Below, in pieces: positions 1 to 64,000 of a DNA stretch of 64,000 bases. The notes beneath the pieces were generated by a model. The model saw nothing but the letters and a program-made list of their open reading frames with translations, was not told the DNA's origin and did no database searches. Both the position numbers and the translations under genes were made by a program. The number at the start of each line of letters is the position of its first letter. Position 1 is the first letter of the stretch. Origin of the DNA: Hellea sp. (lineage in GTDB: Bacteria > Pseudomonadota > Alphaproteobacteria > Caulobacterales > Maricaulaceae); NCBI GenBank assembly GCA_013002305.1, contig JABDKG010000094.1, positions 1-64,000 of the forward strand. Direction: 5' to 3'.

Positions 1-134
1 TTCAGACATTCAGATCAACCTATCGGATTAAACACTAATATAGAGTATGAAAGTGGAATTGACCAGTTGCCCGGACAGACAGGCTATGTTAGCTGACCGC
101 CCGCACAGTGCAACAGAATAATAGGAGCGGCCCC

Positions 135-647
135 ATGGCCAAAAAGAAAAAAGATACACCGAAGGAAGCAGCCCCGGCCGAAGAAGCCGTGCCGCAAACC
201 CAGCAAAGCCCGATGCTCCAAATTTTGGCGCAATATACAAAAGATCAGAGTTTTGAGAATCCCAACGCGCCGGATTCCCTTAGGAACGACCAAACCGCGC
301 CAGCGATCAATATTAGTATTGAAATTGGCCGCCAAATGATGGCCGACGATGCGGTTGAAGTGACATTGATGCTTAAGGCTGAAGCCAAGCGCGATGATCA
401 GGTCGCTTTTATTGCCGAGCTGGAATATGCGGGTCTGTTCGCCTTTAAAAATGCCAATGTTCAGGAAATCCAGCCCTTAATCATGGTCGAATGTCCGCGG
501 CTTCTATTCCCGTTTGCCCGTCAGATCATGGCGGAAATGACCCAAAATGGTGGTTTCCCGCCTATCATGTTGGAGCCGCCGGATTTCACAGGCATGTTTG
601 TTGAAGAAATGCGTCGCCGCTCAGCCGATGCGGGTGAAGTCAACTAA
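135..647 (+). CDS. secB: Protein-export chaperone SecB
   Basis: SecB is the cytoplasmic homotetrameric chaperone that keeps secretory preproteins unfolded and delivers them to SecA. The 170-residue product has the SecB core: an aromatic-rich N-terminal strand after a charged Lys/Glu/Ala tail, the NISIEIG strand, the AELEYAGLF segment, VECPRLLFPFARQI, and the C-terminal FPPIMLEPPDF motif. I chose the ATG at 135 because AGGAG lies 7 bases upstream at 123-127; an in-frame GTG at 108 would add nine unsupported residues. It converges on dnaQ, and an intrinsic terminator lies between them. Family assignment is secure; the start is well supported. Confidence 0.95.
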   Translation: MAKKKKDTPKEAAPAEEAVPQTQQSPMLQILAQYTKDQSFENPNAPDSLRNDQTAPAINISIEIGRQMMADDAVEVTLMLKAEAKRDDQVAFIAELEYAGLFAFKNANVQEIQPLIMVECPRLLFPFARQIMAEMTQNGGFPPIMLEPPDFTGMFVEEMRRRSADAGEVN

Positions 648-664
648 TTTAATCTCTATTCAAG

Positions 665-696
665 AGCCCGCTTAATTAGGTTTGAGCGGGTTTTTA
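665..696 (+). terminator. Rho-independent terminator of secB
   Basis: CCCGCT (667-672) pairs with AGCGGG (685-690) across a 12-base loop and is followed directly by TTTTT. It sits 20 bases after the secB stop and touches the stop codon of the converging dnaQ gene. Confidence 0.75.
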
Positions 697-1425
697 TTGA
701 GATTTGCGCGCCAGTTTAGCCCAGTGTTTTTGCCAGATCGCCGTACCGTCCTCACCGCCAAACTTTTTGACAAAGGCGATATGGGCGTTTTTCTCTTCAT
801 CGCTTAATAATGACGGAAGCGGTGTTTCTCTTCGGCGCGCCACCGGGACCAGCTTTATATCGAGATCACTGGCCTGCCCATCGGAAAATCCAAACTTACG
901 CATGCGCCCGCCGGATAGATCGAGATAAACCTCGGCCAATAATTGCGCGTCAATGAGGGCGCCGTGTTGGCCGCGTTTAGCCAGCGAAATATTAAAGCGT
1001 TTACAAAGCGCGTCGAGCGAGGCGGGCGATCCGGGAAATTTGGCCCGGGCAATTTTCAGCGTATCGGTAAATCGGTCTTTGGCGATCGGTTCAAATCCGG
1101 CCCGCGCCAGCTCGGCATTGATAAATCCCATATCAAACTCGGCGTTATGAGCGACCAGCTGCGCGTCACCGACAAAATCTAAAAATTCCTGCGCCTTGTC
1201 TTTAAACAGTGGTTTTCCGTCAAGAAACTCCCGGGTCAGGCCGGTGATCTCGGTCACTTTTTCCGGAATATCGCGAAGCGGATCAATATAGCTGTGGAAA
1301 TTATTGCCGGTCGGCATCAGATCGATAATCTCGACGCAGCCAATTTCTGTGACCCGATCAGCCCCTTTGGCATCAAAGCCGGTGGTTTCTGTATCAAAGA
1401 CGATTTCTCGTTTGCCGGACGCCAT
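694..1425 (-). CDS. dnaQ: DNA polymerase III epsilon subunit, 3'-5' proofreading exonuclease
   Basis: This is the DEDDh exonuclease that proofreads for the replicative polymerase. All catalytic motifs are visible in the 243-aa product: D11 and E13 in DTETTG, D98 in HNAEFD, and H154 with D159 in HGALIDAQ. The C-terminal tail after residue 170 would carry the alpha-subunit contact. Its ATG overlaps the coaE stop by one base (TAATG), so translation is probably coupled. It is the last gene of the leftward run PPSRP-maf-aroE-coaE-dnaQ, the standard alphaproteobacterial order beside the origin. No anomaly seen. Confidence 0.95.
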   Translation of the reverse strand: MASGKREIVFDTETTGFDAKGADRVTEIGCVEIIDLMPTGNNFHSYIDPLRDIPEKVTEITGLTREFLDGKPLFKDKAQEFLDFVGDAQLVAHNAEFDMGFINAELARAGFEPIAKDRFTDTLKIARAKFPGSPASLDALCKRFNISLAKRGQHGALIDAQLLAEVYLDLSGGRMRKFGFSDGQASDLDIKLVPVARRRETPLPSLLSDEEKNAHIAFVKKFGGEDGTAIWQKHWAKLARKSQ

Positions 1426-2012
1426 TATTTTCTGAGCTCCAAAAGGATATTATTAACCTGGGATCTGGCCGCTTCAAGGCCTTGGTCGGTGAAAATTAGA
1501 TAGTCGGCTTTGGCGCGTTTTTCAACATCGGGTGTTTGCCGTGTGAGCAACATTTCAAACAGGCTTTCTGTCATGCCCGGGCGCGCCATGACCCGTTTTC
1601 TCTGAACTTCCGCCGATGCAGTCACGACGACAATTTTATCAACATAGCGATCCTCGCCGGTCTCAAATAAAAGCGGCACATCCATAACAATAATATCACT
1701 CTTCGCGGCCCCGGCTTTCTCCATAAAGTCCTGCCTCTTCGCGGCCACCAGCGGATGGATGAAACTCTCCAGCACTTTTAACTGGAGCGGATCGGCGCGC
1801 ATATGTTTTCCTAATATCTCACGGTCAATCGCCTGATCTTTGATAGCGTCCGGGAAAACTGCTTTGATGATCGGGACGGCCGCGCCGCCTTTGGCGTAGA
1901 GAGAATGAACAGCCGCATCGGCATCAAAAACCGGGCAGCCCGCGTCGCGAAACATTTGCGTCGTGGTTGTCTTGCCCATCCCGATGGAGCCTGTCAGGCC
2001 TAAAACAATCAT
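1425..2012 (-). CDS. coaE: Dephospho-CoA kinase
   Basis: CoaE phosphorylates the ribose 3'-hydroxyl of dephospho-CoA, the last step of coenzyme A synthesis, in the cytoplasm. The 195-aa product has the P-loop GSIGMGKT at residues 8-15, the family DADAAVH segment after the first strand, and the DVPLLFETG motif of the CoA-binding region. Length is normal for the family. It is 13 bases downstream of aroE and overlaps dnaQ by one base, inside one probable transcription unit. Confidence 0.94.
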   Translation of the reverse strand: MIVLGLTGSIGMGKTTTTQMFRDAGCPVFDADAAVHSLYAKGGAAVPIIKAVFPDAIKDQAIDREILGKHMRADPLQLKVLESFIHPLVAAKRQDFMEKAGAAKSDIIVMDVPLLFETGEDRYVDKIVVVTASAEVQRKRVMARPGMTESLFEMLLTRQTPDVEKRAKADYLIFTDQGLEAARSQVNNILLELRK

Positions 2013-2025
2013 TTTTTGGCCGTAA

Positions 2026-2877
2026 TCATTTTTTACTGAGCGCTTTTTTCAGTAGTGGCGCCGGATCGAGATCCAGCGGCGGGGTCTCGCCGAAAAACAG
2101 TTTAAAAGAGGGCCGCGCCTGACTGATTAGCATGTCCAGTCCACCAATAAAAGGCAACCTCTGTTTTCGCGCCTGCTTGATCAGGCCTGTGTTAATCGGT
2201 GTATAAACCAAATCATAAATAAAGGTCCCTGGGCGTGCGGCGATAAGATCAATATCCAGATCGAACCCGCCTTTCATTCCGGCGGAGCTGGCATTGATAA
2301 TAAGGCCGGCCGATTCAATTGATTTTTGGCGATGGTACCAGGAAACCGGGTTAATGCTGGGCAGGTCTATGTCGCGCGAAATTTTCTCGGCTTTTTCGTC
2401 GGTTCTACCGCACACTCTTATTTCGGGACAGTTTAGGCTGAGAAGCGCGCCAATAACGGCCCGCGCAGCGCCGCCTGTGCCAAAGACCAGAGCTGCATTA
2501 TTACTGATAGCGTGGGCGCCAAATTTTCCAAGTAGCGGCGCGGCAAATCCTTCAAGGTCTGTATTATGAGCAAAGAGCTGACCCTCTTTGCGGAACAGGC
2601 AATTGGCGACCCCGAGCCGCTCAGCGTCCGGCGTAACAATGTCGGCGGCTTCAAAGGCGATGCGTTTGAGCGGCATTGTGACATTGACGCCGGATATGGA
2701 CGTGTTCTTGAGGGTCGTAAATGCCCGCATGGCATCGTCCGGCCGAACCGCGAAATGAACATAGGCCCCGGCTATTTTCATTTCTCTAAGCCAGAAACTA
2801 TGCATGAGCGGGGAAAGCGAATGATGGACCGGCCAGCCGCAGACACCTGCTAATTTTGGAATGGGAACATTGCTCAT
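2026..2877 (-). CDS. aroE: Shikimate 5-dehydrogenase
   Basis: AroE reduces 3-dehydroshikimate to shikimate with NADPH in chorismate synthesis. The 283-aa product shows the substrate-binding SLSPLMH segment (from residue 20), the catalytic lysine K71 in NVTMPLK, the NTD triad at 105-107, and a Rossmann glycine motif GTGGAARA at 133-140. The C-terminal half contains the usual GMKGG and GGLDMLISQA signatures. Its ATG overlaps the maf stop by four bases (ATGA), which suggests translational coupling. Confidence 0.95.
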   Translation of the reverse strand: MSNVPIPKLAGVCGWPVHHSLSPLMHSFWLREMKIAGAYVHFAVRPDDAMRAFTTLKNTSISGVNVTMPLKRIAFEAADIVTPDAERLGVANCLFRKEGQLFAHNTDLEGFAAPLLGKFGAHAISNNAALVFGTGGAARAVIGALLSLNCPEIRVCGRTDEKAEKISRDIDLPSINPVSWYHRQKSIESAGLIINASSAGMKGGFDLDIDLIAARPGTFIYDLVYTPINTGLIKQARKQRLPFIGGLDMLISQARPSFKLFFGETPPLDLDPAPLLKKALSKK

Positions 2878-3467
2878 GATAAAATAGCGCCTCGTTCCCG
2901 CAAATAATCCAAAACCGGTAGCAAGGATAATCCTAATATAGAAAAGAAGTCGCCATCAACCTTGGAAAAAAGCTGCGCTCCGCGCCCTTCAAACCGGTAC
3001 GCGCCGACGCTCTTTAATAGGTCCTTCCCTTCCGCGGCCAGATAATCATCCAGAAAAGCTTCGGAAAATTCGCGCATGGTCAAAATAGTTTTGGACATAT
3101 GCCGCCAGACCGGGCGGCCGTTTTCGCAGATTACGACTGCGCCGATGAGCCGGTGGGTTTTTCCGCGCATGCACAAAAGGCGCTCACGCGCCTCCTCCAT
3201 ACTCGCAGGTTTATCAAACAGCTCGCCGTCCATTTCCATGATCTGGTCGGCCCCGATAACAAGTCCGCTTTCGCCCTGACTTACTCTGCGGGCTTTGGCT
3301 TCGGCCAACGCATCGGCAATATCGCGAAGCGTTGCGCCTTCCGAAAGCATAGATGATTTGATCGCGCCTTCATCAACCGGTTTTGAAATCACCTCAAAAT
3401 CAATCCCGGCACCGTCCAATATTTCGCGGCGGATTTTACTGCCAGAAGCCAGAATGATCTTTGTCAT
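2874..3467 (-). CDS. maf: Maf family nucleotide pyrophosphatase
   Basis: Maf proteins hydrolyse non-canonical or modified nucleoside triphosphates to monophosphates and act in the cytoplasm as house-cleaning enzymes. The 197-aa product has the substrate motif LASGSKIRRE at residues 6-15, the catalytic aspartate D74 in VIGADQ, and the FDKP and RGKTHRLIGAV segments. Which nucleotide it prefers cannot be read from the sequence. It lies two bases after PPSRP and overlaps aroE by four. Confidence 0.92.
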   Translation of the reverse strand: MTKIILASGSKIRREILDGAGIDFEVISKPVDEGAIKSSMLSEGATLRDIADALAEAKARRVSQGESGLVIGADQIMEMDGELFDKPASMEEARERLLCMRGKTHRLIGAVVICENGRPVWRHMSKTILTMREFSEAFLDDYLAAEGKDLLKSVGAYRFEGRGAQLFSKVDGDFFSILGLSLLPVLDYLRERGAILS

Positions 3468-3469
3468 GA

Positions 3470-4312
3470 TCAGGCTCTCTTGCGCCGCTGGATTTGGTAG
3501 AGATTGATGATCTTGGCAGCGGTTTCTTCTATCGAACGACGGGTCACATCAACAACGGGATAGCCCTTTTTAACAAACATGCGTTTGGCGTCGCGCATTT
3601 CCAGCCGGACTTTATCTATATCTGTATAATCGGTCGTTCTATTTTCATTAAGGCCGATCAGTCTCTGGGTACGGATCTGCGATATCCGGTCTGGAGTGGC
3701 GATCAGCCCGACGATGAAGGGTTCGGGGAAATTATCCAAAATAACGGGTAGCGGCGCCGATGGAACGAGCGGTATATTACCGGTTTTATATCCGCGATTG
3801 GCAAGATAAATGCTGGTCGGGGTTTTCGATGTCCGGCTAATCCCTAAAAGAATGATATCGGCTTCGATCAGGCCGTGAACATTCTGCCCGTCATCATGGG
3901 CCATGGCGTAGTCAAGCGCAGCGATCCGGTCATAATATTCGCTATCGAGATTTCTTTGCGCGCCGACTTCATGGGAAATGGATGCACCGAGATAGCGGCC
4001 CAGCATGGCGAGCGACTGGTCTAAGATTGAAATTGCCTGAATTTGTCTTTCTTTGCAAAACTTTTCCAGCATTTTCCGCCGATCCGGATTGGCAATTGTA
4101 TAGAGCACGACGCCGGGTTTGTTTTCAATCTCTGAAAGTGTCCGGTTCATTTGTTCTTCAGATCTGACCAGCGCATGGAGGTGCTCAAGCGGCGTCGCGT
4201 TTCGAAATTGAGCGCAGCTGGCTTTCATCATTGCCACTAAAGTTTCGCCGGTTGAGTCGGAAACCAAGTGGACATGAAAATAAATCGAGATATTTTTATT
4301 ACGCGTGCTCAC
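3470..4312 (-). CDS. Bifunctional kinase-pyrophosphorylase (PPSRP / DUF299 family)
   Basis: Members of this family phosphorylate and dephosphorylate a threonine on phosphoenolpyruvate synthase or pyruvate phosphate dikinase, using ADP and phosphate respectively. The 280-aa product has the N-terminal LVSDSTGET signature (residues 16-24) and the P-loop-like GISRTSKT at 157-164, which is diagnostic for the family. The start is a GTG at 4312; no better ATG lies near. It is the gene that flanks the replication origin in Caulobacter, on the opposite side from hemE, and has the same position here. The target enzyme is not encoded in the window. Confidence 0.9.
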   Translation of the reverse strand: MSTRNKNISIYFHVHLVSDSTGETLVAMMKASCAQFRNATPLEHLHALVRSEEQMNRTLSEIENKPGVVLYTIANPDRRKMLEKFCKERQIQAISILDQSLAMLGRYLGASISHEVGAQRNLDSEYYDRIAALDYAMAHDDGQNVHGLIEADIILLGISRTSKTPTSIYLANRGYKTGNIPLVPSAPLPVILDNFPEPFIVGLIATPDRISQIRTQRLIGLNENRTTDYTDIDKVRLEMRDAKRMFVKKGYPVVDVTRRSIEETAAKIINLYQIQRRKRA

Positions 4313-4593
4313 GGGTGATTTTTTTGTACTTATTCGGAATTACTCACAAGGTAAAACTTTTTAGATCCTCTCCTTGGGACAATATCTATAAGTTGGGATA
4401 AGAAACGCAACTTTTCCACCCCCAACCCTAAAGTTTCTTGAATTAAGAGATTTGGCTTAATTATCCTTTCTACATTTTTATTGACTGAATTGTGCACAAT
4501 TTTATCTGCTTTAAAAACGGAGGGTCCAATGTTTATCCCCGTTATTTTAGCTCAGTGGACAATTCTATTCTATTGTGGGCAAAACTGTATAAA

Positions 4594-4608
4594 TTAAGCT
4601 TTTATTAA
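4594..4608. promoter_or_regulatory. CtrA-type box in the origin
   Basis: The sequence is a full TTAA-GCTTTTA-TTAA match to the TTAA-N7-TTAA pattern bound by the cell-cycle regulator CtrA, which represses initiation in Caulobacter. Confidence 0.65.
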
Positions 4609-4614
4609 ACTTGG

Positions 4615-4629
4615 TTACCAAAAGGTTAA
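4615..4629. promoter_or_regulatory. Second CtrA-type box in the origin
   Basis: TTAC-CAAAAGG-TTAA has one mismatch from the CtrA pattern. It lies 21 bases (two helical turns) from the first box and directly abuts the best DnaA box, an arrangement that would let the two proteins compete. Confidence 0.55.
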
Positions 4630-4631
4630 TT

Positions 4632-4640
4632 TCATCCACA
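4632..4640 (+). promoter_or_regulatory. DnaA box
   Basis: TCATCCACA differs from the consensus TTATCCACA at one base and is the best match in the intergenic region. It starts two bases after the second CtrA box. Confidence 0.6.
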
Positions 4641-4722
4641 CATCCACCGCCTCTATAACTATCATTACTTTTTTTATATATTAGAGGGCGACAATCCAGG
4701 CGGATAATTCTAGGTATAATTC

Positions 4723-5751
4723 GTGACCCAGACGATTTTAAAAGCCCTATCCGGCAATGCCGTAAGACCCTATCCTATCTGGATGATGCGTCAGGCTGGA
4801 AGGCATCTTCCAGAATATCTCAAGATCAGATCAAACGCTAAAGATTTTATAGATTTTTGTTTTTCTCCGGACAAAGCCGCGGAAGTTACCCTCCAGCCGG
4901 TTCGGCGTTATGACATGGACGCAGCGATATTATTTGCAGATATTTTACTTGTCCCGATCGCGCTCGGACGAGATGTAAAATTTATCAAAGGCACAGGTCC
5001 GGTATTAAATCCAATCACGGTGCAGGACATTCAAAAGATGAGCTGCGATATGTCTGTGCTCACACCCGTATATGAAACCGTGTCAAAAGTTCGTTCTGAT
5101 CTGGCCAAGGAAAAAACCCTTATCGGATTTTGCGGCGGTCCCTGGACTGTGGCCACTTATATGATCGAAGGACGAGGCTCTCCGAAAAAGGAAATGGCTA
5201 AAAGATTTGCCTATGAGAACATAGAGGCGATGGATGATCTGCTGCATCATCTGGCTGATGCCAGCGCCGATTATCTGATCAATCAAGCCAAGGCCGGCGC
5301 TGATGTCCTCAAAATATTTGAAAGCTGGGCGGAAAATCTCGCGCCTGATCTGTTTGACCGGCTGGTGATGAGCCCGACGCGGCAAATCATTGATAAGATC
5401 AGATCCAAAGGGATTAAAACTCCGATTATTGGCTTCCCGCGAGGCGCAGGCCTTAATGCGGTCCGTTACGCCAATAATCTTCCGCTGGATGGCTGCGCCG
5501 CGGGGACAGATGTCCCAATGGAAATGTTTCGCGCCCAAATTCCAAAAAATATGTGCACGCAAGGTAATCTTGACCCGCTGGCGCTTCGAATTGGCGGGGA
5601 CACTTTAAGATCATCCGTTCAGTCTGTGCTGGATAGTCTGTCGGGGCCCCATATATTTAATCTTGGCCACGGGGTCGCGCCGGATGTGAAAATTGAAAAT
5701 GTTCAAGCTGTGATCAGCCATGTTCGAACCGGAGATGGTCATTATGTATGA
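4723..5751 (+). CDS. hemE: Uroporphyrinogen decarboxylase
   Basis: HemE removes four acetate carboxyls from uroporphyrinogen III to give coproporphyrinogen III in haem synthesis. The 342-aa product carries both family signatures: PIWMMRQAGRHLPEY near residues 18-32 and GFCGGPWTVATYMIEG near 138-153. The start is a GTG at 4723, giving an N-terminus of normal length. A TATAAT at 4715-4720 is too close to this start to be its -10 element. hemJ follows with a short overlap, so two haem genes form a pair directly beside the origin. Confidence 0.95.
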   Translation: MTQTILKALSGNAVRPYPIWMMRQAGRHLPEYLKIRSNAKDFIDFCFSPDKAAEVTLQPVRRYDMDAAILFADILLVPIALGRDVKFIKGTGPVLNPITVQDIQKMSCDMSVLTPVYETVSKVRSDLAKEKTLIGFCGGPWTVATYMIEGRGSPKKEMAKRFAYENIEAMDDLLHHLADASADYLINQAKAGADVLKIFESWAENLAPDLFDRLVMSPTRQIIDKIRSKGIKTPIIGFPRGAGLNAVRYANNLPLDGCAAGTDVPMEMFRAQIPKNMCTQGNLDPLALRIGGDTLRSSVQSVLDSLSGPHIFNLGHGVAPDVKIENVQAVISHVRTGDGHYV

Positions 5752-6172
5752 ATGGATTAGAGCTTTTCATATTATTTTTGTGATCTTCTGGATGGCCGGC
5801 ATGCTCTATCTGCCCCGGCTCTATGTCTATCACTCAAGGGCCAAGCTGGGCGGTGAAGCCGATGAAATGTTAAAAATTCAGGAGCAAAAACTGCTGCGGA
5901 TCATAATTAACCCGGCCATGCTTGCGGTTTTTGGACTGGGCTTCTGGATGCTTTACTTGAGATGGGACGCCTATAAGCTTGAAGCTTGGCTACATGCTAA
6001 ATTATTGCTGGTTTTTTTGATGGGTGCCTATCACGGATTTCTGTCGAAAAAACGCAAACAGTTCGCTGCCGGTGAGCGGCCCCATTCCGAGAAATTTTTC
6101 CGCGTGATCAATGAAATTCCGCCGATCCTGACGATTTTCATTGTCATTTTAGTGGTTATCAAACCGTTTTGA
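5744..6172 (+). CDS. hemJ: Protoporphyrinogen IX oxidase HemJ
   Basis: HemJ is the membrane oxidase that converts protoporphyrinogen IX to protoporphyrin IX in bacteria lacking HemG and HemY. The product has the family opening MYEWIRAFHIIFVIFWMAG with its conserved histidine, four predicted membrane helices, and the conserved WLHAKLLLVF and GAYHGF segments. I chose the ATG at 5744 because GGAG lies nine bases upstream and homologues begin this way; in-frame ATGs at 5720 and 5735 would add up to eight residues. It overlaps the hemE stop by eight bases. Confidence 0.9.
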   Translation: MYEWIRAFHIIFVIFWMAGMLYLPRLYVYHSRAKLGGEADEMLKIQEQKLLRIIINPAMLAVFGLGFWMLYLRWDAYKLEAWLHAKLLLVFLMGAYHGFLSKKRKQFAAGERPHSEKFFRVINEIPPILTIFIVILVVIKPF

Positions 6173-6331
6173 TTTAACTTGACGGATAAAAAATAAGCCC
6201 ATATAGGCCAAAGGTAACAGGCCGTCCTGGCCCATCACTGGCGCAGTCACCAGCATTTGTTCAAAACAAATTCCAAGACACAATTCCCGAATAACCCATA
6301 AAATTGCGACCAAAGATTAAAAGATACGACC

Positions 6332-7627
6332 ATGAGTACAGAGATAAATTTAGAAACGCTCGAATCCATTTCATTGGATGATTTGAAGGCGAAAAAGCCG
6401 GCCGAGCTGATTTTGTTTGCCGAAGCTGTCGGGATTGAAAATGCCGGATCTATGCGCAAGCAGGATTTGTTTTTCTCTATTCTTAAAGATTTGGCTGAAG
6501 AGCGTGATATTGATATTCACGGCAGCGGGGTAGTCGAAGTGCTGCAGGATGGATTTGGGTTTTTACGGGCACCGGAAGCCAATTACCTGCCGGGCCCGGA
6601 TGATATTTATATCAGTCCGAAACAGATTAAAAGATTTGGCCTGAAAACCGGCGATACCGTCACCGGTAAAATCCGCAGCCCGCGCGATAATGAGCGTTAT
6701 TTTGCTCTGGTCGAAATTGAGACCTTGAACTTTGAACCCATCGCCGATGTTCGTCACAAACCGCACTTTGACAATCTTACGCCGCTCTATCCCGATGAGC
6801 GATTGAAGATGGAAATTGAAGACCCGACTCGCAAAGATAAGTCCGGCCGGATAATTGATATTGTCGCGCCGATCGGTAAAGGTCAGCGCGCCTTGATCGT
6901 GGCGCCGCCGCGAACCGGTAAAACGGTCCTGTTGCAAAATATCGCCCACTCGATCGAAGCCAATCATCCGGAATGTTATGTTCTGGTTCTGCTGATCGAT
7001 GAGCGCCCGGAAGAAGTGACCGATATGCAGCGCTCGGTTAAAGGCGAAGTTGTCAGCTCGACCTTTGATGAACCGGCGGCGCGTCACGTTCAGGTCGCGG
7101 AAATGGTTATTCAAAAAGCCAAGCGCCTCACTGAAAACGGTAAAGATGTTATCATCCTGCTTGATTCTATCACCCGTCTTGGCCGCGCCTATAACACGGT
7201 CGTGCCCAGCTCCGGTAAGGTCCTGACCGGCGGTGTTGACGCCAATGCGCTGCAGCGCCCGAAACGTTTCTTCGGCGCGGCGCGGAATATTGAAGATGGC
7301 GGCTCGCTGACGATTATCGCCACCGCTTTGATCGAAACCGGTTCACGCATGGACGAGGTTATCTTTGAAGAATTCAAGGGCACCGGCAACAGCGAGATTA
7401 TTCTTGACCGGAAAGTCTCTGACAAGCGGATCTTCCCGGCCATCGATGTCACCAAATCCGGCACACGGAAAGAAGAGCTGCTGGTCCCGCCGGCCGAGCT
7501 TCAAAAGACTTTCGTGCTGCGCCGAATTCTTAACCCTATGGGCACAATGGACGCGATCGAATTTTTGCTGTCCAAACTTAAAGACACCAAAAGCAATGCC
7601 GAGTTTTTCGAAAGCATGAATACTTAA
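6332..7627 (+). CDS. rho: Transcription termination factor Rho
   Basis: Rho is the hexameric RNA helicase that ends transcription at factor-dependent sites. The 431-aa product has the N-terminal Rho helix-bundle domain (residues 10-55), a cold-shock-like RNA-binding domain with GFGFLR at 74-79, the Walker A motif APPRTGKT at 191-198, and the Q-loop and R-loop regions of the ATPase. It lacks the long charged insertion found in some other phyla. The 159 bases upstream probably hold its promoter and leader. It is followed after three bases by a converging membrane-protein gene, with no hairpin between. Confidence 0.96.
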
Positions 7628-7630
7628 GGA

Positions 7631-8068
7631 TTATTTGCGCAGCCGGTAAAACATCTTGCCGCCAAATCCGCCGGCAATGGCCTGCAGCGTCAGGCCAAAC
7701 CCGTCGCGCGCGCCGGCGATTAGGTGAACGTCGAAAAAGAACATTTTCATTCCGAACAGCAATACCATCATCGCGGTCATGCCGGCGACGATATAGACAA
7801 ATATTTCAAGCCCTTTAAATTTCTTAGCCAGAAAAATACTGACTGCCATAGCAGCGGTCAAAGCGATTGAAATAAACGGTAAGTAAAGCATGGATAGATG
7901 GCGCAGATCATAAAAGGTCATGCTTAGGCGCTCGCCAAAAGATACATCACCGCCGGAATCTTGCAGCAGGCTGATGACCCGCTGGGTCTGGAAAATACAG
8001 GCGAGGATATAGGTGACGAAGATGGCGCCGAGCAGTGGCCATAGAAAACGGTTTAAAAATCTTGTCAT
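7631..8068 (-). CDS. Hypothetical integral membrane protein
   Basis: I do not recognise this 145-aa protein. It has four hydrophobic segments (about residues 9-28, 58-80, 86-112 and a weaker one near 120-135), few charges and a basic C-terminus (FYRLRK), which suggests an inner-membrane protein with cytoplasmic ends. It converges on rho and is divergent from the sugar dehydrogenase gene. No catalytic motif is visible. Confidence 0.7.
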   Translation of the reverse strand: MTRFLNRFLWPLLGAIFVTYILACIFQTQRVISLLQDSGGDVSFGERLSMTFYDLRHLSMLYLPFISIALTAAMAVSIFLAKKFKGLEIFVYIVAGMTAMMVLLFGMKMFFFDVHLIAGARDGFGLTLQAIAGGFGGKMFYRLRK

Positions 8069-8133
8069 GACGCATCCTTGTGATTGCGCGAGAATGGCCT
8101 AAACTATATCCAAAGGTCAATCCGGAGAATGAC

Positions 8134-9255
8134 ATGAAACATTTGCTTTTAATAGCATCGGCGCTTGTTCTGACCGGCTGTATGGAAGCGCAGCCGCCGC
8201 ATCAGGTCACGGATCTATCATCGAGCGACTTTCAAATCGAGACCATAAGTGACGGGCTGCTAAAACCTTGGGGTATTGCCGAGCTTCCCAATGGGTCCTT
8301 CCTGGTGACCGAATTTAGCGGCGCGCTCAAACATATTAAAAATGGCGAGGTCAGAGATATTAGCGGTCTGCCGGATGATATTTTCGTCAATGGCCAAGGC
8401 GGTCTGATGGGCATCGTTCTGGCGCCGGATTTTGCCAGCAGCCGCGAGCTGTTTATGTCTTATGCTTACGGGACCAAAGACGCCAATGGGACGGCAATTT
8501 TCCGGGCCCGGCTCAAAGGCGCGGCCCTGACCGGTGGGGAAACAATTTTCAGAGCGGGCACTAAAGCCGCCGGGTCTCACTTTGGCGGGCGTATGGCGTT
8601 TCTGCCCGATGATAGCCTGATCCTGACGCTCGGCGACGGTTTTGCCTATCGCGAAGAGGCGCAAAATCTCGGCTCCCATCTTGGGAAAATATTACGCCTG
8701 AGCAGAGACGGCACGCCGCTGGCTGATAATCCTTTTAGCGATAATTCAGAGGCCAAGGCCGAGATCTATTCCTATGGCCACCGCAATGTGCAGGGGCTGA
8801 TCTATGACGCGAAGAGCGGAAATCTCTGGTCTCATGAACATGGTCCGCGCGGCGGGGATGAGCTTAACCTTCTCAAACCCGGCGCCAATTATGGCTGGCC
8901 GCTGGCGACAACTGGCCGGGATTATAATGGCGCCCGCATCACGCCGCACGATACTTATGAAGGGACCGAGCCTTTTATCCATGATTGGGTTCCGTCAATT
9001 GCGCCAAGCGGGCTGGCAATTTATCGCGGCGATAAATTTCCGCAATGGGAGGGCGACGCGCTGGTCGGCGCGCTGGCCGGACAATCGCTCTGGGTGATTG
9101 ATCTTGATGGCACAAAATCCGTCGGCGAAACCCGGCTATTATCGAATCTTAAAAAACGCGTGCGTGACGTTATTGTCGATCAGGACGGCACGATCCTGAT
9201 TTTGACCGAAAGCGAAGATGGCGGTCAACTGCTGCGGATATCGCCAAAACCTTGA
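8134..9255 (+). CDS. PQQ-dependent aldose sugar dehydrogenase, lipoprotein
   Basis: The 373-aa product belongs to the soluble glucose/aldose dehydrogenase (GdhB/YliI) beta-propeller family, which oxidises sugars with pyrroloquinoline quinone in the periplasm. It begins with a lipoprotein signal ending in LVLTGC (C16), so it is probably anchored to a membrane. Typical motifs are LLKPWGIAELPNG, GHRNVQGL, HEHGPRGGDELN and PGANYGWP. I used the ATG at 8134 because GGAG precedes it by seven bases and the signal peptide follows directly; an in-frame upstream start near 8080 is poorer. Whether this organism makes PQQ cannot be told from the window. Its TGA overlaps the mnmE start. Confidence 0.88.
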   Translation: MKHLLLIASALVLTGCMEAQPPHQVTDLSSSDFQIETISDGLLKPWGIAELPNGSFLVTEFSGALKHIKNGEVRDISGLPDDIFVNGQGGLMGIVLAPDFASSRELFMSYAYGTKDANGTAIFRARLKGAALTGGETIFRAGTKAAGSHFGGRMAFLPDDSLILTLGDGFAYREEAQNLGSHLGKILRLSRDGTPLADNPFSDNSEAKAEIYSYGHRNVQGLIYDAKSGNLWSHEHGPRGGDELNLLKPGANYGWPLATTGRDYNGARITPHDTYEGTEPFIHDWVPSIAPSGLAIYRGDKFPQWEGDALVGALAGQSLWVIDLDGTKSVGETRLLSNLKKRVRDVIVDQDGTILILTESEDGGQLLRISPKP

Positions 9256-10583
9256 GCGCGCTCGATACAATTTTCGCGGTTTCAAGCGGGGCCGGCAGAG
9301 CGGGCGTTTGCGTCTTTCGCCTGTCCGGTCCTGACACAAGGCGCATCGTTGAAGCTTTGACAGGCCGGAGAAAACCCAAAGCACGCTATGCGTCGCTCGA
9401 GACTTTTATAGGTCCCGATCAACAGCCAATCGATAAAGGCTTGCTGATTTTTTTTAAAGGCCCGGCCAGTTTTACCGGTGAGGATAGCGCCGAATTTCAT
9501 ACCCATGGCAGCGAGGCCGTCATCATCGCCATGAGCGAAGCCTTTCTAAAGGCCGGCGCCCGTCAGGCGGGCCCCGGCGAATTTACCCGGCGGGCTTTTG
9601 ATCACGGCAAAATGGATTTGACCGAGGCCGAGGGTCTCGCCGATTTGATTGACGCGCAAACGGACGGCCAGAGACGGCAGGCTTTTCGGCAAATGGACGG
9701 CGGCCTGCGCGCGGTCTATGATGGCTGGCGCGAAGGATTAATAGACGCGCTCGCCGCGATTGAAGGCGAGATTGATTTCCCGGACGAACAGGATGTACCG
9801 GACGCGCTATCTCACGCCGCGTATGAACCGCTTAGCCGTGTGATTTTGGATATGGAGCGCGCGCTCAAAGACGGCATTCGCGGCGAGAAAATGCGTTCGG
9901 GCATTCATGTCGCTATTCTGGGCCCGCCCAATGCCGGCAAGTCCACCCTGCTCAACCGGCTCGCACAAAGAGAGGCCGCGATCGTGTCCGATCAGGCCGG
10001 CACCACCCGCGATGTGATCGAGGTTCAGGTTAACATTGCCGGCATTCCGGTCAGCGTCGCCGATACGGCGGGTCTCAGGGATGCATCGGACGACATCGAA
10101 GCGGAAGGGGTGCGCCGCGCCCGCGGCCGCGCCGCGGAGGCCGATCTTCGCATCGGAGTGATGAGCGGCGATACGCTTGAAGAGTCCGGTCACCTCACCG
10201 CCTTGCTGCAATCCGGTGATCTATTGCTGCTCAATAAACTCGATCAGACCAAATTCTCTGGCCCGGACGGACCGTTTAAGACTTTTGCGGTCAGCGCCAA
10301 AGATGGCACGGGATTTGATAAATTTTACAAAGCGCTCGAGACCATTATTATTTCGCGCTTTGCCTTGACCGAAAATCCAGGCCTGACGCGCGCGCGCCAC
10401 AAAGACTGCACCGAGCGCGCCGTCTCGGCGCTGACGCGCGGCCGGGGTAATCTCGCCTCTGCGCCGGAGCTTGCGGGTGACGATGTCCGCGCCGCGCTCC
10501 ATGCCATTAAAGAGCTGGCCGGAGAGGCCGATATCGAAGCCGTGCTTGGCGCGATTTTCGCCCGCTTCTGTATCGGGAAGTGA
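9252..10583 (+). CDS. mnmE: tRNA modification GTPase MnmE
   Basis: MnmE works with MnmG to add a carboxymethylaminomethyl or aminomethyl group to uridine 34 of certain tRNAs. The 443-aa product has the N-terminal formyl-THF-binding domain (DTIFAVSSG at the start), the inserted G domain with G1 GPPNAGKS at 224-231 and G3 DTAG at 271-274, and the C-terminal FCIGK with its catalytic cysteine C440. The start is a TTG whose last two bases form part of the preceding TGA, implying coupled translation. The partner gene mnmG is about 16 kb away, beside parA. Confidence 0.95.
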   Translation: MSALDTIFAVSSGAGRAGVCVFRLSGPDTRRIVEALTGRRKPKARYASLETFIGPDQQPIDKGLLIFFKGPASFTGEDSAEFHTHGSEAVIIAMSEAFLKAGARQAGPGEFTRRAFDHGKMDLTEAEGLADLIDAQTDGQRRQAFRQMDGGLRAVYDGWREGLIDALAAIEGEIDFPDEQDVPDALSHAAYEPLSRVILDMERALKDGIRGEKMRSGIHVAILGPPNAGKSTLLNRLAQREAAIVSDQAGTTRDVIEVQVNIAGIPVSVADTAGLRDASDDIEAEGVRRARGRAAEADLRIGVMSGDTLEESGHLTALLQSGDLLLLNKLDQTKFSGPDGPFKTFAVSAKDGTGFDKFYKALETIIISRFALTENPGLTRARHKDCTERAVSALTRGRGNLASAPELAGDDVRAALHAIKELAGEADIEAVLGAIFARFCIGK

Positions 10584-10680
10584 TAGTTCAGAGAAGCGGC
10601 GTGCAAAAACCCGATCGGAGAACGTAGAAAAACCGCTGATTTTCTGCTATAGTGCCAGCTCATTTCTATAGGGGCGCACA

Positions 10681-11229
10681 ATGTTACAAATGCAAATATG
10701 CCGGGAAAGGCCAACCGCATCAGGTCTACAATTGGAATATTCTAAATTTGGAGCTGCTGGAGGCGCCGGCAGAATGCCCTGCACCCGAACGGGCAGTCTT
10801 CGGGTCTCAAACCAGTGCGCCGTTCGCATGAGCGTCGCGCTCAGCCGGAATATGGGGACAGACGTTCTGGGCGCGTTTAGGCGCGGCGGCGTTCATGGGC
10901 CCCGGTGCTGTGCGGGCACGGGAGCCGAGAAAGTCCGCCATATTACATCGGCGGAAAATCTGTTTACCTATCTCAGACGAACCCTGAACTTTCCATTTGT
11001 CAGAATATCCGGCGCCAATGATACCAATAGCCGTCCCGGAATTATTTATTTTGAAAATTGTTTTCACCGCAGCCGGGACCGGCGACGCGGTATCACGGAA
11101 AAACGGGGAGATCACATCGATTATTGGAACGGCTCGGCCTATTTCAACGCTGTCACCGGCAATAATGCCGCTCCGGCTGATCTGGATTTATTTGACAGAG
11201 CTTCTGCGGTCTGGTTCTACCGCGTCTAA
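10681..11229 (+). CDS. Tae4-like peptidoglycan amidase (type VI effector family)
   Basis: The 182-aa product resembles the Tae4 family of papain-like amidases, which cut the D-Glu-mDAP bond of peptidoglycan and are usually delivered into rival cells by type VI secretion. The expected catalytic cysteine is C46 in NQCAVRMSVAL, and the histidine is H145 in the hallmark GDHIDYWNG. GIIYFENCF precedes the histidine and the protein ends with an aromatic WFYR motif, as in the family. No Tai4-type immunity gene and no type VI structural gene lie beside it, which is unusual. There is no signal peptide. Function is inferred from family motifs. Confidence 0.8.
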   Translation: MLQMQICRERPTASGLQLEYSKFGAAGGAGRMPCTRTGSLRVSNQCAVRMSVALSRNMGTDVLGAFRRGGVHGPRCCAGTGAEKVRHITSAENLFTYLRRTLNFPFVRISGANDTNSRPGIIYFENCFHRSRDRRRGITEKRGDHIDYWNGSAYFNAVTGNNAAPADLDLFDRASAVWFYRV

Positions 11230-11242
11230 CGACTTAGTAAAC

Positions 11243-12709
11243 TCATTCCGCCGCTTCAGCCTGCTGGGCCGGACCCCCAAATACCAGACCATCACCTTCC
11301 AGATCTTTGGTGGGCAGAACTTTGCGATCCCGTTTGTAGTCCTGAAGGTTAAGCCACGGTTCGCGGTCGCCCTGTTTGGGCATCAGATGCAGAACCCGGT
11401 TAATATAGCCGGGATTAAAGATCGTAATCCAGGGCTTGGATTCCATCCCGTCCGGCGCAATCGGCGTGACCGACCGGGTGCCGGTTTTATCCATATGGTT
11501 GACGAGCCGGCACATAAATTCGGCGACCAGATCGGCGCGCAGCGTCCAAGACGCATTCACATAGCCAAACACTGAGGCCATATTGGGCACGCCCTCAAAC
11601 ATCATGGTTTCGTAATTAAACAGATCCGGGAAATGCACTTCTTTGCCGCCGATGGAAAAAACTGTGTCGCCCATGACATTGATGGTGATCCCGGTCGCCT
11701 TGACGATAATGTCAGTCTCCAGCACTTCGCCGGATTTCAGCTTGATGCCGTCCTTGGTGATCGTGTCGATATGGCCGGTGACGATAGAGGCGCTGCCATT
11801 ATTGATCGCCTCGTAAAGATCGCCGTCCGGCACAAGGCAAAGCCTTTGCTCCCAGGGATAATAAGGCGGGTTGAAATGGACATCGACCGGATAGTCGTCC
11901 GGCAGCGCTTTTTGGGTCCACTTCATCAGGTTTTTTTTGGCTTTTTCAGGTTTTCTGCGCGCCGACTTAAACAAAAAACTTTGACCAACAATATTCTTCC
12001 AGCGCGTAAATTTGTAAACCCAGCGATCCGGCAGCACCTTTCTCATGAGATTATTCAGCCCGTCTTTGGATGGCCGCGAGATGACATAAGACGGGGTACG
12101 CTGCACCATGGTGACATGGGCGGCGTCTTCGGCCATCGCCGGCAGCAGCGTCATCGCTGTCGCGCCGGATCCGATAATCACAACCTGCTTGTCCTTATAA
12201 TCGAGATTCTCATCCCAGAGCTGGGGATGGATTATCGGGCCTTTGAAGTTTTTCTCGCCTTTTATGTCCGGATTATGCGGCTCGTCATAAGAATAATATC
12301 CGGCGCACATAAACAGAAAATTACAGCGATAGCTCTCCCCGCTTTTGGTTTTGACGGTCCACCGACAGGCTTCGCGATCCCAGTCGGCGGACACAACTTT
12401 GGCATCATAGGTAATCTTGTCATCAATATTATGTTCGCGCGCCGTCTCGTGAATATAGTCCAGAATAGACGGGCCGTCAGCGATGGCTTTTTTGGCTTTC
12501 CACGGCTTAAATTTATAGCCCAGCGTATGCATGTCACTGTCAGAGCGAATGCCGGGATAGCGAAACAAATCCCAGGTCCCGCCTTTGGCGCCCCGGGCTT
12601 CTAATATTCGATAGCTCTTGCCGGGACATTCGCGGTTATAATGGACCGCCGCGCCAATACCGGACAAGCCCGCACCGACAATGATCAGATCTGTGTAATT
12701 GTCTGCCAT
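11243..12709 (-). CDS. Flavin-containing Baeyer-Villiger-type monooxygenase
   Basis: The product (488 aa from the chosen start) is a FAD- and NADPH-dependent monooxygenase of the class B flavoprotein group. The FAD-binding motif GAGLSG is at residues 12-17, GGTWDLFRYPG follows, the BVMO fingerprint FKGPIIHPQLWDE is near residue 160, and a second dinucleotide motif GSGATA comes after it. Such enzymes oxidise ketones, or sometimes heteroatoms or hydrocarbons; the substrate cannot be read. I chose the ATG at 12709 with GGTGG upstream; a GTG at 12721 would overlap the preceding gene. It lies two bases after the methyltransferase-like gene, in one unit. Confidence 0.86.
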   Translation of the reverse strand: MADNYTDLIIVGAGLSGIGAAVHYNRECPGKSYRILEARGAKGGTWDLFRYPGIRSDSDMHTLGYKFKPWKAKKAIADGPSILDYIHETAREHNIDDKITYDAKVVSADWDREACRWTVKTKSGESYRCNFLFMCAGYYSYDEPHNPDIKGEKNFKGPIIHPQLWDENLDYKDKQVVIIGSGATAMTLLPAMAEDAAHVTMVQRTPSYVISRPSKDGLNNLMRKVLPDRWVYKFTRWKNIVGQSFLFKSARRKPEKAKKNLMKWTQKALPDDYPVDVHFNPPYYPWEQRLCLVPDGDLYEAINNGSASIVTGHIDTITKDGIKLKSGEVLETDIIVKATGITINVMGDTVFSIGGKEVHFPDLFNYETMMFEGVPNMASVFGYVNASWTLRADLVAEFMCRLVNHMDKTGTRSVTPIAPDGMESKPWITIFNPGYINRVLHLMPKQGDREPWLNLQDYKRDRKVLPTKDLEGDGLVFGGPAQQAEAAE

Positions 12710-12711
12710 AT

Positions 12712-13176
12712 TTAAATCCACCGCCGCACGGTTTTCTTATAGCTTAAATAATCGTCGCCAAACAACTCGGTCATGGCCTTCTCTTCGGGCTTGATTTGAA
12801 ACTCGGTTATATAAAACACGAATCCGGCGATCGGGAAAATCGCTGCCCAATGCCCGCAATATATCGCAAAGCCGATTAGGATCATAAGCAAGCCGAGATA
12901 CATCGGGTTTCGCGTAAACCGGTAATAGCCCGAGCGCACTAACCGGCCGGCCTTTTGAGGGGACAGCGGATTGACCGTTGTTCTTGCTTTTCGAAACGCG
13001 CCCATTGCGATCAAATCCATAGATAAGCCAATTGCGGCGAACAGACTGGCGATCCACGGGCTGAGGACATGCCGGAAAACAGGCTCAGGCCAAAAATGCG
13101 ATATCGCCCATATCAGTACCAGTGTGATCAGGCCGACAACAGGCGGCGGGACCTTATTATTTAAAAATGAAAACAT
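12712..13176 (-). CDS. Isoprenylcysteine methyltransferase-family membrane protein
   Basis: The 154-aa product has about four membrane helices and the RSGYYRFTRNPMYLG motif with the following E-x-x-K region (PEEKAM...FGDDYLSYK). These mark the isoprenylcysteine carboxyl methyltransferase / phospholipid methyltransferase family (PF04191/PF04140-like). Bacterial members are SAM-dependent membrane methyltransferases with mostly unknown substrates. It is directly upstream of the monooxygenase, with a two-base gap, so the two are probably co-transcribed. Confidence 0.82.
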   Translation of the reverse strand: MFSFLNNKVPPPVVGLITLVLIWAISHFWPEPVFRHVLSPWIASLFAAIGLSMDLIAMGAFRKARTTVNPLSPQKAGRLVRSGYYRFTRNPMYLGLLMILIGFAIYCGHWAAIFPIAGFVFYITEFQIKPEEKAMTELFGDDYLSYKKTVRRWI

Positions 13177-13193
13177 GCCGATTTATAACCGGA

Positions 13194-13227
13194 CATAAAA
13201 AAACCTGCAAAGCTATTAGTTTGCAGG
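13194..13227 (-). terminator. Rho-independent terminator of the DUF3576 gene
   Basis: CCTGCAAA (13204-13211) pairs perfectly with TTTGCAGG (13220-13227) over an eight-base loop. Read leftward it is followed by a run of seven T. It lies just after the DUF3576 stop. Confidence 0.85.
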
Positions 13228-13250
13228 CTTAATATTCAAATTTGGGCGAA

Positions 13251-13709
13251 TTACCGCGCGTCGACCGTCGCAATATAAAGTTCGCGGGCGCGGGTCAGAA
13301 TAGCATTTTCAATCAGCCGGCCCGTATCTGCATCCATTGGCGCATCGATCCAGTCACTGCCGCTACGGGTTTGCTTGAAAATCGAGGTCTTGAGCGCATC
13401 GGCGCGCAGATTGGTATCGAGTATATAAACATTAGCTTTAAAACGCTCTGTCGGGACTTCCGGACTGGCATACCAGTCGGTGACAATGACGCCGCCAAAC
13501 GGATCCACCTGATCAAGCGGCATAAAGTTCAGGGTCTCAAGGCTGGCACGCCAGAGATAGGAGTTAACCCCCATGGACGGGGCGGTTTTGACCGTTTTGG
13601 TGGTCGCGGCTTTTTTGCCGCCGCCGATGATACCGCAACCGGATAATAGGGCGGCGCTGAGAGTGGCCGCCAATAGCAATTTACCGGCACGAATTGTTGA
13701 TTTTGACAT
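13251..13709 (-). CDS. DUF3576 family lipoprotein
   Basis: The 152-aa product matches the alphaproteobacterial DUF3576 family by its core: GVNSYLWRASLETLNFMPL, DPFGGVIVTDWY, and the C-terminal LTRARELYIA segment. It starts with a lipoprotein signal whose lipobox is LLSGC (C25), so it should be attached to the envelope. Its biochemical role is unknown. In many relatives this gene sits near leuS; here it stands alone with its own terminator and diverges from the porin gene. Confidence 0.82.
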   Translation of the reverse strand: MSKSTIRAGKLLLAATLSAALLSGCGIIGGGKKAATTKTVKTAPSMGVNSYLWRASLETLNFMPLDQVDPFGGVIVTDWYASPEVPTERFKANVYILDTNLRADALKTSIFKQTRSGSDWIDAPMDADTGRLIENAILTRARELYIATVDAR

Positions 13710-13854
13710 ACGGGTTACTCCGCTGAATTCTTTAAAATTTCCCGCTTATAACAGCTGTTTTGCGAAGCGCTAGTGCTCGCTTCATGAAAATCTCCTCATT
13801 TTTGCCTCAAATGGCTGATGTTAACACTTTATTAGGGCAGGTTAACGTAGATGG

Positions 13855-13869
13855 TTAACGTCGAATTAA
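13855..13869. promoter_or_regulatory. CtrA-type box upstream of the porin gene
   Basis: TTAA-CGTCGAA-TTAA is a perfect match to the CtrA pattern and ends 35 bases before the porin ATG. Two more GTTAAC half-site-like hexamers lie at 13820-13825 and 13841-13846, and a third overlaps the box. Confidence 0.6.
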
Positions 13870-13904
13870 GGATATTTGGCCGTCTGATGGGCAGGGAGTA
13901 GTAA

Positions 13905-15860
13905 ATGGGTGAGTTTCGTCAAACCGCACTGGTTTTCGTTTCGACATTGGCATTAAGCGGCCTCGGGCTTACCCTTGTCGCCCAAGCGCAAAATTCTCCG
14001 TCGCCATTTTCAAAAAAAGGCACTCAGGCTTGGGAGAAAGGCGCGGCTGCTCCGGCTAGTGCGCCGGCGACTTCGCAATCCGGTTATAGCTACCCCAATG
14101 TCGCGACGACCCAGCCGCAATATCAGTCCCGGTCAACCCAACAGCCAGCTGCTGAGAGCGGGGCCTATCAACCGAGCGGCAACCTAGCTGCGCCCGCCGC
14201 GAGCGCGCCGACAAAAGCGTATCCGTCGACTTATAATTATAGCCTGCCCAGCACGAACGAATCCGCGCCGATCAGCTACCCGGTTCAGCCTGCTTCAGTT
14301 GCCGCGTCCGGCGGAACACCCTACCCCAGCACCTATAAGGGCCCCGCGCCCGTCCAGACACAGCATGCTGCCCCGAGTCAGGCCAGCGGAACCTATTCCC
14401 CCGGCGCGTCTTATGATTATCCGTCTTATCAAAGGCACGGTGCCCAAGCTGCGCCCAGTCAGCCAGCCTTAAGGCCGGCCAGTCAGGCCAGCCATGCTAG
14501 CGGCGCCTATTATCCCGGGCGCGCAACCCAGCCCCATATGATGTCTCAAACTTACGGCGCGCAAACAGCGCAGGGTCAGCCCTACCCGCCGCAAGGCCAG
14601 CCCTATCCTAACCAATCAAGGCCCAATCAAGGCCCGATGATACAGCCGCGCGGTCCGCGGACTTTTGCGCAAAAAATGGGCCTCGATAATGTCGCTTTCC
14701 TTTATGAGGGTTATGTCAGAAGCGGCGCCGCGGCGACCTATCATGATCCAAATGATCTGGACCATGGTTGGCGCGAAGATTTCATTCTCGACGGATCGCT
14801 GCGCGCCGAGGTGAGCGCGATTACGCCGGGCGGTCTTGAATATGGTATCGCCGGGAAAGTGCGCGGCCAATATGACCAATATCGCCGCGGCTTTGGCGGA
14901 TTGGTTGGTGATTGTCCGGCCGGCGTCGCTGGCTGTAACAGCGTCAATGTCGGCGGCACGGATTATGTGCTGCGCGGACACACGTCGCGCTTTTACGCAT
15001 CCGGCGTCGATGATGCCAAGGATTTTGAAGCCCAGCTTGAAGGCGCCCATCTATTTTTGCGCTCCGGCTATGGTGATGTGACGCTTGGCCGTGACGACGG
15101 CGCGGCCTATCTATTCTCGCTTGGAGCCCCGACGCTTCTGAATGTCGGCGCGTCGAATAATTCGGTTGATTATACTGGCCTTGATGCGGTCAAAACCCTC
15201 AATGATGCGTCCGGTTTCTCCGAGAAAATCACCTATACTTCTCCGCGCCTGCTTGGCGATAATGTCGGCGTTGGCATTCAGTTTGGCGCCTCATATGCGC
15301 TCGACGCGGAAGCGTGCGGTGTGGATTATTGCGTACGCGGCAATAATGATGAACCGGCCGGCGTGCTCGGGGCTGACCTTGAGGACATCGCGGAATTTGG
15401 CATTGCGCTGGACCGTAAATTTGCCAATGGATTATCTGTCGAAGCGACGGGTACGTATGCGCGCGGTAGCGAGCAAAGCGGCCTCGCCGTGTTTGATGAT
15501 TTAGAGAGTTACGGATTGGCGCTCGAGCTGGGCTATGGCGACTTTATTCTCGGCGGATCTTATCTGGCGAGTAATAATGCGCTGGCCAATGGCGATTATA
15601 AAGCCATGGATATCGGCCTGACCTGGCAGCCTTCCCGGCTTGGGTTCACGGTTGGTTATGGCCACGCTGAGGATGATAATGTCGGCCTGACGTCTGATCA
15701 GGCGGTCGTTGGTGTCAGTTATGATTGGCGCGAAAATGTTCGCTTCAGTACCGGGCTTCAATATGTCAACCGTGATGTCAACGTCAATAATTTGGGACTT
15801 GTTTCCGGCCAGAACGAAGACGCGACATCTGTCTTTGTTGAGGGACGATTTACGTTTTAG
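13905..15860 (+). CDS. Outer-membrane porin with Pro/Gln/Ser/Tyr-rich N-terminal extension
   Basis: The 651-aa product has a signal peptide ending near AQAQN, then about 220 residues of low-complexity sequence rich in Pro, Ala, Gln, Ser and Tyr. A beta-barrel domain follows from about residue 250. It has alternating aromatic strands, the VTLGRDDGAAYLF segment and a terminal phenylalanine (RFTF) typical of BAM-inserted proteins. It resembles Gram-negative porins of the PF13609 type. The disordered extension is unusual and could reach peptidoglycan or line the pore; that is inference. AGGGAG precedes the ATG, and a CtrA box lies in the promoter region. Confidence 0.85.
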   Translation: MGEFRQTALVFVSTLALSGLGLTLVAQAQNSPSPFSKKGTQAWEKGAAAPASAPATSQSGYSYPNVATTQPQYQSRSTQQPAAESGAYQPSGNLAAPAASAPTKAYPSTYNYSLPSTNESAPISYPVQPASVAASGGTPYPSTYKGPAPVQTQHAAPSQASGTYSPGASYDYPSYQRHGAQAAPSQPALRPASQASHASGAYYPGRATQPHMMSQTYGAQTAQGQPYPPQGQPYPNQSRPNQGPMIQPRGPRTFAQKMGLDNVAFLYEGYVRSGAAATYHDPNDLDHGWREDFILDGSLRAEVSAITPGGLEYGIAGKVRGQYDQYRRGFGGLVGDCPAGVAGCNSVNVGGTDYVLRGHTSRFYASGVDDAKDFEAQLEGAHLFLRSGYGDVTLGRDDGAAYLFSLGAPTLLNVGASNNSVDYTGLDAVKTLNDASGFSEKITYTSPRLLGDNVGVGIQFGASYALDAEACGVDYCVRGNNDEPAGVLGADLEDIAEFGIALDRKFANGLSVEATGTYARGSEQSGLAVFDDLESYGLALELGYGDFILGGSYLASNNALANGDYKAMDIGLTWQPSRLGFTVGYGHAEDDNVGLTSDQAVVGVSYDWRENVRFSTGLQYVNRDVNVNNLGLVSGQNEDATSVFVEGRFTF

Positions 15861-16495
15861 ATCAGCCCGTCAATTCCGGCAACGCCCGCCGCGCCGCTAC
15901 CGACCAGCTCATCTGCATTTGTTGCTTTAACCCCGCCAAGCGCGAAAACCGGGACCGGCAATTTCCGGCTTATCTCTGTAAATCTGTCGACGCCGATCGG
16001 GTCTCCGGCCGACGGGCTCTTGGAGTAGAACACCGACGAGACCAGCAGCCCGTCCAATACTTCCAACGACCGATGATAGGTCTGCTCACCCTTCAGCCCG
16101 GCCATCGAAATAATCCAGTCCGGGCGTTTCTCCCGCCACAGGCGCGGTGCCAGCACATCGGCGTCGCGGCGAAAATGAACCCCGTTCGCGCCGATCGCGC
16201 TTGCCAGTTCGGGATCATGCCCGATAAGAAATTGCTGATTTTTAGCCGTGGTGATTTCGCGCAAAGTTTCGGCCAGCGCGCCGTGCCCGTTTTTACCAAA
16301 ATGCCGATAGATGATGGTAATCCCGTCCGGCAAAGCGCGCACAGTTGTGACCGGATCGGGCACGCGCTGCGGATCGGTCATGAAAATATATGGCGATAAG
16401 GCGCTCGGGCGCGGGCGGGCCGCCAATAATTTTTGCGCGGCGAGAGCCACGGCATGACTTCCCTTATATTCCCAATCTGTGTATGGGGCAGGCAT
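15857..16495 (-). CDS. Thiamine phosphate synthase-like protein (ThiE/TenI family)
   Basis: The product is a TIM-barrel protein resembling ThiE/TenI: FMTDPQR after the first strand, IYRHFG, GANGVHFRR, the SVFYSKS loop and FALGGVKATNADELVGSGAAGVAGI near the end. Alphaproteobacterial members of this subgroup are often not the true thiamine synthase, so the reaction is uncertain. I used the ATG at 16495, which overlaps the divergent yggS ATG by two bases; an internal start closer to the barrel is possible. Its end overlaps the porin stop by four bases on the opposite strand. Confidence 0.75.
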   Translation of the reverse strand: MPAPYTDWEYKGSHAVALAAQKLLAARPRPSALSPYIFMTDPQRVPDPVTTVRALPDGITIIYRHFGKNGHGALAETLREITTAKNQQFLIGHDPELASAIGANGVHFRRDADVLAPRLWREKRPDWIISMAGLKGEQTYHRSLEVLDGLLVSSVFYSKSPSAGDPIGVDRFTEISRKLPVPVFALGGVKATNADELVGSGAAGVAGIDGLI

Positions 16496-17180
16496 GAGCC
16501 AGGACCTTTCTGAAACTTCCATCGCCGAGCGGCGCGCCGCTATCCTAGAGCGGATTGCGCTGGCCGCCAAGAGCTCAGGCCGCAGTGCGGGCGAGATTAC
16601 ATTTGTCGCTGTGTCCAAACAGCAGCCGGATCAAAATGTAGCGGCGGCGCTGGCGGCCGGTCACAGGGTTTTTGGCGAAAACAGGGTGCAGGAAGCCGCG
16701 GCGCGCTGGGACGAACGGTTTATGGGCCATCGCGATCAGATCGAGCTGCGCCTGATCGGCCCGCTCCAGACCAATAAGGCCGTCGATGCCTGCTCTTTAT
16801 TTGACGTGATTGAGACGCTGGACCGGATGAAGCTGGCCGGCGCACTCATCAAGGCTGCGGAAAAAACCGGCCGGATGCCGCGCCTATTCGTGCAAGTCAA
16901 TATTGGCGCCGAAGATCAGAAATCCGGCGTGCTGCCGGGCGATCTTTCCGGCTTTTTAAAATCGCTCAAATCCGAATATGATATCACGCCCGAAGGGCTG
17001 ATGTGCATTCCGCCGCTCGGCGAGGCCGCCTCCCCGCATTTCTGGTATCTCGCAAATTTGGCCGAAAATCACGGCATCCAAAACCTCTCCATGGGCATGA
17101 GCAGCGACTATGAAACCGCTATAAAAATGGGCGCCACCCATATCAGGATTGGCAGCGCATTTTTAGGAGTGCGAGGCTGA
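16494..17180 (+). CDS. YggS family pyridoxal phosphate homeostasis protein
   Basis: The 228-aa product is a PLP-binding alanine-racemase-like TIM barrel (YggS/PROSC/YlmE family) that helps regulate vitamin B6 and amino-acid balance. The PLP lysine lies in FVAVSKQQP, followed by GHRVFGENRVQEA, FVQVNIGAEDQKSG and the phosphate-binding LSMGMSSDYETAIKMGATHIRIGSAFLG. The ATG at 16494 fits family length; upstream codons starting at 16479 would give an odd extension. It is divergent from the ThiE-like gene. Confidence 0.92.
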   Translation: MSQDLSETSIAERRAAILERIALAAKSSGRSAGEITFVAVSKQQPDQNVAAALAAGHRVFGENRVQEAAARWDERFMGHRDQIELRLIGPLQTNKAVDACSLFDVIETLDRMKLAGALIKAAEKTGRMPRLFVQVNIGAEDQKSGVLPGDLSGFLKSLKSEYDITPEGLMCIPPLGEAASPHFWYLANLAENHGIQNLSMGMSSDYETAIKMGATHIRIGSAFLGVRG

Positions 17181-17208
17181 TAATATTAGCACCTCTGTCA
17201 TTTTTGAC

Positions 17209-17679
17209 TTAAAAAGGGTTGGCGCGGGTAAACTCTTCCCATGTTTTGGAGTCTTCGTAAAAATATTCACGCCAGTGACTGATCCGCCCGTCCTTAATTT
17301 TAATTGAAACCATGCCATGGGCATTTCCGCCTTGCCAGGAAAATGAAAACTCTCCCGCCCCAACAGAAGTCGACGGATTAAAACTTATATGGTGCCAGTC
17401 CATTTTCATCCAGCTGTCCCGACCCGATTCGCCTCCGAAAAATTCAAATAGTGCAGGGCGGCCCTGATAAAGCTGTTTATCGGAAGGTTCGGAATAAACC
17501 GCGTTTTCCGAAAAAACCAAGGACGCTTTTCGGGCATCATTGTCATTCCACCCTTGCGCCAATTGTTGCAGTAAAGTTTCAAATTCGGATTGTCCGAAAC
17601 CCTGTTGAGCCGGCAATTTATGTGTGCAGGCCGATGTCAATAACAAGCCAAAAAACGCCCACAAAAATATTCTCGACAA
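17209..17679 (-). CDS. NTF2-like (SnoaL-type) lipoprotein
   Basis: The product is a small secreted protein with a nuclear-transport-factor-2-like fold: the helical QGWNDNDARKASLVFSENAVYSE segment, the YQGRPALFEFF helix, then strands ending in WREYFYEDSKTWEEF. Such folds serve as enzymes or binding scaffolds, and no specific function can be assigned. From a TTG at 17679 it begins with a short lipoprotein signal ending LLTSAC (C18). An upstream start would run into the preceding DUF1523 gene, so I favour the TTG, with moderate certainty. It is last in the leftward AAA+ cluster but may not belong to it. Confidence 0.65.
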   Translation of the reverse strand: MSRIFLWAFFGLLLTSACTHKLPAQQGFGQSEFETLLQQLAQGWNDNDARKASLVFSENAVYSEPSDKQLYQGRPALFEFFGGESGRDSWMKMDWHHISFNPSTSVGAGEFSFSWQGGNAHGMVSIKIKDGRISHWREYFYEDSKTWEEFTRANPF

Positions 17680-17692
17680 TCGAAAAATAGGA

Positions 17693-18379
17693 CTATTTAC
17701 TCCCGAACCATTTGCGCATGAAGCGGCGGAAGCCGGAGCTTTCATTTTTGAAACCCTCGCCGACGGCGTCTGTGGCGCTGCTGATTTTTTCAGCGGCCGC
17801 GTCTACGCTTTCATCGATTTTATCGGTGATCGGGTCGAGGCGTTTCTTGCGGAAACGGCGCCAGCGCAGCCAGACCCACATAAACAGCAGGAACAGCAGG
17901 CTGAGCACAACAATATTGAACCACGGGATCAGCCGGACATGCGGGCCTTCGACTTCCTTGAAACTGATGGCGTTAGGATACCAGGACATTAGTTCGACCC
18001 GCCAGCCATAATGTTTGACCGCAACCCAGAGCTCATTGCCGTTTTGCTGGCGCAAGATCAGATCCTGCGCGTCGGCGGTCAGATTACTGGTGTCAAATTT
18101 GAAATAGGGCGGCCAGCCCCAGCCCGTATCCTGATTGCGGTAGACCATCGGTTTACCGCTCGGCCTTTTGGTGGTGATGTAACGGACATCGCGATTAGGA
18201 AAACTGTCCGATCCGGCGTCGGCGCTCCCGGCTCCGAATGACTCGGCGGGCTTGTCGTCGCGAATTTCAAACGTCCCGACGACGCGGACAATATCGTGCT
18301 GCGGCAGATTATAATGCAGGAACAAAAGAACACCGAGTGCCAGGGCCACTTTGATCGCTGTTTTGATATGACCGAACAT
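17693..18379 (-). CDS. DUF1523-like membrane protein of the AAA+ cluster
   Basis: The 228-aa product has a membrane segment at residues 10-25, then LPQHDIVRVVGTFE, a periplasmic domain of about 125 residues, and a second membrane segment near 153-172 followed by a basic stretch and a helical C-terminal tail. This matches the alphaproteobacterial DUF1523 family, whose function is unknown. It is ten bases downstream of the small membrane protein gene and is the last clear member of the unit led by the coiled-coil protein. I infer that it anchors or senses for the cytoplasmic ATPase. Confidence 0.75.
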   Translation of the reverse strand: MFGHIKTAIKVALALGVLLFLHYNLPQHDIVRVVGTFEIRDDKPAESFGAGSADAGSDSFPNRDVRYITTKRPSGKPMVYRNQDTGWGWPPYFKFDTSNLTADAQDLILRQQNGNELWVAVKHYGWRVELMSWYPNAISFKEVEGPHVRLIPWFNIVVLSLLFLLFMWVWLRWRRFRKKRLDPITDKIDESVDAAAEKISSATDAVGEGFKNESSGFRRFMRKWFGSK

Positions 18380-18389
18380 GCGCCGTCTC

Positions 18390-18659
18390 CTATAAATTAT
18401 ACAAATATGTCAGCAGCCCGAACAGGGCGAGCGGGACGAGATAGACGCCTAAAACCAGCTTGGCCTTGAGCGAGCGTTTATATTTTTTCATCCCGGCATC
18501 AATATAGGCGTCCTTATCCATTTCGGGTTTGGTTTCTTTATAGGCCCGTTCGAGCCGGCTAACCTGCTTCCAGTGATTGCCAATCGTCAGGATAATGTAG
18601 AGCAGGGTCAGCAGAATAAACACGACGACAGCGCGCGAGATCAGGGCCCATAAGGTCAT
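18390..18659 (-). CDS. Small two-helix membrane protein of the AAA+ cluster
   Basis: The 89-aa protein has one membrane helix at residues 8-26 and another at 68-87, joined by a charged cytoplasmic or periplasmic loop (RLERAYKETKPEMDKDAYID). I do not recognise the family. Its start overlaps the stop of the DUF6638-like gene by four bases (ATGA), so it is translationally coupled to it, which strongly suggests a joint function. Confidence 0.75.
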   Translation of the reverse strand: MTLWALISRAVVVFILLTLLYIILTIGNHWKQVSRLERAYKETKPEMDKDAYIDAGMKKYKRSLKAKLVLGVYLVPLALFGLLTYLYNL

Positions 18660-19990
18660 GTCTTATACCGGACCTTGCGGCGCGGGGCGCGCGGGTCTTT
18701 CTTGGTTACGATATTATCCATTGACGGTTCGGGGCCAAACAAAGTTTCGCGCGCCGCCTCTTTATCCATCATATATTCCTCCGCCAAAAAACGCGAAACA
18801 AATTCCCGTTTGGGGTCAGACCATGTCCGGTATGTATCATAAAATGCCTGTTTATGACAAATAAAGAGCTGGCGGAAATCCAGCGGCGATAGCTCGGCCA
18901 GCAGCATATTGACCAGATCGCGATTGCGGTGCCGCTTGGACCGGAAGGCGTAAAAATAGCCCGGATGATCCGGATCAAGGCTCGGATAGCGGCCCTTATG
19001 CGAGGCCCAGCGATGGATTTCCATCAGGCCGAAATATTCCTCCGGTAACTGGTCGGCATATTTGCGGGCGATGGCGCGGATCTGCGGCCGCGACAGATCG
19101 CCGAGATCATCGCCAAGCTCGGCGGCGGTGGCGATGACAATAAAATCGAGCTTTTGCTGAATGATGGTCGCGTCGTCCTCGTTCTGCTCGGTGACGATCA
19201 GCTCGATCAGATTTTGCCGGTACAAATATTCGGCAATCTCGCGCCGGTTGGCAAAAGTGAATACGTGATCGACCTTCATATCGGCCAGTCCTTCGACCTC
19301 GATCTTGGCGATAACCGCGGGCTTTTTCATATCGCGAAAAATATACATGCCGCCAAAATGGCTGGTATGGTAATTGCCCTGCTCATAGGTTTTGGGCGAA
19401 AGCTGGATCGGGTGACGGGTGATGTCGCCGGTGGTTTTGGCCAGCTCGATCATGTCGGCGATCAGCACATCATCCCACCAGGCATCATCTTCTTTCATGA
19501 AGCGGTTAATGTGCTCCTGCAGGGTCTGGGCAAAGGCGATATGTTCGGTCACCGTATCGGCTTCGATCGAGATTTGATTGATCCGCAATAGATCAGACGG
19601 GGCCTCGACCTCGAACACGGAATTGACAAGCTCGCCGGTCACCGCCTCGCGCGCGGTCAGGGCAAACAGCTCTTCTTCATTATCCTCGATAAAATCGCGC
19701 AATATTTCCCGCGAGGTCGAAAATTTCGACGAGATCAGCGGCGCTGTTTTCTGATCGGGCGAGAGCAGAATGAACTGCTGGTTGCAGCCCTTGGGATTAA
19801 GATAGAGCTCATCGTCAAATTCGTCACCGATCTCCGGCGAGTAGCCACAAATATCGACATGAAATTCCGTCAGTTTGGTTTCCTTGCCGATCAAATGCTT
19901 AAGCGCGCGATTATAGCGGCTGACCAAAGCTTCCGAGGACACCTCGATCAGGTTGCCGAACATCAGACCCTGTCGGACGAGCCGCATCAT
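18656..19990 (-). CDS. DUF6638-like cytoplasmic protein of the AAA+ cluster
   Basis: The product (444 aa from the ATG at 19990) is a soluble, acidic protein without signal or membrane segments and ends in a basic tail (DPRAPRRKVRYKT). I recall the family as DUF6638, which occurs beside AAA+ ATPases in alphaproteobacteria; this is from memory and not verified. Recognisable stretches include YSPEIGDEFDDELYLNPKGCNQQFILLSPDQKTAPLIS and SYKGR-like HKGRYPSLDPDHPGYFYAFRSKRHRNRDLVN. An in-frame start at 20065 would translate through a palindromic intergenic repeat, so the 19990 start is preferred. Function unknown. Confidence 0.78.
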   Translation of the reverse strand: MMRLVRQGLMFGNLIEVSSEALVSRYNRALKHLIGKETKLTEFHVDICGYSPEIGDEFDDELYLNPKGCNQQFILLSPDQKTAPLISSKFSTSREILRDFIEDNEEELFALTAREAVTGELVNSVFEVEAPSDLLRINQISIEADTVTEHIAFAQTLQEHINRFMKEDDAWWDDVLIADMIELAKTTGDITRHPIQLSPKTYEQGNYHTSHFGGMYIFRDMKKPAVIAKIEVEGLADMKVDHVFTFANRREIAEYLYRQNLIELIVTEQNEDDATIIQQKLDFIVIATAAELGDDLGDLSRPQIRAIARKYADQLPEEYFGLMEIHRWASHKGRYPSLDPDHPGYFYAFRSKRHRNRDLVNMLLAELSPLDFRQLFICHKQAFYDTYRTWSDPKREFVSRFLAEEYMMDKEAARETLFGPEPSMDNIVTKKDPRAPRRKVRYKT

Positions 19991-20007
19991 AACTTTAACA
20001 CCCGCCC

Positions 20008-20098
20008 ATCCCCCGTCTGATCGGGGATCCATTTTTGAACACCTTTTCAGCCAGCCCGCTGTCACAGAATAGATCCCCGCTTTCGCGAGGATGAGCGG
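20008..20098. repeat. Degenerate palindromic intergenic repeat
   Basis: Two hairpins lie in the gap between the AAA+ and DUF6638-like genes. ATCCCC (20008-20013) pairs with GGGGAT (20023-20028), and ATCCCCGC (20073-20080) pairs with GCGAGGAT (20085-20092) with one mismatch. The sequence around them resembles the CATCCCCGCGAAAGCGGGGAT type of dispersed palindromic repeat common in alphaproteobacterial genomes. It could lower expression of the downstream genes. Confidence 0.55.
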
Positions 20099-20119
20099 AA
20101 TATTTTAGAAGCCTGCGCA

Positions 20120-22078
20120 CTACCCGCCCTTCTCCGCGAGATAACGCCGCTTGGCTTCCTCCATCCGGTTCATGTCGCGCACCGCGCTCTCAATCGCGAC
20201 CTCGTCGGATTTATCGGCGTAGCGGAACTCGCTGTCAGCATAGCGGTTGATCTCCTGCATCACCATTTCAATGGTGATCGGTTTGGACAGATCCGCGATC
20301 ATGTCCTTTTTGGTGTCATAATCTTTGGTCAGGAACAGGTCCGGTTTTTCCATCCACTCATCGGGCAGTTCAAAATCCATCGCCCGGACTTTAACCGCGT
20401 CGGTGATATTTTTGATTGAGCGGCCGGTAAAGCGTTCATCGACGTCCTGAATGCCCTTCAGATATGTCCCGATTTTGGCCAGCGTGTCGAGCTTGCCGAC
20501 ATCTTTGGAAACCCGGTCAAATACTTTTGCCAGCCCGTCTTCGAGCGGGCGCGAGTGTTTTTTGTAAGAGGCGTGCACCGCTTTTTTGATCTGCTGGGTC
20601 TCATAAAGCTTGTGCTTGCCAACCGGGATTTTGTGGTTCTTGCCCATCAAGAGATGCAGAATATCAATATAATCTTCGCGCGACTGCGGACCGTCGACCA
20701 GAAAGCGCGCCGCCGCCCGTTGGCGCAGCGCATCATCGACATTTTCCGGATAGTTGGAAAACATCCCGAAGGTGCAATTGCCGCGAACCACCGTATTGGC
20801 ACCGGCGAAACTTTCCATCAGCACGGCCGTAATCTCGAGCTGACCGGCGGAGGATTGGCGGTCGCCGCGTTTGCCCGCGAGCTGGTCAATATCATCGATC
20901 GTGCCAAAGCCGATGACATGCGGGTCGATGATGTTACGAATAAAAGCCTTGGCGTTTTGCGCCGACTTGCCCTGATAGCTGTCTATCGAGTCGGTCGAAA
21001 GATTTTCATAGCGGAACGGATAGCCGGCATTATTGCAATAATCATTGATCAGCCCGGCCATCATTTGAATGAGCGTGGTCTTGCCCGTGCCCGGTTTGCC
21101 ATCGCCCATAAATGTAAAGATAAATCCGCCGAGCTCGGCAAACGGATTAAGCATCCGCTCGAAATCATAGGCCATGATCATTTTGGACAGTTTCATCGAT
21201 TGATATTTGGCGATGTGATTGCCAACCACCTGATGCGGCTTCTTAAAGCTCATGACAAATTTGGTGCTGCGCGCCTTGGCAAAGGGCGTGAAACCGTCGA
21301 TCTGGAAATCATCGGCCTCGACCCGGTAACTGACCGATTTGAAAGCTTCCAGACGGGGCGTGTTCTCGGCCCGCAGGACGACCGCGTCCATCAGCTGTTC
21401 CAGAAAGGCCGAAACAACGGCAATGAGCTCGTCTTCGCGCTGGGCGAAAAGCGCAATGTCCTGATCCAGCTCCCAGAGCGCGCCGGTCAAAGCCAGCTGC
21501 GGATTATCGGTCAGAACTTCCTGGACCGGTCCGATTTCAATCGTGCTTTCGGTAAGCTCGGCCTGATGGGTGGCGAGCTGGTAGCTGGCCATATTGGCAA
21601 ACACATGCAGGCTGATCAGCGCCGAGGCGGCCAGCAGTTCAGAAAAGTCCTTGGCCTGGGAGGATGATAATTTTCCGGCCAGATTGTCCTTGAGCATTTC
21701 GTTAAGGCCGGTTTGGGCCGCGTACAGATCAGAGACCACCATCGCCGTTGCAATCGCCCGGCGCAGCGATGTCAGAACGCTGGCCTGAAGCGGCGAGGTC
21801 AGCACATCGCTGCCGCCAATTGCATTGACCCGGTCGATCAGGCGGATGCCGTCCGGGCGCGCAGTCGACTGAGCGGCCAGCCCCGGCGTGGTTGATCGGA
21901 ACCGGCGGCCGCCGCCGCCAATGCCTGAGGAGCGTTCTTTTTTGGGGGCGCTTGGCAGGTCGCGTTTTTTGGCGAGACGCGGCGTATGGTCAAAGCCGCT
22001 CAGCAGGCTTTCCGCGGCCACGTATTTTTCCGTAATCCGCTCTTCTTTAATCTCCATCAGGTCGCCGGTTTGGGACAT
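20120..22078 (-). CDS. AAA+ ATPase, core of an uncharacterised cluster
   Basis: The 652-aa protein has a basic, glycine-rich N-terminal tail (residues 30-80), a helical domain (80-310) and an AAA+ module. The Walker A motif GDGKPGTGKTT is at 325-335, the Walker B-like VIGFGTIDDID at 388-398, and a sensor/arginine-finger region LRQRAAARFL ends near 460. A C-terminal helical region follows. The module is like those of remodelling or chaperone ATPases and is not a DNA-helicase type. It lies eight bases after the lysine-tract gene. Function unknown; the cluster suggests a membrane-linked machine that acts on the coiled-coil protein. Confidence 0.82.
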   Translation of the reverse strand: MSQTGDLMEIKEERITEKYVAAESLLSGFDHTPRLAKKRDLPSAPKKERSSGIGGGGRRFRSTTPGLAAQSTARPDGIRLIDRVNAIGGSDVLTSPLQASVLTSLRRAIATAMVVSDLYAAQTGLNEMLKDNLAGKLSSSQAKDFSELLAASALISLHVFANMASYQLATHQAELTESTIEIGPVQEVLTDNPQLALTGALWELDQDIALFAQREDELIAVVSAFLEQLMDAVVLRAENTPRLEAFKSVSYRVEADDFQIDGFTPFAKARSTKFVMSFKKPHQVVGNHIAKYQSMKLSKMIMAYDFERMLNPFAELGGFIFTFMGDGKPGTGKTTLIQMMAGLINDYCNNAGYPFRYENLSTDSIDSYQGKSAQNAKAFIRNIIDPHVIGFGTIDDIDQLAGKRGDRQSSAGQLEITAVLMESFAGANTVVRGNCTFGMFSNYPENVDDALRQRAAARFLVDGPQSREDYIDILHLLMGKNHKIPVGKHKLYETQQIKKAVHASYKKHSRPLEDGLAKVFDRVSKDVGKLDTLAKIGTYLKGIQDVDERFTGRSIKNITDAVKVRAMDFELPDEWMEKPDLFLTKDYDTKKDMIADLSKPITIEMVMQEINRYADSEFRYADKSDEVAIESAVRDMNRMEEAKRRYLAEKGG

Positions 22079-22086
22079 CTCTCTTC

Positions 22087-23250
22087 CTACAAATAACTTA
22101 AAATTTTAGAATCTTTCCCCACCACATATTTGCGCGTCCGCGCCAGAGACGGCGGAGCTTTTTCGCGCAGCACCTGATAGGCGCGGTGGGGCAATATCAA
22201 CGCGCGCTGAACTTCGGTCGCGCCGTCATCGAGCGAGGTGGTGGCTGACGGGTCAAGCTTGAACACTTCGCGCTGGGCGGTATTGAAAAACCCGGTTTTT
22301 GCGCGCTTGGTATTTTCCGAGGTCAGGGTTTCGATTGTCCAGGCCAGCGCCCAGTCCAGACCCGGCTTGCCGCTGGCTTCGGCCAGAACTTCGCGCAGCG
22401 GTCCGTGCTGTTCGGTAAAGGCATGGCTATACATCGGCCCAAGGTGAATACGGCGCAGCCGCTTAGGGTGCAGCCCGTCAAAGTCCTGGTCAAAACCCCG
22501 CGCGATCGTGATCAGTTTTAACCCCGACATGGACTGCGATAAAAGGTGGCTTTGGACCCGCGGCCAGCGCCGCTCATCCAGCGGCAGCGCCTTCTTGCCT
22601 GTGTCTTCCAGATCAAGCAGATATATGGTCGGAACATTGGTTTGGCTGTCATAGGACGACCAGTGTATAAGATATTGTTTTTTCTTGTTTTTTTTCTTTT
22701 TCTTCTTGATATTGCCTTCCCACTGGGCCTGCGGATGGTTCTGGGATAAAAACAGATTGGCGCCCGAGAGATGCTCATAATAGATCCGCTGCGAGAGCGC
22801 ATATTGCAGCTGAGTCGGATGGGTCTGTTTGGACAAAATATGGCTGATCATATCTTTTTTGATCCGGCTTTGGGTCGGCAGGGTTAAGAGGTGATCGTCG
22901 GCCTGAAGCGCGTCGGCCGCCATTTGCAATATTTCCCGGTAAACCGGAAATCCGCTATCGGATTTATCAATGCTGAGCAGCTGCGCGCTGTGATCGCCGA
23001 CCCGGTTGGCCATCAGAAATTTATACGACAAGGCCGTAAAGGTATGGGCCAGCCCCTGCAGATATTGCAGCGTGATCCGCGCCTCCAGCGGCGACAAATA
23101 TTTCTCTTTATAGGACAAGGCCGCAACGTCGCCCATATGGGAGATAATCCGTTCAAATTTGGCAAAATACCGACGGGTCGCCCGGGCGCTATCCAGCACC
23201 TTATGGTCAAAGGCGAGTTGGTCGGTCATGTCCTTGCGCGATTGGCTCAT
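22087..23250 (-). CDS. Hypothetical protein with internal lysine tract, AAA+ cluster
   Basis: I do not recognise this 387-aa soluble protein. The first 170 residues are helical, then comes an almost pure lysine stretch (KKKKKKNKKK, near residues 183-192), then a mixed alpha/beta domain with YLIHWSSYDSQTNVPTIYLLDLED and a C-terminal helical segment. The lysine tract is encoded by a purine-only run including eight consecutive A, which may be prone to slippage. It lies 21 bases after the coiled-coil gene and 8 before the ATPase gene, so it is probably part of the same complex or pathway. Confidence 0.72.
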   Translation of the reverse strand: MSQSRKDMTDQLAFDHKVLDSARATRRYFAKFERIISHMGDVAALSYKEKYLSPLEARITLQYLQGLAHTFTALSYKFLMANRVGDHSAQLLSIDKSDSGFPVYREILQMAADALQADDHLLTLPTQSRIKKDMISHILSKQTHPTQLQYALSQRIYYEHLSGANLFLSQNHPQAQWEGNIKKKKKKNKKKQYLIHWSSYDSQTNVPTIYLLDLEDTGKKALPLDERRWPRVQSHLLSQSMSGLKLITIARGFDQDFDGLHPKRLRRIHLGPMYSHAFTEQHGPLREVLAEASGKPGLDWALAWTIETLTSENTKRAKTGFFNTAQREVFKLDPSATTSLDDGATEVQRALILPHRAYQVLREKAPPSLARTRKYVVGKDSKILSYL

Positions 23251-23271
23251 GATCGGATCGAAATAATTCCC

Positions 23272-24357
23272 TTAACCCGCGCCGCCATCATAGGCATTTT
23301 TATCATGTTTTTCGAGGATTTTGGCAAAGCGCCGCGCGAACCGCTCATCGGCTTTGGCTTTCTCTTCGAGGACCTTACGGGCAAACACAATATGCTCGTC
23401 ATGGGCTTCCATCATTTCAGCCATTTTGGAATTGGTCGCGGCGCCGATCGCGGTCATAGCGACCTGGGCTTCCTGATCGGTAGCCACGCCGATCTCATTG
23501 ATCTTGTGGGCGACGTCCTGTTGTTGGGCGGTCTTGAGAGACTTGGTTAAAGCATCATAGAGAATGACGCGCTGCTTGGTGTCGGTCTGTAATTTGTTAA
23601 TCAGGACCATTTGCGTAGCGGCCTGGTTTTGCAAACTGTCGACCCAGCTTTTGCCTTTTTCAATATAGCGTTCCAGTGTCTGGCTTTTGGCCAGCTGGAC
23701 CTGTTCCTGCTGGGCCAGTTCATTGTGCTGGTTGTTGATCGCGGCCAGTTCGCTCTCGAGCTTGGTCCGGGCCTTGGCATCGGTTTCCATCGAGATTTTA
23801 TTTTCAAGCTCGATGATTTTCGGATCCAGTTCGGTCAAGGCAACCTTGATATTCTCAAGCCCGTCAACGGCGGCCTCGCGTTCGGCCAGCGTGACCGTCA
23901 GATTGGCTTCGACTCGCTCTTTATGATTGTTCAGCGTATCGAGCTGATTGGACAACATTTGGGTAATGATATTGGATTTGGAAATCAGGTCCTGAAGCTT
24001 GTCATCGACAGATGCCGTGCGCATCCGCTCCTGACGCATTGCTTCGGAGCGGTTTTTGGAGAATATACCGACAAATTTTTCCCAGCCGGTTTTATTACGC
24101 ATCGCGTCAAAATCTTTGGAAAAGCCGGCCGTCACCCGATCGAGCCCCAAAATAAGCTCGGCAATATTGGCCGTCATCGCTTCGGTGTGGGCGTGGACAT
24201 CATTTAGCGTCGCATTTTCAATATCAATATTGATATCGGTGCCGGACGACATTTTATCGCGCGCCGCCTCTATCTCGGCGGTTAGGGCCGCGATCTTGGT
24301 TTGCGCTTCGGCCACCTCTTGTTTCGATTGCTCGATCTGGGTTTCAAAATTTGACAT
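23272..24357 (-). CDS. Long coiled-coil protein (TelA/PspA-like appearance), AAA+ cluster
   Basis: The 361-aa product is almost entirely helical, with heptad-rich segments at about residues 5-35, 150-225 and 225-290. A central piece GWEKFVGIFSKNRSEAMRQE and the following organisation resemble the TelA (toxic anion resistance) family, and coiled coils of this kind also occur in PspA/ESCRT-III-like membrane remodellers. Both similarities are weak. It has no signal peptide. It is the first gene of the leftward unit, with AGGGG before the ATG and TATAAT about 26 bases upstream. Confidence 0.72.
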   Translation of the reverse strand: MSNFETQIEQSKQEVAEAQTKIAALTAEIEAARDKMSSGTDINIDIENATLNDVHAHTEAMTANIAELILGLDRVTAGFSKDFDAMRNKTGWEKFVGIFSKNRSEAMRQERMRTASVDDKLQDLISKSNIITQMLSNQLDTLNNHKERVEANLTVTLAEREAAVDGLENIKVALTELDPKIIELENKISMETDAKARTKLESELAAINNQHNELAQQEQVQLAKSQTLERYIEKGKSWVDSLQNQAATQMVLINKLQTDTKQRVILYDALTKSLKTAQQQDVAHKINEIGVATDQEAQVAMTAIGAATNSKMAEMMEAHDEHIVFARKVLEEKAKADERFARRFAKILEKHDKNAYDGGAG

Positions 24358-24382
24358 GTCGTCCCCTTAATTTTTCAATTCT

Positions 24383-24388
24383 ATTATA
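24383..24388 (-). promoter_or_regulatory. Probable -10 element of the AAA+ cluster promoter
   Basis: Read leftward this is a perfect TATAAT, 26 bases before the coiled-coil ATG. A partial -35 (GCGACA) lies 19 bases further upstream, so only the -10 is convincing. Confidence 0.4.
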
Positions 24389-24444
24389 TAACATCTAGGG
24401 GCGACTTTGTCGCGTTTCAATCCTGCATTCCTAAATAGCGGATA

Positions 24445-24482
24445 AAATAAAACCCGCCATGCCCTAAAAGCAAAGCGGGTTT
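24445..24482 (-). terminator. Rho-independent terminator of the small NTF2-like gene
   Basis: AAACCCGC (24450-24457) pairs with GCGGGTTT (24475-24482) over a 17-base loop; read leftward it is followed by a T-rich tail. Confidence 0.7.
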
Positions 24483-24507
24483 AGAGCTGTAAATCCGTAT
24501 TTACTGA

Positions 24508-24852
24508 CTAGCTGGAGGTCTGGATAAAAGCAGCCAGTTTCTTTTTAACGATGGTAAATTGGATCAAAGAGGTCGACAGAGCGCCGCCATTTCTCAGGTC
24601 ACAAACATAGGTCGCCGCGCTGGTGCCGCCTGTCTTATGTTTGACTCGCATTGTAAAGACACCGGGACTTTCGCAAAGCTCACGAAACGAATTGCGGAAG
24701 GCTTCCGGCGCATCTTCGCCGTAGTAAATTTTGCCATCGCTAAAGCTGTCCGAGGTAAAGAGTTCCAGATCATTGGAAAGCTCGAGCATCTGCGCCGGGT
24801 CTTTTTGGCTGGCGCAATGGTTGAATATTTCAAAAATTTCGGTCGTGTTCAC
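24508..24852 (-). CDS. Small NTF2-like hypothetical protein
   Basis: The 114-aa protein begins with helices (MNTTEIFEIFNHCASQKDPAQMLELSNDL), continues with a phosphate-like loop region around SDGKIYYGEDAPEAFRNSF, and ends in beta strands (VFTMRVKHKTGG, LIQFTIVKKKLAAFIQ). This order suggests a SnoaL/NTF2-like cone fold. There is no signal peptide, so it should be cytoplasmic. Function unknown. It has its own terminator and stands between the AAA+ cluster and the broken ParB-like gene. Confidence 0.65.
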   Translation of the reverse strand: MNTTEIFEIFNHCASQKDPAQMLELSNDLELFTSDSFSDGKIYYGEDAPEAFRNSFRELCESPGVFTMRVKHKTGGTSAATYVCDLRNGGALSTSLIQFTIVKKKLAAFIQTSS

Positions 24853-25061
24853 TATCGTCTCCTAAATCCGCCACAAATCTAGGTGCCGTTTAATAAAGCC
24901 GTGCAGAATGTCAATTGGATTTCGAGCGGTGCGGTTTGAAATGGCCTATTTGTGGTGGTGAGGAAGACATGTCTTGTGAGAGAAACCAATAAAAATACTT
25001 AGCGGCTTTGTGCTGTCACCTCTACGCCTAAATCGAAATTACGGGATTTGGGCGGAGGCCC

Positions 25062-25951
25062 CTACCCTATCGGATAATTTGCGGACGGGCCCTCCTCTAT
25101 CCAGTGTTGGGTCGGGCGCGTCAGGCGCGTGATCAATTCTTCGAAATGATCCGGGTTTTGATAGTGGATTTTGACAAAGCCTTTTCCGGCGCGGTCATGC
25201 ACCGTCATGCGGGCGTGGAGCGAGTCTGTGATCATGTTCTCCGCCAACAACATATCGGGAATGGCGGTCCTTCGGACGAGGTGACCATACCGGTCTGTGT
25301 GGCGTAGACGGCGGGCAATCAATTCGGTTTTGCGAACCGAGAGACGGTTGCGGATGATCATGTCGGCCATGGCTTCGGGATCTTCCATAGCGGCAATGGC
25401 TTTGGCGTGGCCGAATGAAATTCGACGATTTAACACGTGACATTGTACAGATGCCGGCAATTTGAGCAGCGCCAACAGATTCTGGATATGGCCGCGCGAA
25501 CAGCCCAGGGCTTCGGCTGTTTCGGCGGAGGAATAGCCGCGCGCCTGTTTGAAGGCTTTTATGTGCTGGGCCTGCTCGACTGAGGTCAGGGCTTTATTGA
25601 GCAGATTATGCCGCAGCCGTTCGCGCGTCTGCCGCTGCGTATCGGGCGGGCAAAAGCGGGACGCAGGGCCGGATGATTGCCGCCCAGATGCTCCGTCTCT
25701 TCCTCGGCCAGACCCGTCGCGTCAAATATAAGGCCCAATTGCTCGTTGAGGGCGCTTAGCGCGGGATTGATGTCGGAGGCGGCCTCGTGACTATCCGCGC
25801 TGTCTTCGCTGTGATCGGCCGGGGCTTCCAGAACGGCACCATTTGCGTTTTCGGCGTTCTGGCGAATTTCCGGGTCGTGGTCAAAATGGTTGGCTGGGTC
25901 CATATTGGTCTCGTCATTCAAGATAAGGTTTGGCGCCTGAAAAGCGGTCAC
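25062..25951 (-). pseudogene. Frameshifted ParB-like gene lacking the CTPase domain
   Basis: The downstream reading frame encodes a ParB-type helix-turn-helix region (ALTSVEQAQHIKAFKQARG, SSAETAEALGCSRGHIQNLLALL), the SFGHAKAIAAMEDPEAMADMI and LSVRKTELIARRLR segments, and a C-terminal dimerisation-like domain ending ITRLTRPTQHW. It aligns with residues ~203-360 of the intact ParB in this window. No ATG, GTG or TTG exists in that frame before a TTG inside the HTH at 25475. The upstream acidic segment (from GTG 25951 or ATG 25903) is in another frame and stops at 25586. The GERRW and ENxxRxDLNP boxes are absent. I read this as a decayed paralogue; programmed frameshifting is the alternative. 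Confidence 0.7.
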
Positions 25952-26066
25952 CGCTTGGCACAGCGGCGCGCAATCGCAAATTTCAGATTGGAGTTAAAAA
26001 TACGGACACCTAACAAGACTTACAAGGGCATTTTTCGGCGCCTGCATAAGTTTGAAATATCAATAA

Positions 26067-26082
26067 TGTTTCACGTGAAACA
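26067..26082. other. parS: Centromere site parS (first copy)
   Basis: TGTTTCACGTGAAACA is the perfect 16-bp palindromic parS consensus bound by ParB. It lies between the broken ParB-like gene and mnmG, about 21.6 kb from the predicted origin. Confidence 0.95.
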
Positions 26083-26194
26083 CAAGACAATCCATGGACA
26101 CTCCACGCGGGGACTTGCGGAACCGACTCGACTTGCTTATTTGTCGGGCCTATAGGGCGTGTGGGCCAAAAACCCGAAACGCAAATATACGCTT

Positions 26195-28066
26195 ATGAGT
26201 AATTCTAACAAGACATATGATGTCATCGTAATTGGCGGCGGCCATGCCGGCTGCGAGGCTGCGGCCGCGTCTGCGCGGCTGGGCGCTGATACGTTGTTGC
26301 TGACCCATAAACTTGAAACTATTGGCGAAATGTCCTGTAATCCAGCCATTGGCGGGCTGGGCAAAGGCCACCTGGTGCGGGAGATTGATGCGCTGGGCGG
26401 AATTATGGGCCTGGTCGCGGACGCGTCCGGCATCCAGTTTCGCCTGCTCAACCGCTCAAAAGGCCCGGCTGTCCGGGGTCCGCGCACGCAAAGTGATCGT
26501 TATCTTTATAAGCAAGCGATGCAGGAGATCCTGTTTAATTATCCCAATCTTGAAATTAGGGCAGGCGTGGTCCAAGACCTTGTTTTAGAACGAAATATTG
26601 CCGCGGGCGTGGTGACCCGATCCGGCGCTCACTACAAAACGCCGAAGGTCATTTTGACAACCGGGACTTTTCTCAAAGGCGTTATTCACATCGGCGATCA
26701 GCGAATACCGGCCGGCCGTCACGGCGAGGCCCCGTCTATCGGCCTGTCCGATCGTTTGTACGGCGCTGGATTTCAGATGGGCCGATTAAAAACCGGGACC
26801 CCTGCCCGGCTGGCCAAAGATTCTATCGACTGGGATGCTCTTGAGCAGCAAGATGCTGATGCCAAGCCCCTGCCCTTTTCGTTTATGAACGACCGGATTG
26901 ATGTGCCGCAAATTAGCTGCGCGATAACGCATACTAATGAAAAAACCCACCGGATAATCTCGGAAAACATTGCAAAATCAGCGGTTTACGGCGGCGATAT
27001 TTCCGGCCGTGGCCCGCGCTATTGCCCGTCGATCGAAGATAAAGTTGTGCGATTTGCCGATCGGTCACGTCATCAGATATTCCTTGAGCCGGAGGGCCTG
27101 CCTGAAAATCCGGACGGCAATATTGTCTATCCCAACGGGATTTCGTCCTCCCTGCCCGAAGAGGTTCAGGACCTGTTTTTGCGCTCGATCCGCGGTCTCG
27201 AAAACTGCGTCGTCAAGCGCTACGCCTATGCGATCGAATATGATTATGTCGACCCGCGTGAGCTTTCGGCAACGCTCGAAACTCTAAAGATTTCAGGGCT
27301 TTATCTGGCTGGACAAATTAATGGCACGACCGGATATGAAGAGGCGGCCGCGCAAGGGTTGATTGCCGGATTTAATGCCGCGCTCTCGGCGCAAAGTCGC
27401 GAACCGTTCATTCTCGATCGCTCGCAAGCCTATCTCGGCGTTCTGGTCGACGATCTGATCACCAAAGGCGTGACCGAACCCTACCGCATGTTCACGTCGC
27501 GCGCCGAATACCGGCTTTTGCTCCGGGCTGATAACGCTGATCAGCGACTAACGCCTCTGGGCGAAGACATTGGCGCGATCTCACGCGATAGATCGGATCG
27601 CTATAAGGATAAAATGGCGCGCTTCAAAGCGGCTGAAGGCCTTGCGCAAAAATTATCGGCCACCCCGAATAAACTTAAAAAACAAGGCCTTAGGATTAAT
27701 CAAGACGGTGTCCGGCGCGGCGTGAAAAATCTGCTGGCCTATCCGGATATCGGGTTTGACGATCTGATTAAAGTCTGGCCAGAGCTCGCCGATATCGCGC
27801 CCGACGCGCGCGAACATCTCGAGACCGAAGCGCTTTATAGCGGCTATATTGAGCGGCAGGCCCGCGATATCGCCGCCTTTCGCCGTGATGAAGGCCGCCG
27901 CATTCCGCCCGGCCTGACCTATGACAAGGTTGGCGGTATTTCCAACGAGGTCAAAGAGAAGCTCAAAACCGTCAAGCCGGCCACACTCGGCCAAGCCGCC
28001 CGGATCGAAGGCGTCACGCCCGGCGCGCTGACGGCACTTCTAGCCCATCTCAAAAAGGCCGGATAG
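26195..28066 (+). CDS. mnmG: tRNA uridine-5-carboxymethylaminomethyl synthase MnmG (GidA)
   Basis: MnmG is the FAD/NADH-dependent partner of MnmE in wobble-uridine modification. The 623-aa product has the dinucleotide fold [10 protein letters not shown], the [26 protein letters not shown] signature, the family cysteine motifs and the C-terminal helical domain ending near [20 protein letters not shown] set the start at ATG 26195 because the family motif follows directly; a longer in-frame start at 26159 is not supported. It is flanked on both sides by perfect parS sites and followed by rsmG, parA and parB. Confidence 0.95.
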
Positions 28067-28095
28067 GGTGATTTTAACCGATAAACCATCAAAAT

Positions 28096-28111
28096 TGTTT
28101 CACGTGAAACA
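28096..28111. other. parS: Centromere site parS (second copy)
   Basis: A second perfect TGTTTCACGTGAAACA, extended to 20 bases of perfect symmetry (28094-28113), lies between mnmG and rsmG, 2.03 kb from the first. Confidence 0.95.
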
Positions 28112-28150
28112 ATTTGACGATAAACCGCCTGTTTAGATTTTACGCAGTCT

Positions 28151-28765
28151 ATGCCTGACTTACAACCTGATTTAACCGACAATCCGGCCATTTTGCAGGA
28201 TTTCAAGCACTGGCAGAGCCTGCTCGTGAAGTGGAATGCGCGTATAAACCTAGTGTCTGACGCCGCGATGGCCGATTTTTGGGGCCGTCACGCGCTCGAT
28301 AGCTGGCAATTATGGGATTTTGTACCGAAAACAGCGCAAACTATGCTTGATCTGGGTTCCGGAGCCGGTTTTCCGGGCATTGCCATGGCGATCGGATGTA
28401 AGAGCAGGGGCTCCGGCACCGTCGTGATGGTCGAATCTGCCGGAAAAAAGGCAAATTTCCTCCGAACTATTATCCGCGAGCTGGATCTGCCGGCGAAAGT
28501 CTGGGCCGATCGGGTCGAAAAACTCACCGCCGCGTCATTTGACTTAATTACCGCGCGCGCCTTTGCGCCGCTGCCCAAACTACTAAATTATGCACAGCCA
28601 TTTTGGGGTGAGGGCACTACCGCGCTGCTGCTAAAGGGCCAAACTGCCAAAGAAGAGTTGACCGCAGCGGCCAAACTGTGGAATTACGACGTGGAATCTT
28701 TCCCGAGTCGGTCAGATGAGAGCGGTGTGATTTTAAAACTACAGCACCTTACGCCCAAATCTTAA
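28151..28765 (+). CDS. rsmG: 16S rRNA (guanine-527-N7)-methyltransferase RsmG (GidB)
   Basis: RsmG methylates G527 of 16S rRNA using S-adenosylmethionine. The 204-aa product has the family opening LVKWNARINLVS, the HALDSWQL segment, the SAM motif I LDLGSGAGFPGIAMAI, the acidic VMVESAGKKANFLR strand, and FDLITARAFAPLPKLL. Length and order are normal. It sits between parS and parA in the conserved mnmG-rsmG-parA-parB run. Confidence 0.95.
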   Translation: MPDLQPDLTDNPAILQDFKHWQSLLVKWNARINLVSDAAMADFWGRHALDSWQLWDFVPKTAQTMLDLGSGAGFPGIAMAIGCKSRGSGTVVMVESAGKKANFLRTIIRELDLPAKVWADRVEKLTAASFDLITARAFAPLPKLLNYAQPFWGEGTTALLLKGQTAKEELTAAAKLWNYDVESFPSRSDESGVILKLQHLTPKS

Positions 28766-28798
28766 GCCCGGCTAACGCAAAAACAAGGCCTTACCGTA

Positions 28799-29602
28799 AT
28801 GGCTTCAACCACAGCCCCCGCCGCATCGCGGGCCCGCATCATTGCCATCGTCAACCAGAAGGGCGGCGTTGGAAAAACCACGACGACGATTAACCTCGCC
28901 GCCGCGCTCACTCTGCTCGGCAAAAAAGTTTTGCTGGTCGATATGGATCCGCAAGGCAATGCTTCGACCGGGCTGGCGATCTCCAGAAAGTTGCGGGGGG
29001 TCTCAATTTATAATGTGCTGGTCGACGGCACGTCGATCAAAGATGCGATTAAGCAGACGAGTGTTGAAAACCTTTCGATCATCCCGTCTCATATTGATCT
29101 CTCGGCCGCCGAGCTCGAGATTGGCGGGCAGGCGGGCCGCACCACCAAGCTCAAAAATGCCATGGCGCCAATCGCCCGGGACTATGATTATATCCTGATA
29201 GACTGCCCGCCGGCGCTTGGCCTGCTGACCGTCAATTCTCTCGCCGCCGCCCACTCGGCTTTCGTGCCGTTGCAATGTGAATTTTACGCGCTCGAAGGTC
29301 TATCGCAACTTCTACGGACGGTCGAAATGGCCAAGTCTACGATCAACCCGGACCTCGTCATAGAGGGGGTCATGCTGACCATGTATGACAAGCGAAATCG
29401 CCTGTCCGGACAGGTCGCTGCCGACGTCAAAAAACATCTTGGCCGGGCGGTTTTTAAAACCATCATTCCGCGCAATGTCCGGATCGCTGAAGCGCCGTCA
29501 TTTGGTCAGCCCGTGATGATGTATGATCCTGAATGCGCCGGTGCCAAAGCCTACATGGCACTCGGACGAGAGCTGCTAAGACGGCACGATAAACGTAAGT
29601 AA
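28799..29602 (+). CDS. parA: Chromosome-partitioning ATPase ParA
   Basis: ParA is the DNA-binding ATPase whose gradient moves ParB-parS complexes apart. The 267-aa product has the deviant Walker A motif KGGVGKTT at residues 21-28, the VDMDPQGNAST switch, the Walker B DYILIDCPPALG and the C-terminal NVRIAEAPSFGQPV segment. The short N-terminus without an HTH fits chromosomal (type Ib) ParA. parB follows 15 bases later. Confidence 0.96.
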   Translation: MASTTAPAASRARIIAIVNQKGGVGKTTTTINLAAALTLLGKKVLLVDMDPQGNASTGLAISRKLRGVSIYNVLVDGTSIKDAIKQTSVENLSIIPSHIDLSAAELEIGGQAGRTTKLKNAMAPIARDYDYILIDCPPALGLLTVNSLAAAHSAFVPLQCEFYALEGLSQLLRTVEMAKSTINPDLVIEGVMLTMYDKRNRLSGQVAADVKKHLGRAVFKTIIPRNVRIAEAPSFGQPVMMYDPECAGAKAYMALGRELLRRHDKRK

Positions 29603-29617
29603 AACAAAAGGTTAACC

Positions 29618-30706
29618 ATGGCCAAGACCAAAAAAACTACCAAGTCAACACCGCCCAAACGCGGGCTGGGCAGGGGGCTGTCCGCCCTAATGGAAGATGT
29701 TGGCATGGAGACCATCATCGAGAAAACGGCCGACCCAAAAGCCGTACCAAAATCTAAGGCAAAACCGAAATCAACCCCCAAATCCAAACGCAAGACAACC
29801 GCCAAATCTCCGCCGAAAACGACGGCTAAAACCAAGCCCAAAACCAAGCCAAAAACGACCCCTAAAAAGCCCCCCCAAACCACGGCCGAAAAATCCATCA
29901 ACCATGTCGCCATGGATCAGCTCACCCGTAACCCGGATCAGCCGCGGCGCTATTTCGACAGCGCGCTTTTGGACGAGCTCGCCGCCTCCATAAAAGATAA
30001 AGGCGTGCTGCAGCCAATTCTCGTACGCCCGCTCCCGAAGAGCGTCAAAGGCAAGATCGGCCGCTCGAAAAAACCGGCCTATCAGATCATAGCCGGGGAG
30101 CGCCGTTGGCAGGCCGCGATCCAGGCCGGGCTGACGACGATCCCGGTTTTCGTCCGCGAAATCACCGACCGCGAAGCGCTCGAAATTGGCGTTGTTGAAA
30201 ATGTCCACCGCGCTGATCTTAATCCGATGGAAGAGGCGCTGGCCTATAAATCCTTGCTGACCCAGTTTAAACGTACCCAGGAAGATGTCGCCGGCGCGGT
30301 CGGAAAATCCCGTCCCTATATTGCCAATATGCTTCGGCTCTTAACCCTGCCATCCGCGGTTCAGTCCTATCTGGCCGAAGGCAAGATCAGCACCGGCCAC
30401 GCCCGCGCCATCATCGCCGCGCCCGACCCCGAAGCGCTCGCCAACGCCATCGTCGACAAAGATCTGTCCGTCCGCGACGCCGAGAGCTGGGTGCGCCGGC
30501 TCAAACAATCAGACAACGCCCCGGCGCTCGAAAAAGCCATAAAAGAACAAAAATCCGCCGACATTCGTCACGTGGAAAAGCAAATTGAAGATGTACTCGG
30601 CCTAAAAGTCGATTTGCGCCACAAGGGTAGGGGCGGCGAGCTTCGCCTTAAATATAAAAGCAATGATCAGCTTGAGGGGTTGATTGCGAAGCTGGTAAAG
30701 GGGTAG
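29618..30706 (+). CDS. parB: Chromosome-partitioning protein ParB
   Basis: ParB is the CTP-dependent clamp that loads at parS and spreads. The 362-aa product begins with the ParA-stimulating RGLGRGLSALM segment (15-25), then an unusually long Lys/Pro/Thr tract (45-92), then the CTPase domain with GERRW at 160-164 and ENVHRADLNP at 194-203. The parS-reading HTH is at about 224-262, and the dimerisation domain is at the end. The tract lengthens the flexible N-terminus beyond the usual ~290-300 aa total and could bind DNA or ParA non-specifically; that is inference. Confidence 0.95.
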   Translation: MAKTKKTTKSTPPKRGLGRGLSALMEDVGMETIIEKTADPKAVPKSKAKPKSTPKSKRKTTAKSPPKTTAKTKPKTKPKTTPKKPPQTTAEKSINHVAMDQLTRNPDQPRRYFDSALLDELAASIKDKGVLQPILVRPLPKSVKGKIGRSKKPAYQIIAGERRWQAAIQAGLTTIPVFVREITDREALEIGVVENVHRADLNPMEEALAYKSLLTQFKRTQEDVAGAVGKSRPYIANMLRLLTLPSAVQSYLAEGKISTGHARAIIAAPDPEALANAIVDKDLSVRDAESWVRRLKQSDNAPALEKAIKEQKSADIRHVEKQIEDVLGLKVDLRHKGRGGELRLKYKSNDQLEGLIAKLVKG

Positions 30707-30741
30707 TTTTAAAAATAATCCGAAGTGGAAGCATCATTATT

Positions 30742-31596
30742 ATGAAAACCAAGTTTTTACTCACCTTTTTTGTGGCCTTTGTGGTCAATTTTATCAGCGT
30801 TGAAGCTGGAGAAATGGAAGATGTTGAAAACAACGAAATGAGCGCCATTTCCATAGGATTAGATGGATATTTTGATTCCGATTCCAATGCCAAATTCATT
30901 TTCAAAAATGTTGAAACAGGTGAGTTATTCAAATCGAACAGGACCAAGGGTTTTTATTCATTTCAAAAATACTATCAAGCCACTATGAGCGAGTCAGAAA
31001 TTGCGCAAATTGAAAATGACATCGATAGGCAAATGCAAATGATGTTTCACCGTAAAGCCGCCGATTATAATCCGGCCAAAGATACCCCTTCGATTGTCTA
31101 TGTGCCAGCTGGAACCTATCGGCTTGTAAGCATGGAGGGTATAACAACAAACGCGTACTTTAAGCCCAAAAATATAGAAGCAGAAAAAATAGATGTTTGG
31201 TTCAACCCTATAGTCGTCAAAGAGGGTGAAATTATTCATCTAGGGTCACTCTTGGTAACGAACCCGATAAAAGTGATGAATTCCAATAGTGTCGACTTGC
31301 GGGATAAAACGGGGTACTTTTTTAGTAAAAAACGCAAGGATTATATACGTGATGTAAACTTACCGGTCGTCGGCGTCCGTGATGATAGCGAAGATGTGGC
31401 AGCTTTTATCCTTAAGAAATATCCGAGCTTGATGAGCCATTTAACAGTTGATGCTGGCAAGACGAGAATTGATCCGGCAGAATTTCAAAATAGATGGAGT
31501 AAACTAAACATTGATTACGAAAATACCTCGGAAGAAGAATTACGAAAATATTTTGATGAGATTGTTTTAAGCTTTATGGCAGTAGACGATCAATAG
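30742..31596 (+). CDS. Hypothetical secreted protein, low GC
   Basis: I do not recognise this 284-aa protein. It has a signal peptide (MKTKFLLTFFVAFVVNFISVEAG), then an acidic start (EMEDVENNEM), a predicted beta-rich middle with YVPAGTYRLVSMEG and EIIHLGSLLV, and a helical C-terminus without a membrane segment. It should reside in the periplasm or outside. Its base composition is clearly richer in A and T than its neighbours, and it lies between parB and a decayed parB 3' end, so it was probably acquired there. Confidence 0.75.
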   Translation: MKTKFLLTFFVAFVVNFISVEAGEMEDVENNEMSAISIGLDGYFDSDSNAKFIFKNVETGELFKSNRTKGFYSFQKYYQATMSESEIAQIENDIDRQMQMMFHRKAADYNPAKDTPSIVYVPAGTYRLVSMEGITTNAYFKPKNIEAEKIDVWFNPIVVKEGEIIHLGSLLVTNPIKVMNSNSVDLRDKTGYFFSKKRKDYIRDVNLPVVGVRDDSEDVAAFILKKYPSLMSHLTVDAGKTRIDPAEFQNRWSKLNIDYENTSEEELRKYFDEIVLSFMAVDDQ

Positions 31597-31608
31597 GAAT
31601 AAAGAATC

Positions 31609-31708
31609 CGATTGCCTCTGCCTCGATACGGCCCACGGTTATGCATCACAGTGCGAGCATGACGCATTGCAGGCGTTAAGTAACCGAGCGGCTTCCTATA
31701 GGCAATCG
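31609..31708. repeat. 100-bp palindromic element with 9-bp terminal inverted repeats
   Basis: CGATTGCCT (31609-31617) and AGGCAATCG (31700-31708) are perfect inverted repeats. Inside them CGGTTA (31636-31641) faces TAACCG (31681-31686), and further short pairings occur. It could be a MITE-like element or a large hairpin. No clear target duplication is visible, and no second copy was seen in the window. Confidence 0.45.
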
Positions 31709-31736
31709 TTGTAAACACCAGTCCTATCAGCCACGG

Positions 31737-31972
31737 CTGTCTGTGCGCAAGGTCGAGATGATGGCGCGGCGCCTGAAATACAGCGAGAGGACGGATGCCT
31801 GCCGCGCGCGACCGCCGTCCCCAATGTCGCCAGGGTCGAGTAAATATTAGAAGATAAGCTCGGCTTGAAAGTCGAGGTACGGGACTGGGCCGGGCGGGGC
31901 GTGCTGCAGCTTAAATATCGCTCGCGCGAACAGTTTGAAGATATTGTTTGGCGGTTGACGCGGCAGGTTTGA
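31737..31972 (+). pseudogene. Decayed 3' remnant of a parB gene
   Basis: The first part reads LSVRKVEMMARRLKYSERTDA, matching the ParB segment after the HTH. After a frameshift, the second part reads EDKLGLKVEVRDWAGRGVLQ followed by LKYRSREQFEDIVWRLTRQV and a stop, matching the ParB C-terminal domain. A TAA replaces the expected lysine codon just before the second part. It ends one base before the stop of the converging methyltransferase. It appears closer to a ParB like the frameshifted copy (LSVRK, RRL) than to the intact parB, but this needs alignment. Confidence 0.75.
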
Positions 31973-33259
31973 TCAGGGCGGCATATTTGAAATAGCGTGG
32001 CCGACGGCGCCGTGTTTGGAGGCGCGGCCATTGATGGGAATATTGTGTTTGGCGAGATATTCATTGCAGCGCTCGGACTGCGAATCCGCTCTGGCCGGGT
32101 CGGCGGGCTCGGTATATTTGGCGATTAACAAACCGTCTATCGTGCCGAGAATTTTATCGCGATCAATGCCAGCGTGTTGCGCGATGTCGCGGAGGCTTTG
32201 CGGGCCGTTTCTAAGCCCGGCTAAAATCGCGCGCGCGGCATCACTGTCAAAACAGAGCGACCCGCCCAGAGTTGAAACCTGTAATTCGGGCTCGAGCTCC
32301 AGATCGTCTTTGAGACGCCAATATGAGGCGAGCCGAGCTGCGGTGGCCTCTTCCGGCTCAAAGGCGAGGGCAGGGGTTTTGATGTAAATATCTCGGCGAA
32401 ACCAGCTATGGCAATAAATATCGGCGGCGATCTCGCGGGCGGCGACAGTGTCAAAGCGGTCAAGATTTTCGCTCCATATCTTCTTGTAGCAAAGATCATC
32501 GCGCAGCCGTTCATGACTGCTTTGTCCGATATAGGCGAGCTCGCGCGCGCCCAGCGCCGTGATAACATCGCCCGACCAGCAGGGCTGCGCGCCTTCGCTG
32601 AGATATTCATGGGCGAAATATTGCGGCGGGATCTGCTCGCGCACGCGCTCTAGCCACTCCCAGATTTTATCCTCGATCAGGCCGGCATCTCTTATTTGAT
32701 CCCAAGCCGCGTCAAAGCGTTCGGTTGAACTGCCGGGTTTTTCGGCGGCGACTGTACGGATCAGTGCTTGAAACGAGGCATTATCATGCCAGCCCGGAAA
32801 GACATTATAGCCGGCGCAAAAGGCGCCGCCGGGCCTCAGCAGTCTTGCCGCCAGATCGAGAAAGCTCTCGCGAACATCCGGCGTCACCCAAGATAGGACG
32901 CCCTGCGCGGTGACATAATCCGCAGTGCCGTCAATCGCATAATCAAATTCGTGAAAGCGCGCACAGACCAGACGGACATTGGTCAAGCCGAGCGCTTCCA
33001 GCACGTCCTGGCCGCGCGCAATATGATCATAACTGGCGTCAATACCGATAAAATTGCCTTGCGGGTGAGAGGCGGCGGCGAGGATCAGGCCAATGCCGTC
33101 ACCGCATCCTAAGTCGACGAGCGTAAAACTGTCCTTGCCATAACGCGGCGGCACCACACTGTGAATGGCCAGAACATTATCGATCCAGGGGACCTGAAAA
33201 TAGCGGTGCAGCAAGCTTGGATAGAGACTGTCCGTGACATATCCATCAAGCGTCGACAT
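31973..33259 (-). CDS. SAM-dependent methyltransferase with regulatory domain
   Basis: The 428-aa product has a class I methyltransferase domain (motif I FTLVDLGCGDGIGLILA near residues 44-60, then FIGIDAS, and a GVLSWV motif). A C-terminal region of about 200 residues follows, like the methyltransferase regulatory domain (PF10119-type) found with this enzyme in many proteobacteria. The substrate is unknown; peptide or protein side chains are possible. It converges on the parB remnant and shares the strand of the repeat protein upstream. Confidence 0.8.
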   Translation of the reverse strand: MSTLDGYVTDSLYPSLLHRYFQVPWIDNVLAIHSVVPPRYGKDSFTLVDLGCGDGIGLILAAASHPQGNFIGIDASYDHIARGQDVLEALGLTNVRLVCARFHEFDYAIDGTADYVTAQGVLSWVTPDVRESFLDLAARLLRPGGAFCAGYNVFPGWHDNASFQALIRTVAAEKPGSSTERFDAAWDQIRDAGLIEDKIWEWLERVREQIPPQYFAHEYLSEGAQPCWSGDVITALGARELAYIGQSSHERLRDDLCYKKIWSENLDRFDTVAAREIAADIYCHSWFRRDIYIKTPALAFEPEEATAARLASYWRLKDDLELEPELQVSTLGGSLCFDSDAARAILAGLRNGPQSLRDIAQHAGIDRDKILGTIDGLLIAKYTEPADPARADSQSERCNEYLAKHNIPINGRASKHGAVGHAISNMPP

Positions 33260-33282
33260 GAGCGCGGCTTAAGCGTGGCCGG

Positions 33283-33831
33283 CTATTTTTTAGGCTTTTG
33301 GTTTTCCTGAGCCTGGCCTTCCAAACCGTCGACCTTGATCTTTGAGGCGGTGTCAACGCCGTCAATCTCGATCTTAAAGTCAGGGCTGCGCTCTTGGTTT
33401 TTTAAGGTCGGCTCGCCTGCTTTGGTGCTTGGCGCCAGTGGCTTGTCTACACCCATGTCGATTTCGACCTTGTGATCAGGAGAGCGTTGCGACTCGCCTT
33501 CAATGTCGCCGAGCTTAAGAAAGCTATTAGAACTATCTCGCGCCTCGCCTTTTATATCACCGAGTTTGAGATAGCCGTCTGAAGCGTCTCGCGCCTCACC
33601 TTTAATATCACCGAGTTTAAGATAGCCGCTGCTGGATCTATCCGTTGACTCGCCTTTAATATCGCCCAGTTTGAGATAGGGTGTGGCCGTAGATTTGGTC
33701 GCCTGATCGTCGACGATTTTGACCGCTTCGTCTGTGGACTTTTCGGCTTCAGTGTCGGTTTGTGCCTGACTGGCAACCGCGCCGCCGAGCACGACCAGTG
33801 ACAGTCCGGATCCTAAAATAAGTTTTCGCAT
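33283..33831 (-). CDS. Periplasmic protein with tandem YLKLGDIKGE repeats
   Basis: The 182-aa product has a signal peptide ending near ASQAQ, an acidic region, and then four repeats of 17-18 residues (residues 52-113) starting YLKLGDIKGE or FLKLGDIEGE. Two related motifs follow (HKVEIDMGVD, FKIEIDGVD) and a polar tail. The repeats resemble short beta turns and could bind a ligand or polymer, but I know no family. No membrane segment is present beyond the signal. It is divergent from amn, with 129 bases between. Confidence 0.72.
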   Translation of the reverse strand: MRKLILGSGLSLVVLGGAVASQAQTDTEAEKSTDEAVKIVDDQATKSTATPYLKLGDIKGESTDRSSSGYLKLGDIKGEARDASDGYLKLGDIKGEARDSSNSFLKLGDIEGESQRSPDHKVEIDMGVDKPLAPSTKAGEPTLKNQERSPDFKIEIDGVDTASKIKVDGLEGQAQENQKPKK

Positions 33832-33960
33832 ATTTGGCCCCTTTGTTAATGCCCAGAAATTTTGCGCCTCAAAACGTCAAAAGTCAAGGCCAGCGCGCAG
33901 ACTGCTTTGTACTCGCAATTGTCACAATCCCATGATAGGCTGAGGTGAAAAGGATATATA

Positions 33961-35427
33961 ATGCAAGAAGAACCCTTTTCACCGGTTGATCTCGTTAACA
34001 TGACAAAGTGCGCTTCACCGCAAGATGCGGTTGAAAAGCTTAAAGCTATATATGCTGGACAGCTCGAGCAAATTCGCCAGAGATTTGAAGTTTACGCTAC
34101 GGGCGAGTCGATGGACGACGCGGTTGATAATGGCGTCTATCCAATGCTCGCTGTGTCTGTTCCGCGGCGGCAAGTCCGCCAAACCTCGATGCTCTCAATG
34201 GGCCGGATCGCGGGGGAAACGCTACATGCTATCACCGTTACCCGGCCAGATTTATTCTCGGATTACCTGCTCGAGCAGCTCGCCTATGTCGAGCAGCGCT
34301 TTGATGTGTCGATCTTTGTTGGTATCTCCGATGTGCCTATACCGCTGACCTTTGCGCTCGAGCAAGCAACGGCGCGGCTTACGGGCAATCAAAAAGAAGG
34401 GCTGCAATATTTCTTCCATTTGCCGAACCTGGCGGCGACCAATGATGATATTGTCGATGGGCGCAAGATTTTACAGCGTAGCGGACCGCTTCCGCTTTCG
34501 CTTTTTACCGCCGAGCGGGTAGACTATTCTCTTCACCGGATCCAGCACTATACGGCGACCGATCCGGAGCATTTTCAGCCCTTTATTCTGTTCACCAATT
34601 ATCAGCGCTATGTCTCGGAATTTATTGAAACAGGGCTTGAACAAGTCAAAGCCGGTAACGCCGAAATGTTGGTCGAGCCCGGAGGCCGGATCACCTATGC
34701 CGATGGCTGCCCAAGCTGCGATGAAATTGCCAAAATGCCGCAAATGCCGGCCTATCATCTGGTCCGGAATAACGGGCAGGGGGTGACGCTCGTCAATATT
34801 GGCGTTGGGCCGAGTAACGCTAAAAACATCACCGACCATTTGGCCGTGCTGCGGCCTCATGCCTGGCTGATGATCGGCCATTGCGGAGCCCTCAGGCGTT
34901 CCCAGAGCCTTGGCGATTACGTGCTCGCGCACGCCTATCTGCGCGATGACAATGTACTCGATCATGTGCTGCCGCCTTCAATCCCGCTGCCAAATATTGC
35001 CGAGGTTCAGCTCGCGCTGACGCAATCAGTTTTGGATGAAACCGGCCTTAATCGCCGGGAGCTGAAAAAACACTTACGCACCGGGACTGTGGTTACGACA
35101 GATGACCGGAATTGGGAACTCGAGTTTGAAAATATCGCAACCCGGCTCAATCAGGCTCGGGCGATTGCGATTGATATGGAAAGCGCAACCATCGCGGCCA
35201 ATGGCTATCGTTACCGCGTGCCCTACGGCACACTCCTCTGCGCGTCAGACCGGCCGCTTCACGGCGAAATAAAATTGCCGGGCATGGCGGACGCTTTCTA
35301 TCAAGAGCGGGTTGGGCAGCATTTGAAAATTGGACTGCGAACCGTGAACTATCTAGCTGAAGAGGTAAAAAACGGCACGCTCCATTCCCGCAAGCTGCGC
35401 AGTTTTGATGAGCCTTTATTCCGATAG
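33961..35427 (+). CDS. amn: AMP nucleosidase
   Basis: Amn splits AMP to adenine and ribose 5-phosphate and is a purine salvage and energy-balance enzyme in the cytoplasm. The 488-aa product has the N-terminal AMN domain and a C-terminal nucleoside phosphorylase fold with VTLVNIGVGPSNAKNITDHLAVLRPHAWLMIGHCG and the substrate-binding AIDMESATIAANG. Length is normal (about 480 aa). It lies inside the accessory block between parB and holA and is followed by a DUF885 gene 16 bases on. Confidence 0.92.
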   Translation: MQEEPFSPVDLVNMTKCASPQDAVEKLKAIYAGQLEQIRQRFEVYATGESMDDAVDNGVYPMLAVSVPRRQVRQTSMLSMGRIAGETLHAITVTRPDLFSDYLLEQLAYVEQRFDVSIFVGISDVPIPLTFALEQATARLTGNQKEGLQYFFHLPNLAATNDDIVDGRKILQRSGPLPLSLFTAERVDYSLHRIQHYTATDPEHFQPFILFTNYQRYVSEFIETGLEQVKAGNAEMLVEPGGRITYADGCPSCDEIAKMPQMPAYHLVRNNGQGVTLVNIGVGPSNAKNITDHLAVLRPHAWLMIGHCGALRRSQSLGDYVLAHAYLRDDNVLDHVLPPSIPLPNIAEVQLALTQSVLDETGLNRRELKKHLRTGTVVTTDDRNWELEFENIATRLNQARAIAIDMESATIAANGYRYRVPYGTLLCASDRPLHGEIKLPGMADAFYQERVGQHLKIGLRTVNYLAEEVKNGTLHSRKLRSFDEPLFR

Positions 35428-35443
35428 GTTTTGAGAGGTAGAA

Positions 35444-36826
35444 TTGACGGTATTGAAATCCGTAATTTTGACAGTTGGCATTGGCGCGGCCGCGCTGGCG
35501 GCTTTTATCTGTTTTACGAAAGAGCAAAACTTAACGGTCTCCGTGTCGGCTTTATCCAATCAAATTAGAGGTCAGACCAGCGCGCGAGCTTTTGCTGAGT
35601 TCGAAGCCAACCATTCGGGCGGCGAGTCCAGGCCTGCAAGTGTGGTCACAACTAGATTAAAAACCAAATTTTCGTTATTAGGCGACAATCCACGCACCAT
35701 CTCCGAAATTGTCGATGAAGGCCGCGAAGGATTAGCCTTATTGGACTATATTGATCCGGCCCGCCTTTCATCCTGTGATCGAATTTTATACTATAAATAT
35801 CGCGCCTTTACCGAGCGTCAACTTGCCATATTTGAATCCATGGACACGGACCAAAATGCGGCAAGTATTTACGCCCAAAACCTTGGCAATATGGAAGCCG
35901 TCGCCTCAATATATCGTGGCCAGACAATCGACTATGAAGGCCTAGAGCAATTTGCGCTCGACGAGCTTAACCGAATCGATGAGGCTTACGCTGAGCTTCG
36001 GAAGCAAACGGGCATTGCCGACCTTGACGATCTTGCTCAGAATCCAAAATTTTTTACCGCAGATAAAGAGCAGGCCCGCACCTCATTTGACAAGGCTTTT
36101 GATCGCGCGCAACAATCCGCATCTTCGTATTTTTACACCTATGAGGTAGACCGCATTGGTCCGATAGTGGATGAACGGTGCCATAGATTTAAAGCCGCTG
36201 CGAGCTACGGACTGGAGCATGTTCGGCTATATATGTGCGGCGAAAAATACAATATGAAACGAAACCTGTTTTTAGCAGCACATGAATATTATCCAGGGCA
36301 TCATTTACAATATTCACAGCTTGGAAAATTTGAATTTTGTCCCGGCCGGCATCAGACGTCTATGTCATATTCGGAAGGCTGGGCGAGTTATGCTGAATAT
36401 TTACTGGCCGATAAATTTTCTCAAGACCCGGACCAACGGCTGGGGTGGCTTGACTATAGACGCGTTCGCGCACTCCGCATATTGATAGATACTCCTCTAA
36501 AACGTGACGACGCGGATAAAGACCAGCTTCGGGAAATTTGGCGGGCTCACATGCCGGTGAGACTATATGGGGCTTTCGAAAACGAGTATTTCAGAATTAC
36601 GAATTCCCGCAATTTCCAGCACCTTCGCTATCTGATGGGCGCTCACGCGATCATGGATGTAAAAAATCGGCTCGAGCGCGAAATGGGCGAAAAATTTGAC
36701 GAAAAGCATTTTCATCATATCATGCTAAACGGGCCCATAAGGATTAATCCCTATCTCTATGAACAGCTCGTTGCGGCATTGGAAGTCGAGGCGCCCGAAT
36801 TACAAGCGCTCAGAAGCGCGAATTAA
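35444..36826 (+). CDS. DUF885 metallopeptidase-like protein (first copy)
   Basis: The 460-aa product has a membrane-spanning or signal segment at residues 4-22, then a long helical domain with the zinc-binding motif H280-E-Y-Y-P-G-H-H and the downstream YSEGWASYAEYL, the two hallmarks of DUF885 proteins. These are thought to be M1-like or M2-like zinc peptidases; the substrate is unknown. The start is a TTG at 35444 preceded by GAGAGG. A second member of the family is encoded at 43667. It may be co-transcribed with amn. Confidence 0.82.
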   Translation: MTVLKSVILTVGIGAAALAAFICFTKEQNLTVSVSALSNQIRGQTSARAFAEFEANHSGGESRPASVVTTRLKTKFSLLGDNPRTISEIVDEGREGLALLDYIDPARLSSCDRILYYKYRAFTERQLAIFESMDTDQNAASIYAQNLGNMEAVASIYRGQTIDYEGLEQFALDELNRIDEAYAELRKQTGIADLDDLAQNPKFFTADKEQARTSFDKAFDRAQQSASSYFYTYEVDRIGPIVDERCHRFKAAASYGLEHVRLYMCGEKYNMKRNLFLAAHEYYPGHHLQYSQLGKFEFCPGRHQTSMSYSEGWASYAEYLLADKFSQDPDQRLGWLDYRRVRALRILIDTPLKRDDADKDQLREIWRAHMPVRLYGAFENEYFRITNSRNFQHLRYLMGAHAIMDVKNRLEREMGEKFDEKHFHHIMLNGPIRINPYLYEQLVAALEVEAPELQALRSAN

Positions 36827-36844
36827 ACCCAATAGGAGACAGCA

Positions 36845-37384
36845 ATGGCATCACCGGAAGAACAGCTCGCCACCATGATCAATAATCTACCGGAAAAGAC
36901 CGGCAAAGACTTGGCCGCCTGGATTAAAATCATCAAAGCCTCCGGCCTTGAGAAACATGGCCAGATTGTCAAAATGCTCAAAACCGATCATGGCGTCACC
37001 CACGGTTTTGCCAATCTGATCTCGGCCAAAGCGCGCGAGACCGGCGAAGAGATCAACCTGACTACGGCGCAATATAAGGGCAAAGAACATTTACGGCCTA
37101 TCCATGATGCGATCATAAAATTCGCCCGGTCCCTTGGAAGCGATGTCGAAATTTCGCCCAAGAAATCCAGCGTCTCGCTCCGCCGCAAGAAACAATTTAC
37201 GCTCATTTCGCCGGCAACCAAATCCCGTATCGACCTTGGTCTTGCGCTCAAAGGCGAAGCGTCGGCTGGCCGGCTCGAGACCTACAATGCCATGTGCAGC
37301 CACCGGGTCCGCCTGGAATCAGAAGCGGATTTTGACGATGAAGTCAAAGCCTGGATCCGCGAAGCTTACAGCCGGGCGGGGTAG
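36845..37384 (+). CDS. DUF4287/DUF5655 domain protein
   Basis: The 179-aa product has an N-terminal DUF4287-like half with helices (LPEKTGKDLAAWIKIIKASGLEKHGQIVKMLKTDHGVTHGFANLIS) and a C-terminal DUF5655-like half with ISPKKSSVSLRRKKQFTLISPATKSRIDLGL. The family is widespread in bacteria and of unknown function; some members bind DNA or modified bases in related folds. It has AATAGGAGA before the ATG and follows the DUF885 gene closely. Confidence 0.78.
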   Translation: MASPEEQLATMINNLPEKTGKDLAAWIKIIKASGLEKHGQIVKMLKTDHGVTHGFANLISAKARETGEEINLTTAQYKGKEHLRPIHDAIIKFARSLGSDVEISPKKSSVSLRRKKQFTLISPATKSRIDLGLALKGEASAGRLETYNAMCSHRVRLESEADFDDEVKAWIREAYSRAG

Positions 37385-37515
37385 CGGATTTAGACATCCC
37401 GCAATGAGTGTTCGTTATAAAATCGCGGCTTTAGTGTTTGCGTTAAACCCTATTTTTTTGACCCTCATCGGGGTCTGGCCATAAGCGGTCATCGCAAACC
37501 CTAGAGATCGAAGAA

Positions 37516-37559
37516 AAGCCGCCCCTTTAAAACCGAAGGGGAGTGGTAAGAGGCGGCTT
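37516..37559. terminator. Nested hairpin terminator between converging genes
   Basis: AAGCCGCC (37516-37523) pairs with GGCGGCTT (37552-37559). An inner hairpin CCCCTT...GAAGGGG lies within it. It sits between the converging DUF4287/DUF5655 and beta-helix genes and probably ends transcription from both sides. Confidence 0.6.
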
Positions 37560-37564
37560 AAAGC

Positions 37565-38911
37565 TTAGTAGGTTTCCGGCGCGGGTGTTTTGACTCCGGC
37601 CAAGTCGCCATAAAATCTGGCCGTTGAAAGCGCGTCATCCAGTGACAGGCGCGGCAGCCAAACCGGGCTGTCGACATTAAGGTCGGTTCCGATTAAATTG
37701 AGGCCAAACATTGAGCGCACATCATTATTCCAGCCCGCGACGACCTGCACTTCCGCTTCGGCGGCGTTTCGGTCGATCACATTGCGCGAGACATAGAGCT
37801 TGCTCCAATCTTCGGAAATGTCGAAGCTTGGCGCCGTGCCGAGATTATTGCTACCATCATCAATCAGATCTGACTCATCATCAATATCCTCAAGAGCGAT
37901 ATCGAGATCAAATTCGACATAGTCGGAATTGGCATTGGCGGCGATAATATTGCCGGTCAGGATCAGCCCTTTGGTGCGCTTCGTATTATCAACGCCGTAA
38001 TTATCATTATAGGCAAAGACATTATTGTTCGCGCTCACTTTTGTACTGGATTCGAGCATGATGCCGCTGCCGCCAAACGTGCCAAAGGCCGTGTGTTTCT
38101 GATTAAACAGGCTGACATTATTATTGACTTTATAGGACGGGACTTCATCGCCGGTGAAGCTGGTACCGATGCGAAAACCGGATCCGGTATTATTGACCGC
38201 AACATTGTTTTCGACGGTCACCTCCGCGCCTTTGCCGCCAAACAGGCTGAAAACGCCTTCGGTCGGGGCAAAATTTGTCGCGACATTATTTCGAACCCTA
38301 ACGGTGGCATTGACACCGGTTGAAATTGAGAGAGCTCCGCTTTCGGGCGTTGGCGTTTCGGTCGGTGTGCCCTTTCGGATAATCAGCGCCTGTTCTGCTG
38401 TCTTATAATAATTGCGCGGCCCATTATCGAAAATAAGCCCGTCAACAATGATCGTATGTGCGGTCGGCTCGCCTCTGGCTTCCATCAAACGGGTTGCCGT
38501 TTTGGTGCTGTCGATTGAGAGCCGGGTCTGGGTCTCGAAATTTTTACTATTATGCTCACCGGTGAAAATCGTTTTGTGGGCGCCCCAAGGGTCGCGCGAT
38601 TTAAAATCCGGGCTAAATCCGCCAATGACGCTGACCGCCATTTCAATATCGTCAACCCCGCGGCCGCTGCGGCCCGTATAGGTGCCTTCGGCTATACACA
38701 CGACATCACCCTGTTCGAGCCGTGAGATAATATTGCCCAGATCTTTGGCGGGCTGTTCTGCGCTTGCAATTTTTCCCGAACCGCTGGCGGCGTGAACAAA
38801 TTTTGTACACATGTCGCGATAATTATCGGCAGCGAGTGCTGTGCCCGAAGTTGAAAATGCGACCGTGCACGCGCCCAGAAAAATAGATAATTTGATGGTG
38901 TGGTGTGTCAT
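37565..38911 (-). CDS. Secreted right-handed beta-helix protein
   Basis: The 448-aa product has a signal peptide ending in TALAADNY. It then has repeated strands typical of parallel beta-helix (pectate-lyase-like) proteins: TIIVDGLIFDNGPR, VRVRNNVATNF, VTVENNVAVNN, YKVNNNVSLFN and VSANNNVFAYNDN. Such proteins bind or cleave polysaccharides or form surface structures; no catalytic residues were identified. An acidic stretch (LEDIDDESDLIDDGS) could bind calcium. It is last in the leftward unit upstream of the terminator, and the smaller adhesin gene lies directly upstream. Confidence 0.82.
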   Translation of the reverse strand: MTHHTIKLSIFLGACTVAFSTSGTALAADNYRDMCTKFVHAASGSGKIASAEQPAKDLGNIISRLEQGDVVCIAEGTYTGRSGRGVDDIEMAVSVIGGFSPDFKSRDPWGAHKTIFTGEHNSKNFETQTRLSIDSTKTATRLMEARGEPTAHTIIVDGLIFDNGPRNYYKTAEQALIIRKGTPTETPTPESGALSISTGVNATVRVRNNVATNFAPTEGVFSLFGGKGAEVTVENNVAVNNTGSGFRIGTSFTGDEVPSYKVNNNVSLFNQKHTAFGTFGGSGIMLESSTKVSANNNVFAYNDNYGVDNTKRTKGLILTGNIIAANANSDYVEFDLDIALEDIDDESDLIDDGSNNLGTAPSFDISEDWSKLYVSRNVIDRNAAEAEVQVVAGWNNDVRSMFGLNLIGTDLNVDSPVWLPRLSLDDALSTARFYGDLAGVKTPAPETY

Positions 38912-39136
38912 TGATGTGCCCCGTTATATCACGCCGTAAATGGCGAGAGTTGACCATACCCGAAAATCAAGAAATTTTCAAGATAGGCAACGGGCCGTTA
39001 GAGATGGGCCCGCTTCCATTACTGCGCCCCGGTTGGTTAAAAAACCTGACCCCACGTAAAATCGGAGGGGAAGGCCTGGCTCGAGAGCCGCGCCCAAAAT
39101 CACCAAGTCGCGCCTCCGTTGCTGTGCCGGAAAGGT

Positions 39137-42100
39137 CTAGAAATTCTCGTAACGGAACTGGACTTTACCGGTCGCTTCGTCGCCGGCCATGCCGGCTGAC
39201 GCGCCGAATGACCAGGCGTCATTGCCTCGTATGGCAAGAGTTGCGCCGAACCCGACTTCATCGCCGAAAACGGCAGCTCCGCCACTGGCCGACCAATTAG
39301 CCCCCGGCGACAAATACATGTCGGGCAGGGCGGCAACCGCTGCCAAGCCCTCTTCCAGGTCGGAAATAGCAAAGCTATTGGCTTCGATGGCTTGTGTATT
39401 GGCGCTGATACCCACAAAGGCCTGATCAATTTTAATTGTGTTTCGGGCGATGTCCTGACGATTGACGTCAATCGCGGCAGTGTTAGCGGAAAGCTGCGAG
39501 ACGCTTTCTTGCGAGAGCGCCAAGCCGCTATTATTGCTATTTCCGACAATGGGCGTCGAAGCTTGCCCGTTATTAGAGGACAGGTTGGATCCAATCACAT
39601 TTTCTGTAATTTCGGATGAGCCGTTATCAACAGGATCTGTCATTCTATTCTGTTGGGTGGCTGACCGAATACTCTCAACACTTTCCGGCGCATTGATGGC
39701 CGGGACATCACCTACGGGCACGGGGTCACCGCTTGCGATGGGCGCGGCAGAGGCGCCGCTATCGCCACTATCAGCTGGCGGTACCGGATCATCGCTGATG
39801 GCCAGGTTCCCGTTCAGATCGGAGGTAACGTAATAGATCGTGCCGCTCTGACGGGATTTGCTCAGCGCCGAGCTGATCCCCGGCATCACATAGGTTGCGC
39901 TAGAGATACCAAAAACCATCTGATTGGCCAGAGAGGTCGTCGCGCCAAAGCCAAAGGCAGACGAGCTGTGATGAGCCGCGCTGGAATCGCGCCCAACGGC
40001 GGTTGCGCTAACGTCAGTTGCGCTGGCATTATTACCGAGCGCCAAAGAGCGCAAACCTGCTGCGTTGGCATCAGGCCCCATGGCAAATGCAGATATACCG
40101 GAGGCTGAAGAGTTGTAAGCGATCGCCGCTGCGTTGGTGCCCGTTGCGCTGGCATTGCGACCAAGAGCAACAGCGTTCGCGCCGTCGGCCGCGGCCAATG
40201 ACCCGACAGCAACAGCGTTACCACCATTGGTGCTCGCATTAAATCCGATGGCAGTCGATTTTTGTCCGATCGCGATTGCGCTTGAGCCGAGCGCCACCGA
40301 ATTCGGACCTGACGCGATCGTCTTGGCGCCGAGCGCGGTCGCATTCTCAGCCGAAGCGACGGCACCGGAGCCAAATGCCGATGCATTAAGTCCATCCGCC
40401 TCTGTGCATTCCGCCTGCACATTGATACCGCCATCATTATTCAAGTCGGCGCAACCGCCTACGGCAACCGCACCGGTGCCGCCAAAGGCCTCGCTTCCTG
40501 CACCTATGGATATAGAGTAATCCGTCTCGGCAAATGCAGCAGTTGTAATCATCGACCCGCCCCCAATTGCCACGCTTTGCACGCCGTATGATCCAACGTT
40601 CTCGCCAATCGCGATTGACCTAGAATTTGATGCGTCGGATACTCGCCCGATCGCGATACTCCCTGTACCGGAAGATTCTGCGACAAATCCGACAGATATT
40701 CCAAAAAACCCGGTTGCAGTTGCACCCGCGCCAAGGGCCGTCGCAGATTGCCCGGTTGCTCGGGCGCCTGCTCCTATAGCTGTGGCTCTGATGTCAGTGG
40801 CTAAAGCGCATTCGGTTGCGTAATTTACGCCGCCGCCATAAATATCATTACAACCCCCGATAGCCGTTGATCCTGCACCTGATGCCATTGACCTAGCACC
40901 GACTGCAGTACTGAAAGTCATATTTGCGGTACTGACGGCGCCGATAGACAAGGCGTTGTCGCCGCTAGCCGAAGACCCAGCGCCCATACCCAGTGCGTTG
41001 GTTCCGGACGCCACTGCATTCTTCCCAAATGCAGCGCTGGCGATACCGCTGGCTTCGGACAAGCTGCCCACGGCCGTCGAATCCCCTGCCAGCGCCTGCG
41101 CTCCAAACCCGAGAGCCACATCATTATCGCCTGTCGCCTCCGACCTTGCGCCAATCGCCGTGGAAAAAATTCCAGTTGCTTTTGTACCGGCCCCGATGGC
41201 CGTGCTTTCGAGCCCCCCGGATTCCACGCATTCTGTTGCTGCAGATACCAGTCCGTTTCCATCGAGATCGGCACAACTGCCTAACGCGATCGACAAGTCA
41301 CCGACGGCGTCAGACAGGCTGCCTAAAGAGATTGCCTTTTGCCCGGCCGCATTGGCATTATTGGCGATAGCTAGTGAGTGCTCGCCGCCGGCATTTGATT
41401 CGTGCCCTAAAGCTGTTGAGCCGATACCATCAGCTATAGCCTCATCACCAATAGCCGTTGAAAAATCTCCCGTCGCTTTGGCCGTCCAGCCAATAGCAGT
41501 GGAGACATTGCCGGACGCTTCCGATCTAGCGCCGATTGCAAGACTATGCCGTGCCGTCGCTTTAGCCCCAGCACCTATCGCGGTCGATTGATCTCCGGAT
41601 GCTTCAACACATTCGGTTGCTAAATTTATCGAAGTGTCGAAGTTTAAATCATCACATCCTCCCAGTGCTGTACTCCGCAGTCCGATGGCTTTTGACCGCG
41701 TCCCGATACTAACAGAATGACTTTGAGTGGTTGTTGCGTCGGCGCCAATTGAAATTGAACGCCCAGCCGACGCGCTGGCGCTAGATCCTAGAACAATCGT
41801 ATCCGTTGCGCTGGACACACTATCTGCTCCAATTGCTATCGCCCCGGATCCGGTTGCGGCGGCCCCGTCCGTGCCTCCATCACCGCCATCGCTTCCTATA
41901 GCGATGCTCTCAGTTCCGGTGGCATCTGTTCCGTATCCCAAAGCGGTGGCACGAGAGCCCGTCGCGTCGGCATTCGAGCCAATAGCCGTTGATCGAATAG
42001 CCGCGCCGGTTGTTGAACCCTGACCGCATTCCAGCGCGCTGGTTCCGCTCGTTCCGTTATTACAAGGCGCGGTTGCGTCAGATATCATAATAGGCGCGTT

Positions 42101-42325
42101 CGGACTCTCGCCCTCCGAGGTTGGAAGCTGCGCCTCGACCAGTTGCAGCACCTGTAGTTTTAAGTCTCGGATCTCTTGCTGCATCGCCGCGATATCTATA
42201 GAGTCCTCGGCAATTGCCGTTGAGGACATCGCCGTGCTTAAGACCGCTGTTGACGCCAGCGTGAGCAAGCGATGCCGAAAACGGAAATTTTGACGATTTA
42301 AAACTGCATTAGAATTATTAGGCAT
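39137..42325 (-). CDS. Trimeric autotransporter adhesin (YadA-like), 1062 aa
   Basis: The product has an extended signal sequence ending near STAIAEDS, a short coiled coil (IAAMQQEIRDLKLQVLQLVEAQL), a passenger of many Hep/Hag 14-residue repeats of the AxGxxSxAIG type, a Pro/Asp-rich linker, a stalk (QSVSQLSANTAAIDVNRQD) and a YadA-type anchor barrel ending in phenylalanine. Such proteins form surface lollipop-shaped trimers that mediate attachment and autoagglutination. The passenger contains four insertions of the form C-x-D-L-x-x-D-G...TEC. It is divergent from a winged-helix regulator. The C-terminal ~250 residues nearly duplicate those of the 1675-aa protein. Confidence 0.9.
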   Translation of the reverse strand: MPNNSNAVLNRQNFRFRHRLLTLASTAVLSTAMSSTAIAEDSIDIAAMQQEIRDLKLQVLQLVEAQLPTSEGESPNAPIMISDATAPCNNGTSGTSALECGQGSTTGAAIRSTAIGSNADATGSRATALGYGTDATGTESIAIGSDGGDGGTDGAAATGSGAIAIGADSVSSATDTIVLGSSASASAGRSISIGADATTTQSHSVSIGTRSKAIGLRSTALGGCDDLNFDTSINLATECVEASGDQSTAIGAGAKATARHSLAIGARSEASGNVSTAIGWTAKATGDFSTAIGDEAIADGIGSTALGHESNAGGEHSLAIANNANAAGQKAISLGSLSDAVGDLSIALGSCADLDGNGLVSAATECVESGGLESTAIGAGTKATGIFSTAIGARSEATGDNDVALGFGAQALAGDSTAVGSLSEASGIASAAFGKNAVASGTNALGMGAGSSASGDNALSIGAVSTANMTFSTAVGARSMASGAGSTAIGGCNDIYGGGVNYATECALATDIRATAIGAGARATGQSATALGAGATATGFFGISVGFVAESSGTGSIAIGRVSDASNSRSIAIGENVGSYGVQSVAIGGGSMITTAAFAETDYSISIGAGSEAFGGTGAVAVGGCADLNNDGGINVQAECTEADGLNASAFGSGAVASAENATALGAKTIASGPNSVALGSSAIAIGQKSTAIGFNASTNGGNAVAVGSLAAADGANAVALGRNASATGTNAAAIAYNSSASGISAFAMGPDANAAGLRSLALGNNASATDVSATAVGRDSSAAHHSSSAFGFGATTSLANQMVFGISSATYVMPGISSALSKSRQSGTIYYVTSDLNGNLAISDDPVPPADSGDSGASAAPIASGDPVPVGDVPAINAPESVESIRSATQQNRMTDPVDNGSSEITENVIGSNLSSNNGQASTPIVGNSNNSGLALSQESVSQLSANTAAIDVNRQDIARNTIKIDQAFVGISANTQAIEANSFAISDLEEGLAAVAALPDMYLSPGANWSASGGAAVFGDEVGFGATLAIRGNDAWSFGASAGMAGDEATGKVQFRYENF

Positions 42326-42423
42326 GATATGACCTCCAATTATGTTAGAGGGGCGCCTTGGTCTGATTGCGGATTACCCAATGTAGAAGACCTTCGGCTT
42401 ATACTTGTCCGCCTGGCGCCCCA

Positions 42424-42443
42424 ACTAATTGCGCCTCGTTAGT
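42424..42443. promoter_or_regulatory. Inverted repeat in the adhesin-regulator intergenic region
   Basis: ACTAA and TTAGT face each other across ten bases in the 271-base region between the smaller adhesin and the regulator. It may be an operator; only the symmetry supports this. Confidence 0.3.
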
Positions 42444-42521
42444 AAATGGAGCCGGGTTTGCTCCGATATCAGCGCTATTATTTTTTTCGTTTTGAGTCTT
42501 GAGGAAGCCTATAGGAATAGT

Positions 42522-42538
42522 TTAGGTTTTTCTTAGGT
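42522..42538. promoter_or_regulatory. Direct repeat TTAGGT-N5-TTAGGT, likely regulator binding site
   Basis: Two TTAGGT hexamers are spaced 11 bases apart, start to start. Winged-helix (OmpR/CadC-type) regulators typically bind such head-to-tail repeats with one helical turn between. It lies 59 bases before the regulator start and between it and the divergent adhesin gene. Confidence 0.45.
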
Positions 42539-42596
42539 CTGATAATCCATTTAATATTGATGTGATGACCACGAGGGGGAGTGGGATAACGGCATA

Positions 42597-43580
42597 GTGA
42601 AAATTGGCGCCATAGAAATTGATTTCGATGCCCATGAGATTAGGGGCCCCGCCGGAATCCATTCTATTGAACCCAAAGTCATGCAGGTCCTTTCTGTCCT
42701 CGTTGGAAATGCCAATGAAGTTGTTACCCGCGAGGTCCTGATCGACGAGGTCTGGGGCGTCGGCTATGGCGGAGACGAACGATTATCCCGCGCTGTGTCC
42801 TTGCTTCGAAAATCACTGTCCGACGCCGGCGCTGACCCGAACTGTATTCAAACCATTCCCAAAAGCGGCTATAAATTTATCTCAGAAGGTAATCCATTCA
42901 GCATGTTTAAAACGCCGTCGGTTAATGTTGCGCCATTCCAAGACGCTATCACAACCGACACCGTAGTCCCGGTTGAAAAGAAGAGAAACTGGAGCGGACT
43001 ACTTTCCATTGCAACAGCCATCTTGTTGATCATGGCAGCTATATTCAATTTCACCAGAGCTGACCGAGCCGCCCTTAAACCGGAAACGCCTTTGGTTATG
43101 GTAATGGATTCGGCTCACCCCGCTCGGATTTATGATGATCAGGTCAAAGAAGAGGGCGGTACCAATGCCGATATCTTGAGCGATATACTGGCGGATTTGC
43201 CGATCCGAACCCAAAAAGAGTTAATCTCGCCCAACTGGCATCGCTATGAAGCGGTCACGCAGTTTGATCCTGATCTGATCGTCATACACTATTCGGGCTT
43301 TAAACAAGAAGATTCCAGTGGTGACCGCCCGCAGCTTAGATTGCTGATTGATTATTTTCAGAAAACCGACACGAAATTTCTGGTCTATAGCCGGGCCAGC
43401 AATGACTGGCTGGACGAGAATATGAATATTGTTCTGGAAGAACTTTATACCGATAATCCCGATCTTCAGGATCGTATCGATATTTTTCCATTGCTTGAAT
43501 ATGGCGAACCCCACTGGATGGATCAGGGCCCGGCACAGGGTATAAAGCTGAAGATTAAAGATATATTGGCGCTGCAATAG
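42597..43580 (+). CDS. Membrane-spanning winged-helix regulator (CadC/ToxR type)
   Basis: The 327-aa product has an N-terminal OmpR-type winged helix (residues 1-95; EPKVMQVLSVLVGNANEVVTREVLIDEVWG and ERLSRAVSLLRKSLSDAG), a membrane helix at about 134-152, and a ~170-residue periplasmic domain with no recognised family. This is the design of one-component regulators that sense outside the membrane and bind DNA inside. The start is a GTG at 42597; no ATG fits. It is divergent from the smaller adhesin, so I infer that it controls it and perhaps the DUF885 gene that follows. Confidence 0.85.
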   Translation: MKIGAIEIDFDAHEIRGPAGIHSIEPKVMQVLSVLVGNANEVVTREVLIDEVWGVGYGGDERLSRAVSLLRKSLSDAGADPNCIQTIPKSGYKFISEGNPFSMFKTPSVNVAPFQDAITTDTVVPVEKKRNWSGLLSIATAILLIMAAIFNFTRADRAALKPETPLVMVMDSAHPARIYDDQVKEEGGTNADILSDILADLPIRTQKELISPNWHRYEAVTQFDPDLIVIHYSGFKQEDSSGDRPQLRLLIDYFQKTDTKFLVYSRASNDWLDENMNIVLEELYTDNPDLQDRIDIFPLLEYGEPHWMDQGPAQGIKLKIKDILALQ

Positions 43581-43666
43581 GGCCAGAAAGTTGTCAGGTT
43601 CTGGGCGCTTGACTAATTAGAACTGTTCCAAGATGTTGCTGAATTTGATATAAAGAGAGTTTACCC

Positions 43667-45568
43667 ATGACGCATTTTGCTGATTTGAATCTGAGAAGAA
43701 CCACCAGTCATTTGATAGTGACGTTACTAGCCTCAACCGCCCTTATGGCTTGTTCACCGAAATCATCCGAGGCACCTGATGTTCCGACAATTAGTTATAC
43801 GGCTGATGAAATCGCCGAAGAATCCGCGCGTCTGAATGCGTGGTTCGAAGAGAAGTTTGAAGAGGAAATTGCCTTTAGTCCTTTGCAGCAGACTTTTCTG
43901 GGCCGTAAAACCAATTATGGGAAAATAGACGAAATCACACAAGAAGCGGTCGATGAACAGCTTGCTTGGCGCAAGGCGACGATCGAGCAGATGAAGGCTG
44001 ATTTTGACTATGACAAGCTAACGCCGGACGCAAAAATTTCCTGGGACATTTGGGAATATCAATATGATGATGCGGTACGCGCAAATGCGTTTTCGAAAAA
44101 TGGATATATTTTTGAGCAAATGGGCGCGGTGCACACTCAGTTTCCGACCCTGATGATCGCCATTCAAACGGTTGAAAATGAAGCCGAGATGGAAGCTTAT
44201 ATTAGCCGCCTTTCGGAAACCGGGCGCGCCATTGAGCAGCTGCTTGTATTGTCTAAGAGAAATGCAGAGGCCGGCGTTCGTCCGCCGCGCTTCTCTTTTG
44301 AATCGGTCATCGAATCGGCCCAAAAAATTATCACAGGCGCGCCGTTTGATGACGGGCCGGACAGCGCCATTTGGGGCGACGCCCAGCGTAAAATTGCCGG
44401 TCTTTTAGAGGCCGGAGATATTGATCAGGCCACAGCCGACAATCTCACCGAGGCTGCGCGCACGGCGCTGATCGAGGACTGGCAGCCGGCCTATGAAAAT
44501 CTGATCGCCTGGCAAAAAGAAGATATTGTCAATACACCGGAACTGGCGACAGGGGTCGGGGCTCTGCCAAACGGCGTGGCTTTTTACAATGAAAGATTGG
44601 CCAGCAATACGACAACTGAGCTCACCGCGGATGAAATTCACCAGATCGGTCTTGATGAAGTTGTACGCCTTCGCGAAGAAATGATCGAGATCAAAGATCA
44701 GGTTGGATTTGAAGGGGATTTGCAGGCATTTTTCTCGGAACTTCGCGACAATAAAGATGACCCGCGCTATTATTATCCGGATACAGATGAAGGCCGCCAA
44801 GCCTATATTGATGACTCGACGGCCGCGATTGACCGGATCAAAGCCGAGCTACCCAATTATTTCGGAATTCTGCCCAAGGCCGATCTTGAAGTGAAGCGGG
44901 TTGAGGCATTTCGCGAGCAACCCGGCGCGGCGCAGCATTACCGTCCGGGCACGCCTGACGGGTCGCGCTCCGGCACTTATTACGCGCATTTGTCGGATAT
45001 GAAATCCATGCCCAAGCGCGAACTAGAAGTGATCGCTTATCATGAAGGCCTGCCGGGTCATCATATGCAAATCTCGATCGCGCAGGAATTGACCGCTGTG
45101 CCAACCTTTCGGACCCAGGCCGGATTCACCGCCTATTCAGAAGGGTGGGGGCTTTATACGGAATGGCTCGCGACTGAGTTTGATGGGACCTATGAAGATC
45201 CATACTCCGAATTTGGCCGTTTGGGCTCAGAGATTTGGCGGGCGATCCGTCTGGTGGTTGATACAGGACTGCACTCCAAAGGCTGGACCGAATATCAGGC
45301 TGTGGAATATTTCAAAGAGAACTCCGCCATTACCGACGCGCAGGCGCGCTCAGAGGTCCGCCGCTATATGACTATACCCGGACAGGCGACGAGCTATAAA
45401 ATCGGCATGCTGAAAATTCAGGAACTGCGCCGCGACGCAGAGGCTGAACTCGGTGATCAGTTTGACATAAAGGGATTCCACGACACTATACTTGGCGGCG
45501 GCGCCATGCCGCTCTCCCTTTTGGAACGGCGGGTCGACAATTGGGTCGCGGCTGTTAAAGCGGGCTAA
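43667..45568 (+). CDS. DUF885 metallopeptidase-like lipoprotein (second copy)
   Basis: The 633-aa product has a lipoprotein signal with lipobox LMAC (C29), then the DUF885 fold with the metal motif H459-E-G-L-P-G-H-H-M-Q and FTAYSEGWGLYTEWL further on. It is larger than the first copy and probably faces the periplasm, anchored by lipid. Family members are thought to be zinc peptidases; the substrate is unknown. It lies between the regulator and the large adhesin and converges on the latter. Confidence 0.85.
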   Translation: MTHFADLNLRRTTSHLIVTLLASTALMACSPKSSEAPDVPTISYTADEIAEESARLNAWFEEKFEEEIAFSPLQQTFLGRKTNYGKIDEITQEAVDEQLAWRKATIEQMKADFDYDKLTPDAKISWDIWEYQYDDAVRANAFSKNGYIFEQMGAVHTQFPTLMIAIQTVENEAEMEAYISRLSETGRAIEQLLVLSKRNAEAGVRPPRFSFESVIESAQKIITGAPFDDGPDSAIWGDAQRKIAGLLEAGDIDQATADNLTEAARTALIEDWQPAYENLIAWQKEDIVNTPELATGVGALPNGVAFYNERLASNTTTELTADEIHQIGLDEVVRLREEMIEIKDQVGFEGDLQAFFSELRDNKDDPRYYYPDTDEGRQAYIDDSTAAIDRIKAELPNYFGILPKADLEVKRVEAFREQPGAAQHYRPGTPDGSRSGTYYAHLSDMKSMPKRELEVIAYHEGLPGHHMQISIAQELTAVPTFRTQAGFTAYSEGWGLYTEWLATEFDGTYEDPYSEFGRLGSEIWRAIRLVVDTGLHSKGWTEYQAVEYFKENSAITDAQARSEVRRYMTIPGQATSYKIGMLKIQELRRDAEAELGDQFDIKGFHDTILGGGAMPLSLLERRVDNWVAAVKAG

Positions 45569-45658
45569 ACTTAACCGCCAGTTCAAAGCGGAACTTAAAT
45601 AATAGAATGCGCCTTTTCCTTAAAGAAAGAGCGCGGGTTTAATCTTTAAGCGAGAGAT

Positions 45659-48600
45659 TTAAAACTTCTCATAGCGGATCTGGAGCTTACCCGAAGCTTC
45701 GTCTCCGGACATGCCGGCGGACGCGCCGAAGGACCAGCTATGGTTCCCGCGGATCGCCAATGTGCCGCCAAAGCCGACCTCATCGCCAACCGCCGCAACG
45801 CCGCCGGACGCTGCCCAGCTCGCGCCCGGTGACAGATACATGTCGGGCAGGGCGGCAACGGCGGCCAGGCTTTCGCCCAGATCCGAAATCGCCAGCGCAT
45901 TGCCTTCAATCGCCTGTGTATTCGCGCTGATGCCGGCAAACGCCTGATCGATTTTGACAGCGTTGCGGGTGATCTCGCGCCGGTTGACATCAATTGCGGC
46001 ACTATTGGCCGAGAGCTGCGAGACGCTTTCCTGCGACAGTACCAGTCCGCGATTATGGCTATTACCCGCGATTGGCGTGGAGACCGTGCCAGATCCATTT
46101 GTAAGATTGGACCCGATCACGCTTTCCGTGATCTCGAAAGACCCATTATCCACCGGTCCGGTCAGGCCGGCTTCGCCATTTCGGCGCTCTCCGGGCCGGA
46201 CGGTTTCAACACGGGTTGAACTCTCAACGCCGCTGCCAGTCCCTGCCACCGGCCCGGAAGTCGGCGTGCCGCTATTGGTCGCAACCGGCATGTCACCAGA
46301 CGTGACGGGCGCCGCGTTCCCGCTGGAGGTCGTGGTGCTATCACCGCTATCAGGTGGCGGCACCGGGTCATCACTGATCGCCAGATTACCGTTAGCGTCT
46401 GAGGTGACATAATAGACCGCGCCGCTCTGGCGGCTCTTGGACAAAGCTGAGGTAATGCCCGGCATGACATAGGTCGCACTGGAAACCCCAAACATCATCT
46501 GATTGGCCAGGGAGGTTGTTGCGCCGAACCCAAAGGCCGATGACTTGTCATGGGTTGCGCTGGCCGTATTGCCGATTGCAAGGGCCCGGAAGCCAGACGC
46601 GTTAGCGCTCGGTCCAAGGGCATAGGCTGATGTGCCTGCGGCAGTCGCATTGTACCCCATCGCAGCCGCATTAATGCCAGACGCGTCGGCGTTTCGACCG
46701 ATGGCGATGGCATTGGCACCGTCCCCGGAAGCCAGTGATCCGATCGCGACAGAATTGCCACCATTGGTGCTGGCGGCAAATCCGACAGCGACAGATTTTT
46801 GCCCAACGGCATCCGCGCCTGTTCCCATGCCAATGGCATTGTCGCCGCTGGCGATCGTTCCAGTGCCTATGGCGGTCGATTGAATACCTGTGGCATTGGC
46901 GCATTCGGTCGCCGCGTCTATGCCGCCGCTATTGTCAAGATCCGCGCAAGACCCTAGCGCCAAAGTATTGGCCATGGTCGCATTACTATTATGTCCAATG
47001 GAAATAGCTCTTTCCGCTAACGCATGTGCTTCGCTACCCAGGGCTATGGATTGCCCCCCGCTTGCCACAGCGGCTGTTGCCTGGTTAAGACCGCCGCCAA
47101 TGGCAACCGAATATTCGGCGGTCGCTTGCGCGTAATTCCCGAGGGCCGTCGCTTGAGCCGCAGTTGCCCAGGACCCGGCACCCACAGCTGTCGCATTGAT
47201 AAAGGTTGCGTCAGCGCTGACTCCCAATGCAACTGAAAAATCACCAGAGGCGCGCGCTTCGGCGCTTAAGGCTGTGGCACCAATCCCGGTCGCCTGAGCA
47301 TCGCGTCCGAAAGCGGATGCGATATTCGCGCTCGCAATCGAGTCGGCCCCCACAGCGGTACTCTGATTTCCAGTTGCTTGCGCGCCTGACGTACCAGCAT
47401 CAATATCATCTCCGCCAATGGCAACTGAACCCGAGCCCGTGGCATCAGATTGAGCGCCAATTGCGACACTATATGTTGCATTGGCATTAGCGAAGCGTCC
47501 CAACGCTACTGCGTTTTGACCGGAAGCAATAGAGGAAACTCCGACAGCCGTTGCGTCAAAACCAGTAGCGCTTGAGAAAGCGCCTAGCGACGTAGTAGAC
47601 GAATTTGTTGCTTGCGCCCCGGCCCCGATGGCCGTGCTGGATCCGCCCGTACCCGCGAGCGCCCCTTCACCAAATGCCGAAGATGTGTGCCCGCTTGCGA
47701 CAGCGTCGGCACCCACGGCTGTAGAAAAACTGCCAATTGCCTGCGCTCCTAAAAGGTCACCGTCATTACTGTCGCCGCCAATCGCAATAGAAGCATTGAG
47801 ACCTGATGCAGAGGACTGCCCCCCGATAGAGATGCTACCCGCCGAGCCAGCATTTGCATCTGCACCAATGGCGATAGCGCCTATGCCGCCCACATCGGCG
47901 CTATTGCCGATGGCCGTACTATCGATGAAATCCGCGACAGCATTATTACCTACAGCCGTTGCTTCTGTACCGGAGGCTTGGGAGTTGGCACCCAGCGCAA
48001 GCGCATTATTAGCCGTCGCATCTGCGCTCACACCCAATGCTGTAGAGCTTGATCCTGTTGCTGTTGCAATCGTCCCGAGGGCTGTGGCGCTGGCATTGGT
48101 CGCTTGAGCGCCCAATCCAAAGGCCGAAGCGCTGTTATTATTGGCGACAGCATCTGCGCCAACGGCCGTTGTCCAGCTTCCGGTCGCCAACGCTCCATTG
48201 GTGTCGGCGTCATTTGTACTGTCGCCTCCAATTGCGACCGAACTCCCAGAGCCGGTCGCGCTGGATTGTGCGCCGATGGAAATAGAATTGTCTGTAAAGG
48301 CATGGGCATCTGCGCCGATTGCAATTGCGCCTACGCCGCCGACATCAGCGCTATGGCCGAGGGCCACACTATCAGTAAAATCAGCAATAGCGGCTTGTCC
48401 GAGGGCGGTAGATTGCGCGCCCGATGCGGTCGCGTTTTCGCCTACCGCTGTAGAATCTGATCCGCTTGCCACGGCTCCTTGCCCAATGGCTGTCGCGTCA
48501 TCAGACGTTGCTTGAGCGCCATTGCCAAGAGCGGTCGACTCAAGACCAGATGAGAGGGCGTTCACACCGCATTCTGTACTACTGGCGCCAGTCCCAACAT

Positions 48601-50686
48601 TGCAGTCCGCGTTTGTGTCCGCCAGCATATCCGCGCTTTCAAGCGCCGTCACGCGCGCATCCAGCGCGCCGCCGTCAGAGGCGAGGCGGCCGGCGCTGTC
48701 CGTGGTGATGATACCATGGATCGCGCCTTGCGCTGCGACCGAAGCCGCCGAGATAATGCCCGGCATGACATAGGTACTGTTGGCTTTCCCGAACATCATC
48801 TGGTTGATCGCCGTGGTGATCGCGCCAAATCCGAACGCCGATGAGCCGGCAAAGGCAGCATTGGCGTCACGGCCAATGGCAGTGCTGTTATCGGCCGTGG
48901 CTTTCGCCCCGTTTCCGATCGCCAGAGACCGGAAACCGGCAGCATTGGCGCTCGGTCCGAGCGCAAAGGCCGATGTCCCATTGGCGCTGCTGCCAAATCC
49001 CATAGCGGCGGCATTTGTGCCCGAAGCGTTGGCGTTACGTCCGAGCGCCAGGGCATTGGCCCCGTTGGCCGAACTGGTCGTGCCGATTGCAACTGCGTTA
49101 CCGCCGGCCGTGGTCGAATTTAGCCCCATTGCGACAGATCTTTGTCCCTGGGCGTCCGCCGATGTGCCCAGAGCAACCGCGTCGTCATTGCCGGCCGAGG
49201 CGCCCGCGCCGATGACGAGTGTCTGCGAGGCAGTCGTAACCGTATCGCCGCCAATGACGACATTATCAGACCCGGTGACACTTGTCGCGGACAGGCTGTT
49301 CCCGCCGGCGACGAAATTGCCGGTGCCTTCGACAGTGGCATTGTGTCCGGTAATCACGTTCCAGCCAGACCCCGCGCCGTTGACCGTATTGCCATCGCCA
49401 AGGATTTTGACATGGGAGCCGGCATCGCCGACACTATGGATATTATTGTCGGAACCAAGAACGTGCATGGCGCTCATATTATCGCCGCTTACGCCGCCTG
49501 CAACACAAGAAGTGATCGGGCTGGGGTCGCCATCTTGGCAGAGATCATTATTTGCACCCATCACGACGCTGTCATTGATAAAATTTCCAAGGCTATTATA
49601 GGCGCCCGTTACGGTGGTATGGGCGCTGTAATCACCCAGTAAGTTTTCGCGCCCGCTCACCAGATTTTGGTGACTGTCCGTGCCGATGGTGTTCGAAAGG
49701 CCGCTGACGGCATTGTGATCAGCATAGTTTCCAAGTTCATTAAAGTTCCCGCTAACAGAATTTGCATAGCCATAAAGGCCAATTGTATTATTTTGACCTG
49801 ACAATGAATTATCGGTGGATCGGTTGCCGAGCGTGTTCTGTCGACCACTGACCGCATTGAAAGCGCTGCTATTGCCGAGCGTGTTGGAATCGCCGCTGAC
49901 CATGTTTCTGACGGCGAAATTGCCGAGCATGTGGAGCCAACCGCTAACTGCATTGGAATCGTTGCCAATTCCAAGCGTGTTGAGTTGGCCGCTTATCGCA
50001 TTATTAACGCTACCATATCCAAGGGTATTGGATGAGCCACTAACAGTGTTTCGAGCACTATCATCACCCAAAGCATTAAATTGCCCACTTATTACGTTTG
50101 AGATTACCCTGTCATTTAGAGTGTTGTTGCTTCCGACGACCATATTATAAGCTGCGTTATCGCCCACAATATTAAACCCGCCCGCAACAACACTGCTAGC
50201 GACAAATGACCCAAGAACATTTTGTCGGCCACCGATAAAGTTGCTCTCATTATTATTACCCAAGGTACTATTGTGACCGGTGACTGAATTTCGACGACTA
50301 AAATCGCCAATTGTATGTCCTTCACCGCTTACAGCATTGTGTCTTACGGTGCTGCCAAGTGTATGCGCAGTACCCCCGACGATATTGTTTGAACTGGAAC
50401 CACCGACGGTGATGCTATTGCCGGAAACAACATTGTTGCTTGAAAAAGCTTCTATGCAAATAGACGTGCCATTGAGCGCGTTTCCGCGCTGACTGTTGGC
50501 CGAAGGCGTAGCGGTGATGGCGACAACCGTACAGCCCGTATCCACGGTTCCATCAAAGGCATCTACATCATTATTTTGCGCCAAAGATGGACCGGCTAGA
50601 GCCAGCGACAAAACTGCGCCGGAGGCTACGGTAAGCAAAAATCGACGCAAAGAGCGAGAGGAATTTTCTTGGGGAGGGAATTGCAT
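45659..50686 (-). CDS. Giant trimeric autotransporter adhesin, 1675 aa
   Basis: The product has a signal sequence ending near AGPSLAQNN. Residues ~84-371 are built of eighteen 16-residue repeats of the type xNxVSGxxNTLGxxSx. Long Hep/Hag passenger regions follow, with an internal copy of the INQMMFG...YVMPGI segment. It ends with a second copy of that segment, a linker, a stalk and a YadA-type anchor ending in phenylalanine. The first repeat set is not the usual 14-residue head repeat. AGGAGAC precedes the ATG by seven bases. As with the smaller adhesin, the expected role is surface attachment. Confidence 0.9.
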   Translation of the reverse strand: MQFPPQENSSRSLRRFLLTVASGAVLSLALAGPSLAQNNDVDAFDGTVDTGCTVVAITATPSANSQRGNALNGTSICIEAFSSNNVVSGNSITVGGSSSNNIVGGTAHTLGSTVRHNAVSGEGHTIGDFSRRNSVTGHNSTLGNNNESNFIGGRQNVLGSFVASSVVAGGFNIVGDNAAYNMVVGSNNTLNDRVISNVISGQFNALGDDSARNTVSGSSNTLGYGSVNNAISGQLNTLGIGNDSNAVSGWLHMLGNFAVRNMVSGDSNTLGNSSAFNAVSGRQNTLGNRSTDNSLSGQNNTIGLYGYANSVSGNFNELGNYADHNAVSGLSNTIGTDSHQNLVSGRENLLGDYSAHTTVTGAYNSLGNFINDSVVMGANNDLCQDGDPSPITSCVAGGVSGDNMSAMHVLGSDNNIHSVGDAGSHVKILGDGNTVNGAGSGWNVITGHNATVEGTGNFVAGGNSLSATSVTGSDNVVIGGDTVTTASQTLVIGAGASAGNDDAVALGTSADAQGQRSVAMGLNSTTAGGNAVAIGTTSSANGANALALGRNANASGTNAAAMGFGSSANGTSAFALGPSANAAGFRSLAIGNGAKATADNSTAIGRDANAAFAGSSAFGFGAITTAINQMMFGKANSTYVMPGIISAASVAAQGAIHGIITTDSAGRLASDGGALDARVTALESADMLADTNADCNVGTGASSTECGVNALSSGLESTALGNGAQATSDDATAIGQGAVASGSDSTAVGENATASGAQSTALGQAAIADFTDSVALGHSADVGGVGAIAIGADAHAFTDNSISIGAQSSATGSGSSVAIGGDSTNDADTNGALATGSWTTAVGADAVANNNSASAFGLGAQATNASATALGTIATATGSSSTALGVSADATANNALALGANSQASGTEATAVGNNAVADFIDSTAIGNSADVGGIGAIAIGADANAGSAGSISIGGQSSASGLNASIAIGGDSNDGDLLGAQAIGSFSTAVGADAVASGHTSSAFGEGALAGTGGSSTAIGAGAQATNSSTTSLGAFSSATGFDATAVGVSSIASGQNAVALGRFANANATYSVAIGAQSDATGSGSVAIGGDDIDAGTSGAQATGNQSTAVGADSIASANIASAFGRDAQATGIGATALSAEARASGDFSVALGVSADATFINATAVGAGSWATAAQATALGNYAQATAEYSVAIGGGLNQATAAVASGGQSIALGSEAHALAERAISIGHNSNATMANTLALGSCADLDNSGGIDAATECANATGIQSTAIGTGTIASGDNAIGMGTGADAVGQKSVAVGFAASTNGGNSVAIGSLASGDGANAIAIGRNADASGINAAAMGYNATAAGTSAYALGPSANASGFRALAIGNTASATHDKSSAFGFGATTSLANQMMFGVSSATYVMPGITSALSKSRQSGAVYYVTSDANGNLAISDDPVPPPDSGDSTTTSSGNAAPVTSGDMPVATNSGTPTSGPVAGTGSGVESSTRVETVRPGERRNGEAGLTGPVDNGSFEITESVIGSNLTNGSGTVSTPIAGNSHNRGLVLSQESVSQLSANSAAIDVNRREITRNAVKIDQAFAGISANTQAIEGNALAISDLGESLAAVAALPDMYLSPGASWAASGGVAAVGDEVGFGGTLAIRGNHSWSFGASAGMSGDEASGKLQIRYEKF
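49574..50437 (-). repeat. Eighteen 16-residue (48-bp) coding repeats
   Basis: Within the large adhesin, eighteen consecutive units of exactly 16 residues follow the pattern [N]-x-[VI]-[SVT]-G-x-x-[NH]-x-[LIV]-G-x(5), with no gaps. They diverge at the DNA level, so they are an old expansion. Confidence 0.8.
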
Positions 50687-50837
50687 TTTTTAGGTCTCCT
50701 GTGGTGAAGAGAACTGTGAAGCCAGACTCTATAATTACCTAAAATGCTAGAATTCTTTCTTTTTAAAATTTTGATCTGGGACAAAATTTTTCAAGCGAAC
50801 AGGCCCTGTGTAAAAATGGTCTTTTATTTTAAAAAAT

Positions 50838-51890
50838 TTAACGGCGTTTCGCGGCAAATCCTGACAAGGTTAATAATATCCGTCCGACAATCGCCTCACC
50901 GGGGGCGCCGGCGGATTTTAGCTTTTGCTCGGCGCTGAGTGTTTCTGAAAGGGCGTTATGCAGAGCGCGGGTTGGCCAGAGGCGTAAATGAATGAGGAAT
51001 GTGCGCTCCTGCATCCGAAAGACCGGAGGCCGAAGGGATTTAATTGCGCTTTCTGGTCGGTCACCGGATGAGACATAGGCGCCCGCTTCAATCAGGCGCG
51101 AGATATGGCGCTGGAGCGAGAGCAAAATCACGGCAATATTGACCTTCCCGGCGACAGCGCGCCTGAACGCATCATCAGCCTTGACGGTTTGGCCGCTCAT
51201 CGTGCTCATAATTATGTCATCGATCGAAGCGGCCTGTGCCCCCGCGGCAAGGGTCTTGACGTCGCCAACCGTAATCTTCGCACCGGGCACTTCGCCAAAC
51301 CCTTTATAGAGGATCATTTTTTCAATTTCATTGCGTGCGAGAATACGGTCGCCCTCAAGCAGCGGTACCCAGAGATCGAGCGCATCGCGCTCAATCTCTA
51401 TGGCGCTACCGGTCAGTTCGCGCCGGATCATATTAGCCAGATCAGCGGCGCTGTCTTGGTAGCAGCCAATGGCAGCAAAGCGTCCGCCGGCCTCAAAAGC
51501 TTTGCGGATCGCCGAGCGCGGCGTCATATCACCGGCTTCGATCACCAGACGGGCGGCAGCTTTGTCAGGGTTTGTATCGAGGTCTTTGATGATTTTGGAA
51601 ATCGCTGCGCCGGAGCGCTCATGATCAAGGCGCAGGCGGACCAGCCTTTGATCGCCAAACATAGAAAGTGCGCTCATCTCATCAGAAAGTCTCGCCGGGT
51701 CGGAGGATAGATCATCTGATGTCAGGACAGTGGAAGCAAATGCGTCATCGGGATTATCTGAAAGTTTCTTGATCAGACTTTCGGCCCGTTCTTTGACGAG
51801 ACCGCGATCGGGTCCGAAAAACAAAACGCCGATAATATCCGAGGGCGGCTTGTTTAAAAAGGAATTGACCCGTCCGCCGGTAATTTTCAT
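50838..51890 (-). CDS. holA: DNA polymerase III delta subunit
   Basis: HolA opens and loads the sliding clamp within the clamp-loader complex. The 350-aa product has the family start VNSFLNKPPSDIIGVLFFGPDRGLVKERAESL, the central ASTVLTSDDLSSDP segment, and the C-terminal VILLSLQRHISRLIEAGAYV helical region. Length and order are normal. lptE is upstream with a ten-base gap. The gene marks the right edge of the accessory block, since parB and holA are neighbours in many relatives. Confidence 0.93.
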   Translation of the reverse strand: MKITGGRVNSFLNKPPSDIIGVLFFGPDRGLVKERAESLIKKLSDNPDDAFASTVLTSDDLSSDPARLSDEMSALSMFGDQRLVRLRLDHERSGAAISKIIKDLDTNPDKAAARLVIEAGDMTPRSAIRKAFEAGGRFAAIGCYQDSAADLANMIRRELTGSAIEIERDALDLWVPLLEGDRILARNEIEKMILYKGFGEVPGAKITVGDVKTLAAGAQAASIDDIIMSTMSGQTVKADDAFRRAVAGKVNIAVILLSLQRHISRLIEAGAYVSSGDRPESAIKSLRPPVFRMQERTFLIHLRLWPTRALHNALSETLSAEQKLKSAGAPGEAIVGRILLTLSGFAAKRR

Positions 51891-51900
51891 GAAGCTTTAT

Positions 51901-52476
51901 TCACGGATCGACCGTTTCAATTCCATCATCGCGCTTGGCCGTACGCTCGGCCTCGGCTGCGGCCTGAGCGACTGCGCGGCGTTCCGGGTCTTTATAATAG
52001 GCGGCGACCCGGACCAAAACCCGGTCGGCAGCATCGCGCGAAGCCTGTTCGGCGGCGTTCTTTTCTGAAGAAATCCGCGCATAGGGATCACGGGCGGAAC
52101 CGAATGTCGAAGTCGAAGTTACCCGGCCTCTGTCCAGCACATTCCCGCTTTTGTTTTCGATCAATTGATAGTCGACATTGACGATCATGTCATAGCGTGT
52201 CGCAAGGTCGTCAGATGTCAGGCCGTAAGGTCGTCTTTGTGTGCGCGGCGTAATTTTAAGTGTGTGCTCGCCAATATTATTCCCGAGACGATCTCGCAAA
52301 TGCTGCTCAACAAAATATCCGGCTTCCTGTTGTCCAACCCGTTTGGGCTTAACTACCTCGACGCTCAGATTTCTAAGCGCGCCGCTCTCGCCAATTTCCG
52401 GCGTCGCGTGCATCGGTGTAAATCCGCAAGCTGAAAGGGTAAGCGCTAGGCCGGTGATCAAAAGCTTTTTCATCAT
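51901..52476 (-). CDS. lptE: LPS-assembly lipoprotein LptE
   Basis: LptE plugs the LptD barrel and helps insert lipopolysaccharide in the outer membrane. The 191-aa product has a lipoprotein signal with lipobox LSAC (C17), then [27 protein letters not shown], and a conserved-looking [25 protein letters not shown] strand pair. The leuS-lptE-holA arrangement, with leuS first and a four-base overlap (52473-52476), is standard in alphaproteobacteria and supports the call. Confidence 0.9.
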
Positions 52477-55142
52477 GAGGCCACTATATTGATAATCCGG
52501 CCGGGAACAACAATGACTTTCCTTACAGTTAGTCCATCGAGCGAACGTTGCGCGCCGTCGTCAGCCATAGCGAGCGCTTCGACATCTTTTTTGGACATAC
52601 CGACAGGCACAGAGATTTCGCTGCGGCGCTTGCCATTGATCTGGATCGGCATAATGACCGCGTCTTCAGTTAGCATGTCAGGATCGGGCTGCGGCCAGGG
52701 CGCGTGATAACACAGACCTTCGCCGCCCAGATGTTTCCAGCACTCTTCGGCCAGATGCGGCATGAAAGGCGCGATCGTGCGGATCAGTATGCCGAGCGCT
52801 TCGGCCTTGGCGGCATCATTGTTTTTATATTTCGATAGGGCATTGGTCAGTTCATAAATCTGCGCGACCGAGGTGTTAAAACGAAAAACATCGATTCCCT
52901 TGGTGATATTTTCGAGCGCTTTGTGAGCTTTTTTGCGCAGGCCAAGGGCAGGGCCGGACGCGCTTGCGTCAACGCTGAGCGGCCCGTGATTAGAGCCGCT
53001 TTCGCTGACAATGTTCCAGACTTTATTGGCAAAGCGCCAGGCTCCGATCACACCGGCCTCGGTCCACTCAACATCCCGGTCGGGCGGACTGTCAGAGAGC
53101 ACAAACCAGCGCGCCACATCAGCGCCGTAGCCTTCGATAATATCGTTAGGATCGACGGTGTTTTTCTTGGACTTGGACATCTTGATGACGTCGCCTTTGG
53201 AAATCGCCGCGCCGGTTTCAAGGTGGATAAGCTTGCCGTCTTTTTCGTCGACATCGGCGGGTACGACAAAGTTCCCGTCAGGGTCGGTATAGACGGCATG
53301 AGTGACCATGCCCTGGGTGAACAACCCGGCGAAGGGTTCGCCGGATGGCAGATCCAGCAGACCGCAATCACGAAGACCGCGCGTGAAGAAGCGGGCATAT
53401 AGTAAGTGCAGCACAGCATGCTCGACCCCGCCAATATATTGATCGACGGGCAGCCAGTCTGACGCGAGCTTTTTGTCAAACGGCTTATCGCTTGGCTCGC
53501 CATTACCGGAGCCGCCGGCAAAGCGGGCGAAATACCAGCTACTATCCGCGAACGTGTCCAGGGTATCGGTTTCGCGTCTGGCCGCTTTTCCGCAAGACGG
53601 GCAGTCGACATTTTTAAACGTAAGGTGGCGGTCAAGCGGATTGCCCGGTTTGTCAAAATTGATATCTTCCGGGAGCTTAACTGGCAGATCGGCTTCCGGC
53701 ACGGGCAGCACGCCGCAGTCCTCGCAGTGGATCACCGGAATAGGGCAGCCCCAATAGCGCTGGCGTGACACACCCCAATCTCGCAGCCGATACTGGACAA
53801 TTTTTTCTCCGGTGGAGCCATCAGACAAGGCTTCAATTACCTTTTCTTTGGCATCATCAATAGTTAGTCCGTCTAAAAAACTGGAATTGTAAATTATCCC
53901 GTCTCCAACATAAGCCTCGTTGTTGATTTCAAACCTCTTGGCGTCTTCACCCTCGGGGAGTACGACGGGGATAACATTGAGATGATATTTGCGAGCGAAG
54001 TCCAGGTCGCGCTGGTCATGGGCAGGACAGCCAAAGATCGCGCCCGTGCCGTAACCCATCAGCACAAAATTCGCGATATATACCGGAAGAGTTTTGGATT
54101 CGTCTAAAAGATGAAATGGGTGTTGAACTGTCAAGCCAGTATCAAAACCAAGTTTGGGCGCATTTGCGATTGCCTCTTCTGTAGTTCCGATCCGAGCACA
54201 CTCACTACGAAATTTTTCAATTTCAGAATTGTCTTCTGCCAATTTCTTTGTAAGTGGGTGATCTGGCGAAAGAGCGATAAAGCTAGCCCCAAACAATGTA
54301 TCTGGTCTTGTCGTAAAGACCTCAATTCCATCTACGGAGTCCTCAAACAGATGATTGATGCGCTCAACAGGCTCTTGGGATAATTTAGGGAAATACTTTG
54401 TTTTATTTTCCTGGAATTTTGAATAACTTTCGTTTGACCAATCGAAATACATCTGCAGCCCCTCAGACCTGCCAATCCAGTTGGCTTGCATGGTCCGGAC
54501 TTTCTCGGGCCAGCGGTCGAGCGTGTCGAGAGACTTCAAAAGATCTTCGGCATAGTGCGTGATTTTAAAGAACCATTGATCGAGCTCTTTTTGTTCGACC
54601 AGTGCGCCGGAGCGCCAGCCGCGGCCGTCGATCACTTGTTCGTTTGCGAGAACCGTATGATCAACCGGGTCCCAATTGACCTTGGCGGTTTTGCGGTAGA
54701 CCAGGCCGTTCTCCCAGAACTTGAGGAAGATCGCCTGCTGCTGTTTGTAATAGGCCTCATCACAGGTGGCAAATTCGCGCGACCAGTCGAGCGCAAAGCC
54801 GAGCCGCCTCAGTGGCGCGCGCATGGCGTCGATATTGTCATAGGTCCAGCCCTTGGGGTGGACGTTTTTCTCAATCGCCGCGTTTTCCGCCGGCATGCCA
54901 AAGGCGTCCCAACCCATCGGGTGCAGCACATCAAACCCGCAGGCTTTCTTATAGCGCGCGATCACATCGCCCATGGCGTAATTGCGCACATGGCCCATAT
55001 GAATACGCCCGCTTGGGTAGGGGAACATTTCAAGCGCATAATATTTCTTTTCGCCAGCATTATCGGCCCGGAAGACATCACTCTCTTCCCAGACTTTCTG
55101 CCATCGCGGCTCAACTTCGGCGGCGTTATAACGATCGCTCAT
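52473..55142 (-). CDS. leuS: Leucyl-tRNA synthetase
   Basis: LeuS charges tRNA-Leu. The 889-aa class I synthetase has the HMGH signature at residues 48-51, an editing domain in the middle with [21 protein letters not shown] and [16 protein letters not shown], the zinc-ribbon cysteines in VIHCEDCG and [10 protein letters not shown], and KMSKSKKN near 654. The C-terminal domain ends with the usual GKRR...[15 protein letters not shown]. Its stop overlaps the lptE start by four bases. No anomaly seen. Confidence 0.96.
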
Positions 55143-55273
55143 GGGCGGTCTCTTATCCCTGTAAGTTCGAAGGACAGGTCTATATCAGCTTGCGCGGCCA
55201 TGGCTAGATTTTTTTGTAGGCAAGTGGGTGTCCGCGTGGAGGGGAAACGGTAATAAGCTTTAACCTTTTACAC

Positions 55274-55759
55274 ATGGTTTTCGCGCAAGACGAAATCATG
55301 CTCATCAAAGCCAGTCGACAATTTGCCAATGCATTTCGTTATTCGCGCGCCGGTTTTTCTTTTCTGGTCCGTAGCGAGCTGGCCTCGCGAATGGAGCTGT
55401 ACACATTCATCATCGCGATCATTCTTTACACGGCTCTTAAAGCGCCATTTGTACACTTTATCATTGGCGGCGTCTTATTGTTTTTAATCTTGGCGGTGGA
55501 AGCGATCAATACTGCGATCGAAGTCATCATTGATCGAATATCGCCTGAAATCTCCGAAACGGGAAAACGCGCCAAAGACCTCGGCTCATTTGCGGTCATG
55601 TGCATGATCTTTATCAACGGCATTCACTTTTGCTATGTGTTGTCCATCACGCTCGCGCCGGATTGGGGCGTGAAGATATTAGCTTGGACCGTCGTGGCTT
55701 TCTTTGTTGCCGCCGCCGCTTACACAAAATTCACGTCGCATGATCCGCGCAACGGCTAA
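55274..55759 (+). CDS. dgkA: Diacylglycerol kinase
   Basis: DgkA is a small inner-membrane enzyme that phosphorylates diacylglycerol made during envelope glycan synthesis. The 161-aa product has the family motif VEAINTAIEVIIDRI and GKRAKDLGSFAV (with the catalytic glutamate and lysine regions), three core membrane helices, and a longer C-terminal tail with a further helix. The true start may be the ATG at 55298, because homologues begin close to LIKASRQF. It overlaps the converging AraC-type gene by four bases at the 3' end. Confidence 0.86.
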   Translation: MVFAQDEIMLIKASRQFANAFRYSRAGFSFLVRSELASRMELYTFIIAIILYTALKAPFVHFIIGGVLLFLILAVEAINTAIEVIIDRISPEISETGKRAKDLGSFAVMCMIFINGIHFCYVLSITLAPDWGVKILAWTVVAFFVAAAAYTKFTSHDPRNG

Positions 55760-56805
55760 GCGCTCAACGCTTGCCGATAGGCCAGTGGCGATTGATCAAA
55801 CCAGTTTTTAAAAGCGCGCGAAAAAGCGCTTTGATCGCTAAAGCCCAGGGCATCGGAGATTTGCACCAGCGACATATTCTGATCGTTCATAAATATTTGC
55901 GCGAGATCGCGCCGTACCTCAGTCAGGATTTCGCCAAAACTCGTATCAGCCTGGTTTAGATGACGTCTTAAAGTTCGCTCGCTGACATTGAGCTGCGTGC
56001 AGATAGTGTCAATTTTCACCGGGCCGTGGGTTAGGCGCGTCGCAATAATGGCCCGGACATCTCTTATGACGTCGCCGGGCTGATCGAGTACCTGTAGCAT
56101 TGCATCAAGGCGGGCGCGCATACGGCTAACCATTTCGGGATTGCGCCCGGTCAGGCGGGTTTCTAAAACGCCTCTTGGGAAAATCATCTCGTCAATGTCG
56201 GCGCCAAATTCAACATTTTCGCCAAAAACTTCGTGGTAGGGCGAAAGGTCGGGCGGAGCTGCGTGACGAAACCGCATGACGCGAACCGGCGGTTCATCGG
56301 CCCAGACCATCCATTTGCCAATCGATGCATACCCTGTGAAAGCGACTTCTGTGAATAGGCGCATGAGTTCGGGCGCGTCCCAAAATGGTGTCCAGATCAA
56401 TCTTGCGCCCCGATCATCAACAACCAGACGGGTTCGTCCGATTTGCTGAATAAGCGGTTGATAAGCGCTGTTGAGCTCAATCGCTTCGCGTAAGTTGTGA
56501 CAAAATGTGGTCGCATAGATTACATCAATCCTCGGCCCGGGCCGCAGGTTTAGTCCGAAATCAATGCCGATGGTGCGCTTGCCGGTTTGAGCGACAGCAA
56601 GGTCGAGAAGCCTTAATAGTCCGGCTGCCGGGAAGCGCCGGGTCGGGATAGTCAGGCTCGCCGGATCGCCGCCAATAATTTCGTCCAAGGCGCTCTGTTC
56701 AACGCCTGCCGCCAGCGCCCCTTTGTAAAAAGTCGCCAGGTAGCCAGCCGCGACGGTACGTCCGCTAAATCTCGAATAATCCCCATCCATTTGCTCGACA
56801 TACAC
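55756..56805 (-). CDS. AraC-family transcriptional regulator
   Basis: The 349-aa product has an N-terminal ligand-binding domain (of the arabinose-binding-like PF12625 type, about residues 20-220) and a C-terminal pair of helix-turn-helix motifs. They read CTQLNVSERTLRRHLNQADTSFGEIL and ISDALGFSDQSAFSRAFKNWFDQSPLAYRQ, the AraC signature. The start is a GTG at 56805, with an ATG at 56790 as alternative. It is divergent from the ammonium transporter region; its target is unknown. Confidence 0.87.
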   Translation of the reverse strand: MYVEQMDGDYSRFSGRTVAAGYLATFYKGALAAGVEQSALDEIIGGDPASLTIPTRRFPAAGLLRLLDLAVAQTGKRTIGIDFGLNLRPGPRIDVIYATTFCHNLREAIELNSAYQPLIQQIGRTRLVVDDRGARLIWTPFWDAPELMRLFTEVAFTGYASIGKWMVWADEPPVRVMRFRHAAPPDLSPYHEVFGENVEFGADIDEMIFPRGVLETRLTGRNPEMVSRMRARLDAMLQVLDQPGDVIRDVRAIIATRLTHGPVKIDTICTQLNVSERTLRRHLNQADTSFGEILTEVRRDLAQIFMNDQNMSLVQISDALGFSDQSAFSRAFKNWFDQSPLAYRQALSA

Positions 56806-56871
56806 ATTTGGCCGAAAATGTCAAAAAAAACGTCCGGTTTGTGCAAGATTAAGTTTGAATATTCCGATATC

Positions 56872-56940
56872 TCTCCTCCCGGCCTAACATAGACCGTTAG
56901 GGTAAGCCGGATTCTCTGCGGGGCGCGAGAGTCCGGTTTT
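56872..56940 (+). ncRNA. Possible small RNA or leader RNA upstream of the ammonium transporter
   Basis: The 326-base gap between the AraC-type gene and amtB contains a CU-rich start (CTCTCCTCCC), a hairpin CCTAAC (56883-56888)/GTTAGG (56896-56901), and then a strong terminator hairpin. No coding frame lies here. A CU-rich anti-Shine-Dalgarno stretch followed by hairpins is the usual plan of several alphaproteobacterial small RNAs. The promoter is weak (TTGTGC near 56839), so a terminated leader of a longer transcript is an alternative. Confidence 0.35.
56907..56940 (+). terminator. Rho-independent terminator in the amtB leader region
   Basis: CCGGATTCTC (56907-56916) pairs with GAGAGTCCGG with one T-G pair, over a ten-base loop, followed by TTTTTCTTT. 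No gene precedes it on this strand, hence the small RNA or attenuator proposal. Confidence 0.65.
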
Positions 56941-57131
56941 TCTTTGGGTGATTGACAAGACTCGCCAAGAACATTGGGGCAGCAACAAGCACAAAGCCTG
57001 TGCAAAATACACTTTGAGCGCCCTAAAATCAGCAGGCTGATGACCCGCTCCGGCTAAATCGCCATTTATCCTGCACCTCGCCGTCGCAAAAGACCAAACC
57101 TTCACCGACCTTTAAAACGTGTGAGGGAAAC

Positions 57132-58529
57132 ATGAAAAAAGTTTTTAAATTAATTTGCACCGTCGCCTTATTATTCGCGGCGTCGACATCTGCTTTGGCG
57201 CAAACGCCGACAATGCAGGAACTCTCTGAAACTGTCGCGGCAAATGCCGCGGCCGGATCATTTGTCCTGAATTCACTTTTATTCCTGATTGGTGGATTTC
57301 TCGTCATGTGGATGGCCGCCGGATTTGCCATGCTCGAGGCGGGGATGGTACGGACAAAAAACGTTTCCATGCAGTGTTTGAAAAACATCATGCTCTATTC
57401 TGTAGCAGGGCTGATGTTCTGGGCATTTGGCTATAATATTCTCTATGGCGGTGATGCTGGCGGATTTATCGGTAGCTTCGGCTTTGGCTATGATATCCCC
57501 AGCCATAAAGACGAGGGCCTTGGAGCAGGCTACACGGTCGCGTCGGACTGGTTTTTTCAAATGGTCTTTTGCGCGACAACGGCTTCGATTGTTTCCGGAA
57601 CGGTTGCCGAGCGGGTAAAATTCTGGCCATTCATTATCTTTGTCGCTGTCCTAACCGGTCTCCTATACCCGATCACGGCGATGTGGCAATGGGGCGGCGG
57701 CTGGCTTAGCGAGGCGGGCTTTTCTGATTTCGCCGGCTCCACTCTTGTGCACTCCGTCGGCGGTTGGGCCGCTCTGGCCGGGGCGATAGTAATCGGCGCG
57801 CGTAAAGGAAAATATGTTGGCGGGCGAACAGTTCCGATTTTGGGTTCATCCATTCCGCTTGCGACCCTTGGCGTGTTCATTCTGTGGCTTGGCTGGTTTG
57901 GATTTAATGGCGGCTCACAGCTCGCCATGGGTACAATCGAAGATGTTAGCGCGGTTTCCAAAATTTTTGTAAACACAAATCTTGCCGCGGCTGGAGGCGT
58001 TGTATCTGCGGTGATCTTAACGCAGCTTTTCTATAAGAAGATTGACGTGACGATGGCGCTCAACGGTGCGCTCGCCGGTCTTGTGGCTATTACGGCCGAG
58101 CCGCTTACGCCCAGTGCTTTGGAAGCCATCCTGATCGGCGGCGTCGGCGGACTGATTGTAGTTCTTACAGTTCCATTACTCGATAAGGTCAAAATAGATG
58201 ACGTTGTCGGCGCTATTCCGGTTCATTTATTTGCCGGTATTTTCGGGACATTGGTCGTCGCGTTAAATTCCGAAGAATTAACCCGAACACTCACATTAGA
58301 GGACGGGACCGAATTGATTGATACTTATTATGGCTTTAGTGCTTCCCAGCTTGGCACTCAAGCGCTCGGCGTGGTCGCTATCGGTGCCTTCATCTTCATC
58401 ATCAGTCTGGTATTGTGGTCGGCCCTGAAAATGACGACCGGAGTGCGGATCTCTGAAGAAGACGAATATACCGGACTGGACCAAGCCGAAATCGGTGTCC
58501 CATCCTATCCGGAATTTGTTCAAGGTTAG
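57132..58529 (+). CDS. amt: Ammonium transporter (first of two)
   Basis: Amt proteins form trimers that pass ammonium across the inner membrane. The 465-aa product has a signal peptide ending ALAQ, eleven predicted helices, and the Amt signature WMAAGFAMLEAGMVRTKNVSMQCLKN and FAGSTLVHSVGGWAALAGAI near the pore histidines. It ends with DEYTGLDQAEIGVPSYPEF. A glnK/PII gene normally precedes amtB but none is near. A second transporter follows, separated by a strong terminator, so they form two units. Confidence 0.92.
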   Translation: MKKVFKLICTVALLFAASTSALAQTPTMQELSETVAANAAAGSFVLNSLLFLIGGFLVMWMAAGFAMLEAGMVRTKNVSMQCLKNIMLYSVAGLMFWAFGYNILYGGDAGGFIGSFGFGYDIPSHKDEGLGAGYTVASDWFFQMVFCATTASIVSGTVAERVKFWPFIIFVAVLTGLLYPITAMWQWGGGWLSEAGFSDFAGSTLVHSVGGWAALAGAIVIGARKGKYVGGRTVPILGSSIPLATLGVFILWLGWFGFNGGSQLAMGTIEDVSAVSKIFVNTNLAAAGGVVSAVILTQLFYKKIDVTMALNGALAGLVAITAEPLTPSALEAILIGGVGGLIVVLTVPLLDKVKIDDVVGAIPVHLFAGIFGTLVVALNSEELTRTLTLEDGTELIDTYYGFSASQLGTQALGVVAIGAFIFIISLVLWSALKMTTGVRISEEDEYTGLDQAEIGVPSYPEFVQG

Positions 58530-58584
58530 GCCTTGAACATTTAAGGGCTTTCCCCGGCGCAATTCGATTGCGTCATGACCCTAG

Positions 58585-58626
58585 TCCTGCGCGCGCACAG
58601 AAAATGTGCGCCGCAGGATTTTTTTG
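58585..58626 (+). terminator. Rho-independent terminator of the first ammonium transporter gene
   Basis: TCCTGCGCGCGCACA faces TGTGCGCCGCAGGA with one bulged base and a short AAAA-containing loop, followed by a run of T (58619-58625). Confidence 0.85.
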
Positions 58627-58740
58627 TCCAATAATAAGGCGCGCGCAAGCTTCGGCCTTTTTCGAGCTGCGTGAGAGTCGAGCCTATTCTTGATGCAATC
58701 TATTGCGGGCGCACAAAAATTGGATTTTCAGGGGAAATAT

Positions 58741-60015
58741 ATGTCTCGGTTTGCAACTCTATTAAGCTCGGTAATCGGCTTAACCTATTTCGCGGCCCAA
58801 CCAGCATTGGCAGGCGACGCCGCGGTGAGCGCAGGTGATACGGCCTGGGTCTTAACGGCCACGGCCTTGGTTCTGTTTATGTCTTTGCCGGGTCTTGCGC
58901 TTTTTTATGGCGGGCTGGTGCGGTCCAAAAATTTCCTTTCCGTATTGATGAAAGTCTATGCCATCGCCGCACTGGCAACGATCGTCTGGGTCGTCGCTGG
59001 ATATTCAATCGCCTTTGGGAAAAGCGGCGGATATTGGGGCGGGCTGGATAATCTCGGGCTTATTAAACTCTCGACAAGTTCTGTGTTAGACGGACAATCC
59101 ATTCCTGAAGCCGTCTTTCTGGCGTTTCAAATGACATTTGCAATTATCACCCCGGCTTTGATTGTCGGCGCCTTTGTCGAACGTGTAAAGTTCTTACCGG
59201 TTCTGCTATTTACGGCAATTTGGATATTGGTTGTCTACGCGCCCGTGGCTAATTGGATTTGGGGCGGGGGCTGGCTCTCCGAAAAAGGCGTCACCGATTT
59301 TGCGGGCGGCCTCGTGGTTCATGCGACAGCTGGGATCTCTGCTTTGGTATTTGTGATGTTCCTTGGTAAGCGCAAAGGATTTCCCCATGAAATTTCGCCG
59401 CCGCACCGCCCGGGCATTGTCATGATTGGTGCGTCCATGCTTTGGGTCGGTTGGTTCGGCTTTAATGGCGGCTCACAGCTGGCTGCTGATGGCGGCGCTG
59501 GCATGGCGCTACTCGTCACCCATATTGCGGCAGCGGTTGGAACTATGAGCTGGATTGTGCTGGAAACCTTTCAGAATAGAAAGCCAACTTTGGTCGGCGC
59601 GGCAACCGGGACGATTGCAGGTCTGGCAACTGTTACGCCCGCGGCAGGTGTATTGGGTCCGGCCGGCGCGCTATTAATCGGTCTTTCGGGCGGTGTCGTC
59701 TGTTATCTCGCTGTCAATCTCATTCGCGTGCGTCTTAAATTCGACGATAGTCTGGACGTCTTCGCGGTTCACGGCGTTGGCGGAATATTAGGGATATTAC
59801 TTTTGCCCTTCCTGTCATCGACTAAGCTCGGCGGAAATGGCGGAGGCGATTTTGCGGCACAGCTTTTGGGCTCGGCAGCGGTTATCGTCTGGTCCGCAAT
59901 CGCAACCGCGATTATCTTAATGGTCTTGAAAATGACCTTTGGATTGCGCGTCGATGCCGAGGCAGAATATGTAGGTCTTGACACAGCCCTGCACGGCGAA
60001 ACAGCCTATAATTAG
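58741..60015 (+). CDS. amt: Ammonium transporter (second of two)
   Basis: The 424-aa product is a second, divergent Amt protein with its own signal peptide (MSRFATLLSSVIGLTYFAAQPALAG) and signature segments LFYGGLVRSKNFLSVLMKVYAI and DFAGGLVVHATAGISALVF. AGGGGAAA lies six bases before the ATG at 58741; an in-frame start at 58690 would put 17 residues before the signal peptide. The two transporters share topology but differ in length and loops, so they may have different affinity or regulation. Confidence 0.92.
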   Translation: MSRFATLLSSVIGLTYFAAQPALAGDAAVSAGDTAWVLTATALVLFMSLPGLALFYGGLVRSKNFLSVLMKVYAIAALATIVWVVAGYSIAFGKSGGYWGGLDNLGLIKLSTSSVLDGQSIPEAVFLAFQMTFAIITPALIVGAFVERVKFLPVLLFTAIWILVVYAPVANWIWGGGWLSEKGVTDFAGGLVVHATAGISALVFVMFLGKRKGFPHEISPPHRPGIVMIGASMLWVGWFGFNGGSQLAADGGAGMALLVTHIAAAVGTMSWIVLETFQNRKPTLVGAATGTIAGLATVTPAAGVLGPAGALLIGLSGGVVCYLAVNLIRVRLKFDDSLDVFAVHGVGGILGILLLPFLSSTKLGGNGGGDFAAQLLGSAAVIVWSAIATAIILMVLKMTFGLRVDAEAEYVGLDTALHGETAYN

Positions 60016-60030
60016 GCGTCCTTAAAATAT

Positions 60031-60056
60031 AAAGTCGGGTCTGTTGGCCCGGCTTT
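60031..60056. terminator. Hairpin between the second amt and the microprotein gene
   Basis: AAAGTCGGG (60031-60039) pairs with CCCGGCTTT (60048-60056) with one G-T pair. The leftward side is followed by a TA/T-rich tail, so it probably ends the ftsK-microprotein transcript; it may also act on amt. Confidence 0.5.
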
Positions 60057-60153
60057 ACTCTTCTTCCTGATAATGCCGAACCGACAGGGTGTAGATCACG
60101 TAAAGCGTGGCCCAAATCCCGAATAGTCCGACAAATGCTGACAGATTTTCCAT
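60055..60153 (-). CDS. 32-aa membrane microprotein coupled to ftsK
   Basis: The frame encodes 32 residues: MENLSAFVGLF, a hydrophobic helix GIWATLYVIYTLSV and a charged tail RHYQEEE, an N-out or N-in single-span layout. Its ATG overlaps the ftsK stop (TGATG), and a perfect AGGAGG lies six bases upstream, inside the end of ftsK. The stop lies within the hairpin at 60031-60056. The strong ribosome-binding site and coupling make it likely to be translated. I know no family; an FtsK or divisome accessory role is inference from position. Confidence 0.6.
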   Translation of the reverse strand: MENLSAFVGLFGIWATLYVIYTLSVRHYQEEE

Positions 60154-62540
60154 CAATAGCCTCCTTGTTCCGGTAAAAATATTTCGCGTTTTCCGCCCGG
60201 CCCGGATGGTCCGATCATGCCGTCTTCTTCCATACGTTCGATCAGGTTGGCGGCACGGTTGTACCCTATAGAGAGTCTCCGCTGAATATAGCTGGTCGAG
60301 GCTTTGCGGTCTTTGGCGACAATCGCGACAGCTTGATCAAAGAGGGAATTGCCCTCACCGCCAACGCTTTCATCGCTTCCGCCCATCTCTTCGGGTTCGG
60401 CTGTGATGTCCTCAAGATAGCTAGGCGAGCCTTGAGCTTTGACAAAGGCAGCGATCTTCTCGACTTCGCCGTCAGAAATAAACGGTCCGTGCAGGCGGCG
60501 CGGCCGGCCTGTTCCCATAAATAACATGTCGCCATTACCGAGCAGCTGCTCGGCGCCGGTTTCACCGAGGATTGTCCGGCTATCGATGGAGGAGCCAACG
60601 CGGAAAGCGACACGGGTCGGGAAGTTGGCTTTAATCGTCCCGGTGATAACATCAACCGACGGACGCTGGGTCGCCATGATCATATGAATGCCGGCGGCCC
60701 GGGCCATTTGGGCGAGGCGCTGGACCGTACCTTCAATGTCCTTCCCGGCGACCATCATCAGGTCTGCCATCTCGTCAATAATGACGACAATAAATGGCAT
60801 GGGTTCAAAGTTAAGCTCTTCAGTTTCGTAAATCGGCTCCCCGCTTTCCTTGTCATAACCCGTCATGACGGTGCGGGTCATAATCTCGCCGCGCTTCTTG
60901 GCCTCGTTCACTTTTTCATTATAGCCGGCCATATTACGCACGCCCATTTTAGCCATTTTACGGTAGCGATCTTCCATTTCGCGAACCGTCCACTTAAGTG
61001 CCACGACAGCCTTTTTCGGTTCGGTCACGACGGGGGCGAGCAAATGCGGCGCGCCGTCATACACCGACAGTTCGAGCATTTTCGGATCAATCATAATGAA
61101 CTTACATTGATCCGGAGTCAGCTTATACATCAGCGACAGGATCATAGCGTTGATCGCGACCGACTTACCGGAACCGGTTGTACCCGCCACGAGCAAGTGA
61201 GGCATTTTTGAAAGATCGGCAATATAGGGCGTGCCGCCAATATCTTCACCCATGATCAGCGGAAGACCAGCTTCGGAATTAGCATATGCGTCACTGGCCA
61301 GCATGGATTTCAGCCAAACGGTCTCACGTCGTCGATTGGGAAGCTCGACGCCCATGGCATTGCGGCCGGGCACAACTGCGATCCGGGCGCTCTCCGCACT
61401 CATATTTCGCGCAATATCCGGCGCGAGATTAATCACGCGTTGAGATTTCACGCCAGGGGCCGGTTCAAACTCGAACAAAGTGACAACGGGGCCGGGTCGA
61501 ACAGCACCCATATCGCCTTTAATACCGTAATCCTCCATCACGCGATGCAAATCTTCTGAAGCACGGCGAAGCGCCATATCGTCATGCAGGGTTTTACGCG
61601 GCGGCGGTGTTTTTAAAAGATCAACGCCGGGCAGGACGAAATCGGAACCTTCCGGGAAATGAAATTCGGGTTTTTTGGACTTAACAACCCGTTTGCGTTT
61701 CTTGGGCGCTGGTGCCGGAGCGGGCTGGGCGGGCACATAGGCGGGCGCGGCTTCTGCGGCAGGCGCATCCGGAATATCGCGCAGTAAATGGGTGATCGAA
61801 CTGCTTTGCTCGACGTCGGCCACATAGGTTTTAGCAAAGCGGGCACGGATCCAGCCAGTAAAGCGGTCAGACCAGACCCGAATGGTAGCCCAAACCATGA
61901 GCGCCGCTTCCCATATATCCAGAATGTCTTTGCCGACGATCCCAACATATCGGGCCAAGCAAAAAGCAGCGATTAGAAAGGTAATCAGGGCGGTGATAAA
62001 TCCGGAGATCGGGATATTAAAACTGTCAAATCCGGCCTTAATATTTAGGAAAATACCATCGCCTACCCAGCCGCCCAGGCCGGTCGCCATTGGCCAGCTT
62101 TGCGGAATTGGAAAGGCTGACAGGGTCGCGGCCCCAAATAGAACAATTGTACTGGCCAATCCAAATCGACCGAGGCGTTCCCATTTATGCGTTTTAGGGC
62201 GGGGCCAGAAAATACCGTGAACGCCAGTATAAAGGCTCAGGAGGCCTGCCAAGATGGCGCCCCATCCAATAAATTGCATTAAAAAATTCGCGACGACAGC
62301 GCCGCGGGCGCCCAGTGCGTTTTGGATCACACCTATACCGGCCGTATCGCCCGTACTGTCAAATGGATTATAGCTCAGGGTCGAACCCAGAATAAAAAAC
62401 CCCAATCCGATAAGCGCCAGCGCTCGAAAGGCCCGACCCAGCAAACCGGGCGCGCTATCCAAATCCTCCATCAGAATCTGGGCATAATTGGCATCGTAAT
62501 TGGCAGTAGCGCTAGGCGGCGGCATCAAGTCCTCATTCAA
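60153..62540 (-). CDS. ftsK: DNA translocase FtsK
   Basis: FtsK pumps chromosome ends through the closing septum and activates XerCD recombination at dif. The 795-aa product has four N-terminal membrane helices (about 37-195), a short Pro/Ala-rich linker (260-290), a RecA-type motor with Walker A GTTGSGKS at 453-460 and Walker B FIVVIIDEMADLMM, and a C-terminal gamma winged helix that reads KOPS (RKASTSYIQRRLSIGYNRAANLIERMEEDGMIG). The linker is short, as is common in alphaproteobacteria. The pyrD gene lies 80 bases upstream. Confidence 0.96.
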   Translation of the reverse strand: MNEDLMPPPSATANYDANYAQILMEDLDSAPGLLGRAFRALALIGLGFFILGSTLSYNPFDSTGDTAGIGVIQNALGARGAVVANFLMQFIGWGAILAGLLSLYTGVHGIFWPRPKTHKWERLGRFGLASTIVLFGAATLSAFPIPQSWPMATGLGGWVGDGIFLNIKAGFDSFNIPISGFITALITFLIAAFCLARYVGIVGKDILDIWEAALMVWATIRVWSDRFTGWIRARFAKTYVADVEQSSSITHLLRDIPDAPAAEAAPAYVPAQPAPAPAPKKRKRVVKSKKPEFHFPEGSDFVLPGVDLLKTPPPRKTLHDDMALRRASEDLHRVMEDYGIKGDMGAVRPGPVVTLFEFEPAPGVKSQRVINLAPDIARNMSAESARIAVVPGRNAMGVELPNRRRETVWLKSMLASDAYANSEAGLPLIMGEDIGGTPYIADLSKMPHLLVAGTTGSGKSVAINAMILSLMYKLTPDQCKFIMIDPKMLELSVYDGAPHLLAPVVTEPKKAVVALKWTVREMEDRYRKMAKMGVRNMAGYNEKVNEAKKRGEIMTRTVMTGYDKESGEPIYETEELNFEPMPFIVVIIDEMADLMMVAGKDIEGTVQRLAQMARAAGIHMIMATQRPSVDVITGTIKANFPTRVAFRVGSSIDSRTILGETGAEQLLGNGDMLFMGTGRPRRLHGPFISDGEVEKIAAFVKAQGSPSYLEDITAEPEEMGGSDESVGGEGNSLFDQAVAIVAKDRKASTSYIQRRLSIGYNRAANLIERMEEDGMIGPSGPGGKREIFLPEQGGY

Positions 62541-62621
62541 AATTCAGTTAATAGATAGTGAATGAGAGGGGTAAATCAGGGGTTAATAAGGGTGTACTTT
62601 TTGCAGATTTTGATCGTCGTT

Positions 62622-63680
62622 TTAATGGCTTTGGGCGGCTTCGACGACAGATGTAAATCCATCAGCCTTCAACCGATCAGCAAGATCGCGCCTGATATCC
62701 ATGACAAGTCCGGGGCCGGCATAAACCAGCGCGGAGTAAAGCTGCACCGCTTTAGCGCCCGCGCGAATTTTGGCATAGGCTTGTTCGCCGCTGGCGATAC
62801 CGCCGACGCCGATCAAATCAATCTTACCTTCTGCTGCCGCTGAAAACTCTTTCAGTATTCGGGTCGATTTCTCAAATAAAGGCGCGCCGGACAGGCCGCC
62901 GGCTTCGCCCTTTTCAGCGCTCTTAAGGCTATCGGGGCGATCAATTGTCGTATTGGACACGATGATTGCGTTCATGCCGTAAGTGCGCGATTGCTGCGTA
63001 ATTTGTTCGATTTGTGATGAGATCAAATCCGGCGCAACTTTAAGAAAAATAGGCGGCGAGGGCTGATCACCCGTTAGCTCGGCGCGGGTTTCGGCGATAC
63101 GGCCCAGAAGATCATCCATGGCGGCTTCGGCTTGAAGGTCCCGAAGACCCGGCGTATTGGGCGAGCTGATATTAATCGTATAATAATCGGCCAGTCCCCA
63201 AAGGGCGGTTAGGCCAGTGACATAGTCTTGAACCCGGTCCACGCTGTCTTTATTGGCACCTAAATTCGCGCCGACAATTCCGGGTTTTTCTTTGCGCCGA
63301 TCAAGTCGTTTTTTGAAAATCTCAAGACCGTCATTATTGAACCCCATTCGGTTGATAACGGCCTGATCTTCGGTCAGTCGAAACAGGCGCGGCTTGGGGT
63401 TCCCGATTTGTGGACGCGGCGTTACGGTGCCGCATTCGACAAAGCCGAAGCCAGAATTAAGCATCGCGTCCGGCACTTCAGCATCTTTATCAAACCCTGG
63501 TGCAAGGCCAACCGGGTTGGTCAGTTTGAGCCCGCCGACCTCGGTCTTTAATACAGGATCCGGCTTTCGCGTCGTAACCGGGCCAAGGCCGAGCTTCAGG
63601 GCTTTGATGGTTGTCCGGTGCGCGGTTTCGGCCGGCAAGGTCCGCATCAATGCGGTTGCGCTTTTATAGAGTAAACCCAT
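62622..63680 (-). CDS. pyrD: Dihydroorotate dehydrogenase (quinone), class 2
   Basis: PyrD oxidises dihydroorotate to orotate and passes electrons to quinone in pyrimidine synthesis at the inner membrane. The 352-aa product has an N-terminal helical membrane-association region (MGLLYKSATALMRTLPAETAHR), the FMN-site segments PVGLAPGFDKDAEV and INRMGFNNDG, the catalytic-loop YTINISSPNTPGLRDLQ with its serine, and the phosphate-binding IGVGGIASGEQAYAKIRAGA. These class 2 features and length are typical. It lies 11 bases after the DUF952 gene. Confidence 0.95.
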   Translation of the reverse strand: MGLLYKSATALMRTLPAETAHRTTIKALKLGLGPVTTRKPDPVLKTEVGGLKLTNPVGLAPGFDKDAEVPDAMLNSGFGFVECGTVTPRPQIGNPKPRLFRLTEDQAVINRMGFNNDGLEIFKKRLDRRKEKPGIVGANLGANKDSVDRVQDYVTGLTALWGLADYYTINISSPNTPGLRDLQAEAAMDDLLGRIAETRAELTGDQPSPPIFLKVAPDLISSQIEQITQQSRTYGMNAIIVSNTTIDRPDSLKSAEKGEAGGLSGAPLFEKSTRILKEFSAAAEGKIDLIGVGGIASGEQAYAKIRAGAKAVQLYSALVYAGPGLVMDIRRDLADRLKADGFTSVVEAAQSH

Positions 63681-63691
63681 AGGAGAAGGCC

Positions 63692-64000
63692 TTAAAGAAA
63701 TTCGTCGGGAAAACTATATTCCCCGCCGCCCAAGTCTCGCAAGGGCCAGAACCGGCTTACCTGTGAACGGCGTAGATTATCGTAGAGGTGCGGGAATAGA
63801 GACCCGTCGCGGGCCGGCTCATATATTAACGGCTTGCCCAAATGTTCTGCCATAAACTCGACCAAGACCAGTGGCCCTTTATCCTTAAAATGAAGTCGGG
63901 CTGTCTCGACCACCTGCGCAGCAGTCGAGAGGTGAATATAGCCGTCTTTCGTGTCAAGCGGCGTGCCTTTAATCTCGCCGTAATGATCTAAAGTTTTCCA
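63692..64000 (-). CDS. DUF952 family protein (truncated by the window edge)
   Basis: The C-terminal 102 residues of a DUF952 protein are present: DTKDGYIHLSTAAQVVETARLHF, then VLVEFMAEHLGKPLIYEPARDGSLFPHLYD and a tail ending GEYSFPDEFL. The N-terminus lies beyond position 64000, so no start can be given. The family is small and of unknown function and is often found beside pyrD in alphaproteobacteria, as here. Confidence 0.82.
   Translation of the reverse strand, partial: WKTLDHYGEIKGTPLDTKDGYIHLSTAAQVVETARLHFKDKGPLVLVEFMAEHLGKPLIYEPARDGSLFPHLYDNLRRSQVSRFWPLRDLGGGEYSFPDEFL

Follow-up and report, generated by a model that had tools for sequence, protein, structure and literature searches.

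The closest described system is the chromosome origin of Caulobacter (Cori), which was mapped experimentally and is flanked by hemE and the PPSRP (COG1806) gene (PMC1914354). Its five CtrA sites are spread along the origin, one of them overlapping an IHF site (PMC1914354, PMC4285127), and a competition between CtrA and DnaA has been proposed for it (PMC1914354, PMC4285127, PMC6399470). More generally, it is known that CtrA controls alphaproteobacterial origins and competes with DnaA there (PMC4285127, PMC4468827). Related solutions are found with Spo0A in Bacillus, HP1021 in Helicobacter and MtrA in Mycobacterium, where likewise DnaA or the unwinding step is blocked by a regulator bound at the origin (PMC4285127, PMC4468827). 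The basal unwinding system (BUS) was described in Bacillus and is predicted to occur widely; in Bacillus subtilis a DnaA box, a weaker box, a short spacer, trinucleotides and an AT-rich stretch follow each other in this order (PMC8287927, PMC6669920). The portions of Ori-Finder 2022 and of a DnaA-ATP review that deal with these elements treat the DnaA-trio and CtrA separately and describe no linkage of the two.

Here, we present a predicted origin of a Hellea-like marine bacterium in which both kinds of elements stand side by side. The analysed window, a stretch of 64,000 nucleotides, is the start of contig C79 in a draft genome of 2.94 Mb comprising 102 contigs. The nearest named relatives of this host are Hellea, Litorimonas, Algimonas and Robiginitomaculum, all of them marine relatives of Caulobacter. 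With Cori the locus shares the flanking genes hemE and PPSRP, CtrA boxes of the type TTAA-N7-TTAA (the pattern used throughout), weak DnaA boxes and parS sites in the neighborhood. In contrast with Cori, only a clustered pair of CtrA boxes is matched here with at most one mismatch, and this pair immediately precedes the DnaA box at the presumed unwinding site. Furthermore, neither a perfect IHF consensus (only one-mismatch matches within AT-rich sequence) nor a GANTC (CcrM) site is present in the gap between the two genes. GANTC is also absent from this gap in six of the eight other genus members, and many relatives have several such sites.

The gap between PPSRP and hemE as predicted chromosome origin

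The gap is almost certainly the chromosome origin of this bacterium, and this placement is supported by the agreement of GC skew, parS sites and synteny. All 111 loci compared contain the arrangement PPSRP–gap–hemE, with a gap length of about 350–610 bp in all intact relatives. In the window, the genes that come after hemE are a hemJ-like gene (UPF0093), rho and mnmE. The high A+T content of the gap (Table 1) stands against 53% G+C in the surrounding region. A search for parS allowing one mismatch returned exactly two sites in the whole genome, both perfect and both within the window. They are located beside parAB at a distance of 21–24 kb from the gap, compared with approximately 8 kb in Cori, and this pair brackets gidA and adjoins gidB, parA and parB. 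The gene mnmE is separated from mnmG-rsmG-parAB by about 15 kb of other genes (window positions 10600–26100). In the genomes G021, G017 and G027 the distance from parS to hemE is only about 5–9 kb.

As the host genome is a draft of 102 contigs, GC skew was evaluated in the complete family member G010 (60 stretches, 1.14 Mb, two-state fit). There the best-fit switch lies at 3.13–3.14 Mb (3.09–3.15 Mb within 5% SSE) and hemE starts at 3.151 Mb, i.e. the switch falls at the same gap, with a second switch roughly opposite at 1.50 Mb; three of the four parS-like sites of G010 are found at 3.168–3.170 Mb. The first-pass annotation had matched the gap with the position of the Caulobacter origin and had proposed cumulative skew as a check. 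Its assignment is supported by the synteny, by parS and parAB and by the skew switch of G010. Altogether, the features familiar from Cori, namely a gene-pair gap, position-conserved CtrA boxes, several DnaA boxes and nearby parABS, were all found in the window, and the skew switch at the gap was seen in the complete relative, not in the host draft.

Table 1. Positions of origin-related features within the window (genus counts refer to boxes aligned among nine genus members)
Feature	Position	Strand	Remarks
Predicted chromosome origin, PPSRP–hemE intergenic gap	4313..4722		66% A+T; synteny
PPSRP (DUF299/COG1806 family), left flanking gene	3470..4312	-	divergent from hemE
hemE, right flanking gene	4723..5751	+	
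Weak upstream DnaA box TTACTCACA	4340..4348	+	aligned with at most two mismatches in 9/9 genus members
Weak DnaA box TTTTCCACC	4412..4420	+	6/9 genus members
Weak DnaA box TTGTGCACA	4490..4498	+	7/9 genus members
Weak DnaA box TTATCCCCG	4533..4541	+	5/9 genus members
Weak DnaA box TTGCCCACA	4574..4582	-	7/9 genus members
CtrA box 1 TTAAGCTTTTATTAA	4594..4608	+	perfect match
CtrA box 2 TTACCAAAAGGTTAA	4615..4629	+	one mismatch
DnaA box TCATCCACA	4632..4640	+	one mismatch, best in gap
Second DnaA-like half-box ACATCCACC	4640..4648	+	TCCAC / TCACAGG in relatives
DnaA-trio-like tract CTA TAA CTA TCA TTA CTT	4653..4670		degenerate here
AT-rich stretch, candidate DNA unwinding element	4668..4684		follows the trio tract in 35 clade members
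parS site TGTTTCACGTGAAACA	26067..26082		one of two genome-wide
parS site TGTTTCACGTGAAACA	28096..28111		second of two genome-wide
parA and parB	28799..30706	+	Pfam AAA_31 and ParB_N/HTH_ParB/ParB_C

CtrA boxes, DnaA boxes and the triplet tract

The two CtrA-pattern boxes mentioned in the first-pass annotation are indeed present, with starts 21 bases apart and 6 bp between them, and the best DnaA box of the gap follows the second one after two bases (4630–4631), as had also been noticed. The description of these sites as overlapping holds for their juxtaposition only: the sequences abut, and any overlap would be one of protein footprints. Counts of single boxes were rejected as evidence, being at chance level over the window and thus uninformative: with at most one mismatch 23 CtrA boxes were found in 64 kb (22.6 expected) and 11 DnaA boxes (9.9 expected), i.e. 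neither type is enriched. The chance of the combination was estimated from 4,000 Markov simulations of the AT-rich gap. Of the simulated gaps, 8.8% contained a perfect CtrA box, 2.3% a CtrA pair and 0.075% (3/4,000) such a pair directly adjoined by a DnaA box, values that are approximate, as are those of the shuffle tests. The 21-bp pattern of the CtrA pair has a single match in the 2.94 Mb of the genome, located in the gap, and this uniqueness is weak evidence because the reversed control also gives one match.

Strong evidence for the predicted CtrA/DnaA arrangement comes from positional conservation across relatives, not from uniqueness, the compared relatives being connected by kinship and therefore not mutually independent. 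In the genus alignment CtrA box 1 lies between -131 and -128 relative to hemE and carries one mismatch in most members, and the DnaA box at 4632–4640 is kept with at most two mismatches in all nine members. Measured from the triplet tract in 35 clade members, CtrA boxes with at most one mismatch cluster at -57/-56 (15/35) and at -36/-35 (22/35) and, with few exceptions, are rare elsewhere; the second cluster corresponds to box 2, found at its offset or one base off. In the alignment of nine genus members the block 4603–4642 reaches a pairwise identity of 0.78, compared with 0.53 for the whole gap, and conservation extends to the right as far as about 4692.

The pyrimidine-rich triplet tract CTCTATAACTATCATTACTT spans positions 4651–4670 and comes close to CTA repeats in relatives, e.g. 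CTCTACTACTATCACTACTT in locus L018. The complementary strand would be the one that carries the trios, with the consensus 3'-GAT-5'. A generic box-box-trio score was applied to all 97 distinct gaps and proved too permissive, as it beat all 20 shuffles in only 27 of them; in its stead a matrix was built from the genus alone and tried on other genera. In the 26 held-out relatives this matrix picks out the tract at the equivalent position (p<=0.02 for 18 of them), and the T fraction in the tract is 0.66 in the middle phase compared with 0.19 and 0.33 in the other phases. By the published BUS definition, a run of three or more trios (3'-NAN-5') should lie no further than 16 bp from the box. In the Hellea-like host four of the six trios have the conserved middle base with a longest run of two, and only 6 of the 35 clade members reach three in succession. 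The other part of the definition, a DnaA box with at most two mismatches beside the unwinding site, usually as a tandem pair, is present. Thus, the locus resembles the Bacillus subtilis BUS in the kind and order of its elements and differs from it by the degenerate tract and by the CtrA pair attached upstream; since the strict trio rule does not hold, we call the element BUS-like and not a BUS member.

Taken together, the CtrA pair, DnaA box, half-box, trio-like tract and AT-rich stretch constitute one fixed module of about 90 bp. It begins with CtrA box 1, continues over 6 bp to CtrA box 2 and over 2 bp to the DnaA box, and then runs through half-box and tract into the AT-rich stretch. The module occupies the right end of the gap and is better conserved than any other part of it. 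The first-pass annotation had underestimated the element, as the DnaA box heads a longer module that is kept even in four genomes without hemE beside the gap. A composite pattern that joins CtrA box 2 with the DnaA box, the half-box and the first triplets was run against 137 family genomes. It has a single match in each of 15 genomes, which belong to five genera, and its reversed control gives no match. PPSRP adjoins the pattern in all 15 cases and hemE in 11; among relatives without hemE it is unmatched in some (G020, G077). Locus L059 (Hellea sp. MAG-75) has retained the trio-like tract and lost the two CtrA boxes next to it, with a perfect CtrA box at -300 instead.

To the right of the AT-rich stretch, a second unwinding module in mirror image (TTGTCCCCC followed by CTCTA on the opposite strand) was considered and rejected, as the inverted repeat is not maintained from genus to genus. 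On the minus strand of 4684–4700 most genus members have TTGTCCC(CC) and then CTCTA toward the AT-rich stretch, possibly a facing DnaA-like element. A search for RNA elements gave no Rfam match in the window.

The four genomes without hemE at the gap (G070, G104, G111 and G118) are members of one genus. In G070, G104 and G118 rho takes the place of hemE beside the module, and in G111 the 3' end of ctrA lies next to it in convergent orientation, behind an inverted repeat that resembles a terminator. This ctrA gene (L195:5336-6028), directly beside the origin, encodes a protein 83% identical to Caulobacter CtrA. A genome-wide search detected no hemE in G070, G111 and G118, and G104 has a distant copy. 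Both hemB and hemE were undetected in G111, G118, G020 and G077 (92–100% complete, one genus), and in G070 this concerns hemE only. In the neighborhoods seen (loci L195, L197 and L198) the origin has lost both hemE and hemJ as neighbors. The missing hemB and hemE in several members of one genus suggest a loss of haem synthesis.

Proposed blocking of the unwinding site by CtrA

From the sites and their conservation, which can be read in the sequence, we infer binding by CtrA and DnaA, blocking and unwinding: the gap is probably an origin whose site of DnaA loading and unwinding is directly blocked by CtrA. DnaA bound at 4632–4640 and 4640–4648 would nucleate a filament running rightward onto the triplet tract, and this filament would open the AT-rich stretch. 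Phosphorylated CtrA would bind in the form of two dimers, which the spacing of 21 bp (two turns) would place on one face of the helix, cover or crowd the DnaA box and so block DnaA nucleation in non-replicating cells; after dephosphorylation or degradation of CtrA, DnaA would gain access. Both proteins are encoded in the host genome, CtrA with 84% identity to the Caulobacter protein. The competition of CtrA and DnaA suggested in the first-pass annotation is consistent with these genes and with the juxtaposition of the sites at an offset fixed over the family. The host dnaA gene seems to be split across two contig ends, with profile positions 29–437 on C65 and 1–61 on C40.

That the origin is located elsewhere and the gap represents an ordinary conserved intergenic region is highly improbable. 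The skew of the draft host cannot be plotted as a whole and is noisy inside the window, which leaves some room for such a reading, yet the parS clustering in the host genome and in G010, the skew switch of G010 at the same gap and the synteny with the mapped Caulobacter origin all contradict it. Rather unlikely, though less so, is an origin in which the conserved CtrA block serves chiefly as CtrA-controlled promoter or leader of hemE and the competition with DnaA is secondary. In its favor, most relatives have the block 60–130 bp ahead of the hemE start, promoters are the typical sites of CtrA action, and in Caulobacter a strong, CtrA-repressed hemE promoter lies inside the origin. Against this, no sigma-70-like promoter was found on the plus strand at the block and four genomes keep the module beside PPSRP without hemE. 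As the module survives the loss of its neighbor, it is not just a hemE promoter and behaves as expected of an origin.

An origin at this place without competition, the CtrA boxes being vestigial or bound without effect on initiation, is given an equally small probability. It would agree with L059, which retains the tract without the CtrA pair, and with several origins of Wolbachia and Ehrlichia that have few or no CtrA boxes (PMC1914354). It is difficult to reconcile with the fixed spacing, with the CtrA half-sites conserved within the genus and with the unique composite pattern in five genera. Direct blocking of the DnaA site by CtrA is thus the reading we prefer.

A predicted clade-specific variant of the CtrA-controlled origin

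What appears to be new is the fixed geometry, i.e. a clade-specific variant of the CtrA-controlled origin. In the Caulobacter loci L080 and L083 a CtrA box lies inside the AT-rich stretch instead, and in Phenylobacterium and Brevundimonas loci the CtrA boxes are mainly at least 100 bp away. The origins controlled by Spo0A, HP1021 or MtrA differ in their regulators and sites, whereas here the spacing between the regulator sites and the DnaA box is fixed over five genera. Accounts of how CtrA blocks DnaA mostly deal with CtrA sites dispersed along the origin; in the present case the blocking would concern one unit of about 90 bp, small enough for a single reconstituted unwinding assay. L059, which lacks the adjacent pair, is a natural case for testing how an origin fires in its absence and, together with G070, G104, G111 and G118, a natural control for separating origin from promoter function. 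We propose tentatively, with somewhat less than even confidence, that CtrA occupies a composite element of fixed layout to which the DnaA unwinding site is fused. The basal unwinding machinery may in this way be gated directly by a response regulator, and the element may be selected as a unit, staying with PPSRP when hemE is lost and standing in one relative beside ctrA.
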